Source: Candidatus Zhuqueibacterota bacterium
Lineage (GTDB): Bacteria > Zhuqueibacterota > Zhuqueibacteria > Thermofontimicrobiales > Thiofontviventaceae
Assembly: GCA_016931935.1 (NCBI GenBank)
Contig: JAFGDW010000157.1
Location: 1-64,000, forward strand
Direction of reading: 5' to 3'
Length of the DNA: 64,000 nucleotides
The notes under the pieces were generated by a model. It did no database searches and was not told where the DNA came from. It saw only the letters and a list, made by a program, of their open reading frames with translations. Below are positions 1 through 64,000 of this stretch, piece by piece. The position numbers and the translations under genes are program-made. Each line of letters begins with the position of its first letter. The first letter of the stretch is position 1.

Positions 1-260
1 GCATAGCAAAAGCACAAATCTATCGCTATGCTCCATGCACTATGCACTTTGCATGTATAGCTTTACCATCCAATATTGAATGGATACGTTTTATTCACCT
101 AAAATTGCTGAAAAATTAATATATAAACTCTGCCGGACAATGTCAAGTCAATTTTGGCTGGTTATTTTTTGTGGTAATCTATGGAGGGGGAAATTGTATT
201 TTTACCGTAGAGAAAATTCATGAATTTTCTCTACGGGCTAATTCTTTCGATACATATCCA

Positions 261-1907
261 TTATTTATTAATCACAACATCCTCAATAAAGACGAACCCA
301 CTTACAATGGTTTCAGCCTTAAACGTATAATCCGGCTGGATTTTGATCTTTACCAACTGCGTGGTGCCATTGTCGCCTACCCAAAACTCACAGTTCGATT
401 CGTCGGTGGCGAGCGCATGGGGATATTCAAACCGGTAATCACCCGCCGCCGTCATAATATTTCGATCGTCCTCTTCGGGAAACAGCACGATCTTGCCATT
501 GGTGCTCATCACAAACACGGTCCAGCCACGATTGGCCAGCAGGGACACACTGGCATACATTGGTCGCAACGGCATAATGCTGATGGGATTTTTATCGCGC
601 TTGTAGCCGCCATCCCGCCATTCAAGCCGTTCAACCTGATTGTCATTTTTATCGGACACATAGAGTATCTGGTTCGTCTGATTTCGTACATACGATCCAA
701 ACGGTGCATTTAAATATGCTGAACTGGTATCGCTGGGAAATACCAGCGTATTTCGTCCGGTAACCGTATCCGGTAAACTATAAGGTAAGTTTTCAGCCTT
801 GAAATTAACAATCCGATTATTACCGGTTTCGACGATCCACACATCGTCCGATGCTTGATTAATAATAATTTGTCGTGGGTTCTCGATGCCGTAGACACGC
901 TTAATTTCAGCATCGGTAAAGCCATCGAAAACCGTGAGTGAATTATCATCGGTACTAATAGCCCAGACCGTACGTGTATCATTATGCACTGCGATATCAA
1001 TCACATTATTCACACCCGTGTAGGAAAGTAATGTTTCGCCATCGGCGCCGATTTTGTAAATGCTGCCGGCCTCATAATCTGCAACATAACAACCGTATGA
1101 TTCATCAATATTGTTGGTTACTGCTACGGGTTTGGAAAACGATTCGCTCGCAGTTAATATGAGCTGGCCATTTCCGGCATATTTGGAGACACGCTTTTGG
1201 CCGCTATCAACAACCCAGATCGAGCTGTACTCAAAATACACGACAATATCCACTGTATCGGCAACTGAGTAGCCCAGCACATCTTTCACACTGACAATAA
1301 TTTTATAAACTTTGGACTCCACCGGCATTGAGCTAGGGGCTGTCCATGTAGCAGTGCTTACGTGTGCATCGCTGTGAACCAGTGTTCCCTGATTGGGGAC
1401 AACCGAGTATTGATACATAAGTTCATGCCCGTCAGGATCAGTAGCAGTACATGCGAGATTGACCGTATTGCCGTTTAGTATGGACGTTTGATCCACGGTA
1501 AAATCTGTAATATCCGGAGCACTATTTCCAACATGCAGAATTTTGTAAGCGAGTGCACGTGCGCCTTTGGAATCCAGAGCTATCGCGGTAACCTCTACCG
1601 ACATTGTATCGTTGGGGGCTGTCCACGACACCGAGTCGCCGGTATCCTTTGCCAACCGTCCGGCAGTGACCGTCCAGCTCACCGCGACGGAATCGCCAAC
1701 GTCCGGATCGACCACCTCTGCCTTAAACGTCTGCGATGTTTGCACAGCAGGCGTATCATCCTGGACGCGAATTTTTATTTCGGGTCGATTATTGTCATCT
1801 GTGCGCATCAGCAGTTTATCACAACCGCCAGCTCCACCAAGCATGAACAGCAGAACCATAATTTTTAAAACAACGTTCTGGTAACGATGCATTCCCTGGG
1901 TATCCAT
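261..1907 (-). CDS. Secreted lipoprotein with Ig/cadherin-like domains and C-terminal NHL-like beta-propeller
   Basis: ORF 548 aa; N-terminal hydrophobic segment and lipobox LGGAGGC; repeated 'D.DG' Ig-like segments; propeller-like repeats 'IWVVDSGQKRVSKYAGNG', 'DVWIVETGNNRIVNF', 'EFWVGDNGTTQLVKI'. Confidence 0.75.
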   Translation of the reverse strand: MDTQGMHRYQNVVLKIMVLLFMLGGAGGCDKLLMRTDDNNRPEIKIRVQDDTPAVQTSQTFKAEVVDPDVGDSVAVSWTVTAGRLAKDTGDSVSWTAPNDTMSVEVTAIALDSKGARALAYKILHVGNSAPDITDFTVDQTSILNGNTVNLACTATDPDGHELMYQYSVVPNQGTLVHSDAHVSTATWTAPSSMPVESKVYKIIVSVKDVLGYSVADTVDIVVYFEYSSIWVVDSGQKRVSKYAGNGQLILTASESFSKPVAVTNNIDESYGCYVADYEAGSIYKIGADGETLLSYTGVNNVIDIAVHNDTRTVWAISTDDNSLTVFDGFTDAEIKRVYGIENPRQIIINQASDDVWIVETGNNRIVNFKAENLPYSLPDTVTGRNTLVFPSDTSSAYLNAPFGSYVRNQTNQILYVSDKNDNQVERLEWRDGGYKRDKNPISIMPLRPMYASVSLLANRGWTVFVMSTNGKIVLFPEEDDRNIMTAAGDYRFEYPHALATDESNCEFWVGDNGTTQLVKIKIQPDYTFKAETIVSGFVFIEDVVINK

Positions 1908-1989
1908 GATTATCCTCTTTTACCACATAATTTGTGAAATGTTTTTCTCACCGATCACCATTTCACGCTGACGTCTCACGTCTCACGTT

Positions 1990-2646
1990 TCAAAAAACTC
2001 TATACAATTCCGATAAAATTTCTATCACTTTTGCCAACGCGGCTTCAAACGAAAAATAGGTTACGTTGTCAACTATCCATGTGTGGTGATTATTCGGATC
2101 GAGCCGAAAGACGGACGTTATTTCCTGGATCGCATCCCAGGCTTTTTGATAGTCATCATCGTGAAAGTACGCCTGTGCTTTTATCAGCAGCAGATCATGC
2201 CAATCGATTGTCGGCTTATATTTGAAAAAGTAGTCGGGACGATCGGCAATAATTAAATCTACCAGATTTTCGATTTCCGAATATTGTTCCTGAAGGAAAC
2301 GAATAACAACCAGACCGCAGCGGGCATCCGACTTCCAGGTAGCATTTTGAACTCCTTTTAAAAACAATCGTTCGCTTGCCGTAATCTCACCTTGATCCAG
2401 CATTAACAATGTCCAACCACGCCCGATGCTGGCTTCGACCTGAGCAGAGTCTTTTTCGAACGCTTTCTCAAAATAGGTTAAGGCATTATCGTATTCTTGC
2501 CCGGAAAACGCCAGCCAGCCACGCTGCAGCAGTTCTGTCATACTATAATTTTCTTCAACAGCCACCGGCTTTTCGGAACGATCACACGATAATCCGGAGG
2601 CAAATAAAAGTAGTCCAATAACCATATAAAAATATAAGGGCTTCAT
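1990..2646 (-). CDS. TPR-containing lipoprotein
   Basis: ORF 218 aa; signal peptide with lipobox LLFASGLSC; TPR-like 'GWLAFSGQEYDNALTYFEKAFEKD'; 4-bp overlap with the upstream gene. Confidence 0.7.
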   Translation of the reverse strand: MKPLYFYMVIGLLLFASGLSCDRSEKPVAVEENYSMTELLQRGWLAFSGQEYDNALTYFEKAFEKDSAQVEASIGRGWTLLMLDQGEITASERLFLKGVQNATWKSDARCGLVVIRFLQEQYSEIENLVDLIIADRPDYFFKYKPTIDWHDLLLIKAQAYFHDDDYQKAWDAIQEITSVFRLDPNNHHTWIVDNVTYFSFEAALAKVIEILSELYRVF

Positions 2647-5600
2647 TTCAACAACGTGACCTTTCTTTGTAATAGCTTCACATTTTCACTTTGAATCCGA
2701 AAGAAATAAACACCGGATGGCAACACCCGTCCATTATTGGTAAGTCCTTTCCAGATGATCGAGTGAAATCCGCCATTCAAATTCGCCAATTGTTGTTTAT
2801 ACACTTGCTGTCCCAGAATATTGAACACGGTGAAAGTAATCGGTCCGACATCACTCACAAAAAATTTTACGCGGATTGATTGATTGAACGGATTCGGATA
2901 GCACAATAATTCATTCCGAGGCAATGCATAATCATGCGCCGGGACATCGGATGCGCCAAATACAATTGATTCATTTGCCGGTACTGCTGTCTGAAAATTC
3001 CCTTGCTGATCGCGAAATGTCTCCAATGGTTCAAGCAGTTCTTCGCTTATTTTATAGAATCCATGATAAATATCGAGTGCCTTTTCGTTCGTATATGTCA
3101 CAACGCATAAGCCATCACTTTCTCCGTTTGTAAGAAGTGAATATTTCGAAGAAAGCAATGTCCGTTTCGATGGTTGCTTCAACTTTGACTCTATCAGCAT
3201 GAAGTAATTCTGAGAATTCTTCGGCTTCGTCGTCTCCACCACTAAGTGTTGATCTGCACTGCGAATTGACTGTTTCGCCAAGGCGTCAAACCTGATCGTC
3301 CATTGCAGGCTATCGCTGTTGATCATTCCGCTGGCATTTGCCAATCCCACAGTTAAACTGTAATTTCCGGGTTGTGTAAATTGATAACCAGCGGACCAGA
3401 TTTTCTGATAGTAATTGGAATCGATCAGCTTAAATGAAAGCGGTTCAACCGCGTTATTCACAATAAACTGACTGGTAAAATCGGTAGTTGTCGCATCACT
3501 GGAAACGATAAAATTGATATGTCGCGACGCAATCGGATTGTAATGATAGGTCAGATTACCATCGGGCGGATCGGTATCGGTGATAATCACATCGACGACT
3601 GTAGAAATAACATTGCTATCCGGGTCCATTGCCTTGAACACAACATCGAGTTTCCCGAAATATCCATGAACCGAACCCAAATACACCTGACTGGTGGAAT
3701 CGATGATTTGCACACTCAGCTTGTTGGGATAGGAGTTTGTCGCATAAAAGTATAAATTCTGTTTTTCCGGGTCTTCACAATAATCGCGTAAATACAAATC
3801 GCGATAGATTTCATTGTTTTCGAACTGGATGGTAGGAATTTGCTGCCACAGCGGTGGCTTGCTCTTGCCGGTAATCACATTGATAACATTCGACCAGGTG
3901 GTATGCCCATGACCATCGGTTGCGGAAAACCGCATCCAGGTCGTCCCCAGGAACGTTGTATCGCGCAAGGAAATGACGACTTCCGGATCAATCGTAATAT
4001 TCAATTTGGATGGCGTTTCTGTTTCATATCCGAACTTCAATGAGGAAGTTGGAGTTCTGTCATCTGTGACTTTAGTATGCAAATCATACAATGTTAAAGC
4101 CATTGTTTTCGGCAAAACCACAGAACCCAGATTTTTCCATACCGGCCCGTCATCCTCAATAATGGAAAATACCACATTTTCTACAGTTTGATAATTATCT
4201 TCATCAGTGACTGTGAATTTCACCGGTATTTGTCCGGTTTGGTCAAACGTGTAAACCTTAACGATATGGTCTTTTCCCATAACGATATTTGCCAATGGAC
4301 TATCATAATCAATTTCCCAGTTAAGCGACGAATCCGGAGTGACCAGGTCGAACACATATGCGTCCAAATCCAGATATATCTGCGGCAACGGTTCTTTCCA
4401 GAAGAATCGCGCATCAGGCAAGGGAATTAAAATCGGATTCGGTGTTCGCGGCACAACGCGGATAATAACACGTGCGCTATCACTGTTGAACAGCGAATTC
4501 GTGGCCACAACCGTTACCGTGTCGACTCCAAGCCAGGTATCATTGCTGGTAATTGTCATAACGTGGGTTGAATCGTTTATTGTCAATTGCTGCAGATGAT
4601 GCGTGCCAACAATCTGCCAATGCAGGTCATTGGGATTATCCGTTAAGTCGTAAGCCATCGTATCCACATCGAAGGGATGAATGGTCGTGTCCGTTACCAT
4701 GACGATTTCATAAAACGGCACAATTAAGGGCGCCATTCTACCAAACACCAATAAATATGTATCATCCGAATCGGTGTTGAATGCATCATCCGTCACAGTA
4801 GCTTGTATCAAATCAATTTTATGTAAACCCGGCGTCGCATCGAACGTCACACGTTGAATTTCATGGGCATAATCCGTCGTAATATTCGTATCAGGCAACA
4901 GCGAATATGGATCGACAACGCGAAAATCCCACATTAACTCATTTTTAGGCGTATCTTCGTCTTCCACATATTGATCCAAATCAAGAATGGCAATTGAATC
5001 CGGATATTTATACACAAACGGCAGGTCAAGAATGACCGGTGGAAGAGTTATTTTTTCACGGACCTGGACAGTCATCGTATCGGTATCCGAACCTCCGCTC
5101 ATGTCGTGGACCGTGACGATGATATCCAGATCAACATTTAGTGTATCATTTTTATTTTCGAGATTAAGTGAGTAACCGTTAAAAAATGCTTTCAAGATGG
5201 TCGTATCCGGATTGATAACATCAAATGTAAAGCTGACATCATCCACATCGAATACATGGATGCCGGTAATCATTGGGATGGTCACGGGTTCATTGTAATA
5301 CACGGTTGTCGGATCTTCGGATGACAAATCGAGAATCGGGTCGTCATTTACGGGCAATACGTGGACGGTCAACGTGGTATCGACAGACTGCCCAAACTGT
5401 GTCAGTAGTTCATCCTGCAGACGACATTGTAATACTTCCGTTCCATTCCAATTTTCACGTGCGCTAAAAATGAGACTGTCAGCCTTATTTTCTACAAATA
5501 CATTATATGCTTCTGTATGTAGTGTTACGTTTTGTAGCGAATCATCAGGATCGTTAAACAGATATGATTTTGGAACAGTATGAATCATATCTTCATCAAA

Positions 5601-6569
5601 TTCAATTATCGGCAACGGATTATTGAAGTATGGACGTTTATTTACCCCAATTTTTATATTTTGGGAATTTGAATAATTTGTGACTTCCTGAACCGCAGTT
5701 AATCTTAATTGCAGAATACCATGGGCTTCAGGTTCTGAACGAACAACCAGTTCATGTGTCGTTTTATCAAGGTCAATTTCGACATTATCCAACGAATCGA
5801 CAATGCTGTAGCTCCAGGTAAATCCCAATGTATCATTGGTCGTCTGAATATAATCTGCAAGAAAATATTGTGTGCTATCGCCCGATTCAATTAATCGATC
5901 GGGAATTGGCGGCGAGATATAAAATCCGGCAGTTGAAAATTTTATGCCTTCTGCCCAGGCATAATCCTGTTCAGTCCCGGGTTGGCCGAGTAAAAAGTAG
6001 ACAGAATTTCGAGCATTTCGTTCATCAAAATCAAAACGTATTTCACTTGAATCCGTAGCGTTTTTTGTAAAACCAATCACCTCCAGCTCAAATGTGGCAA
6101 TGGTACCCGCACCCTGTACCGATGGTCTGACACCGCTTTCTGACGCCGCACCAGTGGATTGATAATAATCAAGTTGGAAGCCCGGAATACCGTTTGCATC
6201 TTCATCCAAATGTAAACTATCCTGATGGGTACCATTAAAAGTAGATGCTGATGTTCCCAGAAACGGCCCGGCTTTAAACGGCCGGTAATTTGCATCCAGA
6301 ATCGGACGAAATATTTTGGAATCGAACGTCAAAAAAAATGAAGCGCCGGTGATTCGCTCAAACCCGGTTTCAACCACTACTTCCAAACGGATGTGTTCAC
6401 CGATAAATGCCCGACGGCTTTTGGTACTCAGACGCTGTATTTTTATACCTGTTTGCCCGGCTTCAACAATACAGGAACCAAAGATCAGCAAAGTTGTGAT
6501 CAACGTCCAAAAAATAAGAAAAACAATTTTTGATTGACTATTTTTCATAGTAGCATAATTATACATCAT
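2643..6569 (-). CDS. Large secreted protein: cohesin-like N-terminal domain, cadherin/Ig-like repeats, C-terminal T9SS/FlgD-like sorting domain
   Basis: ORF 1308 aa; signal peptide; 'GASFFLTFDSKIFRP...' cohesin-like; many 'DDS/DED' beta-sandwich repeats; C-term 'CYPNPFNQSIRVKF...GVYFFRIQSENVKLLQRKVTLLK'. More likely start is ATG at 6548 (MKNSQSK). Confidence 0.75.
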   Translation of the reverse strand: MMYNYATMKNSQSKIVFLIFWTLITTLLIFGSCIVEAGQTGIKIQRLSTKSRRAFIGEHIRLEVVVETGFERITGASFFLTFDSKIFRPILDANYRPFKAGPFLGTSASTFNGTHQDSLHLDEDANGIPGFQLDYYQSTGAASESGVRPSVQGAGTIATFELEVIGFTKNATDSSEIRFDFDERNARNSVYFLLGQPGTEQDYAWAEGIKFSTAGFYISPPIPDRLIESGDSTQYFLADYIQTTNDTLGFTWSYSIVDSLDNVEIDLDKTTHELVVRSEPEAHGILQLRLTAVQEVTNYSNSQNIKIGVNKRPYFNNPLPIIEFDEDMIHTVPKSYLFNDPDDSLQNVTLHTEAYNVFVENKADSLIFSARENWNGTEVLQCRLQDELLTQFGQSVDTTLTVHVLPVNDDPILDLSSEDPTTVYYNEPVTIPMITGIHVFDVDDVSFTFDVINPDTTILKAFFNGYSLNLENKNDTLNVDLDIIVTVHDMSGGSDTDTMTVQVREKITLPPVILDLPFVYKYPDSIAILDLDQYVEDEDTPKNELMWDFRVVDPYSLLPDTNITTDYAHEIQRVTFDATPGLHKIDLIQATVTDDAFNTDSDDTYLLVFGRMAPLIVPFYEIVMVTDTTIHPFDVDTMAYDLTDNPNDLHWQIVGTHHLQQLTINDSTHVMTITSNDTWLGVDTVTVVATNSLFNSDSARVIIRVVPRTPNPILIPLPDARFFWKEPLPQIYLDLDAYVFDLVTPDSSLNWEIDYDSPLANIVMGKDHIVKVYTFDQTGQIPVKFTVTDEDNYQTVENVVFSIIEDDGPVWKNLGSVVLPKTMALTLYDLHTKVTDDRTPTSSLKFGYETETPSKLNITIDPEVVISLRDTTFLGTTWMRFSATDGHGHTTWSNVINVITGKSKPPLWQQIPTIQFENNEIYRDLYLRDYCEDPEKQNLYFYATNSYPNKLSVQIIDSTSQVYLGSVHGYFGKLDVVFKAMDPDSNVISTVVDVIITDTDPPDGNLTYHYNPIASRHINFIVSSDATTTDFTSQFIVNNAVEPLSFKLIDSNYYQKIWSAGYQFTQPGNYSLTVGLANASGMINSDSLQWTIRFDALAKQSIRSADQHLVVETTKPKNSQNYFMLIESKLKQPSKRTLLSSKYSLLTNGESDGLCVVTYTNEKALDIYHGFYKISEELLEPLETFRDQQGNFQTAVPANESIVFGASDVPAHDYALPRNELLCYPNPFNQSIRVKFFVSDVGPITFTVFNILGQQVYKQQLANLNGGFHSIIWKGLTNNGRVLPSGVYFFRIQSENVKLLQRKVTLLK

Positions 6570-6830
6570 ACGTCACTATTTACTTTGCATCGATGCTTTA
6601 TGGGTGAAATTTTAGACCAGAATTATAATTATTAACACGAGACGTCAAATGTGAAACGTGAAAGGTCGACAGACCGTGCAAAATATTTATTGAGCTCAAT
6701 ACCAGAATAGTTTATGGAGAACGAAACATGGAGAACGGAAAACGAAAAAGATATGATCCGTTCTCCTTTCTCCATTTTCCTTGCGGCTTGCCGCACTATG
6801 CATATTGATGTCGATTGATTAAAGACGGTT

Positions 6831-6864
6831 AAAAAAATAGCCCCAGCCGAAGCCGGGACTATTT
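6831..6864 (-). terminator. Rho-independent terminator for the 6886-11166 gene
   Basis: On the minus strand: AAATAGTCCCGGC-TTCG-GCTGGGGCTATTTTTTT; 13-bp stem with two G-U wobbles, UUCG tetraloop, U tract; just downstream of the stop codon. Confidence 0.9.
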
Positions 6865-6885
6865 CTTAATTGACCGCAGTTCGTG

Positions 6886-9800
6886 TTATTTCAGCAACAT
6901 CATTTTCTTTGTTTGGACAAACTTGTTATCCACCTGGATACGGTAGAGATACATACCGGTCGATACCCGGCTTCCGCGATCATTCATACCGTCCCAGTTG
7001 ACATGGTAGAATCCGGCGCTTAATTTGTCAGTGATCAGTTCACGAACCTGTTGTCCCATCATGTTGTAGACGATAAGTTTTACTTTACCAGCTTCTGGTA
7101 TGGCAAACTTAATGGTCGTGTTCGGGTTGAACGGATTCGGATAATTCTGACTCAAACTGAATTCAATTGGCGTCGTCGCACTATTATCATCAATACCGAT
7201 GTGTACAACTGGTGCATTTACCTGATGCTCCGAATTAATGAATGTTGCATTTTTAATTCGTGGCTTGCTTGGCACAGACACTTTTGGCTTCAAGGTAAAT
7301 GTAAACAATATTTGTTCCGGCAGCGGTGATACGCCGTAGCCGAGTGTTGCACTTACGAACGAGTACTCAAAACCTTTTTGTTTTGTAAAGAATATATTGT
7401 CTTTACTCAGGAATTTGTTTTCGTATGCAACCATTTCCCACTCATTTTTATTAATGAATACTCGGACATCATAGCACAGCATATTAGCAAAGCTGGTTGA
7501 TTTGGCGCCGTAGACCAGCATATCATCCACCTGATCAACGATGACAAGTTCTAACTGTGAATTTTCATCGGAGACATCAGCATCATCCGCAACCTTATAG
7601 GTAATTCCGTCACCACTGGTGTGACCTGCACTGTAATTTGTTGTTGGCCATTGCAAATCCAGCACGTTAATGACGCTATCCTGGTTAAAATCGCAGTAAG
7701 AATGCCAGCCGGTATCATTGACCGCTTTCCATGTTTTATCCCAATACGTTTCAACCAAATCATAGTCTGCTGAACTTATCTGGTTATCCGGATAGGTACC
7801 GGTTAAGCTGGAACCATCATGCTCATATCCACCACAGTCACCTGCCCACAAACGTTTTTCATAGTAGAAATCAGCAGTTGTAGTAGAATGCGGCTGTACG
7901 GTTTGGTTTTGTAAACGACGGGTTAGCCAACCATCTTTTTCACAGATAATATCGTACTTGCCTTGAGGTATATGTGTCAGCGTATATTGACCGTTTGCAC
8001 CCAGCGTGTATTGAATACCATCGCGGTAATCGGTGTCGTTATTATTTGCCAGGAATATCGAATCGGTAATACAATCGACTCCACCAACACCACAGACATA
8101 AAGATTAACTACCTGCCCGCTATCACCGTCAATTGCCTGTAGATCGACAAATCCGGTAAATTTACCACGCGGCGCCATACTAATTCTTGAGGCATTCTCT
8201 TCACAGTTTTGCCCGAATTCCACAAACGAGGTCGTAACCATATGAGTCATTCGGCTTCCTGTTGTATTGAAGCTTATAATTTGTTCATCGAGGACATCCG
8301 CAGATGCATCGTCACGAGCAATCAATTTCATATAAGCGACGCGTGTACTGCTTAAATCGGCTGAAGATGTACCATTGTCATAATGGGTTTCCCAGTCGCA
8401 CTGATACACGCCATTTGTCAATGTTGCCCGGTTCTTGGTAACAGTTCCATTGAATGTGCCCGTTACTTCAGTGAACGGAGTAATTCCCGGCCAACTGGTG
8501 GTTGTATCGGTATCAACAATTTCGAATGCGCTAGCAGGAACATTCAGATAGAGATACAAAGCCATTGGATTATTCGTGCCGTTATTATCAGTTGCGTATA
8601 CGGATACGGTAATTGTATCACCTTTGGCAATTGTTGCTACAGTTGGGTGTAATCTCCAGTTGAAGTTAGCATTTGTACTGGATTCATCAGAGAAATACAA
8701 TTTACCATCCGCTTGTACCGGAGTTTCCGTTGACCACGTTCCGTCATTTGAGAAGAAATAGTAGACATCGTACGTTCCGGAAGGTGTGTCATTTACAGCT
8801 GCCATATCATTATCAAGATCGGCTACTGAAAGAGATGCACGGCCTGCATTACCGGAACCGAATGTTGTGGATGCAGTCTGGCGTACTTGTACATCCATCT
8901 GGAAACCGTTGGTCGCCGGTAAAATCCAGTAATATCCGGTAACCGAGTTATCCATAAACTGCGTCCAGGTCGTGGAGGTCGAAACTGTCGTTCCGGTTGG
9001 CACCATAAAGGCTGCCACTTCACAATCGGCTGCATTTGCATCCATATCGAACGCATTCCAGCGAAGATCGTACGTATCGCCATTATCCAGCATCACGACT
9101 TCACCTTCTTCAGGTGCTTGCGGGAGCAGGTATTTATAATGACGTGGAGTCAGCGTACGCTGAGTTCCAACAACCATGGTTTCTTCCGAGTTAAGTGTGA
9201 CGATTGCTGCATCACGACCGCCGCTCGGGACCGGACTGGTAATGACTGCATACAGGTAGTATGGTGTTCCATCAACCAGACCAGCATGACGTACATCCCA
9301 CATATAACGATTATTCCGTTTTGTATCTGACGTATCCAGAATCGTTGCAATGTGTATCGTACCATCCGGATCGTTTACAGAATAATCCCACAGCACACTC
9401 GTATCTACCGAAGCCGGAGTAGCACTGGCGCCGGCGCTTCCATAAACCAAATTGCTGGCAAACAGGTTGATTTTCATTGTACCATCAATCTCATTATCAC
9501 CTGTAATTGTCGTACCCCAGTTAATGATAAAATACTCTTCATTATTGGTTTCAAATGTTTTATTCGCCGTATAGTAATCATCAAAAACAAATTTTGGGAA
9601 ATATTTAATGTGCAACTCCATGGCAGTTCCGGCACCATTTGTCATCTGTTTCAAGACCTGCCATTTACCATCATTCGCGACGGCATAGAGATAGAAATCA
9701 CCTGCAGCATCATAATCGGTTGTACTACGCGCTGGTTTGTAGTAGAAGAATTGATTCGTTTCTTCGTCTTCCAGTGGTGTAGTCGTCAATTCGACAGCGC

Positions 9801-11166
9801 CACCCAGGCTATCCACTGTTATAGTCGGTGATGTTCCGGATGTATAAATGCTGTCACTGGTAAGTGTCAACGCTTTTGCTGCTTTAAATATCTGGATAGT
9901 GGCAACATCATCGTAATCAAAAATATTGTAAACAATACCAAGCGAATCCACACTATAACCAGTTGTTCCAATATTTCCATTAAATCCTAATGCCTGACTA
10001 CCGTCCACTGTTATGGCGGACTGATCGTCGTCACCATCCGGTTCCATGACAAAGTCATTATCGTAGTCGATACCAAACGATTCATTTCTTGCATCGCTAT
10101 CATCATCAGTCGATGAAATAAATGTCGGTCTGTGCGTCACTTTAATAGCGCCACTTCGACCGAGTACCCAGTCTGCGGTTAAACTTGATGTTAAATAGAA
10201 ATACCAGGTACCTTCATCATAAATTCTGGTATCGAGCACAACGTTAAATTTATCATTTTCGTGCGCAGTAGTTACATAAGACAACGATCCCCGTGTTAAT
10301 GCATCTACCAGCGTCAGCGATTGAGTAACATCCGCATCTTCACCACGAATCTGGATTAAATTTTTAACTTGTGAACCCCATACATAATATGTCACTTCGT
10401 CTGTGGCATCATCATTATCCAACGTAAAGGATACGGTCTCAAAATCAGTGTCACTACCATCTTTCGTATGACCGCTTGTGCTTGTTTGGTCTGTGACAAA
10501 ATCCGGTAACGCAACCGAAAGCATGGTGGCTTTTACACCATTACTTGGGTAGCTGAAACCTTCGGTATTGGTAGAATCGCCAGCAGTACCATCATAACGT
10601 GTATCCCAGGTAACAAGATCAAGAAAGGATGTATCCTGGCTGGTTGTTTTCCGACTAAATTGTACATATGTAGACGTCGAATAAGCACCCCATCGTGATA
10701 CAGCGAGCGTATATTTCACACTGTCACCGGCGCTTAATGTTGTTGTAATTGGAAATACTAGTGAGTAAGTATCAGCGCCACCACTTATCCTGTCCGTCTT
10801 AAAAACAATGGATGAGGCACTGGCCGAATACACATAGCTTGTAGCAGCAGCTTTCGTTTCAGAAGCCGCACCTACCGAAATGGAAATACCATCTTTATAG
10901 TTGGAGTCTCCATCCGGATCTGCCAAACTAATTCCTGTTGGAATTGTTAAAGTAAATGTCTGACTTCCTGCTGTTCCGGCGCCAGTCATAGTAAATTCCA
11001 GCGCCTGCATGAAATGATGGTCACCATCAATATCATTGACAGTGGCGCCTTTCGGCAAAGAATCGGGGCTTGTAGCTGTAATAGACAACCCATAGCCGAA
11101 AACAAGGCTGCTACTCAGTAACAGTGCGATTACAATGGCAATTTGTAATCTTGCTTGACAATTCAT
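6886..11166 (-). CDS. Large secreted protein with carboxypeptidase-regulatory-like domain, dockerin-like segment and C-terminal sorting domain
   Basis: ORF 1426 aa; signal peptide; '[22 protein letters not shown]'; dockerin-like '[17 protein letters not shown]...[15 protein letters not shown]'; C-term '[34 protein letters not shown]...[23 protein letters not shown]'. Confidence 0.75.
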   Translation of the reverse strand: [1426 protein letters not shown]

Positions 11167-11852
11167 AATTTACCTCCTGTAAAAGATAAACCAATTAAAA
11201 CTTATTAAATTCTTGTTTACTTGCTGTTTTTTAATTAATTTTAGCCAAACGAATTATGGCTGATCAAACATGTCTAATGATGTTATCGGCGTTACAAATT
11301 GAAATCTTTAAAGTAAATCGTATAAGTATAGCATTTTTTATAACCACGCATTATTTTCGACGTCATCTCACCACGATTATTCTTTCTCTTTTCTGTGCTT
11401 TTTCCTGTTCGCTTTTACATTTTCTGTCACGTTCCTTCCATTTCAATGAGTAATCGACCTGATTTGACCTTGCATCTTCGGGAAATTTGGTTTGGTAAGA
11501 TGTTTGCACAGATCGTTTGCTTTCATTTTCGGTCAATGTATAACAATCCTTTAGTATTTTTCTTTATCACTCAAGGAAAAAGTGTTATTTTTCTTCAATC
11601 TGACACTCAGTCACCAATGTTTTGTGTATTTACATCTATGACGATACATCCATTCAGCAGTCACCTTCCACTTCATTTTCAAATGAACATTAGTAAGTGT
11701 TTTATCATTATATCGGAAATCACTAAACAATATTTATGGATAAAAAGCAGATGTTGAAATCACAAAAATGGTAACTATAAATGAGCGCATTCTAAAAACC
11801 GCGACTTACGCGAATGGACGCGAATAGAAATTTATTAAGTCTTATAAAAACA

Positions 11853-11895
11853 ATGCGTCGAAGGACGCATCTGTCCCGCCAAAAAAAGCGGGACA
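11853..11895. repeat. Two back-to-back perfect hairpins in the long spacer
   Basis: ATGCGTC-GAAG-GACGCAT (11853-11870) followed by TGTCCCGC-CAAAAAAA-GCGGGACA (11872-11895). Confidence 0.75.
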
Positions 11896-12845
11896 TGATT
11901 GGTAAAAATTAGTGAAATTCGTGGTTAAGCTCTTTAGAGTGGACTTATAAATGGAATATTAAAAGTATCTATTCAGTCGTCTCGTCATTTAAAAGAAATC
12001 GCGTTCTGTCACGAAACTGACATGCAATTAAAATTGGATTTTTATTTGACGGCTTAACAATGGAACAGGCAAAACCATTTTGGACAAAACTATTTTGATG
12101 TAAAAATTATCTATGTATAAGCTGTGACATCCTCTCGAAAAGTTTTTTAATTATTTTGCCCTTAATTATTTTGCCAAAGATTTTTAGTATCAGAATTATT
12201 GAGGACAGACTGCCAGAATCCTGTCTTCCATATTAAAAAATAATTTGACAGCGGGAAATAATAAAAGTACACCCCCAAGAAACTCAGGGATCGTATTTCA
12301 TCGTTTAATTTGAAATGATAGCGCTAATATCTAAATGATATACCCTTTCTCCGGACTTCTTGGCGTTCTTTGTAGCTTTGTGGCTCTAAAAAAATATTTT
12401 GCTAATCAGAAAAAACAGAATTAATAATTCATGCTTTATCCCCAAAACGACGTTAAGTATTTTTTCTCCTTTAATCGATCATTTTTCATTCTCCATTCGC
12501 TAATAAAATTTAAAAATCAACCGATATGATTTCTACCACCGCATTATTAGTTTATTTTTTCAACCCAAAATCGGCGTTCATGTAATCATTCCGGTACGTA
12601 TTCGTGACATGAATGTCATAATCATTAAATTGCAGTTTAAATATTAAATTATTGCTGTAATTATTGAACTTTTCATAGCATATGTGTATATTCCGGTCTT
12701 AAAAGCTGACTTCAGAAAAGTTAAAGTTTATGATCGACCTGTACCTTGATATATGATTCGACATGGGTGTTAAAACATGAACGAAGCATCTTTTCAGGGA
12801 ATGGATACGCAATGCTGCTGATTTCGAATTATGTGAGGTTTGTGT

Positions 12846-13796
12846 ATGTACAAGGACAAGTATATCGCAGCTGTTATTCCATGTTATAATGAAGAGAAAC
12901 AGATCGGTAAAGTTATCGCTACCATGCCTGATTTTGTCGATAAGCTTGTCATTATAGATGATCAAAGTACAGATACCACTGTTGCAGTTGTCGAGCACTG
13001 TCGCAAAACGAATGGTAAAATTGTTCTTTTAAAGCATGAAACCAATCAGGGAGTTGGCGGCGCGATTGCCAGTGGGTACAAGTGGTGTCGCGGCAGCAAT
13101 GTCGATGTGGCGGTCGTTATGGCGGGTGACGCACAAATGGATCCGCGTGATCTGCCGGCTATTCTGGATCCGGTGGTTGAAGGAAGCGCCGATTATTCCA
13201 AAGGCAACCGGCTATTCACCGGCGAAGCGTATAAAAAGATACCAAAAGTACGTTTTTATGGAAATGCCATCTTGTCGATGTTGACAAAAATCGCATCAGG
13301 ATACTGGCATGTGGCAGATTCCCAATCGGGTTACACCGCAATCAATAAAAAAGCATTGCAGACGATCAATTGGGATGAAATGTACAAAAATTATGGACAA
13401 CCCAACGATTTGCTTGTCAAGCTGAATGTCTATAACTTCCGGGTTCGTGATGTCGCCATAAATCCAATCTATAATAACGGAGAAAAGTCGAGCCTTAAAA
13501 TTTATAAAGTTGTTTTGTCGCTTTCGTGGTTGTTAGTCAAACTGTTTGTGTACCGTTTAAAAGAAAAATATATTATTCGGAATTTTCATCCGCTGGTCTT
13601 TTTTTACTTTACAGGAGCCATGTCGTTTTTTATCAGTTTTCTGTTATTGTTAAGATTGTTTTACTATTTTTTCTTTCTCAATTTTCGTGTTCCCGATTTC
13701 AACTTTCTGACATGGATGCTGTCACTGCTGATGTCGATTCAGTTTACGCTGTTTGCCATGTGGTTTGATAAGGAAAGTAATAAAGATCTGAGATGA
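12846..13796 (+). CDS. Family 2 glycosyltransferase (dolichol-phosphate mannosyltransferase-like) with C-terminal TM helices
   Basis: 'IAAVIPCYNEEKQIGKVI', 'IIDDQSTDTT', 'VVMAGDAQMDP'; hydrophobic C-terminus. The track start at 12840 is TTG; ATG at 12846 preferred. Confidence 0.85.
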   Translation: MYKDKYIAAVIPCYNEEKQIGKVIATMPDFVDKLVIIDDQSTDTTVAVVEHCRKTNGKIVLLKHETNQGVGGAIASGYKWCRGSNVDVAVVMAGDAQMDPRDLPAILDPVVEGSADYSKGNRLFTGEAYKKIPKVRFYGNAILSMLTKIASGYWHVADSQSGYTAINKKALQTINWDEMYKNYGQPNDLLVKLNVYNFRVRDVAINPIYNNGEKSSLKIYKVVLSLSWLLVKLFVYRLKEKYIIRNFHPLVFFYFTGAMSFFISFLLLLRLFYYFFFLNFRVPDFNFLTWMLSLLMSIQFTLFAMWFDKESNKDLR

Positions 13797-14581
13797 CCGA
13801 TTTCACACTGAAAGCCTATCACAAATATTTAGATGCGATTTTATCATCATCGCTTAATGTCATTACTTTGGGGGAATATTTTAAAAACCGGCCAACGGAA
13901 TCCTTTTGTATTATACGTCATGATGTCGATCGAAAACCGATGCATGCGTTGCGAATGGCAGAATTGGAATATAAAATGAATATCCATGCCTCCTATTTTT
14001 TTCGCACACGGAAACATACATTTAAACCGGGCATTATTCGACAGATTTTTGAATGCGGCCACGAAATCGGCTATCATTACGAAAACGTATCTGATACACA
14101 TGGGGATTTGGATAAGGCCCTGTTCGATTTTAAAAACCAGTTGAATAAGCTACGTCATTTCGTTCCAGTCTCAACAATTTGCATGCACGGCCGACCCTTT
14201 TCACCCTACGACAACCGGCGCCTGTGGCAGAATAGCACAAACAAACGTCTGCTCAGTTCAGAACTGGGAATCGCAGGGGATGTTTATCTGGATATTGATT
14301 ATACAACAATTCGCTACATTAGCGATACTGGCAGGAACTGGCACCAATCGCGATCTAACATAAGGGATCGTGTGGTATCTGATTATCAACCTGACTTTTC
14401 AGGATACGATGATCTGGTCAAGTTTTTTAGAACAGCAAAATCGCATCCGATCATCTTTCTGACCCACCCGGAGCGATGGAGCCATAATTGGGGGGATTGG
14501 CTGATCCAATGGTCAAAGGATTATGTGATAAATTTTGCGAAAGCGCTGGTCAATTTGAAATCAAATATTTTATCGAATTAG
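13793..14581 (+). CDS. Polysaccharide deacetylase-like (NodB-homology) protein
   Basis: 'CIIRHDVDRKPMHALRMAELE', 'ASYFFRTR', 'GHEIGYHYE', 'IFLTHPERW'; ATGA overlap with the preceding gene. Confidence 0.65.
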   Translation: MTDFTLKAYHKYLDAILSSSLNVITLGEYFKNRPTESFCIIRHDVDRKPMHALRMAELEYKMNIHASYFFRTRKHTFKPGIIRQIFECGHEIGYHYENVSDTHGDLDKALFDFKNQLNKLRHFVPVSTICMHGRPFSPYDNRRLWQNSTNKRLLSSELGIAGDVYLDIDYTTIRYISDTGRNWHQSRSNIRDRVVSDYQPDFSGYDDLVKFFRTAKSHPIIFLTHPERWSHNWGDWLIQWSKDYVINFAKALVNLKSNILSN

Positions 14582-14685
14582 ACTGGATTAACAAGATCGA
14601 CAGATTTTGATTCGAACATTTTTAACAAATTGAACATGTTTTCAATGTGTCATCGCTGTGAACGACGCTAAATTTGTACAAATAT

Positions 14686-15984
14686 ATGAACAATAAAAAA
14701 CTTTGCATATTTGGTCTTGATTGCGCCACACCCGAATTTGTCTTCGATAAGTTCAAGGCCGAGCTTCCGACATTTAATAGACTAATGCAGCAAGGCAGTT
14801 GGGGACGTTTAGTCAGCACCACACCGCCGATTACGGTTCCTGCCTGGAGCGCGATGACGACGGGCAAAGATCCGGGGGAACTGGGATTGTACGGCTTTCG
14901 CAATCGAATCGGCACCGGTTATGAATTGGCCTCGTCCAACAATTCCGCAGTCAAAACGGAACGTATATGGGATCGTTTGAACCGTCTGCATGGTACACGT
15001 TCAATTATTATTGGCATTCCGCAGACATTTCCGCCGCGCATTGAGAATGGAATCATGATCTCCGGTATCATGACACCATCGAACGAACTCGATTACTCAT
15101 GGCCACACAGCTATAAATCAACGGTGGAACGAATTTCTAACGACTATGTGTTTGATGTTAAAAATTTCCGGAAGCGGGACACCAATGAGTTAAGAACTGA
15201 AATCAATCACATGACCCGAACACGATTCAAACTGATTCGTCACATGCTTGAAACTGAGCAGTGGGATTTCATGATGATGGTGGAAATCGGGCTCGATCGT
15301 ATGCAGCATATTTTTTGGGGAAACGAATCCGTATTGCTCGATTACTACAAATTACTTGATACGGAAATCGCCAAAACAATTGAAATTCTTCCTGATGATA
15401 CACGCATTATGGTCGTTTCGGATCATGGCGCCCAGTCTATGAACGGCGGATTTTGTATTAATGATTGGCTGACCAAGCATGGGTACTTAACGCTAAAAAC
15501 ATCTCCGACATCCGTAACCCCATTTTCCGAATCATTGGTTGATTGGGAGCATACGCAAGCCTGGGGAGCAGGCGGCTATTACGGCAGAATATTTCTGAAC
15601 GTTCAGGGGCGCGAGCCACAAGGTGCGATTTGTGAGAATCAATATCAGTCCATTCGTGATCAGATTCGACAAAAAATACGCGATCAATCTTCCGGTTTGA
15701 AAAACAACGTATTTTATCCGGAACAAATTTATAAGCAGGTGAATGGCACTGCGCCCGATATGCTGGTCTATTTTGATGAATTAAATTTTCGCAGCATCGG
15801 CAGCATCGGACATGATGCCGTTCTTGTCGCCGAAAATGATGATGGCAATGACCTGGCGAATCATTCCCAACACGGTATTTTCATTGATTATAATCCAGCG
15901 TGGCTTAACGATCACAATCAATCGCTTGGGGATGTGCAGATTACCGATATTTTCACGCTCGTTTTAAATGCATTTAGCAATTGA
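14686..15984 (+). CDS. Alkaline-phosphatase superfamily / type I phosphodiesterase-nucleotide pyrophosphatase-like protein
   Basis: 'IFGLDCATPEFVFDKFKAELPTFNRLMQQGSWGRLVSTTPPITVPAWSAMTTGKDPGELGLYGFRNR', 'VVSDHGAQSM'. The track start at 14674 is TTG; ATG at 14686. Confidence 0.8.
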   Translation: MNNKKLCIFGLDCATPEFVFDKFKAELPTFNRLMQQGSWGRLVSTTPPITVPAWSAMTTGKDPGELGLYGFRNRIGTGYELASSNNSAVKTERIWDRLNRLHGTRSIIIGIPQTFPPRIENGIMISGIMTPSNELDYSWPHSYKSTVERISNDYVFDVKNFRKRDTNELRTEINHMTRTRFKLIRHMLETEQWDFMMMVEIGLDRMQHIFWGNESVLLDYYKLLDTEIAKTIEILPDDTRIMVVSDHGAQSMNGGFCINDWLTKHGYLTLKTSPTSVTPFSESLVDWEHTQAWGAGGYYGRIFLNVQGREPQGAICENQYQSIRDQIRQKIRDQSSGLKNNVFYPEQIYKQVNGTAPDMLVYFDELNFRSIGSIGHDAVLVAENDDGNDLANHSQHGIFIDYNPAWLNDHNQSLGDVQITDIFTLVLNAFSN

Positions 15985-16012
15985 TTTCAGTTTAAATGCC
16001 AAAGGATACACC

Positions 16013-16402
16013 ATGCAAACAGCCCAACAGACTATCGAAAAAGTTGAAACCCAAATACGACCCGATTCCGATCAGGTATTGATTGAATTTGAAGACCGGG
16101 GAGAATGCTACCGTTTTTCCTATCGCGATTTCAATCAGGTGGAAGCGTATTGTGAAAACGAATGCATGGGAATTCAATTTCTCATCAATGCAAATTTATT
16201 AAGAAAACTGGTTAATTTTTTATTAAAACTTGACGATACTCCCCCCTATTCGTTGGATGATTTGTCTTCAGAAGCTGTAAAAAATATGTTGATTTCATCC
16301 AATGAAATTGAACTAATCGAAAATAATTTCGGGACATCAGATCTCAGAAAAGTTGCTCGGATTGCCGCCAAGCAAACATATAATTTTATCCGAAAGCAGT
16401 AA
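16013..16402 (+). CDS. Small acidic protein of unknown function
   Basis: ATG at 16013 preceded by an AAAGGA-type RBS; 129 aa MQTAQQTIEKVETQIRPDSDQVLIEFEDRGECYRF...; in tight register between flanking genes; no family recognised. Confidence 0.7.
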   Translation: MQTAQQTIEKVETQIRPDSDQVLIEFEDRGECYRFSYRDFNQVEAYCENECMGIQFLINANLLRKLVNFLLKLDDTPPYSLDDLSSEAVKNMLISSNEIELIENNFGTSDLRKVARIAAKQTYNFIRKQ

Positions 16403-16404
16403 GA

Positions 16405-17682
16405 ATGGGCCAACGATTATTAATTATGGGTGGCAGTGTGCGTAGTTGTGCGGATGAAGAAACCATTATCCACGCAACCAAACAGATCACTAATGAGCCG
16501 GACTTGTACGAATACATTGAGCATGTCGCCCGATGTCATGCCATCAGCAACTCGGAAGGCAGTGGTATTGCCGTTGCCTATGGCGCGATGAAATATACGA
16601 ATGATATTAAGTATGTACGTCTGAATGAGTACATAAATTCCAAAGGCCAGTTTCATCAACAGCAGGAATTGCTGGATTTGATGATAGATGCGGACGGCTA
16701 TGTATTTCTAACGCCGGTGTATTTTGGTGATCGCTCATCGCTTTTATTTGATTTGTTCACTGCTGTTAAACAGCACGGCCTGGATTTTGATGGAAAAGTA
16801 TCCGCTGTCGCCTCGGTGGGCGCCAAACGCAATGGTGGGCAGGAAACGACCAATATTTACACATTGTACAATCTGATGCAGATGAAAAGTCTGGCGGTAG
16901 GCAACGGTCCACCAACATCGCAATACGGTGGAACGCTTGTCGGTGGCAATAAAGGTACGATGGATAACGACTATTTCGGTATTATGACAGCGATGGGAGT
17001 CGGAACAAAAATTTCCCAAACCATGAATTTGTTGGAAGCAACCGGCAGCTCCAAACCTGTCATCTCGTTCTGGTTCACAGAAGATATGCCGGATCGCCGC
17101 TATTACCGATATTTAAAATCATTACTCCCGAAATTGCCGGCAACTGCCGAATGGCGAATATTGGATTTGCTTAATTTCAATTTCCATCAATGTTTTGCAT
17201 GCAATCGCTGTCCATACGAAATGGGTGAACATTCCTATAAATGCGTCATTCGCGATGACGATATGGCGATCGTTCAGCCATCATTGCTTGAATCGGATGG
17301 ATTTATCGTTTGCGGTCTGAATTATGAAGATGAGGCGCAAAAACAATCGGTTTATCAACGGTTCGTCGAACGAACCCGCTACATCCGTCGCAATGATTTT
17401 ATGCTGACCAATCATCCATTTATGACGCTATCGATGAATGAATTGTTTGCGGATCATTCATATGATTTAAAAGCATTCACAGCATTTTTACGACATAACA
17501 CAATCGCCCATCGCGGACTCCGCGTATTTGAAACAAAACATGGTTTGGAAGAACCGGACATGAATGACTGCCTGCATTCGTTCGTCGACATCACTGCAAA
17601 AAGCAAATCCCAGCGCATGCAAGCACGGGTCATTCAAAAATCGGCCTACGAGGCCATCGGGTATGAGTCAAAATGGCAATAA
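16405..17682 (+). CDS. Tandem flavodoxin-fold protein: NADPH-dependent FMN reductase-like plus iron-sulfur flavoprotein-like domain
   Basis: N-half 'LLIMGGSVRS', 'DGYVFLTPVYFGDRSSLL', 'VASVGAKRNGGQET'; C-half 'NFHQCFACNRCPYEMGEHSYKCVIRDDDM' (CxxCxxC...C...DDM). Confidence 0.7.
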   Translation: MGQRLLIMGGSVRSCADEETIIHATKQITNEPDLYEYIEHVARCHAISNSEGSGIAVAYGAMKYTNDIKYVRLNEYINSKGQFHQQQELLDLMIDADGYVFLTPVYFGDRSSLLFDLFTAVKQHGLDFDGKVSAVASVGAKRNGGQETTNIYTLYNLMQMKSLAVGNGPPTSQYGGTLVGGNKGTMDNDYFGIMTAMGVGTKISQTMNLLEATGSSKPVISFWFTEDMPDRRYYRYLKSLLPKLPATAEWRILDLLNFNFHQCFACNRCPYEMGEHSYKCVIRDDDMAIVQPSLLESDGFIVCGLNYEDEAQKQSVYQRFVERTRYIRRNDFMLTNHPFMTLSMNELFADHSYDLKAFTAFLRHNTIAHRGLRVFETKHGLEEPDMNDCLHSFVDITAKSKSQRMQARVIQKSAYEAIGYESKWQ

Positions 17683-18770
17683 CCTATCATTGTAAAAAAA
17701 CTAGCGCTGCGCTTGAGCACCCGTATATGCTTTCATTTGGAACCGTACATACATTCGATTCTGTCATGACCTATCTTCTGGATGATGACAGATTGATCGG
17801 TGTCGGTGAATCAACCGCATTGCCCGGGTACAGTAAAGAAACCCAGGACGATATTTATCAGTGGTCATCCGATTTTCTGGAACTGCATGCTGAAAAATTA
17901 CCGGATCAAATGCATAACATCATCTGCAAGCAATCCACGCCGGGATTCTTGCAGGCATCGCTGTTATCTGCGATTGAATCGGCAATTATGCATAGCGACA
18001 TTTTTGCAATGAATGAAATTGCAGTACCGATTATCGGACTTGTCACGCAGCGTGCTTACAGCATGCTTCAAGCGGAAATTGAATCGCTGGTATCGCGCTA
18101 TAATACGCTAAAAATGAAAATCGGGATGGATGTCTTTTTTGATGCCCAGCGCGTACGCATGGTACAGATGCTTGTGCCGGAACAAACAAAAATCCGGCTG
18201 GATGCCAATCAGGCATTTACTTATAATCAAATTGAAGAATTTCTCTACTGGATCGATCCGGATCAAATTCAATATATTGAGCAGCCGTTGCCGATTGACC
18301 AATGGGACGAAATGGCAAAACTAAATGCTGCATTTCCCCAATTCAATTTTATGCTGGATGAATCTATCAGTTCGATTGATGATATTGATCGCGCTGCGGA
18401 TATGAATTGTTGTCATTATATAAAGCTCAAATTGTTTAAATGCGGCTCTGTCAGCCGTACAATTGATTTAGCCCGGCATGCCCATGAACGTGGGTTAAAA
18501 GTGATTCTGGGAAACGGTGTGCAAAATATAATCGGCGCTTTATACGAGGCATATATTTATCATCAATTACTGAATTTGGGAATTGATGTCACGGCGACAG
18601 AGTCGATCGGCCCATTGAAACTTCGGGTGCAACCGGAGTCATTGTTTCAATTAAATGGTGCGACGTTAGTGTTGAATCCAAAACAGATATTGGTGCATGA
18701 ATATCATCATTCTCAATTGCTACAGCCGGAATTCGCTGGCAGTGATCAACGCGCTCGATTCGTCCTATAA
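17673..18770 (+). CDS. Enolase superfamily, muconate-lactonizing subgroup-like (dipeptide epimerase / OSBS / racemase type)
   Basis: KxK 'LKMKIGMD'; metal ligands 'IRLDANQ', 'YIEQPLP', 'FMLDES'; C-terminal Lys 'IKLKLFKCG'; all catalytic landmarks appear present. Confidence 0.85.
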   Translation: MAITYHCKKTSAALEHPYMLSFGTVHTFDSVMTYLLDDDRLIGVGESTALPGYSKETQDDIYQWSSDFLELHAEKLPDQMHNIICKQSTPGFLQASLLSAIESAIMHSDIFAMNEIAVPIIGLVTQRAYSMLQAEIESLVSRYNTLKMKIGMDVFFDAQRVRMVQMLVPEQTKIRLDANQAFTYNQIEEFLYWIDPDQIQYIEQPLPIDQWDEMAKLNAAFPQFNFMLDESISSIDDIDRAADMNCCHYIKLKLFKCGSVSRTIDLARHAHERGLKVILGNGVQNIIGALYEAYIYHQLLNLGIDVTATESIGPLKLRVQPESLFQLNGATLVLNPKQILVHEYHHSQLLQPEFAGSDQRARFVL

Positions 18771-19857
18771 TCTAATCGGGGGAGCAGTCGGAGACACAAC
18801 ACAATCACCGTTTATCGATCGTTGGCTAAAATCAAAACGATTGTCGGAGATTTTCAGGCACACGGCGCCAACGGATGATATCGACACATTTCGCGATGAT
18901 ATTATTCAGGCATGCAAAAACTATCGGGCGGATGCAATTCTGGCATCCGGGACAACAATCACAAATTATTTATCATTCATTAAAAATGATTTTCAAGCTT
19001 CAACAAATTGCACGGTGCTTGTTGAAGATTATATGAAGCTAAAAACCGTGGCGGATAAATGGAACTGTTATGAACTCTGTCAAAAAATCGGAATCCCAAC
19101 GCCACGATCTGTTCTTTTAACATCGGAAAGCGACCTGCAAACAATAGTGAATCACTTTCAATTTCCGGTAATTGCCAAGCCGCGGGATTCGTTTGCATCG
19201 CGGGGGGTACACCTATTTTCATCACAGGATGAATTCAACAAGTATGCATCCACTCAGACTAACGATAAATTTCTAAACAGCACATATCTCGTTCAGGAAA
19301 TTGTCAGTGGTGAGCTGCATGATGTCACTTCCTGTAGCAATAGTGGCCGGGTGATGTCCATGCTTACGCAGCAGCGATTGATGACACTGTACGACTTTGG
19401 CGGCGGCGGCATTATTAATCAAACCACGGATGAGCCGGATTTGCGAACAGATGCTGAAAAGATTATCAAGTATTTGAATTGGAATGGTATACTGGAATTC
19501 GATTTTATCGTCAACGAACGTGGCCATTACCTGCTTGAATGTAATCCCAAAATTTGGGGCACCACGGCGTTGACAGTGGCAGCAGGCTTAAATATGCCGC
19601 AACAATTAATCGATCTGTTTGTATTGAAAAAAAACGTTGAACCGATGGCCAATTATCAGGTGGGATTACAATACAAGTGGCTGTTCCCGGAATGTGTGTA
19701 CCACTGGACGACAAAACCGCGAACAGTTGCAGCCGTCACACGGCGAATAAAAAACACGTTTCACCGTAATGGAGCACACCGGGTAATGCATAATATAGCT
19801 TGGAGCGATACGCTGCATTTAATAGGAATTGTGCTCAATAAGAGCCAGTTTTCTTAA
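18697..19857 (+). CDS. ATP-grasp ligase (carbamoyl-phosphate-synthase L-chain-like)
   Basis: 'VADKWNCYELCQKIGIPTPRSVLL', 'FPVIAKPRDSFASRGVHLFSS', 'LVQEIVSGELHDVT', 'GILEFDFIVNERGHYLLECNPKIWGTT'. Confidence 0.85.
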   Translation: MNIIILNCYSRNSLAVINALDSSYNLIGGAVGDTTQSPFIDRWLKSKRLSEIFRHTAPTDDIDTFRDDIIQACKNYRADAILASGTTITNYLSFIKNDFQASTNCTVLVEDYMKLKTVADKWNCYELCQKIGIPTPRSVLLTSESDLQTIVNHFQFPVIAKPRDSFASRGVHLFSSQDEFNKYASTQTNDKFLNSTYLVQEIVSGELHDVTSCSNSGRVMSMLTQQRLMTLYDFGGGGIINQTTDEPDLRTDAEKIIKYLNWNGILEFDFIVNERGHYLLECNPKIWGTTALTVAAGLNMPQQLIDLFVLKKNVEPMANYQVGLQYKWLFPECVYHWTTKPRTVAAVTRRIKNTFHRNGAHRVMHNIAWSDTLHLIGIVLNKSQFS

Positions 19858-19984
19858 TAAATGTAATGGGGATAGTGTTTCCTGTTTTAATTGCAAAACA
19901 AGAAAATGGGTATGGGTTGAGTAAAGTAATTTTTCTGCTTTCCTGAAACAATTTTTTGCTATTTGAACTAAACCCTTCCCCCAT

Positions 19985-20009
19985 CCCCTTCCCTTACAAA
20001 GGGACGGGG
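19985..20009. repeat. Intergenic inverted repeat
   Basis: CCCCTTCCCTT-ACA-AAGGGACGGGG, 10/11 stem, within the 370-bp spacer before 20227. Confidence 0.6.
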
Positions 20010-20226
20010 AGAATTTAACGATTTAATTCTCATCCCTAATTATTACTATCCATAATCAGATTTTATTTCTTTTTCACGAGCACCAGGAAAAACAAAAACA
20101 GAAAACCAGAATAATTAAAATTCATCATAAGTCAAGTATTAGATTTTTCACTTTGTGTTCTTGGTGACTTCGTGGCAAATTTTTCGATAAACAGTGTTAT
20201 ATCATATACGTTAAAGAGAAAAAATT

Positions 20227-22254
20227 ATGTGTGGAATTTTTGGTGTTGTCTGTAAATCCGAACAGACGAATAATCTGCCCAAATCGTTACAATTTCTCGC
20301 CCGGCTTTCCGAGTCGCGTGGCAAGGAAGCTGGCGGCTTTATGTTTGCGCTGAATAATTCCATTCATGTATTTAAACGTCCGCAACCAGTGACGGTGTTA
20401 CTAAAAAGCAGTGAGTATCGAACATATTATCAATCGACCATACAGCAAAAAATCTTAGCAAGTAATACACCGGTTGTAGCCATTGGCCATTCGCGTTTGG
20501 TTACAAACGGAGCCCAAACAGTGCATGCCAATAATCAGCCGGTCGCAACCGAAGGCGTGGTTGGCGTGCATAACGGCATCATTGTGAACGACCAGAAGCT
20601 CTGGAAACAATTTGGCTGGCAGCATCCGGATAATGCATTGGATTCGGAGATCATTTTTCGCTTGAGCCGGTACTTCCTGACTAAATCAGGTTCATTGCCT
20701 GATGCTATTGCGTGTACGTTCCAAACCATCAAAGGCTCGGCTTCAATTGCCATGTTAATAGATGATCAGAATTATCTGACACTGGCAACTAATAACGGCT
20801 CCGTTTACACGTGTCGGAACGATGCGCATAATTTCCTGGCATTTGCGTCGGAACGCTATATTGTGGATAAATTGATTGAGCAACCGTTTCTCAATGGTCA
20901 TTCCCCTGGATGTATCATTTCTCAGCTAGTTCCGGGAACTGCATGCCTCGTCAATTTAATGGATTTGACTGAGCAACACTTTTTTTTGAATGACAGTCAT
21001 TCGCTGGATTCAACCCGGTTCATACCGACAGCGAAACGGACACTGGTGGATGTACAGCCAGCACAGTCGGACTCGGCGAGATATAAGGGAATTACAATTC
21101 ATCCAAATGGACCGGTTCCGAAAAATTTTATCACGCATGCGGACAAGGTTGAACGCGCCGTAAATACCTTGCAGCGCTGTACACGCTGTTTGTTGCCATC
21201 CACCATGCCATTTGTTGATTTTGATAAAGACGGTGTGTGCCGGTACTGCCGAACCTATCAATCGGTTCCGGTAAAAGGTCATGCGGCGTTTGAGGCGCTG
21301 GTCGCGCCATATCGGAAAACACGCCACCAACAGGATGTGATTATCGGCTATAGCGGCGGCCGTGACAGCAGCTACGCGTTGCATTACTTTAAAAAAGTGT
21401 TAGGCATGCAACCCATTACCTACACGTATGACTGGGGAATGGTCACCGATCTGGCGCGGCGAAATATTTCCCGTATGTGCGCCAAACTGGGAGTGGAAAA
21501 TATTCTCATTTCCGCAGACATTCAGCGGAAACGGACATTCATTCGGCAAAATATTGAAGCCTGGCTAAAGCGACCACATCTCGGTATGGTGCCGTTGTTT
21601 ATGGCCGGCGACAAGCAGTTCTTTCATTATGCAAAAGTGCTGAGCAAGCGTACCGGCATCGATCTGGTGTTTTATGCGCGCAATGTGTATGAGAAAACCA
21701 ATTTCAAAACCGGATTCTGCGGGATTCATGAAAATCAGGATTTAAACAAACGGGTGTATGAACTTTCCCTGGCGGGAAAAATGAAATTGACATATTTCTA
21801 TGCCAGACAATTGCTAACAAATCCGGCATATTTAAACAGTTCACTGATTGATACCGGCTGGTCATTCTTCCTTTCCTTTTTCACGAAACATCTGCATCGC
21901 CAGATTTTTCAGTACATTCCCTGGAATGAACACGAAATAATGACCACTTTGCGGAACGAATACGACTGGGAAACTGCCGGCGACACATCCGCCACATGGA
22001 GAATCGGCGATGGGACGGCTGCATTCTACAATTATATATATTATGTTGTTGCCGGTTTTACAGAAACCGACACATTTTTAAGCAACCTGATCCGCGCAGG
22101 ATTAATAACACGCGCTGCTGCACTCAAACGTGCGCAGCAGGAAAACAGACCACGATTCGAGTCCATCAGGTGGTACTGTCAAATTATCGGACTCGATTTT
22201 GAAAATACACTGCGAGCAATTCAGCAGATACCAATCATGTATCAAATGGGGTGA
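20227..22254 (+). CDS. GlmS-type class II glutamine amidotransferase fused to WbpG-like N-acetyl sugar amidotransferase (PP-loop)
   Basis: N-terminal 'MCGIFGVV...SRGKEAGGFMF...IGHSRLVTNG...VGVHNGII'; C-terminal 'CTRCLLPSTMPFVDFDKDGVCRYCRTY' and PP-loop 'IIGYSGGRDSSYAL'. Confidence 0.85.
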   Translation: MCGIFGVVCKSEQTNNLPKSLQFLARLSESRGKEAGGFMFALNNSIHVFKRPQPVTVLLKSSEYRTYYQSTIQQKILASNTPVVAIGHSRLVTNGAQTVHANNQPVATEGVVGVHNGIIVNDQKLWKQFGWQHPDNALDSEIIFRLSRYFLTKSGSLPDAIACTFQTIKGSASIAMLIDDQNYLTLATNNGSVYTCRNDAHNFLAFASERYIVDKLIEQPFLNGHSPGCIISQLVPGTACLVNLMDLTEQHFFLNDSHSLDSTRFIPTAKRTLVDVQPAQSDSARYKGITIHPNGPVPKNFITHADKVERAVNTLQRCTRCLLPSTMPFVDFDKDGVCRYCRTYQSVPVKGHAAFEALVAPYRKTRHQQDVIIGYSGGRDSSYALHYFKKVLGMQPITYTYDWGMVTDLARRNISRMCAKLGVENILISADIQRKRTFIRQNIEAWLKRPHLGMVPLFMAGDKQFFHYAKVLSKRTGIDLVFYARNVYEKTNFKTGFCGIHENQDLNKRVYELSLAGKMKLTYFYARQLLTNPAYLNSSLIDTGWSFFLSFFTKHLHRQIFQYIPWNEHEIMTTLRNEYDWETAGDTSATWRIGDGTAAFYNYIYYVVAGFTETDTFLSNLIRAGLITRAAALKRAQQENRPRFESIRWYCQIIGLDFENTLRAIQQIPIMYQMG

Positions 22255-23303
22255 TGAAGATGATGACGATGATTTCATTTGCAAAGAACAGTGTTCTGAA
22301 ATTGATGATTCATGGATTGAACCTATACTATTGGTTCAGTAATCGCAAACGAACCGGATTTACGCAACAAATGGTAATATCATCACGGGAAGTCAAAACC
22401 GCGCTTCCGCTGGATGGACCAAAATTTATGCGCTATCCGTCGTTCGTTATAGAAAACGACCTGCCATATCTCGTAAGTTACGGGTTTCAGAATGGCTGGA
22501 GAATTTTTGTTCAGCGGAATTTCAGAACACCAGTTTGTTTGACACCGGATTCAGGTTACCAAAACAATAAAGGACCATCTGCCGTGTTTTATGGTGGATT
22601 TCTATATATTGCCTTTCATTCCGGTTTTCGCGGCCACCGCCAGATAAAGGTGGCAAAATCGAATCATACACTTATCCATATCGACGAAGTAACAATTGTC
22701 CCGGACGGTTTAAAAGGCGATATGCACTATCCGTTCCTTACTGTGAATAACGATACGATGTTTTTATTATTCTCGATTCGTCGAGAGTCGTATCGCTTTG
22801 AAAATTATTATGTCATAGTCAACGACTCCCTGAAGTGGTCAAAACCGCATCGCGTGCAATTACCCGGCACCCAGGGACGGCGACTGCAATGCGTCTGCGA
22901 TGAAAACGGCCTGTTCTACGTGACGTGGGAAACGTATGGCAAAGTATACCTCGGAATTTCATCGAACTTCAAACGTTGGGAAGTTGCCGACATCATCGAC
23001 GTAAATTCCTATCGTCCGCGGATTTCGAAGGTGGGAGAACTTATCCGCATCGTTTATGAAAAACACACCGATGATATCAACCAAATTAAACTGGCAACGT
23101 GGTGTAAATCCAGCATTCACTATGAAACCCTTTACGAAAGCTGCGATTATCTGTCACGGCCATCCAATATTATTGATGTCGGCGATCACACACTGGTTGC
23201 ATGGACATCGCATCAAATTGGCGGTGAACAGATATTTTATCGACAAATGAAAGTCGCACCGGTTGTCGAACCGGAGTATATTTTCGAAGAGGTATATGAG
23301 TAG
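22254..23303 (+). CDS. BNR/sialidase-like beta-propeller protein
   Basis: 'GPSAVFYGGFLYIAFHSGFRGHRQIKVAKS', 'VNDSLKWSKPHRVQLPG', 'VYLGISSNFKRWEVADI'; TGATG junction with the upstream gene. Confidence 0.5.
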   Translation: MKMMTMISFAKNSVLKLMIHGLNLYYWFSNRKRTGFTQQMVISSREVKTALPLDGPKFMRYPSFVIENDLPYLVSYGFQNGWRIFVQRNFRTPVCLTPDSGYQNNKGPSAVFYGGFLYIAFHSGFRGHRQIKVAKSNHTLIHIDEVTIVPDGLKGDMHYPFLTVNNDTMFLLFSIRRESYRFENYYVIVNDSLKWSKPHRVQLPGTQGRRLQCVCDENGLFYVTWETYGKVYLGISSNFKRWEVADIIDVNSYRPRISKVGELIRIVYEKHTDDINQIKLATWCKSSIHYETLYESCDYLSRPSNIIDVGDHTLVAWTSHQIGGEQIFYRQMKVAPVVEPEYIFEEVYE

Positions 23304-23338
23304 AAATTCATATTGAGAATGTTGTTGATAACAATTTT

Positions 23339-23385
23339 CAGTGATCGGTAATCAATGATCAGCACCCAAAAACGACCGATCACTG
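23339..23385. repeat. Intergenic repeat cluster with perfect 11-bp inverted repeat
   Basis: CAGTGATCGGT (23339-23349) ... ACCGATCACTG (23375-23385); further GATCGGT/ACCGATC copies to about 23405. Confidence 0.75.
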
Positions 23386-23476
23386 ATAACCGATCACCGA
23401 TTACTTGATTTCGGGCGCAATGTCACAATTGTAATGTCAGCACCATACGATATGTAAAAATAAACAGAGCGGATTC

Positions 23477-24583
23477 ATGAGTATTTTATTCTTTTTTGTG
23501 CATCCATCAAAATTTCATTTGTTTAAACATACAATCCGCCATTTGAAGTCAAAAGGATATGATGTTGATATTGCGATTGTTTCCAAGGATGTGCTGGAAC
23601 AGCTTGTTAAAACCGAAGGCTGGCATTACACCAACATTGCCCCAAACGGCCGTCGATCCAAACGTCTGAAGGGGTGGGCAGCAACGATATATCATGCCTG
23701 GCGCACGATTCGGGCGTTGCAACGTCTGACTCGCTCCAAAAAGTACAATCTGTTCGTAACAGATGACTTGCTAAGTGTAATCGGCTGGATGCGCAAAGTG
23801 ACAACCCTGCATTTTCAGGATAGTGATTTGCATGTAGTACCTGAAAGCGCTGCGCTATTGGAATTAGCCACTTATGTGGTGGCGCCGTCCTATACAATTC
23901 TCGGCCGCTATAGTGTCAAAAAGTTACCATACAATGGCTACCACGAACTGGCGTACCTGCATCCGAATTATTTTGAACCGGATGAATCGATTGTGTCGTC
24001 AATTCGAAAACCGGGTGTCCCCTATTTCATCATTCGATTGGTATCGTTAACCGCGACCCACGATCAGCACAAACGGGGATTGAATGACGAGCAGGTGCAT
24101 CGTCTTATTAGTTTACTAAGTCAGGCCGGGGATGTATATATCTCAGCCGAACGGCAGTTGCCGGATGATCTTGAACCGTACCGGCTGCCAACACCGCCGG
24201 AAGCCATCCTGCACGTACTGGCGTTCGCCGATATGTTGATAAGCGACAGCCAGACCATGACCACCGAAGCCGCGTTGCTGGGAACACCGGCAATTCGCTG
24301 CAATGACTTTGTTGGCCGCATCAGCTCGATGGAACGGCTGGAGCACGAATACGGATTGACATTCGGATTTTTACCAGATAAATTTGATGATATGATGGCA
24401 TTTATCCATCAACTACTCGACATGCCCAATCGGAAAACAGTCTGGCAAAAACGCCGAAAACGCATGTTGATAGATACAATCGATGTCACGGAATTCATTA
24501 TAGAGACCATTAAAGAATACAGCAGGAAAAGTGATGTGCGGTATCGCGCTGTGCTACAGTCCAGTACGTGTCGGGCAGAATGA
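23477..24583 (+). CDS. DUF354-like putative glycosyltransferase (GT-B, UDP-GlcNAc 2-epimerase-like fold)
   Basis: 'ILFFFVHPSKFHLFKHTIRHLKSKGYDVDIAIVSKD', 'ADMLISDSQTMTTEAALLGTPAIRCNDF'. Confidence 0.8.
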   Translation: MSILFFFVHPSKFHLFKHTIRHLKSKGYDVDIAIVSKDVLEQLVKTEGWHYTNIAPNGRRSKRLKGWAATIYHAWRTIRALQRLTRSKKYNLFVTDDLLSVIGWMRKVTTLHFQDSDLHVVPESAALLELATYVVAPSYTILGRYSVKKLPYNGYHELAYLHPNYFEPDESIVSSIRKPGVPYFIIRLVSLTATHDQHKRGLNDEQVHRLISLLSQAGDVYISAERQLPDDLEPYRLPTPPEAILHVLAFADMLISDSQTMTTEAALLGTPAIRCNDFVGRISSMERLEHEYGLTFGFLPDKFDDMMAFIHQLLDMPNRKTVWQKRRKRMLIDTIDVTEFIIETIKEYSRKSDVRYRAVLQSSTCRAE

Positions 24584-26429
24584 AACGGAAACGATCCGGC
24601 GGATGAACGCGTTGCAACGCCATCGCGGTCCTGATGATGAGGGTATCTCCGTTCACGCTCATTGCATTCTTGGACACGTGCGGTTAGCAATTATCGATTT
24701 GACGGATGCCGGACACCAACCGTTTGTATCGACTGATGGCCGTTTTGAACTGGTGTACAACGGAGAGATATATAATTACATCGAATTACGTTACGAATTG
24801 ACAGCACTGGGCTGGCAGTTTCATACACAGACAGATACTGAAGTGTTATTAACAGCCTGGCAGCAATTTGGGCCATCCTGTTTGGATAAGTTAAATGGCA
24901 TGTTTGCCTTTGCCGTTTATGATACAATTGAAAATATGTTGTTCTTTGCCAGAGACCGGTTTGGAATCAAACCGCTGTATTACACACACATGGGGCATCA
25001 CTGGTATTTTGCTTCGGAAATTAAAACATTTTTGGCAATACCCGATTTCCAGCGAACATTGAACTATCAGGCATTGTTTGAATTCCTGGTTTTTAATCGG
25101 ACAGATATAGGTGAATCAACCTTTCTTGAGGAAATCAATCGGCTGCCCAAAGGGCATTACGCATTGTTAAACAATGAAGAATTGACTCTCCGGCAATGGT
25201 GGAAACCGAGTTCACAGAATACAGAATTTCAACCGCTGCAATCGCTTTATGAATCGATTGACGAGACAATGACGTCATCAGTTGCGCTCCGCCTGCGCAG
25301 TGATGTACCGATGGGCACCTGTTTAAGCGGCGGCCTGGATTCATCGATCATTACCGGGATTGTTCATGAGCATCATGCTGTGGAGACCGATTTTGCAACA
25401 TTCACCGCTGCGTTTCCGGGCTATCCGTTCGACGAAACAAACTATATTGATGCGCTGAACAGAAAGTATCATTTCAGGAACATACGAACGATGCCGTTGG
25501 CAGAAAAATGTCTGGATAATTTTGCGGCATTTGTTCGTTGCCAGGATGAACCAACACCAAGTCCGTCATACTTTGCTCAATATGAAGTTATGCGGCTGGC
25601 ACGGGAGCACGGCATCACCGTAATGCTTGATGGCCAGGGCGGCGATGAAAATTTTGCTGGGCATCAATATATGCACGCATACCATCTGCTTGGCTTGCTG
25701 TATGCCAGGCGTTGGGACAAGGCATTTCATGAAGGTTGGAACATACTTCGGCGCAAGCAGGAATGGCTGACGTGGCAAACATTTCTATATGGATTATTAC
25801 CAAATTCGCTCAAAAAGCAATCAATTCGAGCGACGCGTCCGTTTATCAGTGCGGATTTTTTCCAGCATCACATTGGATTAAGCCCGGTATACAACCAATT
25901 TCTGAATGCGCGTTCGCTGAACGATTCGATTGTCCAGCATTTCAAACATAAACTGGAACACTTGCTCCGCGCTGAAGATCGTAACTCGATGGCATTCTCA
26001 ATTGAAGCACGGGTTCCGTATCTCGACTACCGGCTTGTGGAATTGCTATTGAATATCCCGGAGTCGCTAAAAATTCATGCCGGTGAAACAAAGCGGTTAC
26101 AAAAGCAAGCATTGGGAAAATACACGGTGCCGGAGATTCTCAACCGTACGGATAAAGTCGGATTTGCAACTCCGGTACGGGAGTGGATGCAAACACCCAT
26201 ATGGCAAGCACATACGCAGCGCAGCGCAGATTTTCTTCACAATCGGCTGCCGGACGTATTCCCGACCATTCGATTGGCAACACTGAATCCGATCGATTGC
26301 TGGAAACTAAATCAAGTCGCTGAATGGATTACTATTTTTATCGATGAGAAAAAAACTGACAATTCTAATCTTCGCCCGGTTGTCCGATCAGAAGCTGAAG
26401 TCAAAATTGGCGCCAATCGCCCGGCTTAA
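24534..26429 (+). CDS. asnB: Asparagine synthase (glutamine-hydrolysing)-type amidotransferase
   Basis: 'MCGIALCYS', 'RHRGPDDEG', 'YNGEIYNY', 'ARDRFGIKPLYY', PP-loop 'CLSGGLDSSIITG'. Start fixed by the required N-terminal Cys; overlaps the upstream gene by 50 bp. Confidence 0.9.
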   Translation: MCGIALCYSPVRVGQNETETIRRMNALQRHRGPDDEGISVHAHCILGHVRLAIIDLTDAGHQPFVSTDGRFELVYNGEIYNYIELRYELTALGWQFHTQTDTEVLLTAWQQFGPSCLDKLNGMFAFAVYDTIENMLFFARDRFGIKPLYYTHMGHHWYFASEIKTFLAIPDFQRTLNYQALFEFLVFNRTDIGESTFLEEINRLPKGHYALLNNEELTLRQWWKPSSQNTEFQPLQSLYESIDETMTSSVALRLRSDVPMGTCLSGGLDSSIITGIVHEHHAVETDFATFTAAFPGYPFDETNYIDALNRKYHFRNIRTMPLAEKCLDNFAAFVRCQDEPTPSPSYFAQYEVMRLAREHGITVMLDGQGGDENFAGHQYMHAYHLLGLLYARRWDKAFHEGWNILRRKQEWLTWQTFLYGLLPNSLKKQSIRATRPFISADFFQHHIGLSPVYNQFLNARSLNDSIVQHFKHKLEHLLRAEDRNSMAFSIEARVPYLDYRLVELLLNIPESLKIHAGETKRLQKQALGKYTVPEILNRTDKVGFATPVREWMQTPIWQAHTQRSADFLHNRLPDVFPTIRLATLNPIDCWKLNQVAEWITIFIDEKKTDNSNLRPVVRSEAEVKIGANRPA

Positions 26430-27426
26430 TGAAGTCGAAAAAATCATTCTTATCCGTAAAGCGGCGTTCGATCAACCAAAAGTTCGGACATACTGTCCGC
26501 CGAATTGGTTGAATCGCAGTCATGTTCTTTCGGAATGCTACCGTTTTTTTGCTGGATTATACGTTTGCCTATTTCGACATGTGGATGCCATTATGGGCAT
26601 TTACATTCTTTGGCATGGCGTGCTGGCAGCATGGGTGGGAAAAATCTGCCGGAAACCGGTTATCCAAAATATTATTGGCGATGAACATTTATTGATGCAA
26701 CAGCATTGCTGGATTGAAAAAATTATTCTATCGGCGAGCATCGTTATCACACGTGGCAATGTCACAAAACAACAGTTGATCGATCGGGGCATGTCGGCGG
26801 AACGGATTTTCCCGATTCCCAATGTATTTGAATTTACAAAGGTTTCAATACCATTAAATGTTCAAAAAGAATTTGATTTAATTTACATAGGTGTTTTATC
26901 CCAACTCAAACGGCCGGATATTCTTTTAAATGCGGTGCATCATGTCAAAACGAACTATCAAACCATAGTCTCGCTGGCGATTATCGGTGATGGCGAACGC
27001 GAAGCGGAATGCAAATCACTAACTGAAAAATTGGGATTGCAGCGACAAGTCCGGTTTTTCGGACACCAAAGCGATATTTACCCATTCCTGCACAGATCGC
27101 GGATTTTCATCATGACCTCGGATCACGAGGGATTTCCGATGGTTATGATTGAGGCAATGGCCTGCGGACTGCCATGCATCATGCCGGATGTTTCCAACAT
27201 ACCGGAAGTTGCACGCCATAATGAAAATGCGCTGTTAGCTCCGGTCGGTGATGTTGAGACATTTGCAAAACACATTCATGCGCTTGTAACGGATAATGAA
27301 TTGTACCGGCGTCTTTCAGCCGGAGCATATAAAATCCGACAGGAAAAATCAGTAGAATATTCTTTGTCTGCTATTTCCGAAAAATGGGAAATGGCTTTTC
27401 GACAATTAGGTATTTCAATTAAATAA
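26344..27426 (+). CDS. Family 4 glycosyltransferase
   Basis: 'LIYIGVLSQLKRPDILLNAV', 'LAIIGDGEREAECKSL', 'VRFFGHQSDIYPFLHRSRIFIMTSDHEGFPMVMIEAMACGLPCI'. Confidence 0.9.
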   Translation: MRKKLTILIFARLSDQKLKSKLAPIARLNEVEKIILIRKAAFDQPKVRTYCPPNWLNRSHVLSECYRFFAGLYVCLFRHVDAIMGIYILWHGVLAAWVGKICRKPVIQNIIGDEHLLMQQHCWIEKIILSASIVITRGNVTKQQLIDRGMSAERIFPIPNVFEFTKVSIPLNVQKEFDLIYIGVLSQLKRPDILLNAVHHVKTNYQTIVSLAIIGDGEREAECKSLTEKLGLQRQVRFFGHQSDIYPFLHRSRIFIMTSDHEGFPMVMIEAMACGLPCIMPDVSNIPEVARHNENALLAPVGDVETFAKHIHALVTDNELYRRLSAGAYKIRQEKSVEYSLSAISEKWEMAFRQLGISIK

Positions 27427-27590
27427 GATACTCATCGTTTCCAGTCTCCGGCTGGAAATGCAAAAGGCAAGGCTCTGCCTTGTGAATAAATAAACACACT
27501 ACACGGCTGGGCTGTGAAAGTGATATTCCCGTCGAAATGACGGGATCAGTAATTAATTAATTATCAAATCCAGATTGTAAGGACAATTGC

Positions 27591-28874
27591 ATGAAACACA
27601 GACTGCTCGATATGCTGGTCTGTCCGGTGTGCCAGTCCGGACTGACCATGCATGGGATTGAGGAGACGGGAGTCCGTCCGGATGATTTTCCTGTCAAGCC
27701 GCCGCTATGTACCAATCAGTGCGCACTAAGCGCCCGTTACCCGGATAAGACCTATCATTGTCATGCCTGCATGGAAATTGATGTGCGCACCGGTATTTTG
27801 ATGTGCAAAGCGGATTCCGCACATATGTACCCTATCATAAATAGCATTCCCCGCATGCTGTCATCGGCAATGCACGATCACGCCAGTGAATTTTTCAAGC
27901 TCGATACTGCCACCATCCCCCAACCGTTTCGTTCAGCAATGCAGCGCGCTCTCGCCGAAAGCTCGCATGATAACGGCCGGTTTCAACATATTCTGGAATC
28001 GTTTTCATCCGAATGGAACGAAGTTTCAGATGGAAACAATGCCTGGGGCCGTAGTCTGCAGGAACGACGCCAGTTATTTTTTAAATGCATGAACCTTGAA
28101 CATACAGATTTAACAAACAGCATTGTCTTTGATGCCGGCGCCGGTCACGGCGAAGCGCTGCTCTCCATCGCAGATACCGGTGCAGAAATTATCGGAATGG
28201 ATTTATCTTACTCCGTTGATATTATTCAACGCTTCGTTCAACGGTTGCCAGAAAGGCAACGCAATCGCATTCACCTGGTACAGGGAAATGTATGCGAAGT
28301 CCCGTTTCGTGACCAATCATTTGATCTTGTGCATTCAGCCGGTGTACTGCATCACAATCCCGATACGTTCACCGCGTTTAAAAGTGTCGCCCGCACTGTA
28401 AAAACATTGGGATTAATCTATATCGAAGTGTACTCTGGTGATCATAAAAACCGATTTGAAACATGGATTTGGAAAGCCACTGATATTGCTAAAATTCTGA
28501 CAATTCACCTGCCTCATAGTTTTTTGCATTTGTTATGCTATGTGCAGGTGCCGTTTTACAAGGCGTATCATTATCTGTTCAACCTACTCACCCGAAGTAA
28601 ACGATATCGCAAACGCAGTTTCAAAGAAATGGAATTATCAATTTTTGATGGGCTATCCCCCAAATATGCCTGGCATCATACCACCCGGGAAGTCGCGAAC
28701 TGGTTTCAGAAACTTGGATTCAACAATGTTCGGAAAACATTTTTCAATCATAATGGGATTGGTTTGGTTGGCGAATATGATCCCCATCCGGCGATCACGG
28801 TTGTCGATACGATAAAGCAGCCGCAGGAAATGATAAACGACAAAAAGGGTATACCTGAAAACAAATGGAATTAG
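27591..28874 (+). CDS. Class I SAM methyltransferase with expanded Trm112-like Zn-ribbon N-terminus
   Basis: 'LLDMLVCPVCQSGL', extra 'CTNQC...CHAC' pairs, 'YPIINSIPRML'; 'VFDAGAGHGEALLSIADTG', 'FDLVHSAGVLHH'. Confidence 0.85.
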   Translation: MKHRLLDMLVCPVCQSGLTMHGIEETGVRPDDFPVKPPLCTNQCALSARYPDKTYHCHACMEIDVRTGILMCKADSAHMYPIINSIPRMLSSAMHDHASEFFKLDTATIPQPFRSAMQRALAESSHDNGRFQHILESFSSEWNEVSDGNNAWGRSLQERRQLFFKCMNLEHTDLTNSIVFDAGAGHGEALLSIADTGAEIIGMDLSYSVDIIQRFVQRLPERQRNRIHLVQGNVCEVPFRDQSFDLVHSAGVLHHNPDTFTAFKSVARTVKTLGLIYIEVYSGDHKNRFETWIWKATDIAKILTIHLPHSFLHLLCYVQVPFYKAYHYLFNLLTRSKRYRKRSFKEMELSIFDGLSPKYAWHHTTREVANWFQKLGFNNVRKTFFNHNGIGLVGEYDPHPAITVVDTIKQPQEMINDKKGIPENKWN

Positions 28875-29875
28875 CTCATCTCAAATACCTGATTTGCCCG
28901 AATTGTCAAAACGATCTTACAATCAACGAGATGCGTGAATTCGCTGGAAACAATATTCAATCCGGGAGTTTGTCGTGTCGCCAGTGTCATGCGATTTATC
29001 CAATTGTCAATCACATTCCACGGTTTGTTTCTCCGAAAAACTACGCTGCTAATTTTGGGCTTGAATGGTCGTTGCATGCTCGCACGCAGTACGATAGCGA
29101 AAGCGGCATCAACGAATCGCAGCAACGCTTTTTTAAAGAAACGACCTGGCCGCGTAACCTGGAAAATGAAACAATACTTGAAGTCGGATGTGGCTCCGGA
29201 CGATTTACCGAACATGCAGCATCCACTGGCGCGATGGTCATCAGTATTGACTACAGCAATGCTGTCGATGCAAATTATAGCTCTAATGGTCATCTGGAAA
29301 ATGTGCTCATCATCCAGGCGGACTTATTTCATTTGCCGGTTCGGCAGCATTCGTTTGATAAATTGTTTTGTATCGGAGTTATTCAACACACGCCCGATCC
29401 GCATAATGCTTTTAAATTACTTGTCACATATCTAAAACCACATGGCCATCTGGTTATCGATGTCTATAAAAAATCGTGGCACAGATTTACCACGCCCAAA
29501 CCATATCTCCGTCCGCTCTTATGTAAATTAGCGCCCGAAAAGCTATATCGATTAATTAAGACATACATCGATGTGATGTGGCCGGTAGCGCGACAACTCA
29601 GAAAAATTCCATTCATCGGAAGAAACCTCAATTGGCTGCTGGGTATCGCCGATTATAGCAATCGAAATCTGAACGAAGTAAAGCTAAAGCAATGGGCTTA
29701 CCTTGATTCATTTGATATGTTCTCACCACGTTATGACAAACCACAGACATTATCCACTGTGAAAAAGTGGTTCCAAAATGAAAATTTGACGAATATTGAT
29801 ATTCGTTATGGCTATAACGGTATCGAGGCGCGGGCTAAAGTTCCCGATGAAACCTATCACGAAATCAGACACTAG
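28865..29875 (+). CDS. Class I SAM methyltransferase with Trm112-like N-terminus
   Basis: 'LKYLICPNCQNDL...CRQCHAIYPIVNHIPRF', 'ILEVGCGSGRFTEHA', 'FDKLFCIGVIQHTPD'. Confidence 0.9.
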   Translation: MELAHLKYLICPNCQNDLTINEMREFAGNNIQSGSLSCRQCHAIYPIVNHIPRFVSPKNYAANFGLEWSLHARTQYDSESGINESQQRFFKETTWPRNLENETILEVGCGSGRFTEHAASTGAMVISIDYSNAVDANYSSNGHLENVLIIQADLFHLPVRQHSFDKLFCIGVIQHTPDPHNAFKLLVTYLKPHGHLVIDVYKKSWHRFTTPKPYLRPLLCKLAPEKLYRLIKTYIDVMWPVARQLRKIPFIGRNLNWLLGIADYSNRNLNEVKLKQWAYLDSFDMFSPRYDKPQTLSTVKKWFQNENLTNIDIRYGYNGIEARAKVPDETYHEIRH

Positions 29876-29893
29876 CGGAATAGATCCAATTTA

Positions 29894-31840
29894 ATGTGCG
29901 GTATTACAGGTAAAATATTCATTGACATCAATCATCAGGTTGATCCTCACTTAATCCGTGAAATGACCTCCACACTGACGCATCGCGGACCGGACGATGC
30001 CGGGATGTTCGTCCGTGAGAACATGGGTATTGGTATGCAACGTCTGAGCATCATCGATGTAACCGCAGGCCATCAGCCGATGTTTAATGAAGATCGTTCC
30101 AAAGTTATTGTGTTCAATGGTGAAATCTACAATTACCGATCGATTAAAAACGATTTGGTGAAACGCGGACATCACTTTACATCAAATAGCGATACAGAAG
30201 TGATCATTCATAGTTATGAAGAATTCGGCGTCGATTGTCTTCAACATTTCAATGGAATGTTCGCGTTTGCTATTTTTGATGTTACCGACAATTCACTGTT
30301 TATCGCGCGTGATCGGCTTGGTATAAAACCACTGTATTACTATCTCGATTCCGAACGACTTCTATTCGGTTCGGAAATCAAAGCTATTCTTGCCGATCCG
30401 TCCATCCCCCGCGTTTTAGATCTTGAAGCGCTCGATCTGTATCTTCGGTTTTTATATGTACCAGCGCCGTTCAGTATGTTTAAAGGTATCAGTAAGCTGC
30501 CCGCCGCACATTACGGGATATTCACATCTGAAGGACTGAAATTACATCAATATTGGGATGTTCCATTTCAGCCGGATACATCTGCATCTGAATCTGATTT
30601 TCAGGCTGAATTCAACGAACTGTTTCGTGAATCGGTCGAAATGCGGATGATCAGTGATGTGCCATTGGGTGCGTTTCTCAGTGGCGGCATCGATTCCAGC
30701 AGCATTGTGGCGATGATGTCACAGGCGAGCAGCACACCAATAAAGACATTCTCCATCGGTTTTAAGGAAGGCGGCTACCATGATGAAACAGCCTATGCGC
30801 GGCAGGTTGCCGACTACTTTAACACCGACCATACCGAGTTTCACGTCGATGCAAATGTGCTGGATTTGCTGCCAACGTACATCCACCATTTCGATGAACC
30901 GTTTGGAGATTATGCTGCCTTCCCCACGTTTCTCGTTTCCAAACTGGCACGGGAACATGTGACGGTTGTACTCACCGGTGATGGCGGTGATGAAGTGTTC
31001 GCCGGTTATGAACGTTATGCGTCCGAGCAATTGGCGACATACTATGGAATGCTTCCCAAATCATTTCGAGACCGGGTCATCCTGCCGCTACTCCAGGCGG
31101 GACAATCGGTCATATCGTCGGACTGGCGATTGTCACACTATTTCGCTGATGCCATTAAGAAAACCAGGCTCATGAATATCGATCCCGGCGACCGCTATAT
31201 CTTGAGTTTTCACAAATTCAATAATGCATTGCGTTCAACGCTCTACACATCACCGCATCCTGATAATATCCACCTGTTTCGTCAGTACTGGGACCATATT
31301 AATAGCAGTGACCGGTTATCACAGCAACTTTATCTCGATATAAAAACCTCGCTGCCCGACGACATGTTAACTAAAGTCGACCGTACAACTATGGCCACTT
31401 CGCTGGAGGCACGCGTACCTTTTCTCGATCACCGTATCGTAGAATTGGCGGGCCGAATGCCGTCATCCATGAAACTGCGCCCCTGGCTGTTGAAACGGTT
31501 TGTTAAACGAGCAATGCACGGCATATTGCCGGAAGAAATTATAAAACGCCGCAAACACGGTTTCTCAGCCCCCATGGATCGCTGGCTGCGCCATGACATG
31601 CGTGAGTTGTTATGCGATACATTAAGTGAGCAGGCGCTCAATCGGCATGGATTATTTCATTCGCATTGTGTGCAATCGTTGATCACCAACCATCTAAATG
31701 GCGTCATGAATAATGGCGTGCGATTGTTTATGCTGATGGTATTTCAGATGTGGCACGATACCTATATCCTGAATTATTCTCACGCATCCGAACCACAAAG
31801 CAAAATCAGTCATTATTTGTGGAACGAATCGGTATCATGA
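29894..31840 (+). CDS. asnB: Asparagine synthase-type amidotransferase
   Basis: 'MCGITGKI', 'THRGPDDAG', 'FNGEIYNY', 'FLSGGIDSSSIVAMM', 'VVLTGDGGDEVFAGYERY'. Confidence 0.92.
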   Translation: MCGITGKIFIDINHQVDPHLIREMTSTLTHRGPDDAGMFVRENMGIGMQRLSIIDVTAGHQPMFNEDRSKVIVFNGEIYNYRSIKNDLVKRGHHFTSNSDTEVIIHSYEEFGVDCLQHFNGMFAFAIFDVTDNSLFIARDRLGIKPLYYYLDSERLLFGSEIKAILADPSIPRVLDLEALDLYLRFLYVPAPFSMFKGISKLPAAHYGIFTSEGLKLHQYWDVPFQPDTSASESDFQAEFNELFRESVEMRMISDVPLGAFLSGGIDSSSIVAMMSQASSTPIKTFSIGFKEGGYHDETAYARQVADYFNTDHTEFHVDANVLDLLPTYIHHFDEPFGDYAAFPTFLVSKLAREHVTVVLTGDGGDEVFAGYERYASEQLATYYGMLPKSFRDRVILPLLQAGQSVISSDWRLSHYFADAIKKTRLMNIDPGDRYILSFHKFNNALRSTLYTSPHPDNIHLFRQYWDHINSSDRLSQQLYLDIKTSLPDDMLTKVDRTTMATSLEARVPFLDHRIVELAGRMPSSMKLRPWLLKRFVKRAMHGILPEEIIKRRKHGFSAPMDRWLRHDMRELLCDTLSEQALNRHGLFHSHCVQSLITNHLNGVMNNGVRLFMLMVFQMWHDTYILNYSHASEPQSKISHYLWNESVS

Positions 31841-32754
31841 ACGACTTTACGTTTAATTTCATTTCCCCGGTAACAGGGAAGCATCTAAATCTTCAGCACC
31901 AAACCTATGTAACTCCGGATGGCGATGAATCATATCCGATCATTGATACCATTCCGATACTTGTTCGTGATGTCGATGATCATTTGGAGATGATTCACAA
32001 TTTACAAGAGTCGAATCGCCGCTCCTGGTACATCGACGATCAGGTCACAGCGTACGGTAAGGGGGCGTATCGACATCATATTAAGCGACGTAAAAAAGTA
32101 ATTCAGGCACGATTATCAAATATTATCAAAGCATATGATCATAATGATGTAATTAGAATGATCGACCTGGGTTGTGGAGACGGCGCTTCAAGCCGCTGGT
32201 TGCTGGAGTGCGCTCCGAAGACTGGCTATATATTATTTACAGATTATAATTTCGATCGAATAAATCGTGCCCGGCAATTACTAACCGATCCGAACGGGCC
32301 ATTTTGCAGCTTCGTTCTATCCGATATAACCCGACCAGTCCTTCCGCCGGAATCGTGTGATCTTGTTTTTTCGAATCACGTAATCGAGCATGTTCCCGAC
32401 GATTTCGCTGTTTTTAAAACAGCAGCGTCTATATTAAAAAATGGGGGATATTTTGTTCTCGGCTGTCCCAACGAAGGCGTATTCTTTTGGATGTTAGCTT
32501 ACGCCTTAAATCCTAACTCGATTCGAAATTCCGATCATGTACACTTTTATAATGCGGAAACCTTGAAAGACACGGGAGAACGAGCCGGATTACGATGTAA
32601 AGAAATTATTCACATAGGATACGGAATACCGGATTGGCGTCTGGATGCAATGGTCCGGCAATTCAGATTTTTCGATGATCTGTTTCACGTTGTGGGTTCG
32701 CGCCTGTTTAAATCACAGGCGTCATCACTTTATTTGATTTTTCAGAAATTATAA
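31837..32754 (+). CDS. Class I SAM methyltransferase with short Trm112-like leader
   Basis: 'FISPVTGKHL...YPIIDTIPILV', 'MIDLGCGDGASSRWLLE', 'CDLVFSNHVIEHVPD'. ATGA overlap with asnB fixes the start at 31837. Confidence 0.88.
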   Translation: MNDFTFNFISPVTGKHLNLQHQTYVTPDGDESYPIIDTIPILVRDVDDHLEMIHNLQESNRRSWYIDDQVTAYGKGAYRHHIKRRKKVIQARLSNIIKAYDHNDVIRMIDLGCGDGASSRWLLECAPKTGYILFTDYNFDRINRARQLLTDPNGPFCSFVLSDITRPVLPPESCDLVFSNHVIEHVPDDFAVFKTAASILKNGGYFVLGCPNEGVFFWMLAYALNPNSIRNSDHVHFYNAETLKDTGERAGLRCKEIIHIGYGIPDWRLDAMVRQFRFFDDLFHVVGSRLFKSQASSLYLIFQKL

Positions 32755-32782
32755 AAGTTTATTTGTTACTATTCAGTCGTGT

Positions 32783-32855
32783 TGTCATTCCGGCACGCTA
32801 TGGCGCATCCCGCATGGCGGGACTGGATTCCGCGTTTTTTGCGGAAGGAATGACA
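32783..32855. repeat. Palindromic intergenic element
   Basis: Outer TGTCATTCC/GGAATGACA (32783-32791/32847-32855), inner TCCCGC-ATG-GCGGGA and TTCCGC/GCGGAA stems. Confidence 0.8.
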
Positions 32856-33003
32856 TTAATTGAGCAAGTAATAAGCACTTAACGTTGTTTAATTTAAAAC
32901 CTAAAAAAACTATCTGCATAATTAACATCTAAGCGGGAATACCAGCTTCCAGTTTTGTTTCCCTGAACCAGCGTGACCAATTTTCAGATATCAGGAATAG
33001 ATT

Positions 33004-33963
33004 ATGAATTCACATAGCACAAATACATCAATCGAAGTTATCGAGCCACAAATAAAATTGAAACCGAATTCCGGGATCAAACTAAGCACGGCTGTTTCCA
33101 TCGTTATTCCTGCTTACAATGAATCAGAAGCTATCGGCAATGTATTGGACACGTTGCTACAGGGATCCGAAGAATTAAACGTTGAAATCATCGTGGTGAA
33201 TGATGGTTCAAACGATGCGACCAGTGAAATTGTAAAGCAATTTCCGGTGCGTCTAATCAATCATGACCGAAATATCGGCTATGGCGCAGCATTAAAAACA
33301 GGGATCCAAAATTCGCAAGGCTCGCATGTGCTCATTTGTGATGCGGATAGTCAACATCGGGTGGATGACATTATCAAAATGATCAAACTCACCAATCAGT
33401 ATGATGTCATTATTTCCAAACGAATCAAAGGCTCACATCAAAAACGGGACCGCATTATTGGCAAATTTATTATCAAATCAATCGCCAATTTACTAACCGG
33501 CATCCGCATTCCTGATATCAACTCCGGATTGCGTGCTTTCAAAAAATCCATCATCCTGAAATACTTGCATCTGTTACCTAATGGATTCTCGGCATCAACC
33601 ACGTCGACGCTGATTATGCTGGAACGCGGCTATCGCATTCATTGGTTACCGATACACACCATGCCACGTGTAGGCAAAAGTTCAGTGAAACAATTTCGCC
33701 ATGGTTCCCAAACAATTTTGTTAATTACACGGATGATTACTCTGTTCAATCCCATGAAAATATTCCTGCCAATCTCGTTTATGCTTGGCGCTTTTGGCGT
33801 TATCTGGTCGGCCATTTTTTGGCGAGGCGGGTTTTCCACGTTGGGATCATTGTGTCTGCTTTCATCAATTACTATTTTCTTTTTTGGCATTCTGTGCGAT
33901 CATCTTTCCCAGTTACGTCTGGAACGATTTGAAGCATTTGTCGATAAAGAAACGATTAAATAA
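33004..33963 (+). CDS. Family 2 glycosyltransferase with C-terminal TM helices
   Basis: 'VSIVIPAYNESEAIGNVLDTLL', 'IIVVNDGSNDATSEI', 'LICDADSQHRVDDI'. Confidence 0.9.
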   Translation: MNSHSTNTSIEVIEPQIKLKPNSGIKLSTAVSIVIPAYNESEAIGNVLDTLLQGSEELNVEIIVVNDGSNDATSEIVKQFPVRLINHDRNIGYGAALKTGIQNSQGSHVLICDADSQHRVDDIIKMIKLTNQYDVIISKRIKGSHQKRDRIIGKFIIKSIANLLTGIRIPDINSGLRAFKKSIILKYLHLLPNGFSASTTSTLIMLERGYRIHWLPIHTMPRVGKSSVKQFRHGSQTILLITRMITLFNPMKIFLPISFMLGAFGVIWSAIFWRGGFSTLGSLCLLSSITIFFFGILCDHLSQLRLERFEAFVDKETIK

Positions 33964-35868
33964 ATGTGCGGAATTTGCGGAATAATTCGTACGGATGAGC
34001 AGCCGGTCGATAAACTTCATCTGCGTGATATGCTGAATTCAATCAGACATCGTGGTCCCGATGATGAAGGCATGTGGACGAATGCCAATGTTGGTTTGGG
34101 CCATCGTCGCTTAAGCATTCTTGATCTGTCAATGCAGGGACATCAACCGATGTCAACTGAAGATCAAAAGGTACAGATTACTTATAACGGTGAAATTTAC
34201 AATTACAAGGATATTCGAAAAATTCTGGAAAGTAAGGGCTATACGTTCCGTTCCAACACCGATTCTGAAGTGGTTCTGCATGCTTATCAGGAATGGGGCG
34301 CTGAATGTCTCGAACGATTCAACGGCATGTTTGCCATCGGCATCTGGGATGGCGTTCGGCATCAGTTATTTCTGGCGCGCGATCGGTTAGGGATTAAGCC
34401 GATATTCTACTATCATGATCAAAACGGATTGGCATTTGCATCGGAAATAAAGGCGATTCTGTCGCTCCCGCACATTAAGCGGGAAATGAATTATGAAGCG
34501 CTGCACCACTATCTGTCTTTGAATTATGTGCCGGCGCCATTGACACTGTTTGAAAATATCCTGCAACTCGAACCCGGCCAATGTTTGCTCTTTGAAAATC
34601 ATCACCTGAAAACATGGAATTATTGGGATTTGAAATTCGGCGCTGGTAACGAGCGAAAATCAGAACGCTATTACCTCAACGAACTAAATGCGCATCTGGA
34701 ACGCGCTGTAACCATGCGAATGATCAGTGACGTGCCGCTGGGCGCATTTTTGAGCGGCGGGGTTGATTCCACAGCGGTCGTTGCGTTCATGAAGCAGCAA
34801 CATAACGAGCCGGTGAAAACGTTTACGATTGGCTTTCAGGATGCCAGCTATAATGAGCTTCCGTACGCGCAAATAATTTCCGACAAATTACACACCGAAA
34901 ATTATTATGAAATCATCAAACCGGATGCGATAAACACCCTTGAAAAAATTGTCTGGCACAGTGAAGAACCGACGGCAGATGCATCGATGATCCCGATTTA
35001 CTTTTTATCACAAATGACCCGGAAACACGTCACAGTTGCGCTTTCCGGCGATGGGGGTGATGAGATATTTGCCGGTTATGAAACGTACCAGGCATCCTAT
35101 TTATCGCAGTTATATCGATATGTTCCGCAGGTCATCCGCCACAACATTGTTCGTCGACTACTGGAACAATTGCCAGTTTCCGATAAGAAGATGAATTTCG
35201 CCATGAAAGCCCGCCGTTTTATCAATGGCGCCGACTATCCTCTGCCGGAAGCGCATTTCCACTGGCGAATTATTTTTAATGAGAGAGAAAAACGATCATT
35301 ATACAATTCAGATACTTACCATAGAATGGGTGTATTTTATAGTCCGGATTTGTACAATTTATATTTTTCTCGTTCCCAGATTAGCAATCCGTTGCAACAA
35401 ATGCTTTACACCGACACACGCTATTACCTGCCCAATGACATGCTGGTAAAAGTCGACCGCATGAGTATGGCTCATGGTCTGGAAGTGCGCGTACCGTTAC
35501 TGGATCATCAGCTTGTAGAATTTATGGCGACGGTGCCTAATCATTTCAAATTAAAATATTTTATTCATCGGAAATATTTGTTGAAAAAGATACTGGCACA
35601 ACGCTCGCTATCTATCCCCTATCACCGAAAAAAAGCTGGTTTCAATATGCCCATCAGCCGCTGGATTAAGGAAGATTTAAAAGAATATACATATGATGTT
35701 TTATCATCTGAAAATATCAACCGGCTCGGAATATTTAACGCTAACGTTATCATTGCCATGTTAAATAACCATCTGCGTGGCAAGGCGGATCACACGTATC
35801 AAATCTGGTCATTACTCATATTAATGTTATGGCACAATCAGTTTATTGCAGGGAAGCCTCTTCAATGA
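33964..35868 (+). CDS. asnB: Asparagine synthase-type amidotransferase (XrtA-cluster-type position)
   Basis: 'MCGICGII', 'RHRGPDDEG', 'YNGEIYNY', 'FLSGGVDSTAVVAFM', 'VALSGDGGDEIFAGYETY'. Confidence 0.92.
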   Translation: MCGICGIIRTDEQPVDKLHLRDMLNSIRHRGPDDEGMWTNANVGLGHRRLSILDLSMQGHQPMSTEDQKVQITYNGEIYNYKDIRKILESKGYTFRSNTDSEVVLHAYQEWGAECLERFNGMFAIGIWDGVRHQLFLARDRLGIKPIFYYHDQNGLAFASEIKAILSLPHIKREMNYEALHHYLSLNYVPAPLTLFENILQLEPGQCLLFENHHLKTWNYWDLKFGAGNERKSERYYLNELNAHLERAVTMRMISDVPLGAFLSGGVDSTAVVAFMKQQHNEPVKTFTIGFQDASYNELPYAQIISDKLHTENYYEIIKPDAINTLEKIVWHSEEPTADASMIPIYFLSQMTRKHVTVALSGDGGDEIFAGYETYQASYLSQLYRYVPQVIRHNIVRRLLEQLPVSDKKMNFAMKARRFINGADYPLPEAHFHWRIIFNEREKRSLYNSDTYHRMGVFYSPDLYNLYFSRSQISNPLQQMLYTDTRYYLPNDMLVKVDRMSMAHGLEVRVPLLDHQLVEFMATVPNHFKLKYFIHRKYLLKKILAQRSLSIPYHRKKAGFNMPISRWIKEDLKEYTYDVLSSENINRLGIFNANVIIAMLNNHLRGKADHTYQIWSLLILMLWHNQFIAGKPLQ

Positions 35869-36731
35869 GTAAAATTACCAATATTTTCAGCATTGATCTT
35901 GAAGACTGGTACATGGGCAACGAATGCATCAAAGTTCACCAGGCACAGCAATTTGAACAACGGATTGATTACAGCACATCCAAATTATTAGACATGCTGG
36001 CGGAATTCAGCGTTCAGGCAACGTTTTTTGTATTGGGATTCCTGGCTGAAAAAAATAAACGATTGATTCGAAAAATCCATGCTGCCGGCCATGAAATTGC
36101 CACCCACGGTTATTCGCATGAACTTGTGTACAACCAATCACATGATATTTTCAGAGAAGAACTTAAGCGCTCGATCCTCGGCTGCGAAGATATTATTGGC
36201 GAAGCTATTTTGGGGCACCGGGCGTCCAACTGGACAATCACCGATAAATCGCTGTGGGCGCTCGATATTCTCAAAGAATCAGGAATTGAATACGATTCCA
36301 GTATTTTTCCCACCAAAAATTATTTATATGGAATACCGGGAGCGCCCCGCTACAAATTTGTTTTTGATAACGGGTTAATTGAGTATCCGCCATCTGTCGC
36401 GGAAGTAGTTGGGCAACGGATTCCGTTCTCCGGGGGATTTTATTTACGACTGTTCCCCTATCGCTTCATCAAATGGGCTATCGAGCAAATTAACAGTGAA
36501 GGTCAACCGGCAGTCATTTACTTGCATCCCTGGGAATTGGACACGGAACAGCCACGACGATTACCTGTACCGTTAAAAAACCGGATCATTCATTACACGA
36601 ATCTGAATTCCACCGAACGAAAAATCCGGCAATTGCTGAAGGATTTTTCGTTTTCATCATTTACCGGTCAATTCCAACTGACACAATCGGCTGCTGATCT
36701 CAAGAAAGTGGAACAATTGCAACATGCCTGA
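35865..36731 (+). CDS. Polysaccharide deacetylase, XrtA-associated/DUF3473 type
   Basis: 'NIFSIDLEDWYMGNE', 'ATFFVLGFLAEKNKRLIRKIHAAGHEIATHGYSHELVY', 'YLHPWELD'; ATGA overlap with asnB. Confidence 0.88.
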   Translation: MSKITNIFSIDLEDWYMGNECIKVHQAQQFEQRIDYSTSKLLDMLAEFSVQATFFVLGFLAEKNKRLIRKIHAAGHEIATHGYSHELVYNQSHDIFREELKRSILGCEDIIGEAILGHRASNWTITDKSLWALDILKESGIEYDSSIFPTKNYLYGIPGAPRYKFVFDNGLIEYPPSVAEVVGQRIPFSGGFYLRLFPYRFIKWAIEQINSEGQPAVIYLHPWELDTEQPRRLPVPLKNRIIHYTNLNSTERKIRQLLKDFSFSSFTGQFQLTQSAADLKKVEQLQHA

Positions 36732-37902
36732 TCGAAGAGATTCAAACAAAACAATGGTAGCTGTTCATGAAGCATCGACACGCATTTGTGAAGCGAATGA
36801 TCGCCCCACGACACGAACAGCTCGGGCCGTATTCATCCGGAAATTAGATTTGACCGATACGAAAGGCTGTAAGCGATGGGATGATTTTGTGAATACACAT
36901 CCGTACAGCAACTGGGCATTTTCAACTGGATTCGGAAAAATTCTTGCCGATATATTCGGTTATATATATCATCTGTTTGAACTATCAGATGCGAACAATT
37001 CCCTCATCGCAATTTGTCCATTGTACGTTGTGCCCAATCCGCTAACCGGTAAACAATTCGTTTCCATACCGTTTTTTGAATATGGAGGCATTTTAGCACG
37101 ACCAGACATTCAAATATCTGAACTACATCAACTTCGTGACGCCATTGCTTCAACAGCAACAGCGCACAACATTAAATCAATTCAACTCAAGGCTAATCCG
37201 GGAATTCCTGAAGCATGGGCAGCCGATTTATTCACAGTTTCGACACATCATCACCATGCTGTGCTGGAATTGTCGGACTCCGCGACTATGTGGCAGACGA
37301 TTTCCAGGCATGTACGTAAAGCAATTAAGCAAGCCAATAACAATCACATCACCATACAAGAAAAATCCGATCCGGAAACTATTAAAGCGACATTCTACCC
37401 GATGTACACATGCTACATGAAACAGCGCCATGGCAGTCCACCGTTTTCATTACAATTTTTTATAGCACTTCATACATTCTTTGGTGACAACTTCAAAATA
37501 TTTTGGGCTTACGACAACAAAATCCCGATTGGTTGTCTGATTGGCCTGCGATCCGGCAAGCGGATTCACATCACCAACATTGTTTCCGATCAGCGATACT
37601 GGCACCTGCGGCCAAATGACTTGCTGCATTGGGAATTTATAAAATGGGCCTGCGATAAACAACTTACACATTTTGATTTTGGTGCGGCACGTCCGGGTGG
37701 TCAGGCACAATTTAAAAAGAAATGGGGCTGTCAGTTACTTCCGTACAACATATCCTCAATACCAGGATTTGATGCTGCCAGCGCTGACCTGCGTATTGAT
37801 TCACAATTGGCAAAATGGTGCTCGTTTGCCTGGAAGCATGCCATCCCGAAAATTGCTGCCGACCGGATCGGGCCAACCGTCCGAAAATATCTGGGAAAAT
37901 AA
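36724..37902 (+). CDS. FemAB-like acyltransferase, XrtA-system-type
   Basis: 'AVLELSDSATMWQTISRHVRKAIKQA', 'LLHWEFIKWACDKQLTHFDFGAARPGGQAQFKKKWG'. Confidence 0.85.
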   Translation: MPDRRDSNKTMVAVHEASTRICEANDRPTTRTARAVFIRKLDLTDTKGCKRWDDFVNTHPYSNWAFSTGFGKILADIFGYIYHLFELSDANNSLIAICPLYVVPNPLTGKQFVSIPFFEYGGILARPDIQISELHQLRDAIASTATAHNIKSIQLKANPGIPEAWAADLFTVSTHHHHAVLELSDSATMWQTISRHVRKAIKQANNNHITIQEKSDPETIKATFYPMYTCYMKQRHGSPPFSLQFFIALHTFFGDNFKIFWAYDNKIPIGCLIGLRSGKRIHITNIVSDQRYWHLRPNDLLHWEFIKWACDKQLTHFDFGAARPGGQAQFKKKWGCQLLPYNISSIPGFDAASADLRIDSQLAKWCSFAWKHAIPKIAADRIGPTVRKYLGK

Positions 37903-37923
37903 AACAATACTGTTGAGGAATTC

Positions 37924-38544
37924 ATGTTTCATCATATGGATAAAATATTTAAGTACCCGCGAATGTACGGCGCCAAATTATGGGTAATTCGTAATGTGTT
38001 AGGACTTCCGGCTCGATTGATCGCGGACATTGACATTACCGTTGAAACCAAACTGGCTGAATTAAGCGAATTATCAGTCGCAGATATTGGTTGCGGCCGA
38101 GGAGAACTTTCACAACAGTTTCCCAACTATGTTGGCCTCGAAGTGTCGCTGGAGATGATTCATTATTGCCGGGAAAAATATCCGGACAAAATATTTGATT
38201 TAATTAAAAATGGCACACTTCCGATTCAGGACAGGGCTGTCGAATTAAGCATATTGATTTATGTATTGCATCATGTTCAAACCGCCCAGGAACGGATCGA
38301 ATTATTAAAAGAAGCATCACGTGTTGGCCGGAAAATTATTATCGCGGAAAGCATCCAAAGCGAAAGCCCTGTGCTGCACCCGGTCAAGTCATTCTACTGG
38401 ATGCTGACTGATGGTGGCTTTCACTACCACACCGTTGCGGAATTACATTCGCTGTTTGAAGCCGCCAGTCTGAACATTTGCGAAGAACATATATCAACGC
38501 CCTTGCACCAATTATATTGGGCAATTTTAGAGCATCATGAATAA
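37924..38544 (+). CDS. Class I SAM methyltransferase
   Basis: 'VADIGCGRGELSQQF', 'ELSILIYVLHHVQT'. Confidence 0.85.
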   Translation: MFHHMDKIFKYPRMYGAKLWVIRNVLGLPARLIADIDITVETKLAELSELSVADIGCGRGELSQQFPNYVGLEVSLEMIHYCREKYPDKIFDLIKNGTLPIQDRAVELSILIYVLHHVQTAQERIELLKEASRVGRKIIIAESIQSESPVLHPVKSFYWMLTDGGFHYHTVAELHSLFEAASLNICEEHISTPLHQLYWAILEHHE

Positions 38545-38571
38545 TTCTTATTCGTATTATTCCGGTTTGTA

Positions 38572-40023
38572 ATGAAAGTAAAACACTCAAAAAGTACATC
38601 GGTTTTATTAATCAATCCGCCACAAAGCGATGATGAGCTATTTGGTAAGTACAAAAATCTGGCAGGCTATTTTATCCCGGTAGGATTGCTCTCGATTGCC
38701 GCCGTGCTGAAAGCCAACGGTTACACCGTCAAAATTCTCGATTCCGTAATCGAAGGGATGACATTCGACAATTTTCGGGAGTTTATTCGATCGACAGATT
38801 ATGACATTGTCGGCATCACCAGCTTCACCAATACGTTCCAAAATACCATTGATGCAGCGCGAATCGTCCGGGAAGAACTCAGCGATGCTCTTATTGTCAT
38901 CGGCGGTGTCCATGTGACCGCGTTACCCGTGCGATCATTGAACGACTGTCCCGACGCTAACATCATCGTCATCGGTGAAGGCGAATACACATTGCTGGAT
39001 ATTTGCGAGCATGTGGAACGACACAATCGTGATTTTTCCGATATTCAGGGAATTGTCTATCGCAATCAAAGCGAACCGAAAACAACGCCACCTCGGCCAA
39101 TCATCAAACATTTGGATGAATTGCCAATTCCCGCGTATGAAGACATCCCTTTGGAAAAATATATCCCGGATGATTCTATTTCAAAATATACACCGTGCTA
39201 CAGCCTGTTTGCCTCACGGGGCTGTCCTTACAATTGTATTTTTTGCAGCGCCCATATAACGATGGGAAAACAGCCGCGCTATAAAAGTCTGGACTACTTT
39301 TTTAATGAAATTGATTTGCTAATTGAAAAATACAACGCAAAGGCCTTCATTATTCAGGACAGCACACTGCTGAATAATAAGAAGTGGGTTAAAACATTAT
39401 GTGAACGACTCATTGCCAACAATTACAAAATCCACTGGACCTGTAACGCGCGGGTGGATCAGGTGGATGAACATATACTGGTGTTAATGAAAAAGGCTGG
39501 TTGCTGGCTGATCGAATACGGCGCCGAATCTGCAAATCCCAAATCACTTACGCTTTTAAGAAAAGCATTTACTGTTGAACAAATCCGCGTGGCGATTGAA
39601 CAGACGCGCAATGCAGGCATTATGGTGGCGTGCACATACATCATTGGTTGTCCCGGCGAAGATTTAAATGATGCCTGGCATACCGTGCGATTTGCCAGGG
39701 AAATGGCAACGGAGTTTGCAATGTTCTTTTTACCGGTTCCTTATCCGGGAACGATTCTCTATGATGTTTGCCAGAAGGATGGTGGGCTACAGACCAATAT
39801 TAGCTGGAAAGACTATAGCGCAGTAAATTATAATAATCCGATATACGTAAATCCGCGCATTGATCCGGAAACTTTTAAAACGTTACCAGACAGAGCTGTT
39901 TTTGAGTATTATAAATCAATCAAGGTACTTTGGTATAATTTGGTTAAGATTAGCACGTCAAATGATATTAAGCGATACTGGAAAGCAGCAAAACTTCTCA
40001 TTCTGAACAGTAATGTAAAATAA
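38572..40023 (+). CDS. B12-binding radical SAM protein
   Basis: 'VLLINPPQ', 'IVIGGVHVTALP', 'ANIIVIGEGEYTLLDI', 'SRGCPYNCIFCSAH'. Confidence 0.92.
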   Translation: MKVKHSKSTSVLLINPPQSDDELFGKYKNLAGYFIPVGLLSIAAVLKANGYTVKILDSVIEGMTFDNFREFIRSTDYDIVGITSFTNTFQNTIDAARIVREELSDALIVIGGVHVTALPVRSLNDCPDANIIVIGEGEYTLLDICEHVERHNRDFSDIQGIVYRNQSEPKTTPPRPIIKHLDELPIPAYEDIPLEKYIPDDSISKYTPCYSLFASRGCPYNCIFCSAHITMGKQPRYKSLDYFFNEIDLLIEKYNAKAFIIQDSTLLNNKKWVKTLCERLIANNYKIHWTCNARVDQVDEHILVLMKKAGCWLIEYGAESANPKSLTLLRKAFTVEQIRVAIEQTRNAGIMVACTYIIGCPGEDLNDAWHTVRFAREMATEFAMFFLPVPYPGTILYDVCQKDGGLQTNISWKDYSAVNYNNPIYVNPRIDPETFKTLPDRAVFEYYKSIKVLWYNLVKISTSNDIKRYWKAAKLLILNSNVK

Positions 40024-41858
40024 TGCATACAATTCAGTCCCAGACAACATCTCAGCGGACGTCTTTCACAATTATTGGTCAGTACGTTCAAAAGCCGATG
40101 TCAGCATTATTAATCGTTCTATTCATTGCGGCTATACTCCGAATTATTCCTGTCATAATGGATATTGGCATAAATGGTGCTGATGCTGCAACACATCTGT
40201 GTTACCTTAAACAAAACCGGGCGATTATTGGACATATTCTTAAAAATGGCAATATTACACCGGAATTTATTAGAGATTACGCCGATCAAATCGGCTACTT
40301 GCACTCGCCCACTGCTATTGGAGTCATACCATGGTTAGACAGGCCTCTGCACAATCTATCAACGTTATTCTTTAGCTTATTCTTTGGAGAATCAGATTTA
40401 ACGATATTGATACCGGCTATATTATACAGCCTGCTAATTATTATCGTTGTTTATTTAATTGCAGAAAAATTAAGTAATAAATGGGTTGGAATCATTGCGG
40501 CATCGCTGACAGCATTGTCCTGTGATCAATTTACGGAAACGCTTACGGCGATGGCACATATCGAGACAAACTTATTATTATTAACCGGGATATATTTACA
40601 TCTCATTTGGGATGAAACCAATCAAAATAAATATGAAATACTAGCCGCAATCGCATGGGGACTTGCAGTAAGTTCTCATCCGGATGTCATTCCCTTTTTG
40701 TTTTTTTACCTTGTTCTGGAAATAATACGGACACTTATCATTACTCCTAGTTTAGTCTTGAAACAAATTGCATTGATAGGAATTATATTTATACCTATCA
40801 TAATTATTTATGATGCATTGCTGTGGATGATGGCCGCTATTTGGGGAAAAGAAACTGCGCTAAGCTTATTTATTTCTGACAGAATGTTGACTTACCAAAA
40901 AACACATGTAGGTAGTTCCCTGTTTGAAGGATTATATATTTACCTGTCATTTTCAGCCACAGCCATAAAAGTTCAATTATTTACATTTTCTGACAGATTG
41001 ATGGCCTTTATTTTCGGCAAACTACTTTTAAATGAAGGTGTATTTTTTATGCTTCTCTTTCCATTTATCTGGATTATCAGCATATTATCTCCATTCATCC
41101 TTTATATCAAACGCAGACATTTTGATGCGCTTGCATCTATTTCAATCACTATTGTCACGAATATACTATTTTTACTTCTGTATAACGGGGTAACAACCGA
41201 AACCAGACATTTATTACACATATATTACCTGATGATTATTCTTCTGCCAGTCATAAGTTACATACTTATTTCCAATTCAACTTTTAAATTCAATAAATTC
41301 ATCCTTCAGCCAAAACTATTATATATTTTCATAGCACTGTTGTTTTTCTCAAATATGATCTATGTTTATCCTTTGTTTACATATCAATATGGAGCAAAAC
41401 AACTTGGCAGGAAGCTGCAAGTAAAAGGAATATCAAAAGTGCACACGTTCTCGCATTCGGGATTAAATGTCTATTTGCCTGCTTATGGAATTAAAGTAAC
41501 ACATCTTCCTGAAACGCTATCGCCCAGTGATCTCGAGAAGTATGAAAACCTCGATTGGGTCGTTCGTACGCAATGGGCAAATGAAACGGAAAAAAATTGG
41601 GATAAGCTTATCGAAAAAAATTCAAATAATAATGATATCGATGAAGCCTATCTAATTGATGACTTGGGTGAATATCTGTTAAATAATCGTTTTTTTAATA
41701 ACAATCCTTTATCACATATTTGGAGAAACTTGGTGCAACTAACCGGCAAGAAAGTTAAATCAGCGAGCCTACTTCAAAAACGATTATATATTATAAAAAA
41801 TAGTAAATTAATTGAACTGTTATCCAGCGACAAAGCATCGCCTGATAGTGAAATATGA
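40023..41858 (+). CDS. Polytopic membrane protein, GT39/ArnT-like glycosyltransferase candidate
   Basis: Multiple TM segments; 'GINGADAATHLCYLKQN', 'WVGIIAASLTALS'; 1-bp overlap with the upstream gene. Confidence 0.6.
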   Translation: MHTIQSQTTSQRTSFTIIGQYVQKPMSALLIVLFIAAILRIIPVIMDIGINGADAATHLCYLKQNRAIIGHILKNGNITPEFIRDYADQIGYLHSPTAIGVIPWLDRPLHNLSTLFFSLFFGESDLTILIPAILYSLLIIIVVYLIAEKLSNKWVGIIAASLTALSCDQFTETLTAMAHIETNLLLLTGIYLHLIWDETNQNKYEILAAIAWGLAVSSHPDVIPFLFFYLVLEIIRTLIITPSLVLKQIALIGIIFIPIIIIYDALLWMMAAIWGKETALSLFISDRMLTYQKTHVGSSLFEGLYIYLSFSATAIKVQLFTFSDRLMAFIFGKLLLNEGVFFMLLFPFIWIISILSPFILYIKRRHFDALASISITIVTNILFLLLYNGVTTETRHLLHIYYLMIILLPVISYILISNSTFKFNKFILQPKLLYIFIALLFFSNMIYVYPLFTYQYGAKQLGRKLQVKGISKVHTFSHSGLNVYLPAYGIKVTHLPETLSPSDLEKYENLDWVVRTQWANETEKNWDKLIEKNSNNNDIDEAYLIDDLGEYLLNNRFFNNNPLSHIWRNLVQLTGKKVKSASLLQKRLYIIKNSKLIELLSSDKASPDSEI

Positions 41859-42853
41859 AAAAAAATCTTTTAAATTATCTTTGCTGCCCGGTATGCAAAA
41901 GTGATCTATTACTATCAGCCGAACAGACACACCTCGATCATATTCTGAACGGCGAGATAGTCTGCCGAACGAATAGTGCACATCACTTCCGGATTCTAAA
42001 TGGTGTCCCACGTTTTGCCCCATTGGACCAAGAAGCTGATAAAAAATCCAGAACCGCTGATAATTTTGGCTATTCATGGAATGTTTTCAATACCCGTTGG
42101 GATAATGATGATATTGCATTCCTGGATTTTATCCATCCAGTCGAAAAAGCAGCATTTAAAAATAAAATTGTATTAGATGCCGGATGCGGGATGGGACGAT
42201 TTGCAATGCTCGCCAGGGAATATGGAGCAAAAGAAGTACTTGCTATTGATCTTAGTCATTCAGTTGATGTTGCGTTTAGTGAGACGAAGGAATTCGACAA
42301 CATTCACATTCTTCAGGGAGATATTTACAATCTTCCGATCAAGCAGGATCTTATCGAATTGGCCTACTCCGTGGGAGTGCTTCATCATTTACCATCCCCA
42401 AAACACGCATGTTATTCCATATTGAATTTGTTAAAAACGTCAGGCACTTTTGTAATGTGGGTGTACGGACGAGAGGGAAATGAATGGATTGTACGGTTCA
42501 TCAACCCTATCCGGAATAACATAACATCGAAATTACCAATGCCAGTGCTTCTGTCATTTTCAAAATTCGTTGGATTCTTCCTCTGGTCGATATTGCGGTT
42601 GGTATATCGCCCCGTTAATAGATGCGCCCCTTCGATAAGTAAATATTTGCCCTATAATCACTATTTCAAATTCACGATGACTGAGACACTAACTCAAAAT
42701 ATTCATACAGTTTTTGATCACCTGCTGGCGCCAATTGCATATTACCTGAGCAGAGATGAAATTCGTTCATGGCTTGAAAACGCAAATTTAAAAAATATTG
42801 CGCTCCATCATCTGCGAAGCTATAGTTGGACTGCCACCGGGATCAAACAATAA
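41855..42853 (+). CDS. Class I SAM methyltransferase with Trm112-like N-terminus
   Basis: 'LNYLCCPVCKSDL...FRILNGVPRF', 'VLDAGCGMGRFAMLAREYGA', 'YSVGVLHHLPSP'. Confidence 0.9.
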   Translation: MKKNLLNYLCCPVCKSDLLLSAEQTHLDHILNGEIVCRTNSAHHFRILNGVPRFAPLDQEADKKSRTADNFGYSWNVFNTRWDNDDIAFLDFIHPVEKAAFKNKIVLDAGCGMGRFAMLAREYGAKEVLAIDLSHSVDVAFSETKEFDNIHILQGDIYNLPIKQDLIELAYSVGVLHHLPSPKHACYSILNLLKTSGTFVMWVYGREGNEWIVRFINPIRNNITSKLPMPVLLSFSKFVGFFLWSILRLVYRPVNRCAPSISKYLPYNHYFKFTMTETLTQNIHTVFDHLLAPIAYYLSRDEIRSWLENANLKNIALHHLRSYSWTATGIKQ

Positions 42854-42897
42854 CACAATCTTCACACAAAAGCTGGTAACCTCAATCCCGGATAACA

Positions 42898-43983
42898 ATG
42901 CATCTCACTGTTAGCGAAGAAATACCAAAGAATTGGAACACGTACATCACAAGTGCTAAAAACGAAGCTGGCTTTTACCAATCGGAACTGTGGGCGCATG
43001 TTAAAAATAAACAAGATCAATCACAACCATTATTTATTGAAGTAGATGACAGTTCAAATATAGTTTTAACGCTACTTCTATTTCAAAAAACACCGAGTAA
43101 TAAAATAAACATCAAACCAGCCACACGATTTAATAATTTGATAAGCGGTGACTATCGAGGCTGGTTGGAATGGATTGATGGCCCCGTATTGCATACTCAA
43201 CAATTCGATCTGGCTTTTGCTGCACTGAATTGTTTATTCAAATGGTTAGATGTATACTCAATGAAGCATAAACTCATTCGCATCCGCTCCGATGGATTTA
43301 ATCATCTCAGTAAATGGAATTCCGATACTCGTATCCGTTCATTATTCGAAAAATTTAAATATTCAACATCCACATGGGGAACATATCTCGTTGATCTGAC
43401 TCAAGACGAAGATACACTATTCGGAAATATTCATCAAAAGGCGCGGGGAAAGGTCAGAAAAGCATCACAGCTCTCGCTCTCAATTCGACAACCGGAAAAT
43501 GTGGATGATTATCTCAAAAATTGGCAGGACGTCTATGTTGCAAGCGGAATCAAACAACCATTGCCGCCGGACATTATTGAAATAATGCTGGAAGATAAAA
43601 CCAGAAAATTTATCTATCACTATTTAGTAAATGATAAAAAGAAACGTAATCTGGCAGTTGTAAGTATGTATGTCTTTAACAAGATGGCCCGACGAGTGAT
43701 GTCGTCTATCTCACCAGTTTGTCGAGATGAAAGGATCCCTGCGCAGGACCTGATTACATGGCATTGTCTTCTAGAAGCAAAAAAGTTGGGCTGCCATACA
43801 TTCGATTTTGCGGGTGTCAATCCCAATCCCCAAACGAGTAAGGAACAAGGAATAAAAGATTTTAAATCCAAGTGGGGCGGCACATATCATGAATTTTATA
43901 TCAGCGAAAAAAACAACTATTCTGTTTTTTATAAAGGACTGACAAAGTTATGGCAATTAAAGCAGCGGATGCTGAGCAACTAA
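42898..43983 (+). CDS. FemAB/GNAT-like acyltransferase
   Basis: 'FYQSELWAHVKNK', 'GTYLVDLTQDEDTLFGNIHQKARGKVRKASQ', 'CHTFDFAGVNPNPQTSKEQGIKDFKSKWGG'. Confidence 0.8.
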   Translation: MHLTVSEEIPKNWNTYITSAKNEAGFYQSELWAHVKNKQDQSQPLFIEVDDSSNIVLTLLLFQKTPSNKINIKPATRFNNLISGDYRGWLEWIDGPVLHTQQFDLAFAALNCLFKWLDVYSMKHKLIRIRSDGFNHLSKWNSDTRIRSLFEKFKYSTSTWGTYLVDLTQDEDTLFGNIHQKARGKVRKASQLSLSIRQPENVDDYLKNWQDVYVASGIKQPLPPDIIEIMLEDKTRKFIYHYLVNDKKKRNLAVVSMYVFNKMARRVMSSISPVCRDERIPAQDLITWHCLLEAKKLGCHTFDFAGVNPNPQTSKEQGIKDFKSKWGGTYHEFYISEKNNYSVFYKGLTKLWQLKQRMLSN

Positions 43984-44007
43984 ATTAGCACTAATCACAA
44001 GCATAAA

Positions 44008-45474
44008 ATGCATCGACGCTTTTTTAAAAATGCCGGTATTTTAGCCATTACACAATTTATTCTTTTGCTCAGAGGCTTCATTGTAATACCACTCCTGACG
44101 CGATATTTCGGCACAATAAATTATGGCGTGTGGTCACAGATTGGTATTGTAATCGGAACAATCAGTCCGATTATGATTCTCCAGACAGATGCTGCCATTA
44201 TGCGATATTTACCCGGGCATGCGTTTGAGAAACAACAGCGCTGGTTTTCAGCATGGTTGCTGTTCTTGCTTTCGATTTGTTTCATCGTATGTTCATTGCT
44301 AATTTTTTTCAGAAAACCGATTGCAATCCTGTTTTTCGGTACTGTTCAGGAATATGCCTTGTATATCCCGTTAGCTGCGGCATCGGTTGCAATAACAATT
44401 GTATTGAATGTAATCAGCAACTGGTTTCGGGTTCATGATAATGCAATATTATTCGCATCGATCGATATATTCAGGGCCTGCGCAACACTCACTGCTTTGA
44501 CCACAATGTTAATACTTCAAAAAAGTGTTTATGAGCTAGTCCTGTATTCCGTTTGCAGTGAAGGCGTAATTGCTGTAATAATGATTCTTTATATTACCCG
44601 CAAACATGGCTGGAAATATCCGGATTTTTCAATTATCAAACCGCTGGTAAAATACGGACTACCGTTAGTTCCTGCCGGCTATGCAATGTGGGGTTTGAAT
44701 TATATCGACAGACTGTTCCTGGTCAGGTATACTGATTTTTCCGAAATTGGCGTGTATGGTGTATCGTATAGTCTCGGTTACATGGTCATTCCCTTATTGA
44801 TGCGCCCCTTTCGGACGATGTTTCCCACATCAGCCGCCGAGCTTTATAATAACGGGAAGAGTATGGAATTGCAACGGCTTTACGAATTTTCTGCCGGCAG
44901 CTCCATTGTTTTTTCAGTTCCGGCAGTCGTCGGACTTATGGTTCTTGGGAAACCAATACTCCAGTTAATTGCCACTCAAAATTTTGTGGGCGGTGCTCCC
45001 GTTATGGGATTTATTGCAAGTGGATATATTTTCCATGTACTATCAAGTTATTATACCATTTCGCTCGGCTTGGTGCATCGTCAGTATTTGTCAACAATCT
45101 CCATAGGTATTGCGTTCGTTACAAATTTCATTCTGAATTATGTGTTAATTCCTCGCTATTCAATTATCGGGGCTGCGCTCGCTACTCAAATTGCATTCTT
45201 AACACAGCTCATTTCAACGTTTTGGTTTGCCCAAAAACACAAAATATTTATAACACATATTGGCTTTCCAATTAAAGTCGTAGGTTCAGCGTTAATTATG
45301 GGAATCGGCATCTATTATTTCGGAGTACTTATTTCGAATGTTATACAAAACATTTATTTGGTTCTGCTAACCACCATTTTCCTGGGCATTGTGATTTATG
45401 CGGGTTTGCTTCATAGCTTCAAGATATTATCGATGGCTCGTGTGCGCTATGCATTTTCAATAATGAAGAGTTGA
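44008..45474 (+). CDS. Polysaccharide flippase (MOP/Wzx-like)
   Basis: About 12-14 hydrophobic helices; 'PLLTRYFGTINYGVWSQIG', 'RLFLVRYTDFSEIGVYGVSYSLG'. Confidence 0.85.
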   Translation: MHRRFFKNAGILAITQFILLLRGFIVIPLLTRYFGTINYGVWSQIGIVIGTISPIMILQTDAAIMRYLPGHAFEKQQRWFSAWLLFLLSICFIVCSLLIFFRKPIAILFFGTVQEYALYIPLAAASVAITIVLNVISNWFRVHDNAILFASIDIFRACATLTALTTMLILQKSVYELVLYSVCSEGVIAVIMILYITRKHGWKYPDFSIIKPLVKYGLPLVPAGYAMWGLNYIDRLFLVRYTDFSEIGVYGVSYSLGYMVIPLLMRPFRTMFPTSAAELYNNGKSMELQRLYEFSAGSSIVFSVPAVVGLMVLGKPILQLIATQNFVGGAPVMGFIASGYIFHVLSSYYTISLGLVHRQYLSTISIGIAFVTNFILNYVLIPRYSIIGAALATQIAFLTQLISTFWFAQKHKIFITHIGFPIKVVGSALIMGIGIYYFGVLISNVIQNIYLVLLTTIFLGIVIYAGLLHSFKILSMARVRYAFSIMKS

Positions 45475-45479
45475 ATTAA

Positions 45480-46139
45480 ATGAAATCACGTATAGAACGA
45501 ACCGCGAAATTGATCGATAAAACCGGAATTATTCTTGATATTGGTTGTGGCACCGGTGATATCTATGATAATATCAAAACGTATTCCAAACATTTTACCT
45601 ATATTGGAATGGATAAAGAATCCGCAAGGCTCGTTCAATCAGATAAATCGATTAGCCGTATTTCCGGGGATGTTTATCATATCCCGTTAGCGAATAGTTC
45701 AGTCGAATCAGTGTTGCTGCTTCAGGTATTTGAACATCTGGATAGGCCGGTGGATGCCATCCGGGAGATAAACAGAGTTTTAAAACCAACCGGAACGTTA
45801 ATTCTATCAACAAACAATGCGCTGTATTGGGGCGAACTTTTTACTGAAGTAGTGTGTTATGTAAAAACACTCATCAATAGACTAGTTAACGGCACGAATA
45901 AAGTAAGACGCCCAATTATTTTTGGAAGTGAACTATTCCGCCGACATGTTTTCGTGGTCACTCCATCCAGTCTGCATACCTTACTTCACATTAACGGATT
46001 TGAGTATAATCACACAATATTCTGTGATGGATTTCCGCGATGGAATTATTTTATATTCGCTACATTCCTCCCGTTTTTAATGAACATCCAAATTATTAAA
46101 GCAACAAAAATGAACCCATCACCTGATTACATTATTTAA
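45480..46139 (+). CDS. Class I SAM methyltransferase
   Basis: 'ILDIGCGTGDIYDNI', 'VLLLQVFEHLDRPVDAIREINRVLKPTGTLILST'. Confidence 0.88.
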   Translation: MKSRIERTAKLIDKTGIILDIGCGTGDIYDNIKTYSKHFTYIGMDKESARLVQSDKSISRISGDVYHIPLANSSVESVLLLQVFEHLDRPVDAIREINRVLKPTGTLILSTNNALYWGELFTEVVCYVKTLINRLVNGTNKVRRPIIFGSELFRRHVFVVTPSSLHTLLHINGFEYNHTIFCDGFPRWNYFIFATFLPFLMNIQIIKATKMNPSPDYII

Positions 46140-46141
46140 GT

Positions 46142-47038
46142 ATGTCTGAACCGAACTTCCTTTACATCGGGTACATGAAAGCGGGAACAACGTTCCTGCG
46201 CAGTTATTTTTCACATCACCCCAATATTGAATGGTACCGCAATGCGATTGTTTTCCTATCCGATACATTTGAACGTTCGACGTATTTGGACAACTTTGAA
46301 AACACCGGACATTCAAAATGTATTGTCGATATGTACGAGGGCCTGGCAATTGGCTTCATTAATCACTGTCGATCCGATGAAATCCGCCATCGATTCACAC
46401 CGGACTATACGGTTGACGGAAACCAATTGGAACCTTCAATCGAAAAAATAGCACTCAGAATTAAGGATACGCTGCCACACACAAAAATCCTGATTTCCAT
46501 ACGAAATCAGATTGACTGGCTGCGTTCATATTATGGACATTATATCCTCAAGCTTCCGAAGCGCAATCGCACACTTCATGATCTGTTAAGTACATTTGAT
46601 GGCAAATGCGCGCTATATGCCGGTAATTATTATGGATTAATTAAAACCTATATTAAAGTATTCGGACGCGATTTCGTTCATGTTATTGTTTTGGAAGAGT
46701 TGAAAACGAATCCCCGAGAAGCGTTGGAAAAATTGTGTCATTTCATGGAAGTTGATTATGTAGAATTTCCTGCAGAACGACAAAAATTGAACAAAGCAAA
46801 ACCAAGTGGACAGCGGCATATTATAAAACTGCTTGCTTCAATCGGAATTTCAGCCGAACATTTTGCCAAATATTCTCCGATCTACAAAAAATATGCAGAT
46901 ACTATCTATCAGCTATTTTCTCACGATATTCTGACGAAACATGAAATCTCGATGTTACATTCATTCTATTCAATCAGTAATTATCACCTTTCCGGACTCA
47001 TCGATGTTGATTTAAAGCAATTTGGTTACCCTTTGTAA
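46142..47038 (+). CDS. Sulfotransferase family protein
   Basis: PAPS 5'-loop 'FLYIGYMKAGTTFLRSYFSHHP', 'ILISIRNQIDWLRSYYGHYI'. Confidence 0.85.
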   Translation: MSEPNFLYIGYMKAGTTFLRSYFSHHPNIEWYRNAIVFLSDTFERSTYLDNFENTGHSKCIVDMYEGLAIGFINHCRSDEIRHRFTPDYTVDGNQLEPSIEKIALRIKDTLPHTKILISIRNQIDWLRSYYGHYILKLPKRNRTLHDLLSTFDGKCALYAGNYYGLIKTYIKVFGRDFVHVIVLEELKTNPREALEKLCHFMEVDYVEFPAERQKLNKAKPSGQRHIIKLLASIGISAEHFAKYSPIYKKYADTIYQLFSHDILTKHEISMLHSFYSISNYHLSGLIDVDLKQFGYPL

Positions 47039-47047
47039 TCTATTAGG

Positions 47048-47632
47048 ATGGATAGAATCAATCAAAAAAAAATTATATACCCATTTATTCATTATTATTT
47101 GAATGAATATACACAAGCCAACGATTTAATTCTGGACATTGGTTGCGGCACTTCACAGTACCGGCACTGTACTGAAACAAACTATTTTGGCATTGATCTT
47201 AAAACGGGGGCAATGCCGGATGGTTTCGAATATGATGTTGATGTAATTGCATCAGCAGAAGCGATCCCATTCGTTACCAATCGCTTTGATCTTGTGTTTT
47301 CAGTCGCGTCTTTCTACCAAATTCGGAATCACCAAAAAGCACTCTCCGAAATTTATCGGATAATAAAACCGCACGGACAAATATTGCTCTTCGATTATAA
47401 TCAGCGAACCCAACAGCACCTGAATAAACGATATAATCTTACAAATACCCGAAATGCCTACCCATGTTGGTCGCAATGGGAATTATTGGCACGCGTCCAG
47501 TCAGCAGGTTTTGAGGGATGCACATTATTGCCCAAATGTTCACACAAAATAACTCCAATAACAAAGCGAATCCGACTATTTTATCAGGAATATCGGGGAA
47601 GTTGGGCAATTGTTACCGGTTATAAACTCTGA
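47048..47632 (+). CDS. Class I SAM methyltransferase
   Basis: 'ILDIGCGTSQYRH', 'RFDLVFSVASFYQIRNHQKALSEIYRIIKPHGQILLFDY'. Confidence 0.85.
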   Translation: MDRINQKKIIYPFIHYYLNEYTQANDLILDIGCGTSQYRHCTETNYFGIDLKTGAMPDGFEYDVDVIASAEAIPFVTNRFDLVFSVASFYQIRNHQKALSEIYRIIKPHGQILLFDYNQRTQQHLNKRYNLTNTRNAYPCWSQWELLARVQSAGFEGCTLLPKCSHKITPITKRIRLFYQEYRGSWAIVTGYKL

Positions 47633-47785
47633 GATATTCAGCTATAAAAATCTCTGATTGTGAACGAAAAATTCCTGCACGCATTGCTGGAGCCTATGCT
47701 GGATTTACAAAAACTCAAAAAGGCTGTCTGTTTTCAGTAAACCACTAAGAGTATATCCAAATACCTCAGTCAGGATTTAACCGTG

Positions 47786-47808
47786 GGCTGAGCCTGTCGA
47801 AGTCGACA
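47786..47808. repeat. Intergenic GGCTGAGCCTGTCGAAGTCGACA element
   Basis: Resembles a dispersed intergenic motif remembered from many bacterial genomes (GCTGAGCCTGTCGAAG). Confidence 0.4.
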
Positions 47809-47928
47809 CACGCACGATTGTCGTCCCGTTTTACTGGAAGAAACTCAGGCAACGGACAAAATGAATTGAAAGGCTTTTCGGATAAGCTCTAAATAGAATC
47901 TAATCACTTTATCATTTCGGATTCCATT

Positions 47929-49866
47929 ATGCAATCGCACACACCTAAAATACTTGGTATACATCTTGGCTATAACGCCTCAGCATGTTTGCTTGGTGAT
48001 GATATTGCATCGCTCGCGGAAGAGAACATTACAAGGGTTAAAAACTATCAGGGTTTCCCTTTCGCCGCCATCGGTGAATTATTGAATAAAAAAAACACAA
48101 CCTTTGCCGAGATTGATATAATTGCGATAGCAGGTACAGACATCCAGCATGAAAATTCATATCGCTTCGAATCGTACTTTGCTCCACGCTATACAAACGA
48201 TTCAAACAGTCCCGACACTGACACCCTTGAAAACCGGTTTATGTATCCATTTCGTAGAGTGGATTTTCATAGCCGGCTAAAAAGTTTTCTTTCGCAACAG
48301 CATTTTAGCGGTAATATCGTGTATTTGGATCACCATTTATGTCAATGTGCTGCCGCGCTTGCTACTTTTGCGGTCGAAAACGGTATGGCAATTTCAATGG
48401 ATGACGGAGACAACGGTACGAACTGGAAAATTTTCAGTATTGAAAAAGGTATGCTTAAATTACTTGCCGAAAGTACGGTCGATTCGTACAAGCGCATGCA
48501 TGCTACTCCCGCTAATGTCTGTTTGAATACAACTCAATTGTTAGGATTTAATCAACACGATTACGCAGGTAAAGTAACAGGTTTGTCAGCCTATGGACAA
48601 CCCATATTTAAATCAATTTTTGATGAATTATTGTCTGTTAATGATGGACAATTCAGGAGTGAGATAAAATTCGATAGCTTTTCCCCGTGGAATAAAATTA
48701 AAAAAATTCTCGGATACTTTACTCCCGGTACAAATGATGATGTCAGAATGATCAATTATTTGCGGTCAAAATTACCACGTCATAAATATTCTGATATTGC
48801 CGCTTCCCTGCAGCAATGGACAGAATCAATACTTTTGGAATTTATCGAGTATTACCGAATCAAATTTAGTTCAAATCAACAACACTTGCTGTTATCGGGC
48901 AATATGTTTTCCAATGTTCTTCTAAATCAAAAGATCGCGGAGTTTTCTCAATTTCAAAAAGTGGATGCCGTACCCGTTACACCCTCTGGAAGTCTGGCAA
49001 TTGGTGCATGTTATCTCATGGCAGATGAAACTCAAAAGAAAACGGTTTTCAGTAAGCCGTTTCAACATGTTTATTTAGGACCGCATTATCCTGCAACTGA
49101 AATTAAAGCAAATTTATCAGGTACCAAACAAACTCTATACACGAAATCAGAAATTCCGGATCAGGCAAAATTTATAGCACAAGCACTTTCATTGGAATAT
49201 ATTGTTGGCCTCTTTGGGGACCGGATGGAATTTTCATCACATGCGCTTGGCGCCCGTTCAATTGTTGCCAGTCCTGCCAATCCGAATATCAACACATTAC
49301 TAAATCAGCGTTTACAAAGAACAGAATTTATGCCATTCGCACAATGCATGCGCGATGTTGATGCACTGTTTTTGCTCGAGGGCTATTCGCCCGGAGATTT
49401 ATCTGCTCAATTTATGACAAGAACTTACCGGGCAACCGACAAATTGCTCAAGATAGCCCCGGCGATTGTTCATGTGGATGGCACGACATTACCACAAGTT
49501 GTGACTCGAAATATAAATTTGCTTTTTTATGATATTCTGACTTATTTCCAGGAGCTGACGGGAATTCCAGTTCTTATTAATACAAGTTTTAATATTCATG
49601 CTGAACCGGTTTTATTGACGCCACAGGATGCACTTCGTTCGTACGTTGATAATAATCTGGTGGATATTCTTGTACTTGAAGATTTCATTGTGACATCCCC
49701 GGACAAATTCAATCGAATTCGAAATCAAAAATATAGTAAAAAAGTGGTAACCTGTACAGTTGTTCACGAGAATCAGAATGAAACAAACATTCTGCAATCA
49801 TCGCCAATTGAAAAAATCAAGGCACACATCGAGCCATTTATAGAAAATAACTTATTCAAAGGCTGA
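47929..49866 (+). CDS. NodU/CmcH-family carbamoyltransferase
   Basis: 'ILGIHLGYNASACLLGDDIASLAEENITRVK', 'DHHLCQCAAAL', 'FGDRMEFSSHALGARSIVASPANPN', 'TGIPVLINTSFNIHAEPVLLTPQDALRSY'. Confidence 0.93.
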   Translation: MQSHTPKILGIHLGYNASACLLGDDIASLAEENITRVKNYQGFPFAAIGELLNKKNTTFAEIDIIAIAGTDIQHENSYRFESYFAPRYTNDSNSPDTDTLENRFMYPFRRVDFHSRLKSFLSQQHFSGNIVYLDHHLCQCAAALATFAVENGMAISMDDGDNGTNWKIFSIEKGMLKLLAESTVDSYKRMHATPANVCLNTTQLLGFNQHDYAGKVTGLSAYGQPIFKSIFDELLSVNDGQFRSEIKFDSFSPWNKIKKILGYFTPGTNDDVRMINYLRSKLPRHKYSDIAASLQQWTESILLEFIEYYRIKFSSNQQHLLLSGNMFSNVLLNQKIAEFSQFQKVDAVPVTPSGSLAIGACYLMADETQKKTVFSKPFQHVYLGPHYPATEIKANLSGTKQTLYTKSEIPDQAKFIAQALSLEYIVGLFGDRMEFSSHALGARSIVASPANPNINTLLNQRLQRTEFMPFAQCMRDVDALFLLEGYSPGDLSAQFMTRTYRATDKLLKIAPAIVHVDGTTLPQVVTRNINLLFYDILTYFQELTGIPVLINTSFNIHAEPVLLTPQDALRSYVDNNLVDILVLEDFIVTSPDKFNRIRNQKYSKKVVTCTVVHENQNETNILQSSPIEKIKAHIEPFIENNLFKG

Positions 49867-50021
49867 AAAATTCAACAGGTTTCTTCACCTGGATAGAACG
49901 CTGGATTTCGGTATGAAAATGAAATATAAGACGCCGTCAGTTTTTTTTTTATTATCTATGGTTTGAAATATCTTGATTTTCAATTTGATATATTGTATCC
50001 ACTCATTACATGGTGGAAATT

Positions 50022-50158
50022 GTACCCTTCGACACCGTTCGTGTCACGAACTGCGGCGGCACGCCGCTGCGAGACGGCAAGCTCAGGGTACGAATCGAAC
50101 CGTTGGCTGAGTGCTCCGGAGGCGCATCTGCCTGTGGCATGATCCGCCACGGCGGATC
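50022..50158. repeat. GC-rich nested palindromic intergenic element
   Basis: GTACCCT...AGGGTAC (50022-50028/50085-50091), GTTCGT-GTC-ACGAAC, GCGGCG-GCA-CGCCGC, GATCCGCC-AC-GGCGGATC (50141-50158). Confidence 0.8.
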
Positions 50159-50253
50159 AACAATACCATCTAATATTGATTGGATACGATATATATTTGT
50201 GGAAATCAAGAAAATGAATTACTTTTACTATATCGAATAACATCGGAGAATAA

Positions 50254-51789
50254 TTGAAAATAGCGTTAGTCAGTCCCAAAAGTTTAGGAAACACGCTAGT
50301 TGCTTTCCCACACGGCATACTCCAAATCGCTGCTGAACTAAAGAAACATGGCTATACATGTGACATATTCGATTTTAATGTCACCAATCATAGTTCGAAT
50401 GATTTTTTGAACAAATATGATGTCGTGGGTTTGTCGGTCATGTCCACGCAACTGCGTCACGCAGTTGAGATTGTTAACGGGCTAAATAAAACTGTAAAGG
50501 TTATCTGGGGTGGAGTTCACTGTTTTCTCGATCCGTTGTCAGTCGTTCAAAAATTTCCAACACATTTTGTTGTTAGTGGTGAAGGCGAATATCCGATGCT
50601 AAATCTTCTAAAATATTTTTCAGGTCGGGAAAATATGGAATGGCTGCGGGGACAGAACGGTATTTGTTTTTACAATGATGCGCCAGTCATAAATCAGCCA
50701 AATTTCATTAGTGATTTAAACAATCTTGCTGATGTTAACTATTATGATATGCAGGAAATTGAAAAGTACATTTTCAAAAAGCAATATTGGTTTGATATGA
50801 AAAAGGATGTTCCTCTGTTAGATGTACTTGTCGGGCGTGGTTGTTACTGGAAATGCAGCTTCTGTATAAACTCGCTGTACCGCAAACACAAAGCATATCA
50901 TCGAAGCAAATCAATCGACAAAATCCGCAGAGAAACCGAAAATATAATTGATGATTTCAACATTCGATTCGTTAATCCACGTGATGATGATTTTTATATG
51001 GATAAAAAAGTCGTTAATGACTGGAAGGAATATGCTAAAGAAAAAGGCTTTCTGTGGGAAGCAAATTTTCGTTTTAATTACTTTACGGAAAAACAGTTGG
51101 ACGAACAAGAGATTAAAAATTTTATTGATTCAGGTTTGTATGTAATTAATATGGCAATTGAAGCTGGTGTCGAAGATATTCGGAATTCGATTCTAAAGAA
51201 AAAAGTAACTGATGCAGATATTTTCCGTGCTGTCGAGCGCATTAACCACAGCGTGGGGAAAAAAGTAGCAGTCGGGACAAGTTTCATTATTGACTTTCCC
51301 GGCGATACTCAGGCGAACAAAATTCGTGAAATCCAGTGGATGGATTATTTGCACAAACATCTAAATATCCTTTTCTCGGGGCCGCAAAAATATCGTTCCT
51401 ATCCTGGCTCTGATTTATATACACAAGAAAAGGATCACAAAAGCGGTGATTTGGATTATTACCTGAATAATATCACTCAATCAGGCGAAATTAAGTCGTA
51501 TAAAAAGCGTTCATATTATCAAGCATTTTACTCACCGTTCATTCAACTCTATTACAACCGAAAATTTCAGTCATTCAAAATAAATGATGATAGTACGTGG
51601 GATGTTTCGCCAAACATTAAAAACAGAATTATCAGTTCATTTGTGTTCGAACTGCTATTTCTCCCAATTAAAATCCGGCTCATGCTTAATTTTTGGGTTT
51701 TATTTTGGGAACCACATGTAATCGGTTTCATTTTCACACAGTTGGAAAAATTAAGCGAGAATTCACGAAAATTTTTCAAACGAATATAA
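50254..51789 (+). CDS. B12-binding radical SAM protein
   Basis: TTG start with a GGAG upstream; 'MKIALVSPKSLGNTLVAFPHGILQIAAELKKHGY', 'VIWGGVHCFLDP', 'VGRGCYWKCSFCINS'. Confidence 0.9.
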   Translation: MKIALVSPKSLGNTLVAFPHGILQIAAELKKHGYTCDIFDFNVTNHSSNDFLNKYDVVGLSVMSTQLRHAVEIVNGLNKTVKVIWGGVHCFLDPLSVVQKFPTHFVVSGEGEYPMLNLLKYFSGRENMEWLRGQNGICFYNDAPVINQPNFISDLNNLADVNYYDMQEIEKYIFKKQYWFDMKKDVPLLDVLVGRGCYWKCSFCINSLYRKHKAYHRSKSIDKIRRETENIIDDFNIRFVNPRDDDFYMDKKVVNDWKEYAKEKGFLWEANFRFNYFTEKQLDEQEIKNFIDSGLYVINMAIEAGVEDIRNSILKKKVTDADIFRAVERINHSVGKKVAVGTSFIIDFPGDTQANKIREIQWMDYLHKHLNILFSGPQKYRSYPGSDLYTQEKDHKSGDLDYYLNNITQSGEIKSYKKRSYYQAFYSPFIQLYYNRKFQSFKINDDSTWDVSPNIKNRIISSFVFELLFLPIKIRLMLNFWVLFWEPHVIGFIFTQLEKLSENSRKFFKRI

Positions 51790-51832
51790 CTCGTACGGTA
51801 AATGTACTTCTGTAAATTTGACATTCGTTAAT

Positions 51833-52993
51833 ATGAAAAAATTGCTTGTTGTAATAATTGACAAATTAAGCTCGCTGATAAAAAAGGGCGAAATAACCGA
51901 GCGTTACTATAATCCCGACGATCTGTTTGATGAAGTTCATATCTTGATGCTAAATAACGATTCTCCGGATAAAGCACGTGTTCAGAAAATGGTTGGTCGC
52001 GCCAAATTATCAATCAGTAATCTCCCCGCTGGCAAGGCGTTATTTTTAATCTCACTCGGTTGGCAAAAATGGGCATTAAATATATGGGCGAAGCCAGCAA
52101 TTGAATTAGCCCAAATATTTCAACCGAATATTATTCGCTGTCACGGGCATTTATTAAGTGCATACGTGGGTGCACTGATACATAATTCACTTAATATTCC
52201 CTGTATAACGTCGCTGCACATAAATCCCGATGAAGATGTAAAAAACAGAGCGGCGACCGTTATTCAAAAATTCATTTGCAAACTGGAAGAACGAGTGGAA
52301 AAATGGGCCCTGACCAATGCAGATTTAGTGCTTCCTGTCTACCAATCGATAATACCCTATTTACAGCGCTTGGGAATTTCAAATTTCGAAGTCGCTTACA
52401 ATGCTATTAATCCGGCATTTCTTCAGAAAAAAACAGACTATAAATTACATAATCCGGTAAAAATTGTCTCAGTCGGGCGTTTATTTAATTTAAAAAATCC
52501 CGAGAATATCATTCTGGCGATCAAGAAACTACCCAACGTACACTTCACATCTTTCGGCGATGGACCCTATTTTGAATATTTGCAGAAATTAGTAATACAG
52601 AATCATTTAACGAATCAGGTGAAATTAATCCCGGCTTTATCAAATGATAAACTATGTAGTATGTTGGCAAAATTTGATATTTTCGCTGTACATACCGAAC
52701 ATTGGGAAATCAGCAAATCCGTACTCGAGTCAATGCTCACCGGCCTGCCAACAATAATAAATCACAGAACCGGACAGCCCGTCCCGGAATTCAATGATAC
52801 GTTCGTTTATTTAGTTGAGAATAGTGTTGATGGTTATTTTAATGCAATTAGAAATTTAATTGAAAATGGTGCACTAAGAGAAAAATTAGGACGTAATGCA
52901 TTCAATCAGGCTCACAAATATTGGGCGCCTGCCCAGACTGAACTGAACTATGCAAATATTTATAGAAGATTTTTACCCGGATATGTTGCGTGA
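51833..52993 (+). CDS. Family 4 glycosyltransferase
   Basis: 'IVSVGRLFNLKNPENIILAI', 'FTSFGDGPYFEYLQKL', 'FDIFAVHTEHWEISKSVLESMLTGLPTI'. Track start 51818 is TTG; ATG at 51833. Confidence 0.88.
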   Translation: MKKLLVVIIDKLSSLIKKGEITERYYNPDDLFDEVHILMLNNDSPDKARVQKMVGRAKLSISNLPAGKALFLISLGWQKWALNIWAKPAIELAQIFQPNIIRCHGHLLSAYVGALIHNSLNIPCITSLHINPDEDVKNRAATVIQKFICKLEERVEKWALTNADLVLPVYQSIIPYLQRLGISNFEVAYNAINPAFLQKKTDYKLHNPVKIVSVGRLFNLKNPENIILAIKKLPNVHFTSFGDGPYFEYLQKLVIQNHLTNQVKLIPALSNDKLCSMLAKFDIFAVHTEHWEISKSVLESMLTGLPTIINHRTGQPVPEFNDTFVYLVENSVDGYFNAIRNLIENGALREKLGRNAFNQAHKYWAPAQTELNYANIYRRFLPGYVA

Positions 52994-53290
52994 AAATATT
53001 TCAATTTTATTTTGAGATGATTTTAATTTTTAGTCTGAATGTAGTGTTGTGAGCTTGTATAGAAATTCATCGTGGAACAAAATTTGCAAGCTAAGGTCGT
53101 GTTAATTAAATCGATGGTAAATGAAATAGTCAATCACTGGTTGCTGAATTATGGTTAATTCGTCATGGCAAACGAATACAACAAATACTTTGGCATTCCT
53201 ATGACTATGTACGCACCCTTGCTCATCGACCTGCCGGTAGCTGTTAGCAGACGACATCCGAAGCCTGTGCCGGAACGATCCGTGGCTTGA

Positions 53291-53485
53291 TTGTATGTCG
53301 CTGAACGCACACCTTCTGTTTACAAACGGGCAATTCAAACCTTACTCGCAACTGAAAAATATAAAACGTCAATCGGTCAAAAAGGTCATGATTATGCCTG
53401 GAAACTTTTTAGTCCGCTCGAGGTAGAACAGCAACTCGTGGATTTGTACTGTGAATTAGTACCAGATCTAACTGGACGAAATTAA
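53291..53485 (+). pseudogene. C-terminal remnant of a GT4-type glycosyltransferase
   Basis: 'YKRAIQTLLATEKYKTSIGQKGHDYAWKLFSPLEVEQQLVDLYCELV' looks like a GT4 C-terminal helix; no intact upstream ORF. Confidence 0.55.
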
Positions 53486-53526
53486 TCCACTGCTGTTGAG
53501 TTTCCGACTAAAATTGGAATCAATGC

Positions 53527-55269
53527 ATGAAGCAATATCAGGATTATTATACCAAACATTATCTTATCACCAATCAAAATCTTGTTTATGTGCCGTGGGC
53601 GGTCATTTTAGGCTGGCTTGCATGGAAATGCTATGAGATGTTTATGTTTCCGGGTTTTTCATTTGGTGATGACGGACAATACTTAAACCTGGCGTCGTCG
53701 ATCGCCAGTGGAAAGTTGCGCTTGCCGTTGCTCGATGGCTGGTTGAGAGCTTCGGAATATTTTTTCCTTCATGGCATCATTCAAAGCGGCATCATGGCCG
53801 TTTGGATGGAAATTATCGGATTTCAACATTGGTTTTGGGCAGCTAAAGCTGTCCCCCTCACGTTTGGTCTGGGAACGCTACTATTTCTATTTTTTACGTT
53901 CCGTCAGGAACAGATTCCGGCAAGTTGGAGCAGCGTTTTTCTTTCAATTACAGCGTTCGATGCATTTTTTATGTCACAGGCATTTGCCCTTCGCCCGGAT
54001 ATGGCGTTGTCGTTTGCTTATCTCGTTGCCATTTACAGTTTATATTTAACCTGGAAACAACCGTTACCACGAAATGCGTTAGTCGCCGGCATAACGTCCG
54101 GGACTGCCCTGCTGGTAAAATTGGAGGCTTTAACGATTCTCCCAACAGCGGCACTTGTCCTGTTGTTTTGTGTGGATTCGTTCAGCTCGCGCATAAAGCA
54201 GATCGGTTTGTATCTTGTCGGGTTGGCGTTTGTTATATTACCGTATGCACTGTGGATTATGATGAACGATAAGCGTCTGGATATTTTCCTGCTGCAATTC
54301 AGTTATACAAATGGCAATGGATTGTTCGATTCTAGTCGACAGTTACCGGGAACTGCAGCACAAATTCCCGATTTGGCATATCATTTTTTTTATCGACTGT
54401 ATCGGCTCATGCAGGCCACGGTAGCGACATTTCTGAACGGACCGAAATCAATGGCGAGCTGGCTTGTTCTTACCGGAATTATATGGGGATTGTTTAACTT
54501 CAGGAAGCAGAAAGCTCGCTTCTGGGTATTTGTTCTTGGAAGTGGCCTACTCACATTATCGACTTCCCATGCCATCCAGGCGGAGCGTATTCTGATGCTG
54601 TTGCCGGTAGCAGCGCTTTTGGGAGCGCATCTTGCCCATTTTTCACCCAAAATGTTCATCCGTTACAGTGGCATCGCAGGCGCCATCATATTATTAATAT
54701 TGATAGCTCAAAAAATCGTTGTGCCTTCGTTCGAACCACCCGGTGGCTTAAATTTAATGGCACTGATTATTTTGACATTAATTGGCATCATTGTATCATT
54801 GCTTCCGCGGCTGTCACAATATCGCATCAATCGCTGGTGTGAAGGAATTCTGATAGCATTTGTCGTTGTATCTGTATTTCATTCGGCTGTAAACAGTTTT
54901 TCACAACCTAAAAACGATCGACTCAGCCAAATAGAATTACGGCGGCAGCTTTATTCAAATTTTGCAGTTCCCGGAAATGTTATTGTTACAGATCCATCAA
55001 TATATCCGCTGTTTCCGCAGCATAATCAATTAATCTCGAGCACGTTATTTCAAATCGAGCGTTATTATCATTACTGGCCAATGTACCCTCAACTCGATGC
55101 ATCCATTCAGGCGAATGCAGTTGTATTGTCGGATTCAAGTTTTCAAAAATGGCAACAGGTCGAGCTGGCAAAGGATTTATTAAATAGTCAATTCTGGTTT
55201 TGGAAAACGATGCATTTATCAAACGGCAGGAATTATTATATTTTCACACGTCAAAACGCGCAGCGATAA
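53527..55269 (+). CDS. GT39/ArnT-like polytopic glycosyltransferase
   Basis: 'FSFGDDGQYLNLASSIASGKL', many TM helices, 'KLEALTILPTAALVLL'. Confidence 0.7.
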   Translation: MKQYQDYYTKHYLITNQNLVYVPWAVILGWLAWKCYEMFMFPGFSFGDDGQYLNLASSIASGKLRLPLLDGWLRASEYFFLHGIIQSGIMAVWMEIIGFQHWFWAAKAVPLTFGLGTLLFLFFTFRQEQIPASWSSVFLSITAFDAFFMSQAFALRPDMALSFAYLVAIYSLYLTWKQPLPRNALVAGITSGTALLVKLEALTILPTAALVLLFCVDSFSSRIKQIGLYLVGLAFVILPYALWIMMNDKRLDIFLLQFSYTNGNGLFDSSRQLPGTAAQIPDLAYHFFYRLYRLMQATVATFLNGPKSMASWLVLTGIIWGLFNFRKQKARFWVFVLGSGLLTLSTSHAIQAERILMLLPVAALLGAHLAHFSPKMFIRYSGIAGAIILLILIAQKIVVPSFEPPGGLNLMALIILTLIGIIVSLLPRLSQYRINRWCEGILIAFVVVSVFHSAVNSFSQPKNDRLSQIELRRQLYSNFAVPGNVIVTDPSIYPLFPQHNQLISSTLFQIERYYHYWPMYPQLDASIQANAVVLSDSSFQKWQQVELAKDLLNSQFWFWKTMHLSNGRNYYIFTRQNAQR

Positions 55270-55652
55270 TCGGTTCATAACAGTTAAAATTCAAACGACC
55301 GTTCATATTTCCTATAAACAATTCATTTGGTCAAGTATTTATGCATTTGCATTTTTAAAAACAACTAATCAGCGCAACCCTTACTTCTAAACGTAAACTG
55401 TGAATTTCATCCGGGCTATTGACTAATTCTTTAAAGCACGGTTTCATTGTTTCGTCATCCATTCTTTTCTCTACAAAATCCACAAATAGCATTTTTCACA
55501 GATATTCATAACTAATGGTTATACACAAATTGGCATCCTATTGACGTGTTCATTCTAAAAACCAGGAATGGCACAAATGAACACCAATTTAATTCTGTCA
55601 AGTTTTATAAAAACAATAATTGAAGGCTCGAATAATTATAGATATCTTTCTC

Positions 55653-56495
55653 ATGAAGGCTGTAAATATGCAAACAACATGGTATCAACGATTCAAAAAC
55701 GAACTAAATTTCATTTTTAAAAACTATATTTCCCATCGAAACTGGTCGTTAAAAGAAGTAGGCGAATTTTGGGATAGCGTTGCCGACGCGAATGATATCA
55801 ACGAAAGCACCTATTCCTATTTTCGCAGATTTACAGATGGGTACGACTTGTGTTCCATCGCTCCCAAGAGCAGGATATTGGATATTTGTGCCCGAACCGG
55901 AAACGGTACAATGTATTTCCACGAGCGCGGTCGGGTTGGGCATGCAGTGTGTGTGGATGTATCCAGGGATTATCAGGATATCTGTACCGATTATTTGCAA
56001 CAGGCCGGTGTTCCGGCTGAACATTTGTTAATTGATGATTACCAAATTCCGCAACCGGATGAATCATTTGACGCAATTTTATGTTTTGAAACAGTCGAAC
56101 ATGTCAGCGAGCCTCAGGAATTATTAACTTCTTTGCGTCGGTTGCTCAAGCCATATGGAGAAATAATCATTACGACTCCCAATTTCCTGTGGGAACCAGT
56201 TCACTGGCTGGCAGCTATTACCGGAATTCATCGCAGCGAAGGGCCACATCGTTTCCTGCGGCGCCACACACTGCGACGATTGATAAAGAAAGCTGACTTG
56301 AAAATTATTACAGAATCAACAACAGTGCTAATCCCTGGGGGACCTGCTTTTTTAATAAAATTCGGAGAGTTTTTAGAACATATATTACCAGAAACCATTA
56401 AACGGTTTTTCGGCCTCAGACGAATATTTATTTGTACAACTAATGTGGATGAAGATGAGATAAAGGAAGAAACGTATGTTGCAGTCGAAGATTAA
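55653..56495 (+). CDS. Class I SAM methyltransferase
   Basis: 'ILDICARTGNGTMYFHERG', 'FDAILCFETVEHVSEPQELLTSLRRLLKPYGEIIITTPN'. The TTG at 55620 or ATG at 55668 are alternative starts. Confidence 0.82.
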   Translation: MKAVNMQTTWYQRFKNELNFIFKNYISHRNWSLKEVGEFWDSVADANDINESTYSYFRRFTDGYDLCSIAPKSRILDICARTGNGTMYFHERGRVGHAVCVDVSRDYQDICTDYLQQAGVPAEHLLIDDYQIPQPDESFDAILCFETVEHVSEPQELLTSLRRLLKPYGEIIITTPNFLWEPVHWLAAITGIHRSEGPHRFLRRHTLRRLIKKADLKIITESTTVLIPGGPAFLIKFGEFLEHILPETIKRFFGLRRIFICTTNVDEDEIKEETYVAVED

Positions 56496-57477
56496 ACGTG
56501 TGCTTGTATCCGGTGCCAATTGTGACATCGGGCCGTATGTTATTCGTATGTTAGAACATAATGGTCTCATAACAAAGGTGATGATTCCATCGCAGACAGA
56601 TGCTTCGCGTTTGAATGGCATCTCCAATGAAATTATAGTGGTTGACTTTCCGGACATACAATCTGTTCAACACGCAGTGAACGGTTGTGACGCCGTCGTC
56701 CACCTTGCGCCAAATTCCAATTCAAATAATAATAACAAATCCGCGCGTACCATGACAAGTCGCACGTGTCATTTGGTGGAAGCCTGCCATATGCAGGATG
56801 TAAATCGATTTATTTATGTTAGTTCAGTAAGTACAATCCACCCTGAGCCAAATTCCTACTCACATTATGCACAGGCTGCAGAAAATTGTGTTACACAATC
56901 AGGCTTGGATTATACAATACTTCGCCCGGCTATGATCTACGGTAAAGGCAGCGATGATCTCAATTATATCGTTAAAAAAATTATCAACTTTCACAATTTT
57001 ACTCCGATACCCGGCGTTGGACGACATCTTATCCAACCGGTTTATGTGTGGGATGTTGCGGATGCTATTTTCAAATGTCTGTTTCAGCCGCGATCAATCA
57101 CCAAATCATATAACATCGGTGGCCGTGAGACAATTTCGTACCATAATCTAATTTTGATGATACAGGATATGTTAGGAATTAAAAAACATATCGTGCCAAT
57201 TCCGCCAACTATCTATCGGTTAGTGAGTAAAATAGCCCGATCACTACAAAACCACAATTGCCCGATAGAGAATTTTTACATGGATGATGCAAATATTTCC
57301 CTGGATATTTCAGCCGCGATGCGGGATATGGATTATTCGCCGCATTTCCTGCAACCGACTTTACTTAAGGTGCTCGATCAAATAATTAATGATCGTGATG
57401 ATACCCAGGTTCCAGATGAGTTTGATAATATTATGCTGCCAATTACCGAAACACGGATGTTTACAAATCGGGTTTGA
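56476..57477 (+). CDS. NAD(P)-dependent epimerase/dehydratase (extended SDR)
   Basis: 'VLVSGANCDIGPYVIRML', 'FIYVSSVSTI', 'YSHYAQAAENCV'; Rossmann glycine motif atypical. Confidence 0.82.
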   Translation: MLQSKIKRVLVSGANCDIGPYVIRMLEHNGLITKVMIPSQTDASRLNGISNEIIVVDFPDIQSVQHAVNGCDAVVHLAPNSNSNNNNKSARTMTSRTCHLVEACHMQDVNRFIYVSSVSTIHPEPNSYSHYAQAAENCVTQSGLDYTILRPAMIYGKGSDDLNYIVKKIINFHNFTPIPGVGRHLIQPVYVWDVADAIFKCLFQPRSITKSYNIGGRETISYHNLILMIQDMLGIKKHIVPIPPTIYRLVSKIARSLQNHNCPIENFYMDDANISLDISAAMRDMDYSPHFLQPTLLKVLDQIINDRDDTQVPDEFDNIMLPITETRMFTNRV

Positions 57478-57650
57478 ATTATTTCATAATTTCTTATAGG
57501 CTTCGTTTCGCTTACAAACCAGGTATTTCAGAAATACTTGGTTTATTATCCTGAAAAAAATTACGATGCACAATTTTTGAAAAAGATATGAATATCTAAA
57601 TATGTTCATTTAAAATTACCACAAATGTAAACCACTAATCCTGGACATTC

Positions 57651-58988
57651 ATGAGCACAGAACTATCATTTAATACGTTGGAAAAGCAGGTGATTCGGGC
57701 AAAACTTTGTACCCATTGCGGTACGTGCGAAGGCGTTTGTCCTGATGATGCAATCCAGATGGATGATGTGATGGGTCATTGTTTGCCTCGATTGATCGGG
57801 ACGTGTAGCGAATGCGGTGCATGCATCCGTTGCTGCCCCGGGGGAAATGTTAATTTCTCAGAATTAACGCCGGCGCTTCCACCATTTGATGACGATGGCT
57901 GGTTGGGCAGGTATCGTTCCATTTGGTTGGCGCATGCTGCAAAAAAATCGATCCGATTAAAGGGCGCAAGTGGCGGGATAGGGACTGCTCTGGCCCACTA
58001 TCTGATTCGTAAAAAACACGTGGATGCTGTAGTCACGCTGGATTTCGACGCAAACATGCCCTGGATCCCAATCGTTAAAATTATTTCGCAGCCGGACCAC
58101 ATTATGCGTGCGGCGCAAAGCAAATATTTCATTTATCCGCAAAATCGCATCCTGCGCATACTACGCAATCAACCAGTGGATCACGTGGCGTTCTTTGCTT
58201 TACCATGCCAGGTACACGGATTGCGCAAGGCAATCCAAAATAATATTCCCGGTACCGAAAAAATTCGATATATTATTGGGCTTTATTGTGGTAACAATTT
58301 ATATTATGATGCCACACGCAGCATTTTCAGACGGTTTGGCATTACTGATTTCAACCGAATTCGTTCGCTATCGTACCGCACCGGCGCGTATCCCGGTCAT
58401 TTTGAAGTTCAATACGATCAGCAGCGCTATCGTCTCGACAAATTTTCATTTAATTATCTGTCGTTTTTCTTCACAGCGTTTCGTTGTTTGTATTGCACGG
58501 ACCTCGCCAATGAACTGGCGGATATTTCCCTGGGCGATGCCTGGCGTGGCACTGTAACAGAAACCGATATTGCCGGAACAAACGTTGTTATCATCCGGAA
58601 TCCCGAATTGGGCGAGATATTCCAACAAGGTATAAAGAATGATTATTTTGTAGCCAATGAAATTTCCGCTACCGAGGCGCGGCGTATGCATGCCAATGTG
58701 TTATCCAATAAAAAAATAGGTGCAGCAGCTCGAATTGCCTGGTTACGACGTTTTAAACGACCGGTTCCCGAATATGATAACACCCAAATTTATATTTCAT
58801 TCCGCCGGCACGTGTTAGAAGGCTTCACGCTGGTGCTGTTACGCGTACTACGCATCCGTATCATCCGATCACTGTCACATCGCATATCCATGGTACTCAT
58901 CAAACCGTTGATGCAATTTTTTCGCGGCTCATGGCGCAAACAGTCCATGAAATCGATCAACAAATTAATCTCAGAAAAAACTTCATGA
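57651..58988 (+). CDS. Coenzyme F420 hydrogenase/dehydrogenase beta-subunit (FrhB)-like Fe-S protein
   Basis: 'CTHCGTCEGVCP', 'CSECGACIRCCPGG', 'GASGGIGTALAHYLI', 'FALPCQVHGLRKA', 'FRCLYCTDLANELADISLGDAWRG'. Confidence 0.9.
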   Translation: MSTELSFNTLEKQVIRAKLCTHCGTCEGVCPDDAIQMDDVMGHCLPRLIGTCSECGACIRCCPGGNVNFSELTPALPPFDDDGWLGRYRSIWLAHAAKKSIRLKGASGGIGTALAHYLIRKKHVDAVVTLDFDANMPWIPIVKIISQPDHIMRAAQSKYFIYPQNRILRILRNQPVDHVAFFALPCQVHGLRKAIQNNIPGTEKIRYIIGLYCGNNLYYDATRSIFRRFGITDFNRIRSLSYRTGAYPGHFEVQYDQQRYRLDKFSFNYLSFFFTAFRCLYCTDLANELADISLGDAWRGTVTETDIAGTNVVIIRNPELGEIFQQGIKNDYFVANEISATEARRMHANVLSNKKIGAAARIAWLRRFKRPVPEYDNTQIYISFRRHVLEGFTLVLLRVLRIRIIRSLSHRISMVLIKPLMQFFRGSWRKQSMKSINKLISEKTS

Positions 58989-59497
58989 ATCAATCAACTA
59001 TCGGCATTTTTTCATACCATTGGAATCCGGACTGGATAATTGGCAAAACCCGAATTCAATCGCGCTGGACCCAGCCATGGTCATTATATAAACAGGTATT
59101 ATGGTACAAGGCTCGTCCGCGCCGGGAAGCATATATGCAAGAGTTGTTCGAGACCTATTATCCCGACGGCATATTCATCAATATTGATAACGAGCCGGAT
59201 TGGCAACACCATATCGTGTCGGCATCGACAATCGTTTTACTTTACCCGGATGCAACCGGATTGGGATTTATGTCCGTCGAACGGACAATATGGAAACAAA
59301 AACGCATGTGGGCAAATATAAAGGTAATGAACGGACGGCGTCGGCAATTTGTTATTAATTGGTCGGTTTACATACAGTTACTAATTCGCCGGATTTTAGA
59401 GCGCACCATGCTGATCGAATTGTGTGCCACAATCCCGTTTGTATTGATAACGCCTATTCTGCTGCTGATTGATCAACGGAGACATGCACATGAATGA
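58985..59497 (+). CDS. Hypothetical protein with C-terminal TM segment
   Basis: ATGA overlap with the upstream gene; 'GIFSYHWNPDWIIGKTRIQSRWTQPWSLYKQVLWYKARPRREAYMQELFETYYPDGIFI'; C-terminal hydrophobic stretch. Confidence 0.7.
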   Translation: MNQSTIGIFSYHWNPDWIIGKTRIQSRWTQPWSLYKQVLWYKARPRREAYMQELFETYYPDGIFINIDNEPDWQHHIVSASTIVLLYPDATGLGFMSVERTIWKQKRMWANIKVMNGRRRQFVINWSVYIQLLIRRILERTMLIELCATIPFVLITPILLLIDQRRHAHE

Positions 59498-60386
59498 GAT
59501 GGACCAGGAACTTCGTGCGTTCATGAGCGACGTCAAACAGGAAATTCAACAATTCTGGGACGAACGACCGCAGACTTATGGCGACACACACGGTGTTGCA
59601 TCGTATGATGGTCAATTATTTGAACCGGGTACGAGAGAATTTTTCCAACGGTTGGATAAAGAATTTACTAGCTGGAACCATCCACTGCACAATCAAAAGC
59701 CGTTCGACCGACTGTTTCCATTTGATCATTACGGACCCGGCCACCAGGTGCTGGAAATCGGTTGCGGTATGGGCACGATGGCAATGCAATGGGCGCTACA
59801 TGGTGTGGAACTGAGTGCAATCGATTTGAACCATTATGCAGTCACGCAAACCCGGACACGCTTCGAATTATTCCAATTAACCGGCGACATTCGGCAAGGC
59901 GATGCCCGAAATCTGGATTTTCCTGACCAGCAATTTGATTACGTGTATTCGTGGGGTGTGCTGCATCACTCACCTAATCTGGAAAAATCGCTTGCTGAAT
60001 TAATACGTGTACTTAAACCGGGTGGACGCTACGGTATTATGCTCTATCATCGGCATTCGTTTCTGAATTGTTACTGGACACACTTCATCGAAGGCTTTCT
60101 ACATTACGAACATCGATTTCTTGGGCCACTGGAACTCAGCAGTCGTTATGGGGACGGCTATGCACAGGAAGGCAATCCACACACCTGGCCGGTGACTCGT
60201 AAGGAAATTATTGCTATGCTTCGCCCCCACTCCGCTGAACTTGCCACTAGAACACTGGGGACGGAGTTGGATAGTATGTTCAAACTGATGCTACCGGGCA
60301 TCGGAGTGCTGCTTCCGCGAGCAGTCAAAAAATGTTGGGCCCGGAGGTTCGGGTGGAGTTTATGGATATATGGGGTAAAAAAATGA
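59484..60386 (+). CDS. Class I SAM methyltransferase
   Basis: 'VLEIGCGMGTMAMQWALHG', 'FDYVYSWGVLHHSPNLEKSLAELIRVLKPGGRYGIMLYHRHS'. Confidence 0.9.
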   Translation: MHMNEMDQELRAFMSDVKQEIQQFWDERPQTYGDTHGVASYDGQLFEPGTREFFQRLDKEFTSWNHPLHNQKPFDRLFPFDHYGPGHQVLEIGCGMGTMAMQWALHGVELSAIDLNHYAVTQTRTRFELFQLTGDIRQGDARNLDFPDQQFDYVYSWGVLHHSPNLEKSLAELIRVLKPGGRYGIMLYHRHSFLNCYWTHFIEGFLHYEHRFLGPLELSSRYGDGYAQEGNPHTWPVTRKEIIAMLRPHSAELATRTLGTELDSMFKLMLPGIGVLLPRAVKKCWARRFGWSLWIYGVKK

Positions 60387-61279
60387 GCAATTATTTTTGG
60401 AACATATTGGCCAGACTGGCTTATCCGCTGTTCTGGGAACGTTACAAAAAACAGGCATCCGCCCTGGGATTAAGAGAACCGGTATTCGTGCTTTCATTCG
60501 ATTGCGACACGGATGCCGATGCCGAAGCCACTGTGGATATATTGGAATGGTTGACAGCACACGACATAAAAATCAGCCTGGCTGTCCCCGGTGAACAATT
60601 ATTAAAGCATGCCGATCTTTATCGGGCTGCTGCCGAACATGCCGATTTTATCAATCACGGCGCTCGCCCCCATGCCGAATGGCATGATGGCCGGTACTGG
60701 AGCACAACCTTTTACGACCAAATGTCAGTATCCGATGTGGTGAATGATATTGTACAGGGGCATCGGATAGTGTGTGACACGACCGGTAAAATTCCCCGGG
60801 GATTTCGCGCACCGCATTTTGCCCATGTGCAACACCCCCGTTTGCAAAGAAAAATTCATCACGCGTTACGAAAATTGAAATATGCCTATTCGTCATCGAC
60901 GCTTCCGCGTGAGGCATTTTTTAAGGCGCCAATTTATAAGATCGATGAAATCTATGAAATTCCTGTAACTGGCCGCTATAATGCGCCGTTCAATGTATTC
61001 GACTCATGGAGCCACGTTCACAGTCCTGAATTTCCGACGATTCTCCAAACGTATCCGCGTCGCTTACAGGATACTGTGGATGCCCTCCAGGAATTTAATA
61101 TTCCCGCAATTCTGAACTATTATGTCGATCCTTCGCACGTAATTAAACAACCATTATTTTACGAAACGCTATTAACAATTCAGGAGCAAGGTATCTTATT
61201 TTATAGTTTTGAAGATGTGCTTGTTCGTCTGCACCTGATCGAACAGCCGCACCCACAATATGAGGAAGCAACGCTATAA
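60383..61279 (+). CDS. Polysaccharide deacetylase-like protein
   Basis: 'FVLSFDCDTDADAEATVDILEWLTAHDIKISLAVPGEQL', 'FINHGARPHAEWHDG', 'PRGFRAPHF'; ATGA overlap with the upstream gene. Confidence 0.75.
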   Translation: MSNYFWNILARLAYPLFWERYKKQASALGLREPVFVLSFDCDTDADAEATVDILEWLTAHDIKISLAVPGEQLLKHADLYRAAAEHADFINHGARPHAEWHDGRYWSTTFYDQMSVSDVVNDIVQGHRIVCDTTGKIPRGFRAPHFAHVQHPRLQRKIHHALRKLKYAYSSSTLPREAFFKAPIYKIDEIYEIPVTGRYNAPFNVFDSWSHVHSPEFPTILQTYPRRLQDTVDALQEFNIPAILNYYVDPSHVIKQPLFYETLLTIQEQGILFYSFEDVLVRLHLIEQPHPQYEEATL

Positions 61280-61280
61280 T

Positions 61281-63188
61281 ATGTGTGGTATTTGTGGATA
61301 CTGGGGGGGGGATATAACTCAGGATGAAGGCAGGACATTGCTTCATCGCATGATGGACCAGATAACGCACCGTGGTCCCGATGAAGACGGCATGTTTGTA
61401 GGAAACGGCGTTGGCCTCGGAATACGACGCTTAAAGGTGATTGACCTGCAATCGGGCAGTCAGCCGATGACCAATGAGCAGGGATCAATGCAACTGGTAT
61501 TTAACGGCGAGATTTATAACTATCATGCATTGCGTAGCAGGCTTATGGAACAGGGGCATCGTTTTGCCACCCGCTCCGATACCGAGGTAATTGTTCATCA
61601 ATTTGAAACCGATTCGATTGATTGCCTGCACTTGTTGAATGGTATGTTTGCGTTCGCCCTTTACGATGATGAACACAAGGCATTGATGCTCGCCCGTGAT
61701 CGGGTCGGGATAAAACCGCTTTATTACTATTGGAATGGTGATCTGCTGCTGTTTGCATCGGAAATTAAAGCGCTGATGGCCAGCGGATTGATAGATTACC
61801 ATATCAATTGGCATTCTGTCTGGCATTATCTAACCTTCCGCTATGTTCCGGCTCCGGAAACAATTTGGAAAAATGTCTATAAACTTCCACCTGCGCACTT
61901 TATGCTGTTAAATTCATCGTTCAAAACGCCGATGCCAGTACGTTATTGGGATTTTCCCTACCGTGACGATTATCCATCAATTTCCACTGAGGAGAGCGTT
62001 GATGAGTTTGAAAAACTGTTTCTTGATTCAGTAAAAAAACGATTGATTGCCGATGTCCCGGTGGGCGTCTTTCTCAGCGGCGGACTCGATTCCAGTGCAA
62101 TTACAGCAGCAATAGCTGAAGTACATAATCATCGCCTGTCGAGCTTTTCAGTGGCGTTTGAAGGTGCATCTGCAATAGATGAACGTCCGTTTGCCCGCGA
62201 AATCGCTCATACATTTGGTACCGACCATCATGAGGTAGTCATCGATCAGCAGCAATTCATGGATTTTTTACCAGAGTTTGTCTATTTTAGTGATGAGCCG
62301 CTGGCCGACCTCACGGCTATTCCTCTTTATTATCTTTCACAACAGGCTCGGCAACATGTAACGGTCGTTCTTTCCGGCGAGGGCAGCGATGAAATTCTCG
62401 GGGGCTATGATTTCGCTGATAAATTTCGAATCCTGCAATGGGTAAAACGGTACAACCATGTCCCTTCCGGTATTCGAGTTCTGGCATCACCATTCATGAA
62501 ACGATTGTTTCACGGGAAAGAGATCAATTCATTTTCGATTCGAAATATAACAACCGATCAGTTAATCGAACAACGCTGGGGACACATGACCCGGCTGATG
62601 CAATCGGAACAGAAACACCAATTACTGCCCGATATTATTGGCTGTCAGGATTCAATTTCAATGGTGGCACGGCAACTTGAACGCTGCGCATCAAACGATG
62701 CGTTTCAGCGTATGTTGTTTTTGTACAGTCAGTCCTGGCTGGTCGAAGATTTATTGATGAAGGCTGATAAAATGTCAATGGCTAATTCGTTGGAACTGCG
62801 GGTACCATTTCTCGATCACCGATTGGTGGAATGGGCAGCCCGACAGGCATCCAACGTCAAAATAAACACAGATCGTAATGGGAAATTGGTCACAAAATGG
62901 GTACTGCGCAGGTTTGCTAAAAAGCGTATCCCACAATCTGTACTTGAACGACCAAAGGCGGGCTTCCCTGTGCCCGTATACAATTGGTTGACTGATAATC
63001 TCAAAACCTGGGCGCACGATTTACTACTCGGAACAGATGCAATGCTCCCACAATGGTTGAATCATGCCGGACTTTCCGACATGCTGCAACAGGCAACGGC
63101 GGATTCAACGCCGTCACTTCATCAGCACCGACTGTGGAATTTACTTATTCTGGAATTATGGATGCGACGATGGAAACCAACCGAATAA
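61281..63188 (+). CDS. asnB: Asparagine synthase-type amidotransferase
   Basis: 'MCGICGYWGGD', 'THRGPDEDG', 'FNGEIYNY', 'FLSGGLDSSAITAAI'; start fixed by the catalytic Cys2. Confidence 0.92.
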   Translation: MCGICGYWGGDITQDEGRTLLHRMMDQITHRGPDEDGMFVGNGVGLGIRRLKVIDLQSGSQPMTNEQGSMQLVFNGEIYNYHALRSRLMEQGHRFATRSDTEVIVHQFETDSIDCLHLLNGMFAFALYDDEHKALMLARDRVGIKPLYYYWNGDLLLFASEIKALMASGLIDYHINWHSVWHYLTFRYVPAPETIWKNVYKLPPAHFMLLNSSFKTPMPVRYWDFPYRDDYPSISTEESVDEFEKLFLDSVKKRLIADVPVGVFLSGGLDSSAITAAIAEVHNHRLSSFSVAFEGASAIDERPFAREIAHTFGTDHHEVVIDQQQFMDFLPEFVYFSDEPLADLTAIPLYYLSQQARQHVTVVLSGEGSDEILGGYDFADKFRILQWVKRYNHVPSGIRVLASPFMKRLFHGKEINSFSIRNITTDQLIEQRWGHMTRLMQSEQKHQLLPDIIGCQDSISMVARQLERCASNDAFQRMLFLYSQSWLVEDLLMKADKMSMANSLELRVPFLDHRLVEWAARQASNVKINTDRNGKLVTKWVLRRFAKKRIPQSVLERPKAGFPVPVYNWLTDNLKTWAHDLLLGTDAMLPQWLNHAGLSDMLQQATADSTPSLHQHRLWNLLILELWMRRWKPTE

Positions 63189-64000
63189 AATCGATTTTAG
63201 CGATCTCCTGGTCGATGCCGCCATTTCTATCGGCGCGATCGATTCAGGTATCACGTACTCTTCGGGCATTAGCACGGTTAGGGTGGGATATTACACTGCT
63301 GACAGTCGAACCGATTCAAGGTATGGAATTCAGTAACGAAAATAAACTGAATGCGCTTGCAAAACAGCCATTTCGGCAAATTCAAATCGCTATCCCCGAA
63401 CGTTTTTTTCTGTATCGATCAATGCATTATCTGCTGCCAAAAGCCATATGGCTACCCGATCACACCCGTGGCTGGATTCGCCGGGCAGTTGCCGCCGGCA
63501 TTAAGGCATTTACGAATAAGCCATTCGATGCGATCGTCAGTTTCGCCCAACCGATGTCCGACCATGTCGTTGGCCGGGATATTCATCGTATCACCGGTGT
63601 TCCCTGGATTGCCCATTTCAGCGATCCTTGGGTCGACAGTCCGTTTTATCGGTCGGCGAACAGGTGGCACGATAAAAAAATGCGGGAATATGAGCGCGAT
63701 TTTATAACAGAAGCGTCGACAATTATTTTTACGTCCGATCAAACCATGGATCGGGTTATGCTGAAATATCCGCCCAAATTACGCGAAAAAGCATTCGTCA
63801 TTCCCCATGGATTTGTCACCGATGAACCAATACCGACGTTGGAGAATTCCGGTAATAACCGTATGCAAATCGTTCATACAGGCCGGTTTTACAATTTCAA
63901 ACGTACGCCCGAACCGATCTTGTTGGCGTTGAGTTTTTTAAAACGACACAAACAATTACCGTCATCATTGGAAATCCACCTTATCGGCGCCATGCCACGC
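63158..64000 (+). CDS. Family 4 glycosyltransferase, truncated by the window end (absent from the ORF track)
   Basis: Own translation from ATG 63158 (or 63170) is open to 64000: 'ILAISWSMPPFLSARSIQVSRTLRALARLGWDITLLTVEP...WIAHFSDPW...RMQIVHTGRFYNFKRTPEPILLALSFL'. Confidence 0.85.
   Translation, partial: MDATMETNRIKSILAISWSMPPFLSARSIQVSRTLRALARLGWDITLLTVEPIQGMEFSNENKLNALAKQPFRQIQIAIPERFFLYRSMHYLLPKAIWLPDHTRGWIRRAVAAGIKAFTNKPFDAIVSFAQPMSDHVVGRDIHRITGVPWIAHFSDPWVDSPFYRSANRWHDKKMREYERDFITEASTIIFTSDQTMDRVMLKYPPKLREKAFVIPHGFVTDEPIPTLENSGNNRMQIVHTGRFYNFKRTPEPILLALSFLKRHKQLPSSLEIHLIGAMPR

Follow-up and report, generated by a model that had tools for sequence, protein, structure and literature searches.

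A fused GlmS-type glutaminase and N-acetyl sugar amidotransferase-like protein from a surface-glycan cluster of a Candidatus Zhuqueibacterota bacterium: a probable self-contained amidino-sugar synthetase

Gene and domain organisation

The window (the whole stretch of 64,000 nucleotides that was analysed) carries at 20227–22254 (+) a gene for a fused glutaminase and N-acetyl sugar amidotransferase (NASAT)-like protein of 675 aa, which was assigned by means of Pfam, NCBIfam, its relatives and an AlphaFold model. Translation gave one unbroken frame of 675 codons from ATG to stop, in exact agreement with the coordinates proposed in an earlier note on this DNA. The GlmS-type class II glutaminase domain (20227–20961, +; residues about 1–245; nucleophile Cys2) was delimited from Pfam, GlmS models, invariant columns and Foldseek. 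The protein starts with MCGIFGVV, and its N-terminal half was matched by GATase_6 (41.6 bits, cut-off 27) and GATase_7 (37.2 bits, cut-off 25); the GlmS models of NCBIfam aligned to residues 1–205 only. The residue set of class II glutaminases is present (Cys after Met, Arg/Thr, Asn-Gly oxyanion, and Asp). An interdomain stretch or linker follows (20962–21165, +; residues about 246–313, limits approximate), recognised by its lower pLDDT and from length classes, and is mostly absent from a short form of the protein of about 606 aa.

The NASAT domain (WbpG/WbuX-like, AANH/PP-loop; 21166–22242, +; residues about 314–672) was assigned from the NCBIfam WbuX model TIGR03573, which matched residues 316–656 (E 1.5e-38), and from a Foldseek match to 8WEX. 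The TIGR03573 score (133 bits) lies under the curated cut-off (203 bits), so that by the NCBI rule the protein is a relative of this subfamily and not a member. The tetracysteine (zinc) motif C318-x2-C321 ... C338-x2-C341 (21178–21249, +; residues 318–341, CTRCLLPSTMPFVDFDKDGVCRYC) was located by translation, by the NASAT-domain alignment and by the zinc in 8WEX, and follows the pattern CxxC...[GN]xCxxC. The PP-loop SGGRDS (residues 376–381; 21352–21369, +) has the SGGxDS form of the AANH fold and lies within SGGRDSS (residues 376–382). SIS sugar isomerase domains and Asn_synthase (PF00733) were not found in the protein by Pfam, the latter being present in the neighbouring AsnB-type genes, and the QueC model was absent among its NCBIfam and Pfam matches. 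The earlier reading of a class II GATase, opening with MCGIFGVV and fused in cis to a WbpG-like half with a Cys cluster and SGGRDSS, was thus confirmed for both halves.

Genomic context

Across the window runs a long surface-glycan cluster that encodes glycosyltransferases and methyltransferases, together with a flippase-like protein, AsnB-type amidotransferases and a carbamoyltransferase. The gene following the fusion (22251–23303, +; 350 aa, no family match) overlaps its end by 4 bases and is possibly co-translated with it, and 369 bp separate the upstream ATP-grasp gene from the fusion gene. A DUF354-like protein (23477–24583, +; Pfam DUF354, neighbour cluster 25), probably of a glycosyltransferase-type fold, is 39% identical to a neighbour of the fusion in a further genome of this class (locus L111 in G041). 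A divergent polysaccharide-deacetylase-like protein (13793–14581, +), in whose relatives Polysacc_deac_1 is weak, is 35% identical to the gene adjoining the fusion at that locus; relatives of both proteins also lie near fusions at other loci. The GT2 glycosyltransferase of the polyprenyl-phosphate type (12840–13796, +) belongs to the commonest neighbour family of long-form fusions. Genes for glycosyltransferases, Wzx-type flippases and sugar modification recur in the neighbourhood of the fusion relatives. Neither a route leading to FucNAc or an N-acetylated uronic acid nor a wbp-type sugar pathway was recognised among the window genes read.

Several further features of the region were recorded. 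Besides the fusion, the 64-kb cluster holds four AsnB-like glutaminase/Asn-synthase genes (24531–26429, 29894–31840, 33964–35868 and 61260–63188), the third and fourth of which were called from sequence only. A run of phosphodiesterase-like, 144-aa unknown, FMN-reductase-like, enolase-superfamily and ATP-grasp genes (14674–19857) looks like a small-molecule cassette inside the glycan cluster. The ATP-grasp, enolase and FMN-reductase genes were considered as members of the fusion's pathway and rejected, since the neighbour groups that recurred at the retrieved fusion loci included no relatives of them. The intergenic region upstream of the fusion (19971–20013) contains an element of roughly 40 bp with the core CCCTTACAAAGGGACGGGG. 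It is a dispersed repeat of which the genome holds at least nine other partial copies, and three of these lie within 70 bases of a contig start. Downstream of the window (positions 64000–83000 of contig C291), at least seven large TPR-repeat membrane proteins are encoded as tandem paralogues.

Catalytic residues and predicted structure

Sixty-four fused proteins from many phyla were aligned end to end; one locus (L057) was omitted because its range holds a stop. Cys2, R90, T93, N116, G117 and D139 of the glutaminase half and the SGGRDS of the PP-loop were invariant in all 64 proteins, and in the NASAT-domain alignment the four zinc cysteines were retained in every row, fused and stand-alone. 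Judged by these residues, both halves look intact and the GATase does not look degenerate.

The AlphaFold2 model of the whole chain had a pLDDT of 91.2 and a pTM of 0.91. When it was submitted to Foldseek, GlmS (2j6h, E 2e-14), a NASAT (8WEX, E 7e-14) and asparagine synthetase (1ct9, E 6e-12) were matched. By sequence, the closest solved structures were the Legionella NASAT 8WEX for the C-terminal half and E. coli GlmS for the N-terminal half. The zinc site is seen in the NASAT structure 8WEX, and cleavage of ATP to AMP by NASATs was proposed in the same study (PMC10607449).

Distribution of the fused architecture

A scan of GTDB genomes returned at least 209 stretches encoding relatives. Among the 80 best of these, 79 matched from residue 1 to at least 609 (about 38–48% identity), and the remaining one was truncated by a contig end. 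Since these relatives are nearly full length and the 64 aligned proteins keep the catalytic residues, the fusion is no assembly artefact. Relatives were found in Planctomycetota, Verrucomicrobiota, Myxococcota, Chloroflexota, Patescibacteria, Bacteroidota, Ignavibacteriota, Omnitrophota, Bacillota, Pseudomonadota, Campylobacterota and other phyla, and in one archaeal MAG (Woesearchaeota). Within the window's own phylum the distribution is patchy, as in 3 of 82 genomes a NASAT match fell within a frame as long as the fusion. One Ignavibacteriales locus (L042) encodes two fusions, one of the long form (679 aa) and one of the short form (603 aa), which suggests different acceptors for the two forms.

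Full-length relatives on plasmids are annotated as "7-cyano-7-deazaguanine synthase", "glucosamine 6-phosphate synthetase" or hypothetical; by fold, the QueC- and GlmS-type names suit no more than one half of the protein, and they are apparently misannotations. The earlier note had asked whether the architecture was already common and characterised. It is common, and no characterised member was found among the open-access papers and solved structures searched; nor did the open-access literature searched contain a description of the fused architecture. Rather than being confined to this locus, the fusion is a NASAT variant that occurs widely and has no name of its own.

Phylogeny of the NASAT domain

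A tree of NASAT domains was built from 69 fused and 23 stand-alone sequences. All fused domains formed a single clade (support 100/100) apart from the 23 stand-alone sequences sampled, the order among the latter being unsure because some of their rows have very long branches. The cysteines, SGGxDS, D402, N413, D462 and R629 are common to the fused clade and the WbuX-type stand-alone enzymes. The fused clade has in addition a conserved set of its own: W403, R411-R412, K435-R436, N442, W446, E489, F493-K494 and W591 to A598 (WRIGDGTA). From this pattern of residues, the fused enzymes would share the ATP chemistry of the WbuX type and would have a different acceptor pocket.

Stand-alone NASAT-like genes with fusion-like scores in two genomes (G024 and G025) were examined as possible unfused forms and discarded, both falling outside the fused clade; no GATase gene was seen adjoining the one in G024. 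The stand-alone NASAT-like gene of a third genome (G007), at 5031–6065 (–) of locus L110, was likewise placed outside the clade. It lies near AsnB-like, acyl-CoA dehydrogenase, acyl-CoA ligase and phosphopantetheinyl-transferase-like genes, a neighbourhood which indicates that NASAT relatives exist outside sugar clusters.

Search for HisH/HisF partners

NASATs of the WbpG/WbuX type usually take their ammonia from a separate HisH/HisF pair. The window's genome (92% complete) contained exactly one NASAT match, the fusion gene itself. Strong HisH and HisF matches occurred together with a HisA-like match on contig C330, a set that resembles a histidine operon; a second HisH match was weak (31.8 bits). 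No dedicated or second HisH/HisF pair, whose absence the earlier note had asked to confirm, was found in this genome beyond the set on C330, and the counter-case that it had named, a degenerate GATase with HisH/HisF partners encoded just outside, is not borne out by this result and by the intact GATase residues.

No other full-length NASAT match was obtained in 10 of 14 other fusion genomes. When 11 fusion genomes were searched for HisF2, strong matches (348 and 295 bits) were found in two only, both of which have a full-length stand-alone NASAT, and each match lay on the contig of that NASAT within about 1.5 kb of its gene; the other nine gave only ordinary HisF/HisA-like scores. HisH and HisF were present together at 6 of 80 fused loci, and at five of these a stand-alone NASAT is encoded separately; at the exception (L064), HisH/HisF lie near the fusion and no second NASAT was seen. 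From the HisF2 search and these counts, the HisH/HisF pair tracks the stand-alone NASAT and not the fusion.

Taylorella asinigenitalis ATCC 700933

The short-form fusion of Taylorella asinigenitalis ATCC 700933 (L077) is located in the O-antigen locus, where genes for a Wzx-type flippase and for a polymerase-like membrane protein flank it, and is the sole NASAT of the genome. Also encoded at the locus are a glycosyltransferase and the enzymes of a QuiNAc4NAc-type module, namely a sugar phosphotransferase, an acetyltransferase of the NeuD/PglD type, an aminotransferase of the PseC/PglE type and a dehydratase of the PseB/PglF type; a TviB-type UDP-GlcNAc C-6 dehydrogenase (686 bits, cut-off 592) is encoded elsewhere in the genome. 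Neither HisH nor HisF was found in this genome. In another Taylorella genome (G096, 1.7 Mb) no fusion was found, the only matches being weak ones to the glutaminase half. The O-antigen of ATCC 700933 is reportedly a disaccharide in which QuiNAc4NAc is combined with an acetamidino sugar, the latter probably 2-acetamidino-2-deoxyglucuronic acid. The gene content fits this structure, which was treated as a lead and not as a test. A solved O-antigen of the strain is cited in the Taylorella genome paper (PMC3250509).

Proposed function and alternatives

The fusion is probably an amidino-sugar synthetase that is self-contained, depends on glutamine and serves the making of surface-glycan precursors. 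This assignment is based on the profile and fold matches of both domains, the invariant residues, the single fused clade, the lack of a dedicated HisH/HisF pair, the glycan-gene neighbours and the gene content of T. asinigenitalis. The self-contained enzyme predicted in the earlier note is thereby supported; the nature of the product (amidino or amide) and the transfer of ammonia are what we infer. The N-terminal GlmS-type domain would hydrolyse glutamine through Cys2, as its intact residues suggest, and the ammonia would move inside the protein to the C-terminal domain. There, by analogy with the NASAT family, the PP-loop would spend ATP, probably to AMP and PPi, and activate the N-acetyl amide oxygen of an amino sugar, which is probably nucleotide-linked; displacement of the activated oxygen by ammonia would then give an acetamidino sugar. 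The glutaminase in cis would substitute for the HisH/HisF pair of WbpG/WbuX, as the gene content supports. Points against the assignment are the WbuX score below the cut-off, several conserved and likely acceptor-side residues unlike those of WbuX-type enzymes, the HisH/HisF pair at L064, and the missing recognisable route to an N-acetylated uronic acid or FucNAc in the window.

The main rival is the amidation of a carboxylate in the manner of asparagine synthetase, for example of a uronic acid to a uronamide, which would yield an amide and not an amidine. The overall logic shared with AsnB and the Foldseek match to 1ct9, the departure of the acceptor-side residues from WbuX-type NASATs, and the uronic-acid-forming UDP-GlcNAc dehydrogenase of T. 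asinigenitalis speak for it. It is nonetheless considered unlikely, as the C-terminal half is clearly NASAT kin by sequence and fold, with the zinc tetracysteine motif, and four ordinary AsnB-type amidotransferases, which would be suited to amide formation, are already encoded in the window. Somewhat less probable still is an acceptor outside the classical glycan sugars, a small molecule or lipid-linked intermediate that would undergo another amide-to-amidine or amidation step. The upstream cassette-like genes (ATP-grasp, enolase superfamily, FMN reductase and phosphodiesterase) and the distant NASAT-like gene in the acyl-CoA ligase/AsnB cluster of L110 lend themselves to such a reading, against which stand the recurrent glycan-gene neighbours of the relatives and the position of the L110 gene outside the fused clade.

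The GATase domain might also be a structural leftover, with ammonia coming from solution or from housekeeping HisH/HisF. Free ammonia serves some amidotransferases as well, and housekeeping HisH/HisF occur in most genomes, that of the window included; yet the invariance of the six glutaminase residues across many phyla and a T. asinigenitalis genome without HisH/HisF to act in trans make this explanation very improbable.

Beyond the probable synthetase function, it is proposed tentatively, as a possibility on the weaker side of even, that the fused clade constitutes a separate amidotransferase family of single origin, which has spread over many bacterial phyla and one archaeal MAG. Its acceptors would be unlike those of the WbpG/WbuX enzymes, namely 2-acetamidino uronic acids in the case of the short form and, for the long form, perhaps sugars that the adjacent GT2 enzyme hands on to polyprenyl phosphate. 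If this is true, amidino glycans could occur in organisms without a HisH/HisF pair. Amidino sugars are unusual positively charged groups of O-antigens and flagellar glycans. If the synthetase assignment is right, the fusion would represent a second route by which their synthesis is supplied with ammonia. The marker of this route would be a single gene that is easy to find and is currently named QueC, GlmS or hypothetical in databases, and amidino glycans would become predictable from sequence. A single-chain enzyme should also be simpler to reconstitute than the WbpG/HisH2/HisF2 set.

Comparison with known systems

The plasmid-borne proteins named 7-cyano-7-deazaguanine synthase or glucosamine 6-phosphate synthetase are relatives of the fusion over its full length (39–43% identical). 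GlmS (glucosamine-6-phosphate synthase) shares with the fusion an N-terminal class II glutaminase that has Cys2 and the same catalytic residues, whereas the fusion lacks the sugar isomerase domain and has a PP-loop enzyme as its C-terminal half. The plan of AsnB, an N-terminal class II glutaminase followed by a C-terminal PP-loop ATP pyrophosphatase, is also that of the fusion, but the C-terminal half of the latter is NASAT-like instead of PF00733 and carries the zinc motif. The WbpG-, WbuX- and PseA-type NASATs (TIGR03573; 8WEX) resemble the C-terminal half in the zinc tetracysteine, SGGxDS, fold and glycan-cluster context; the fusion differs from them in having its own glutaminase, no HisH/HisF partner, a score below the cut-off and conserved residues of its own.
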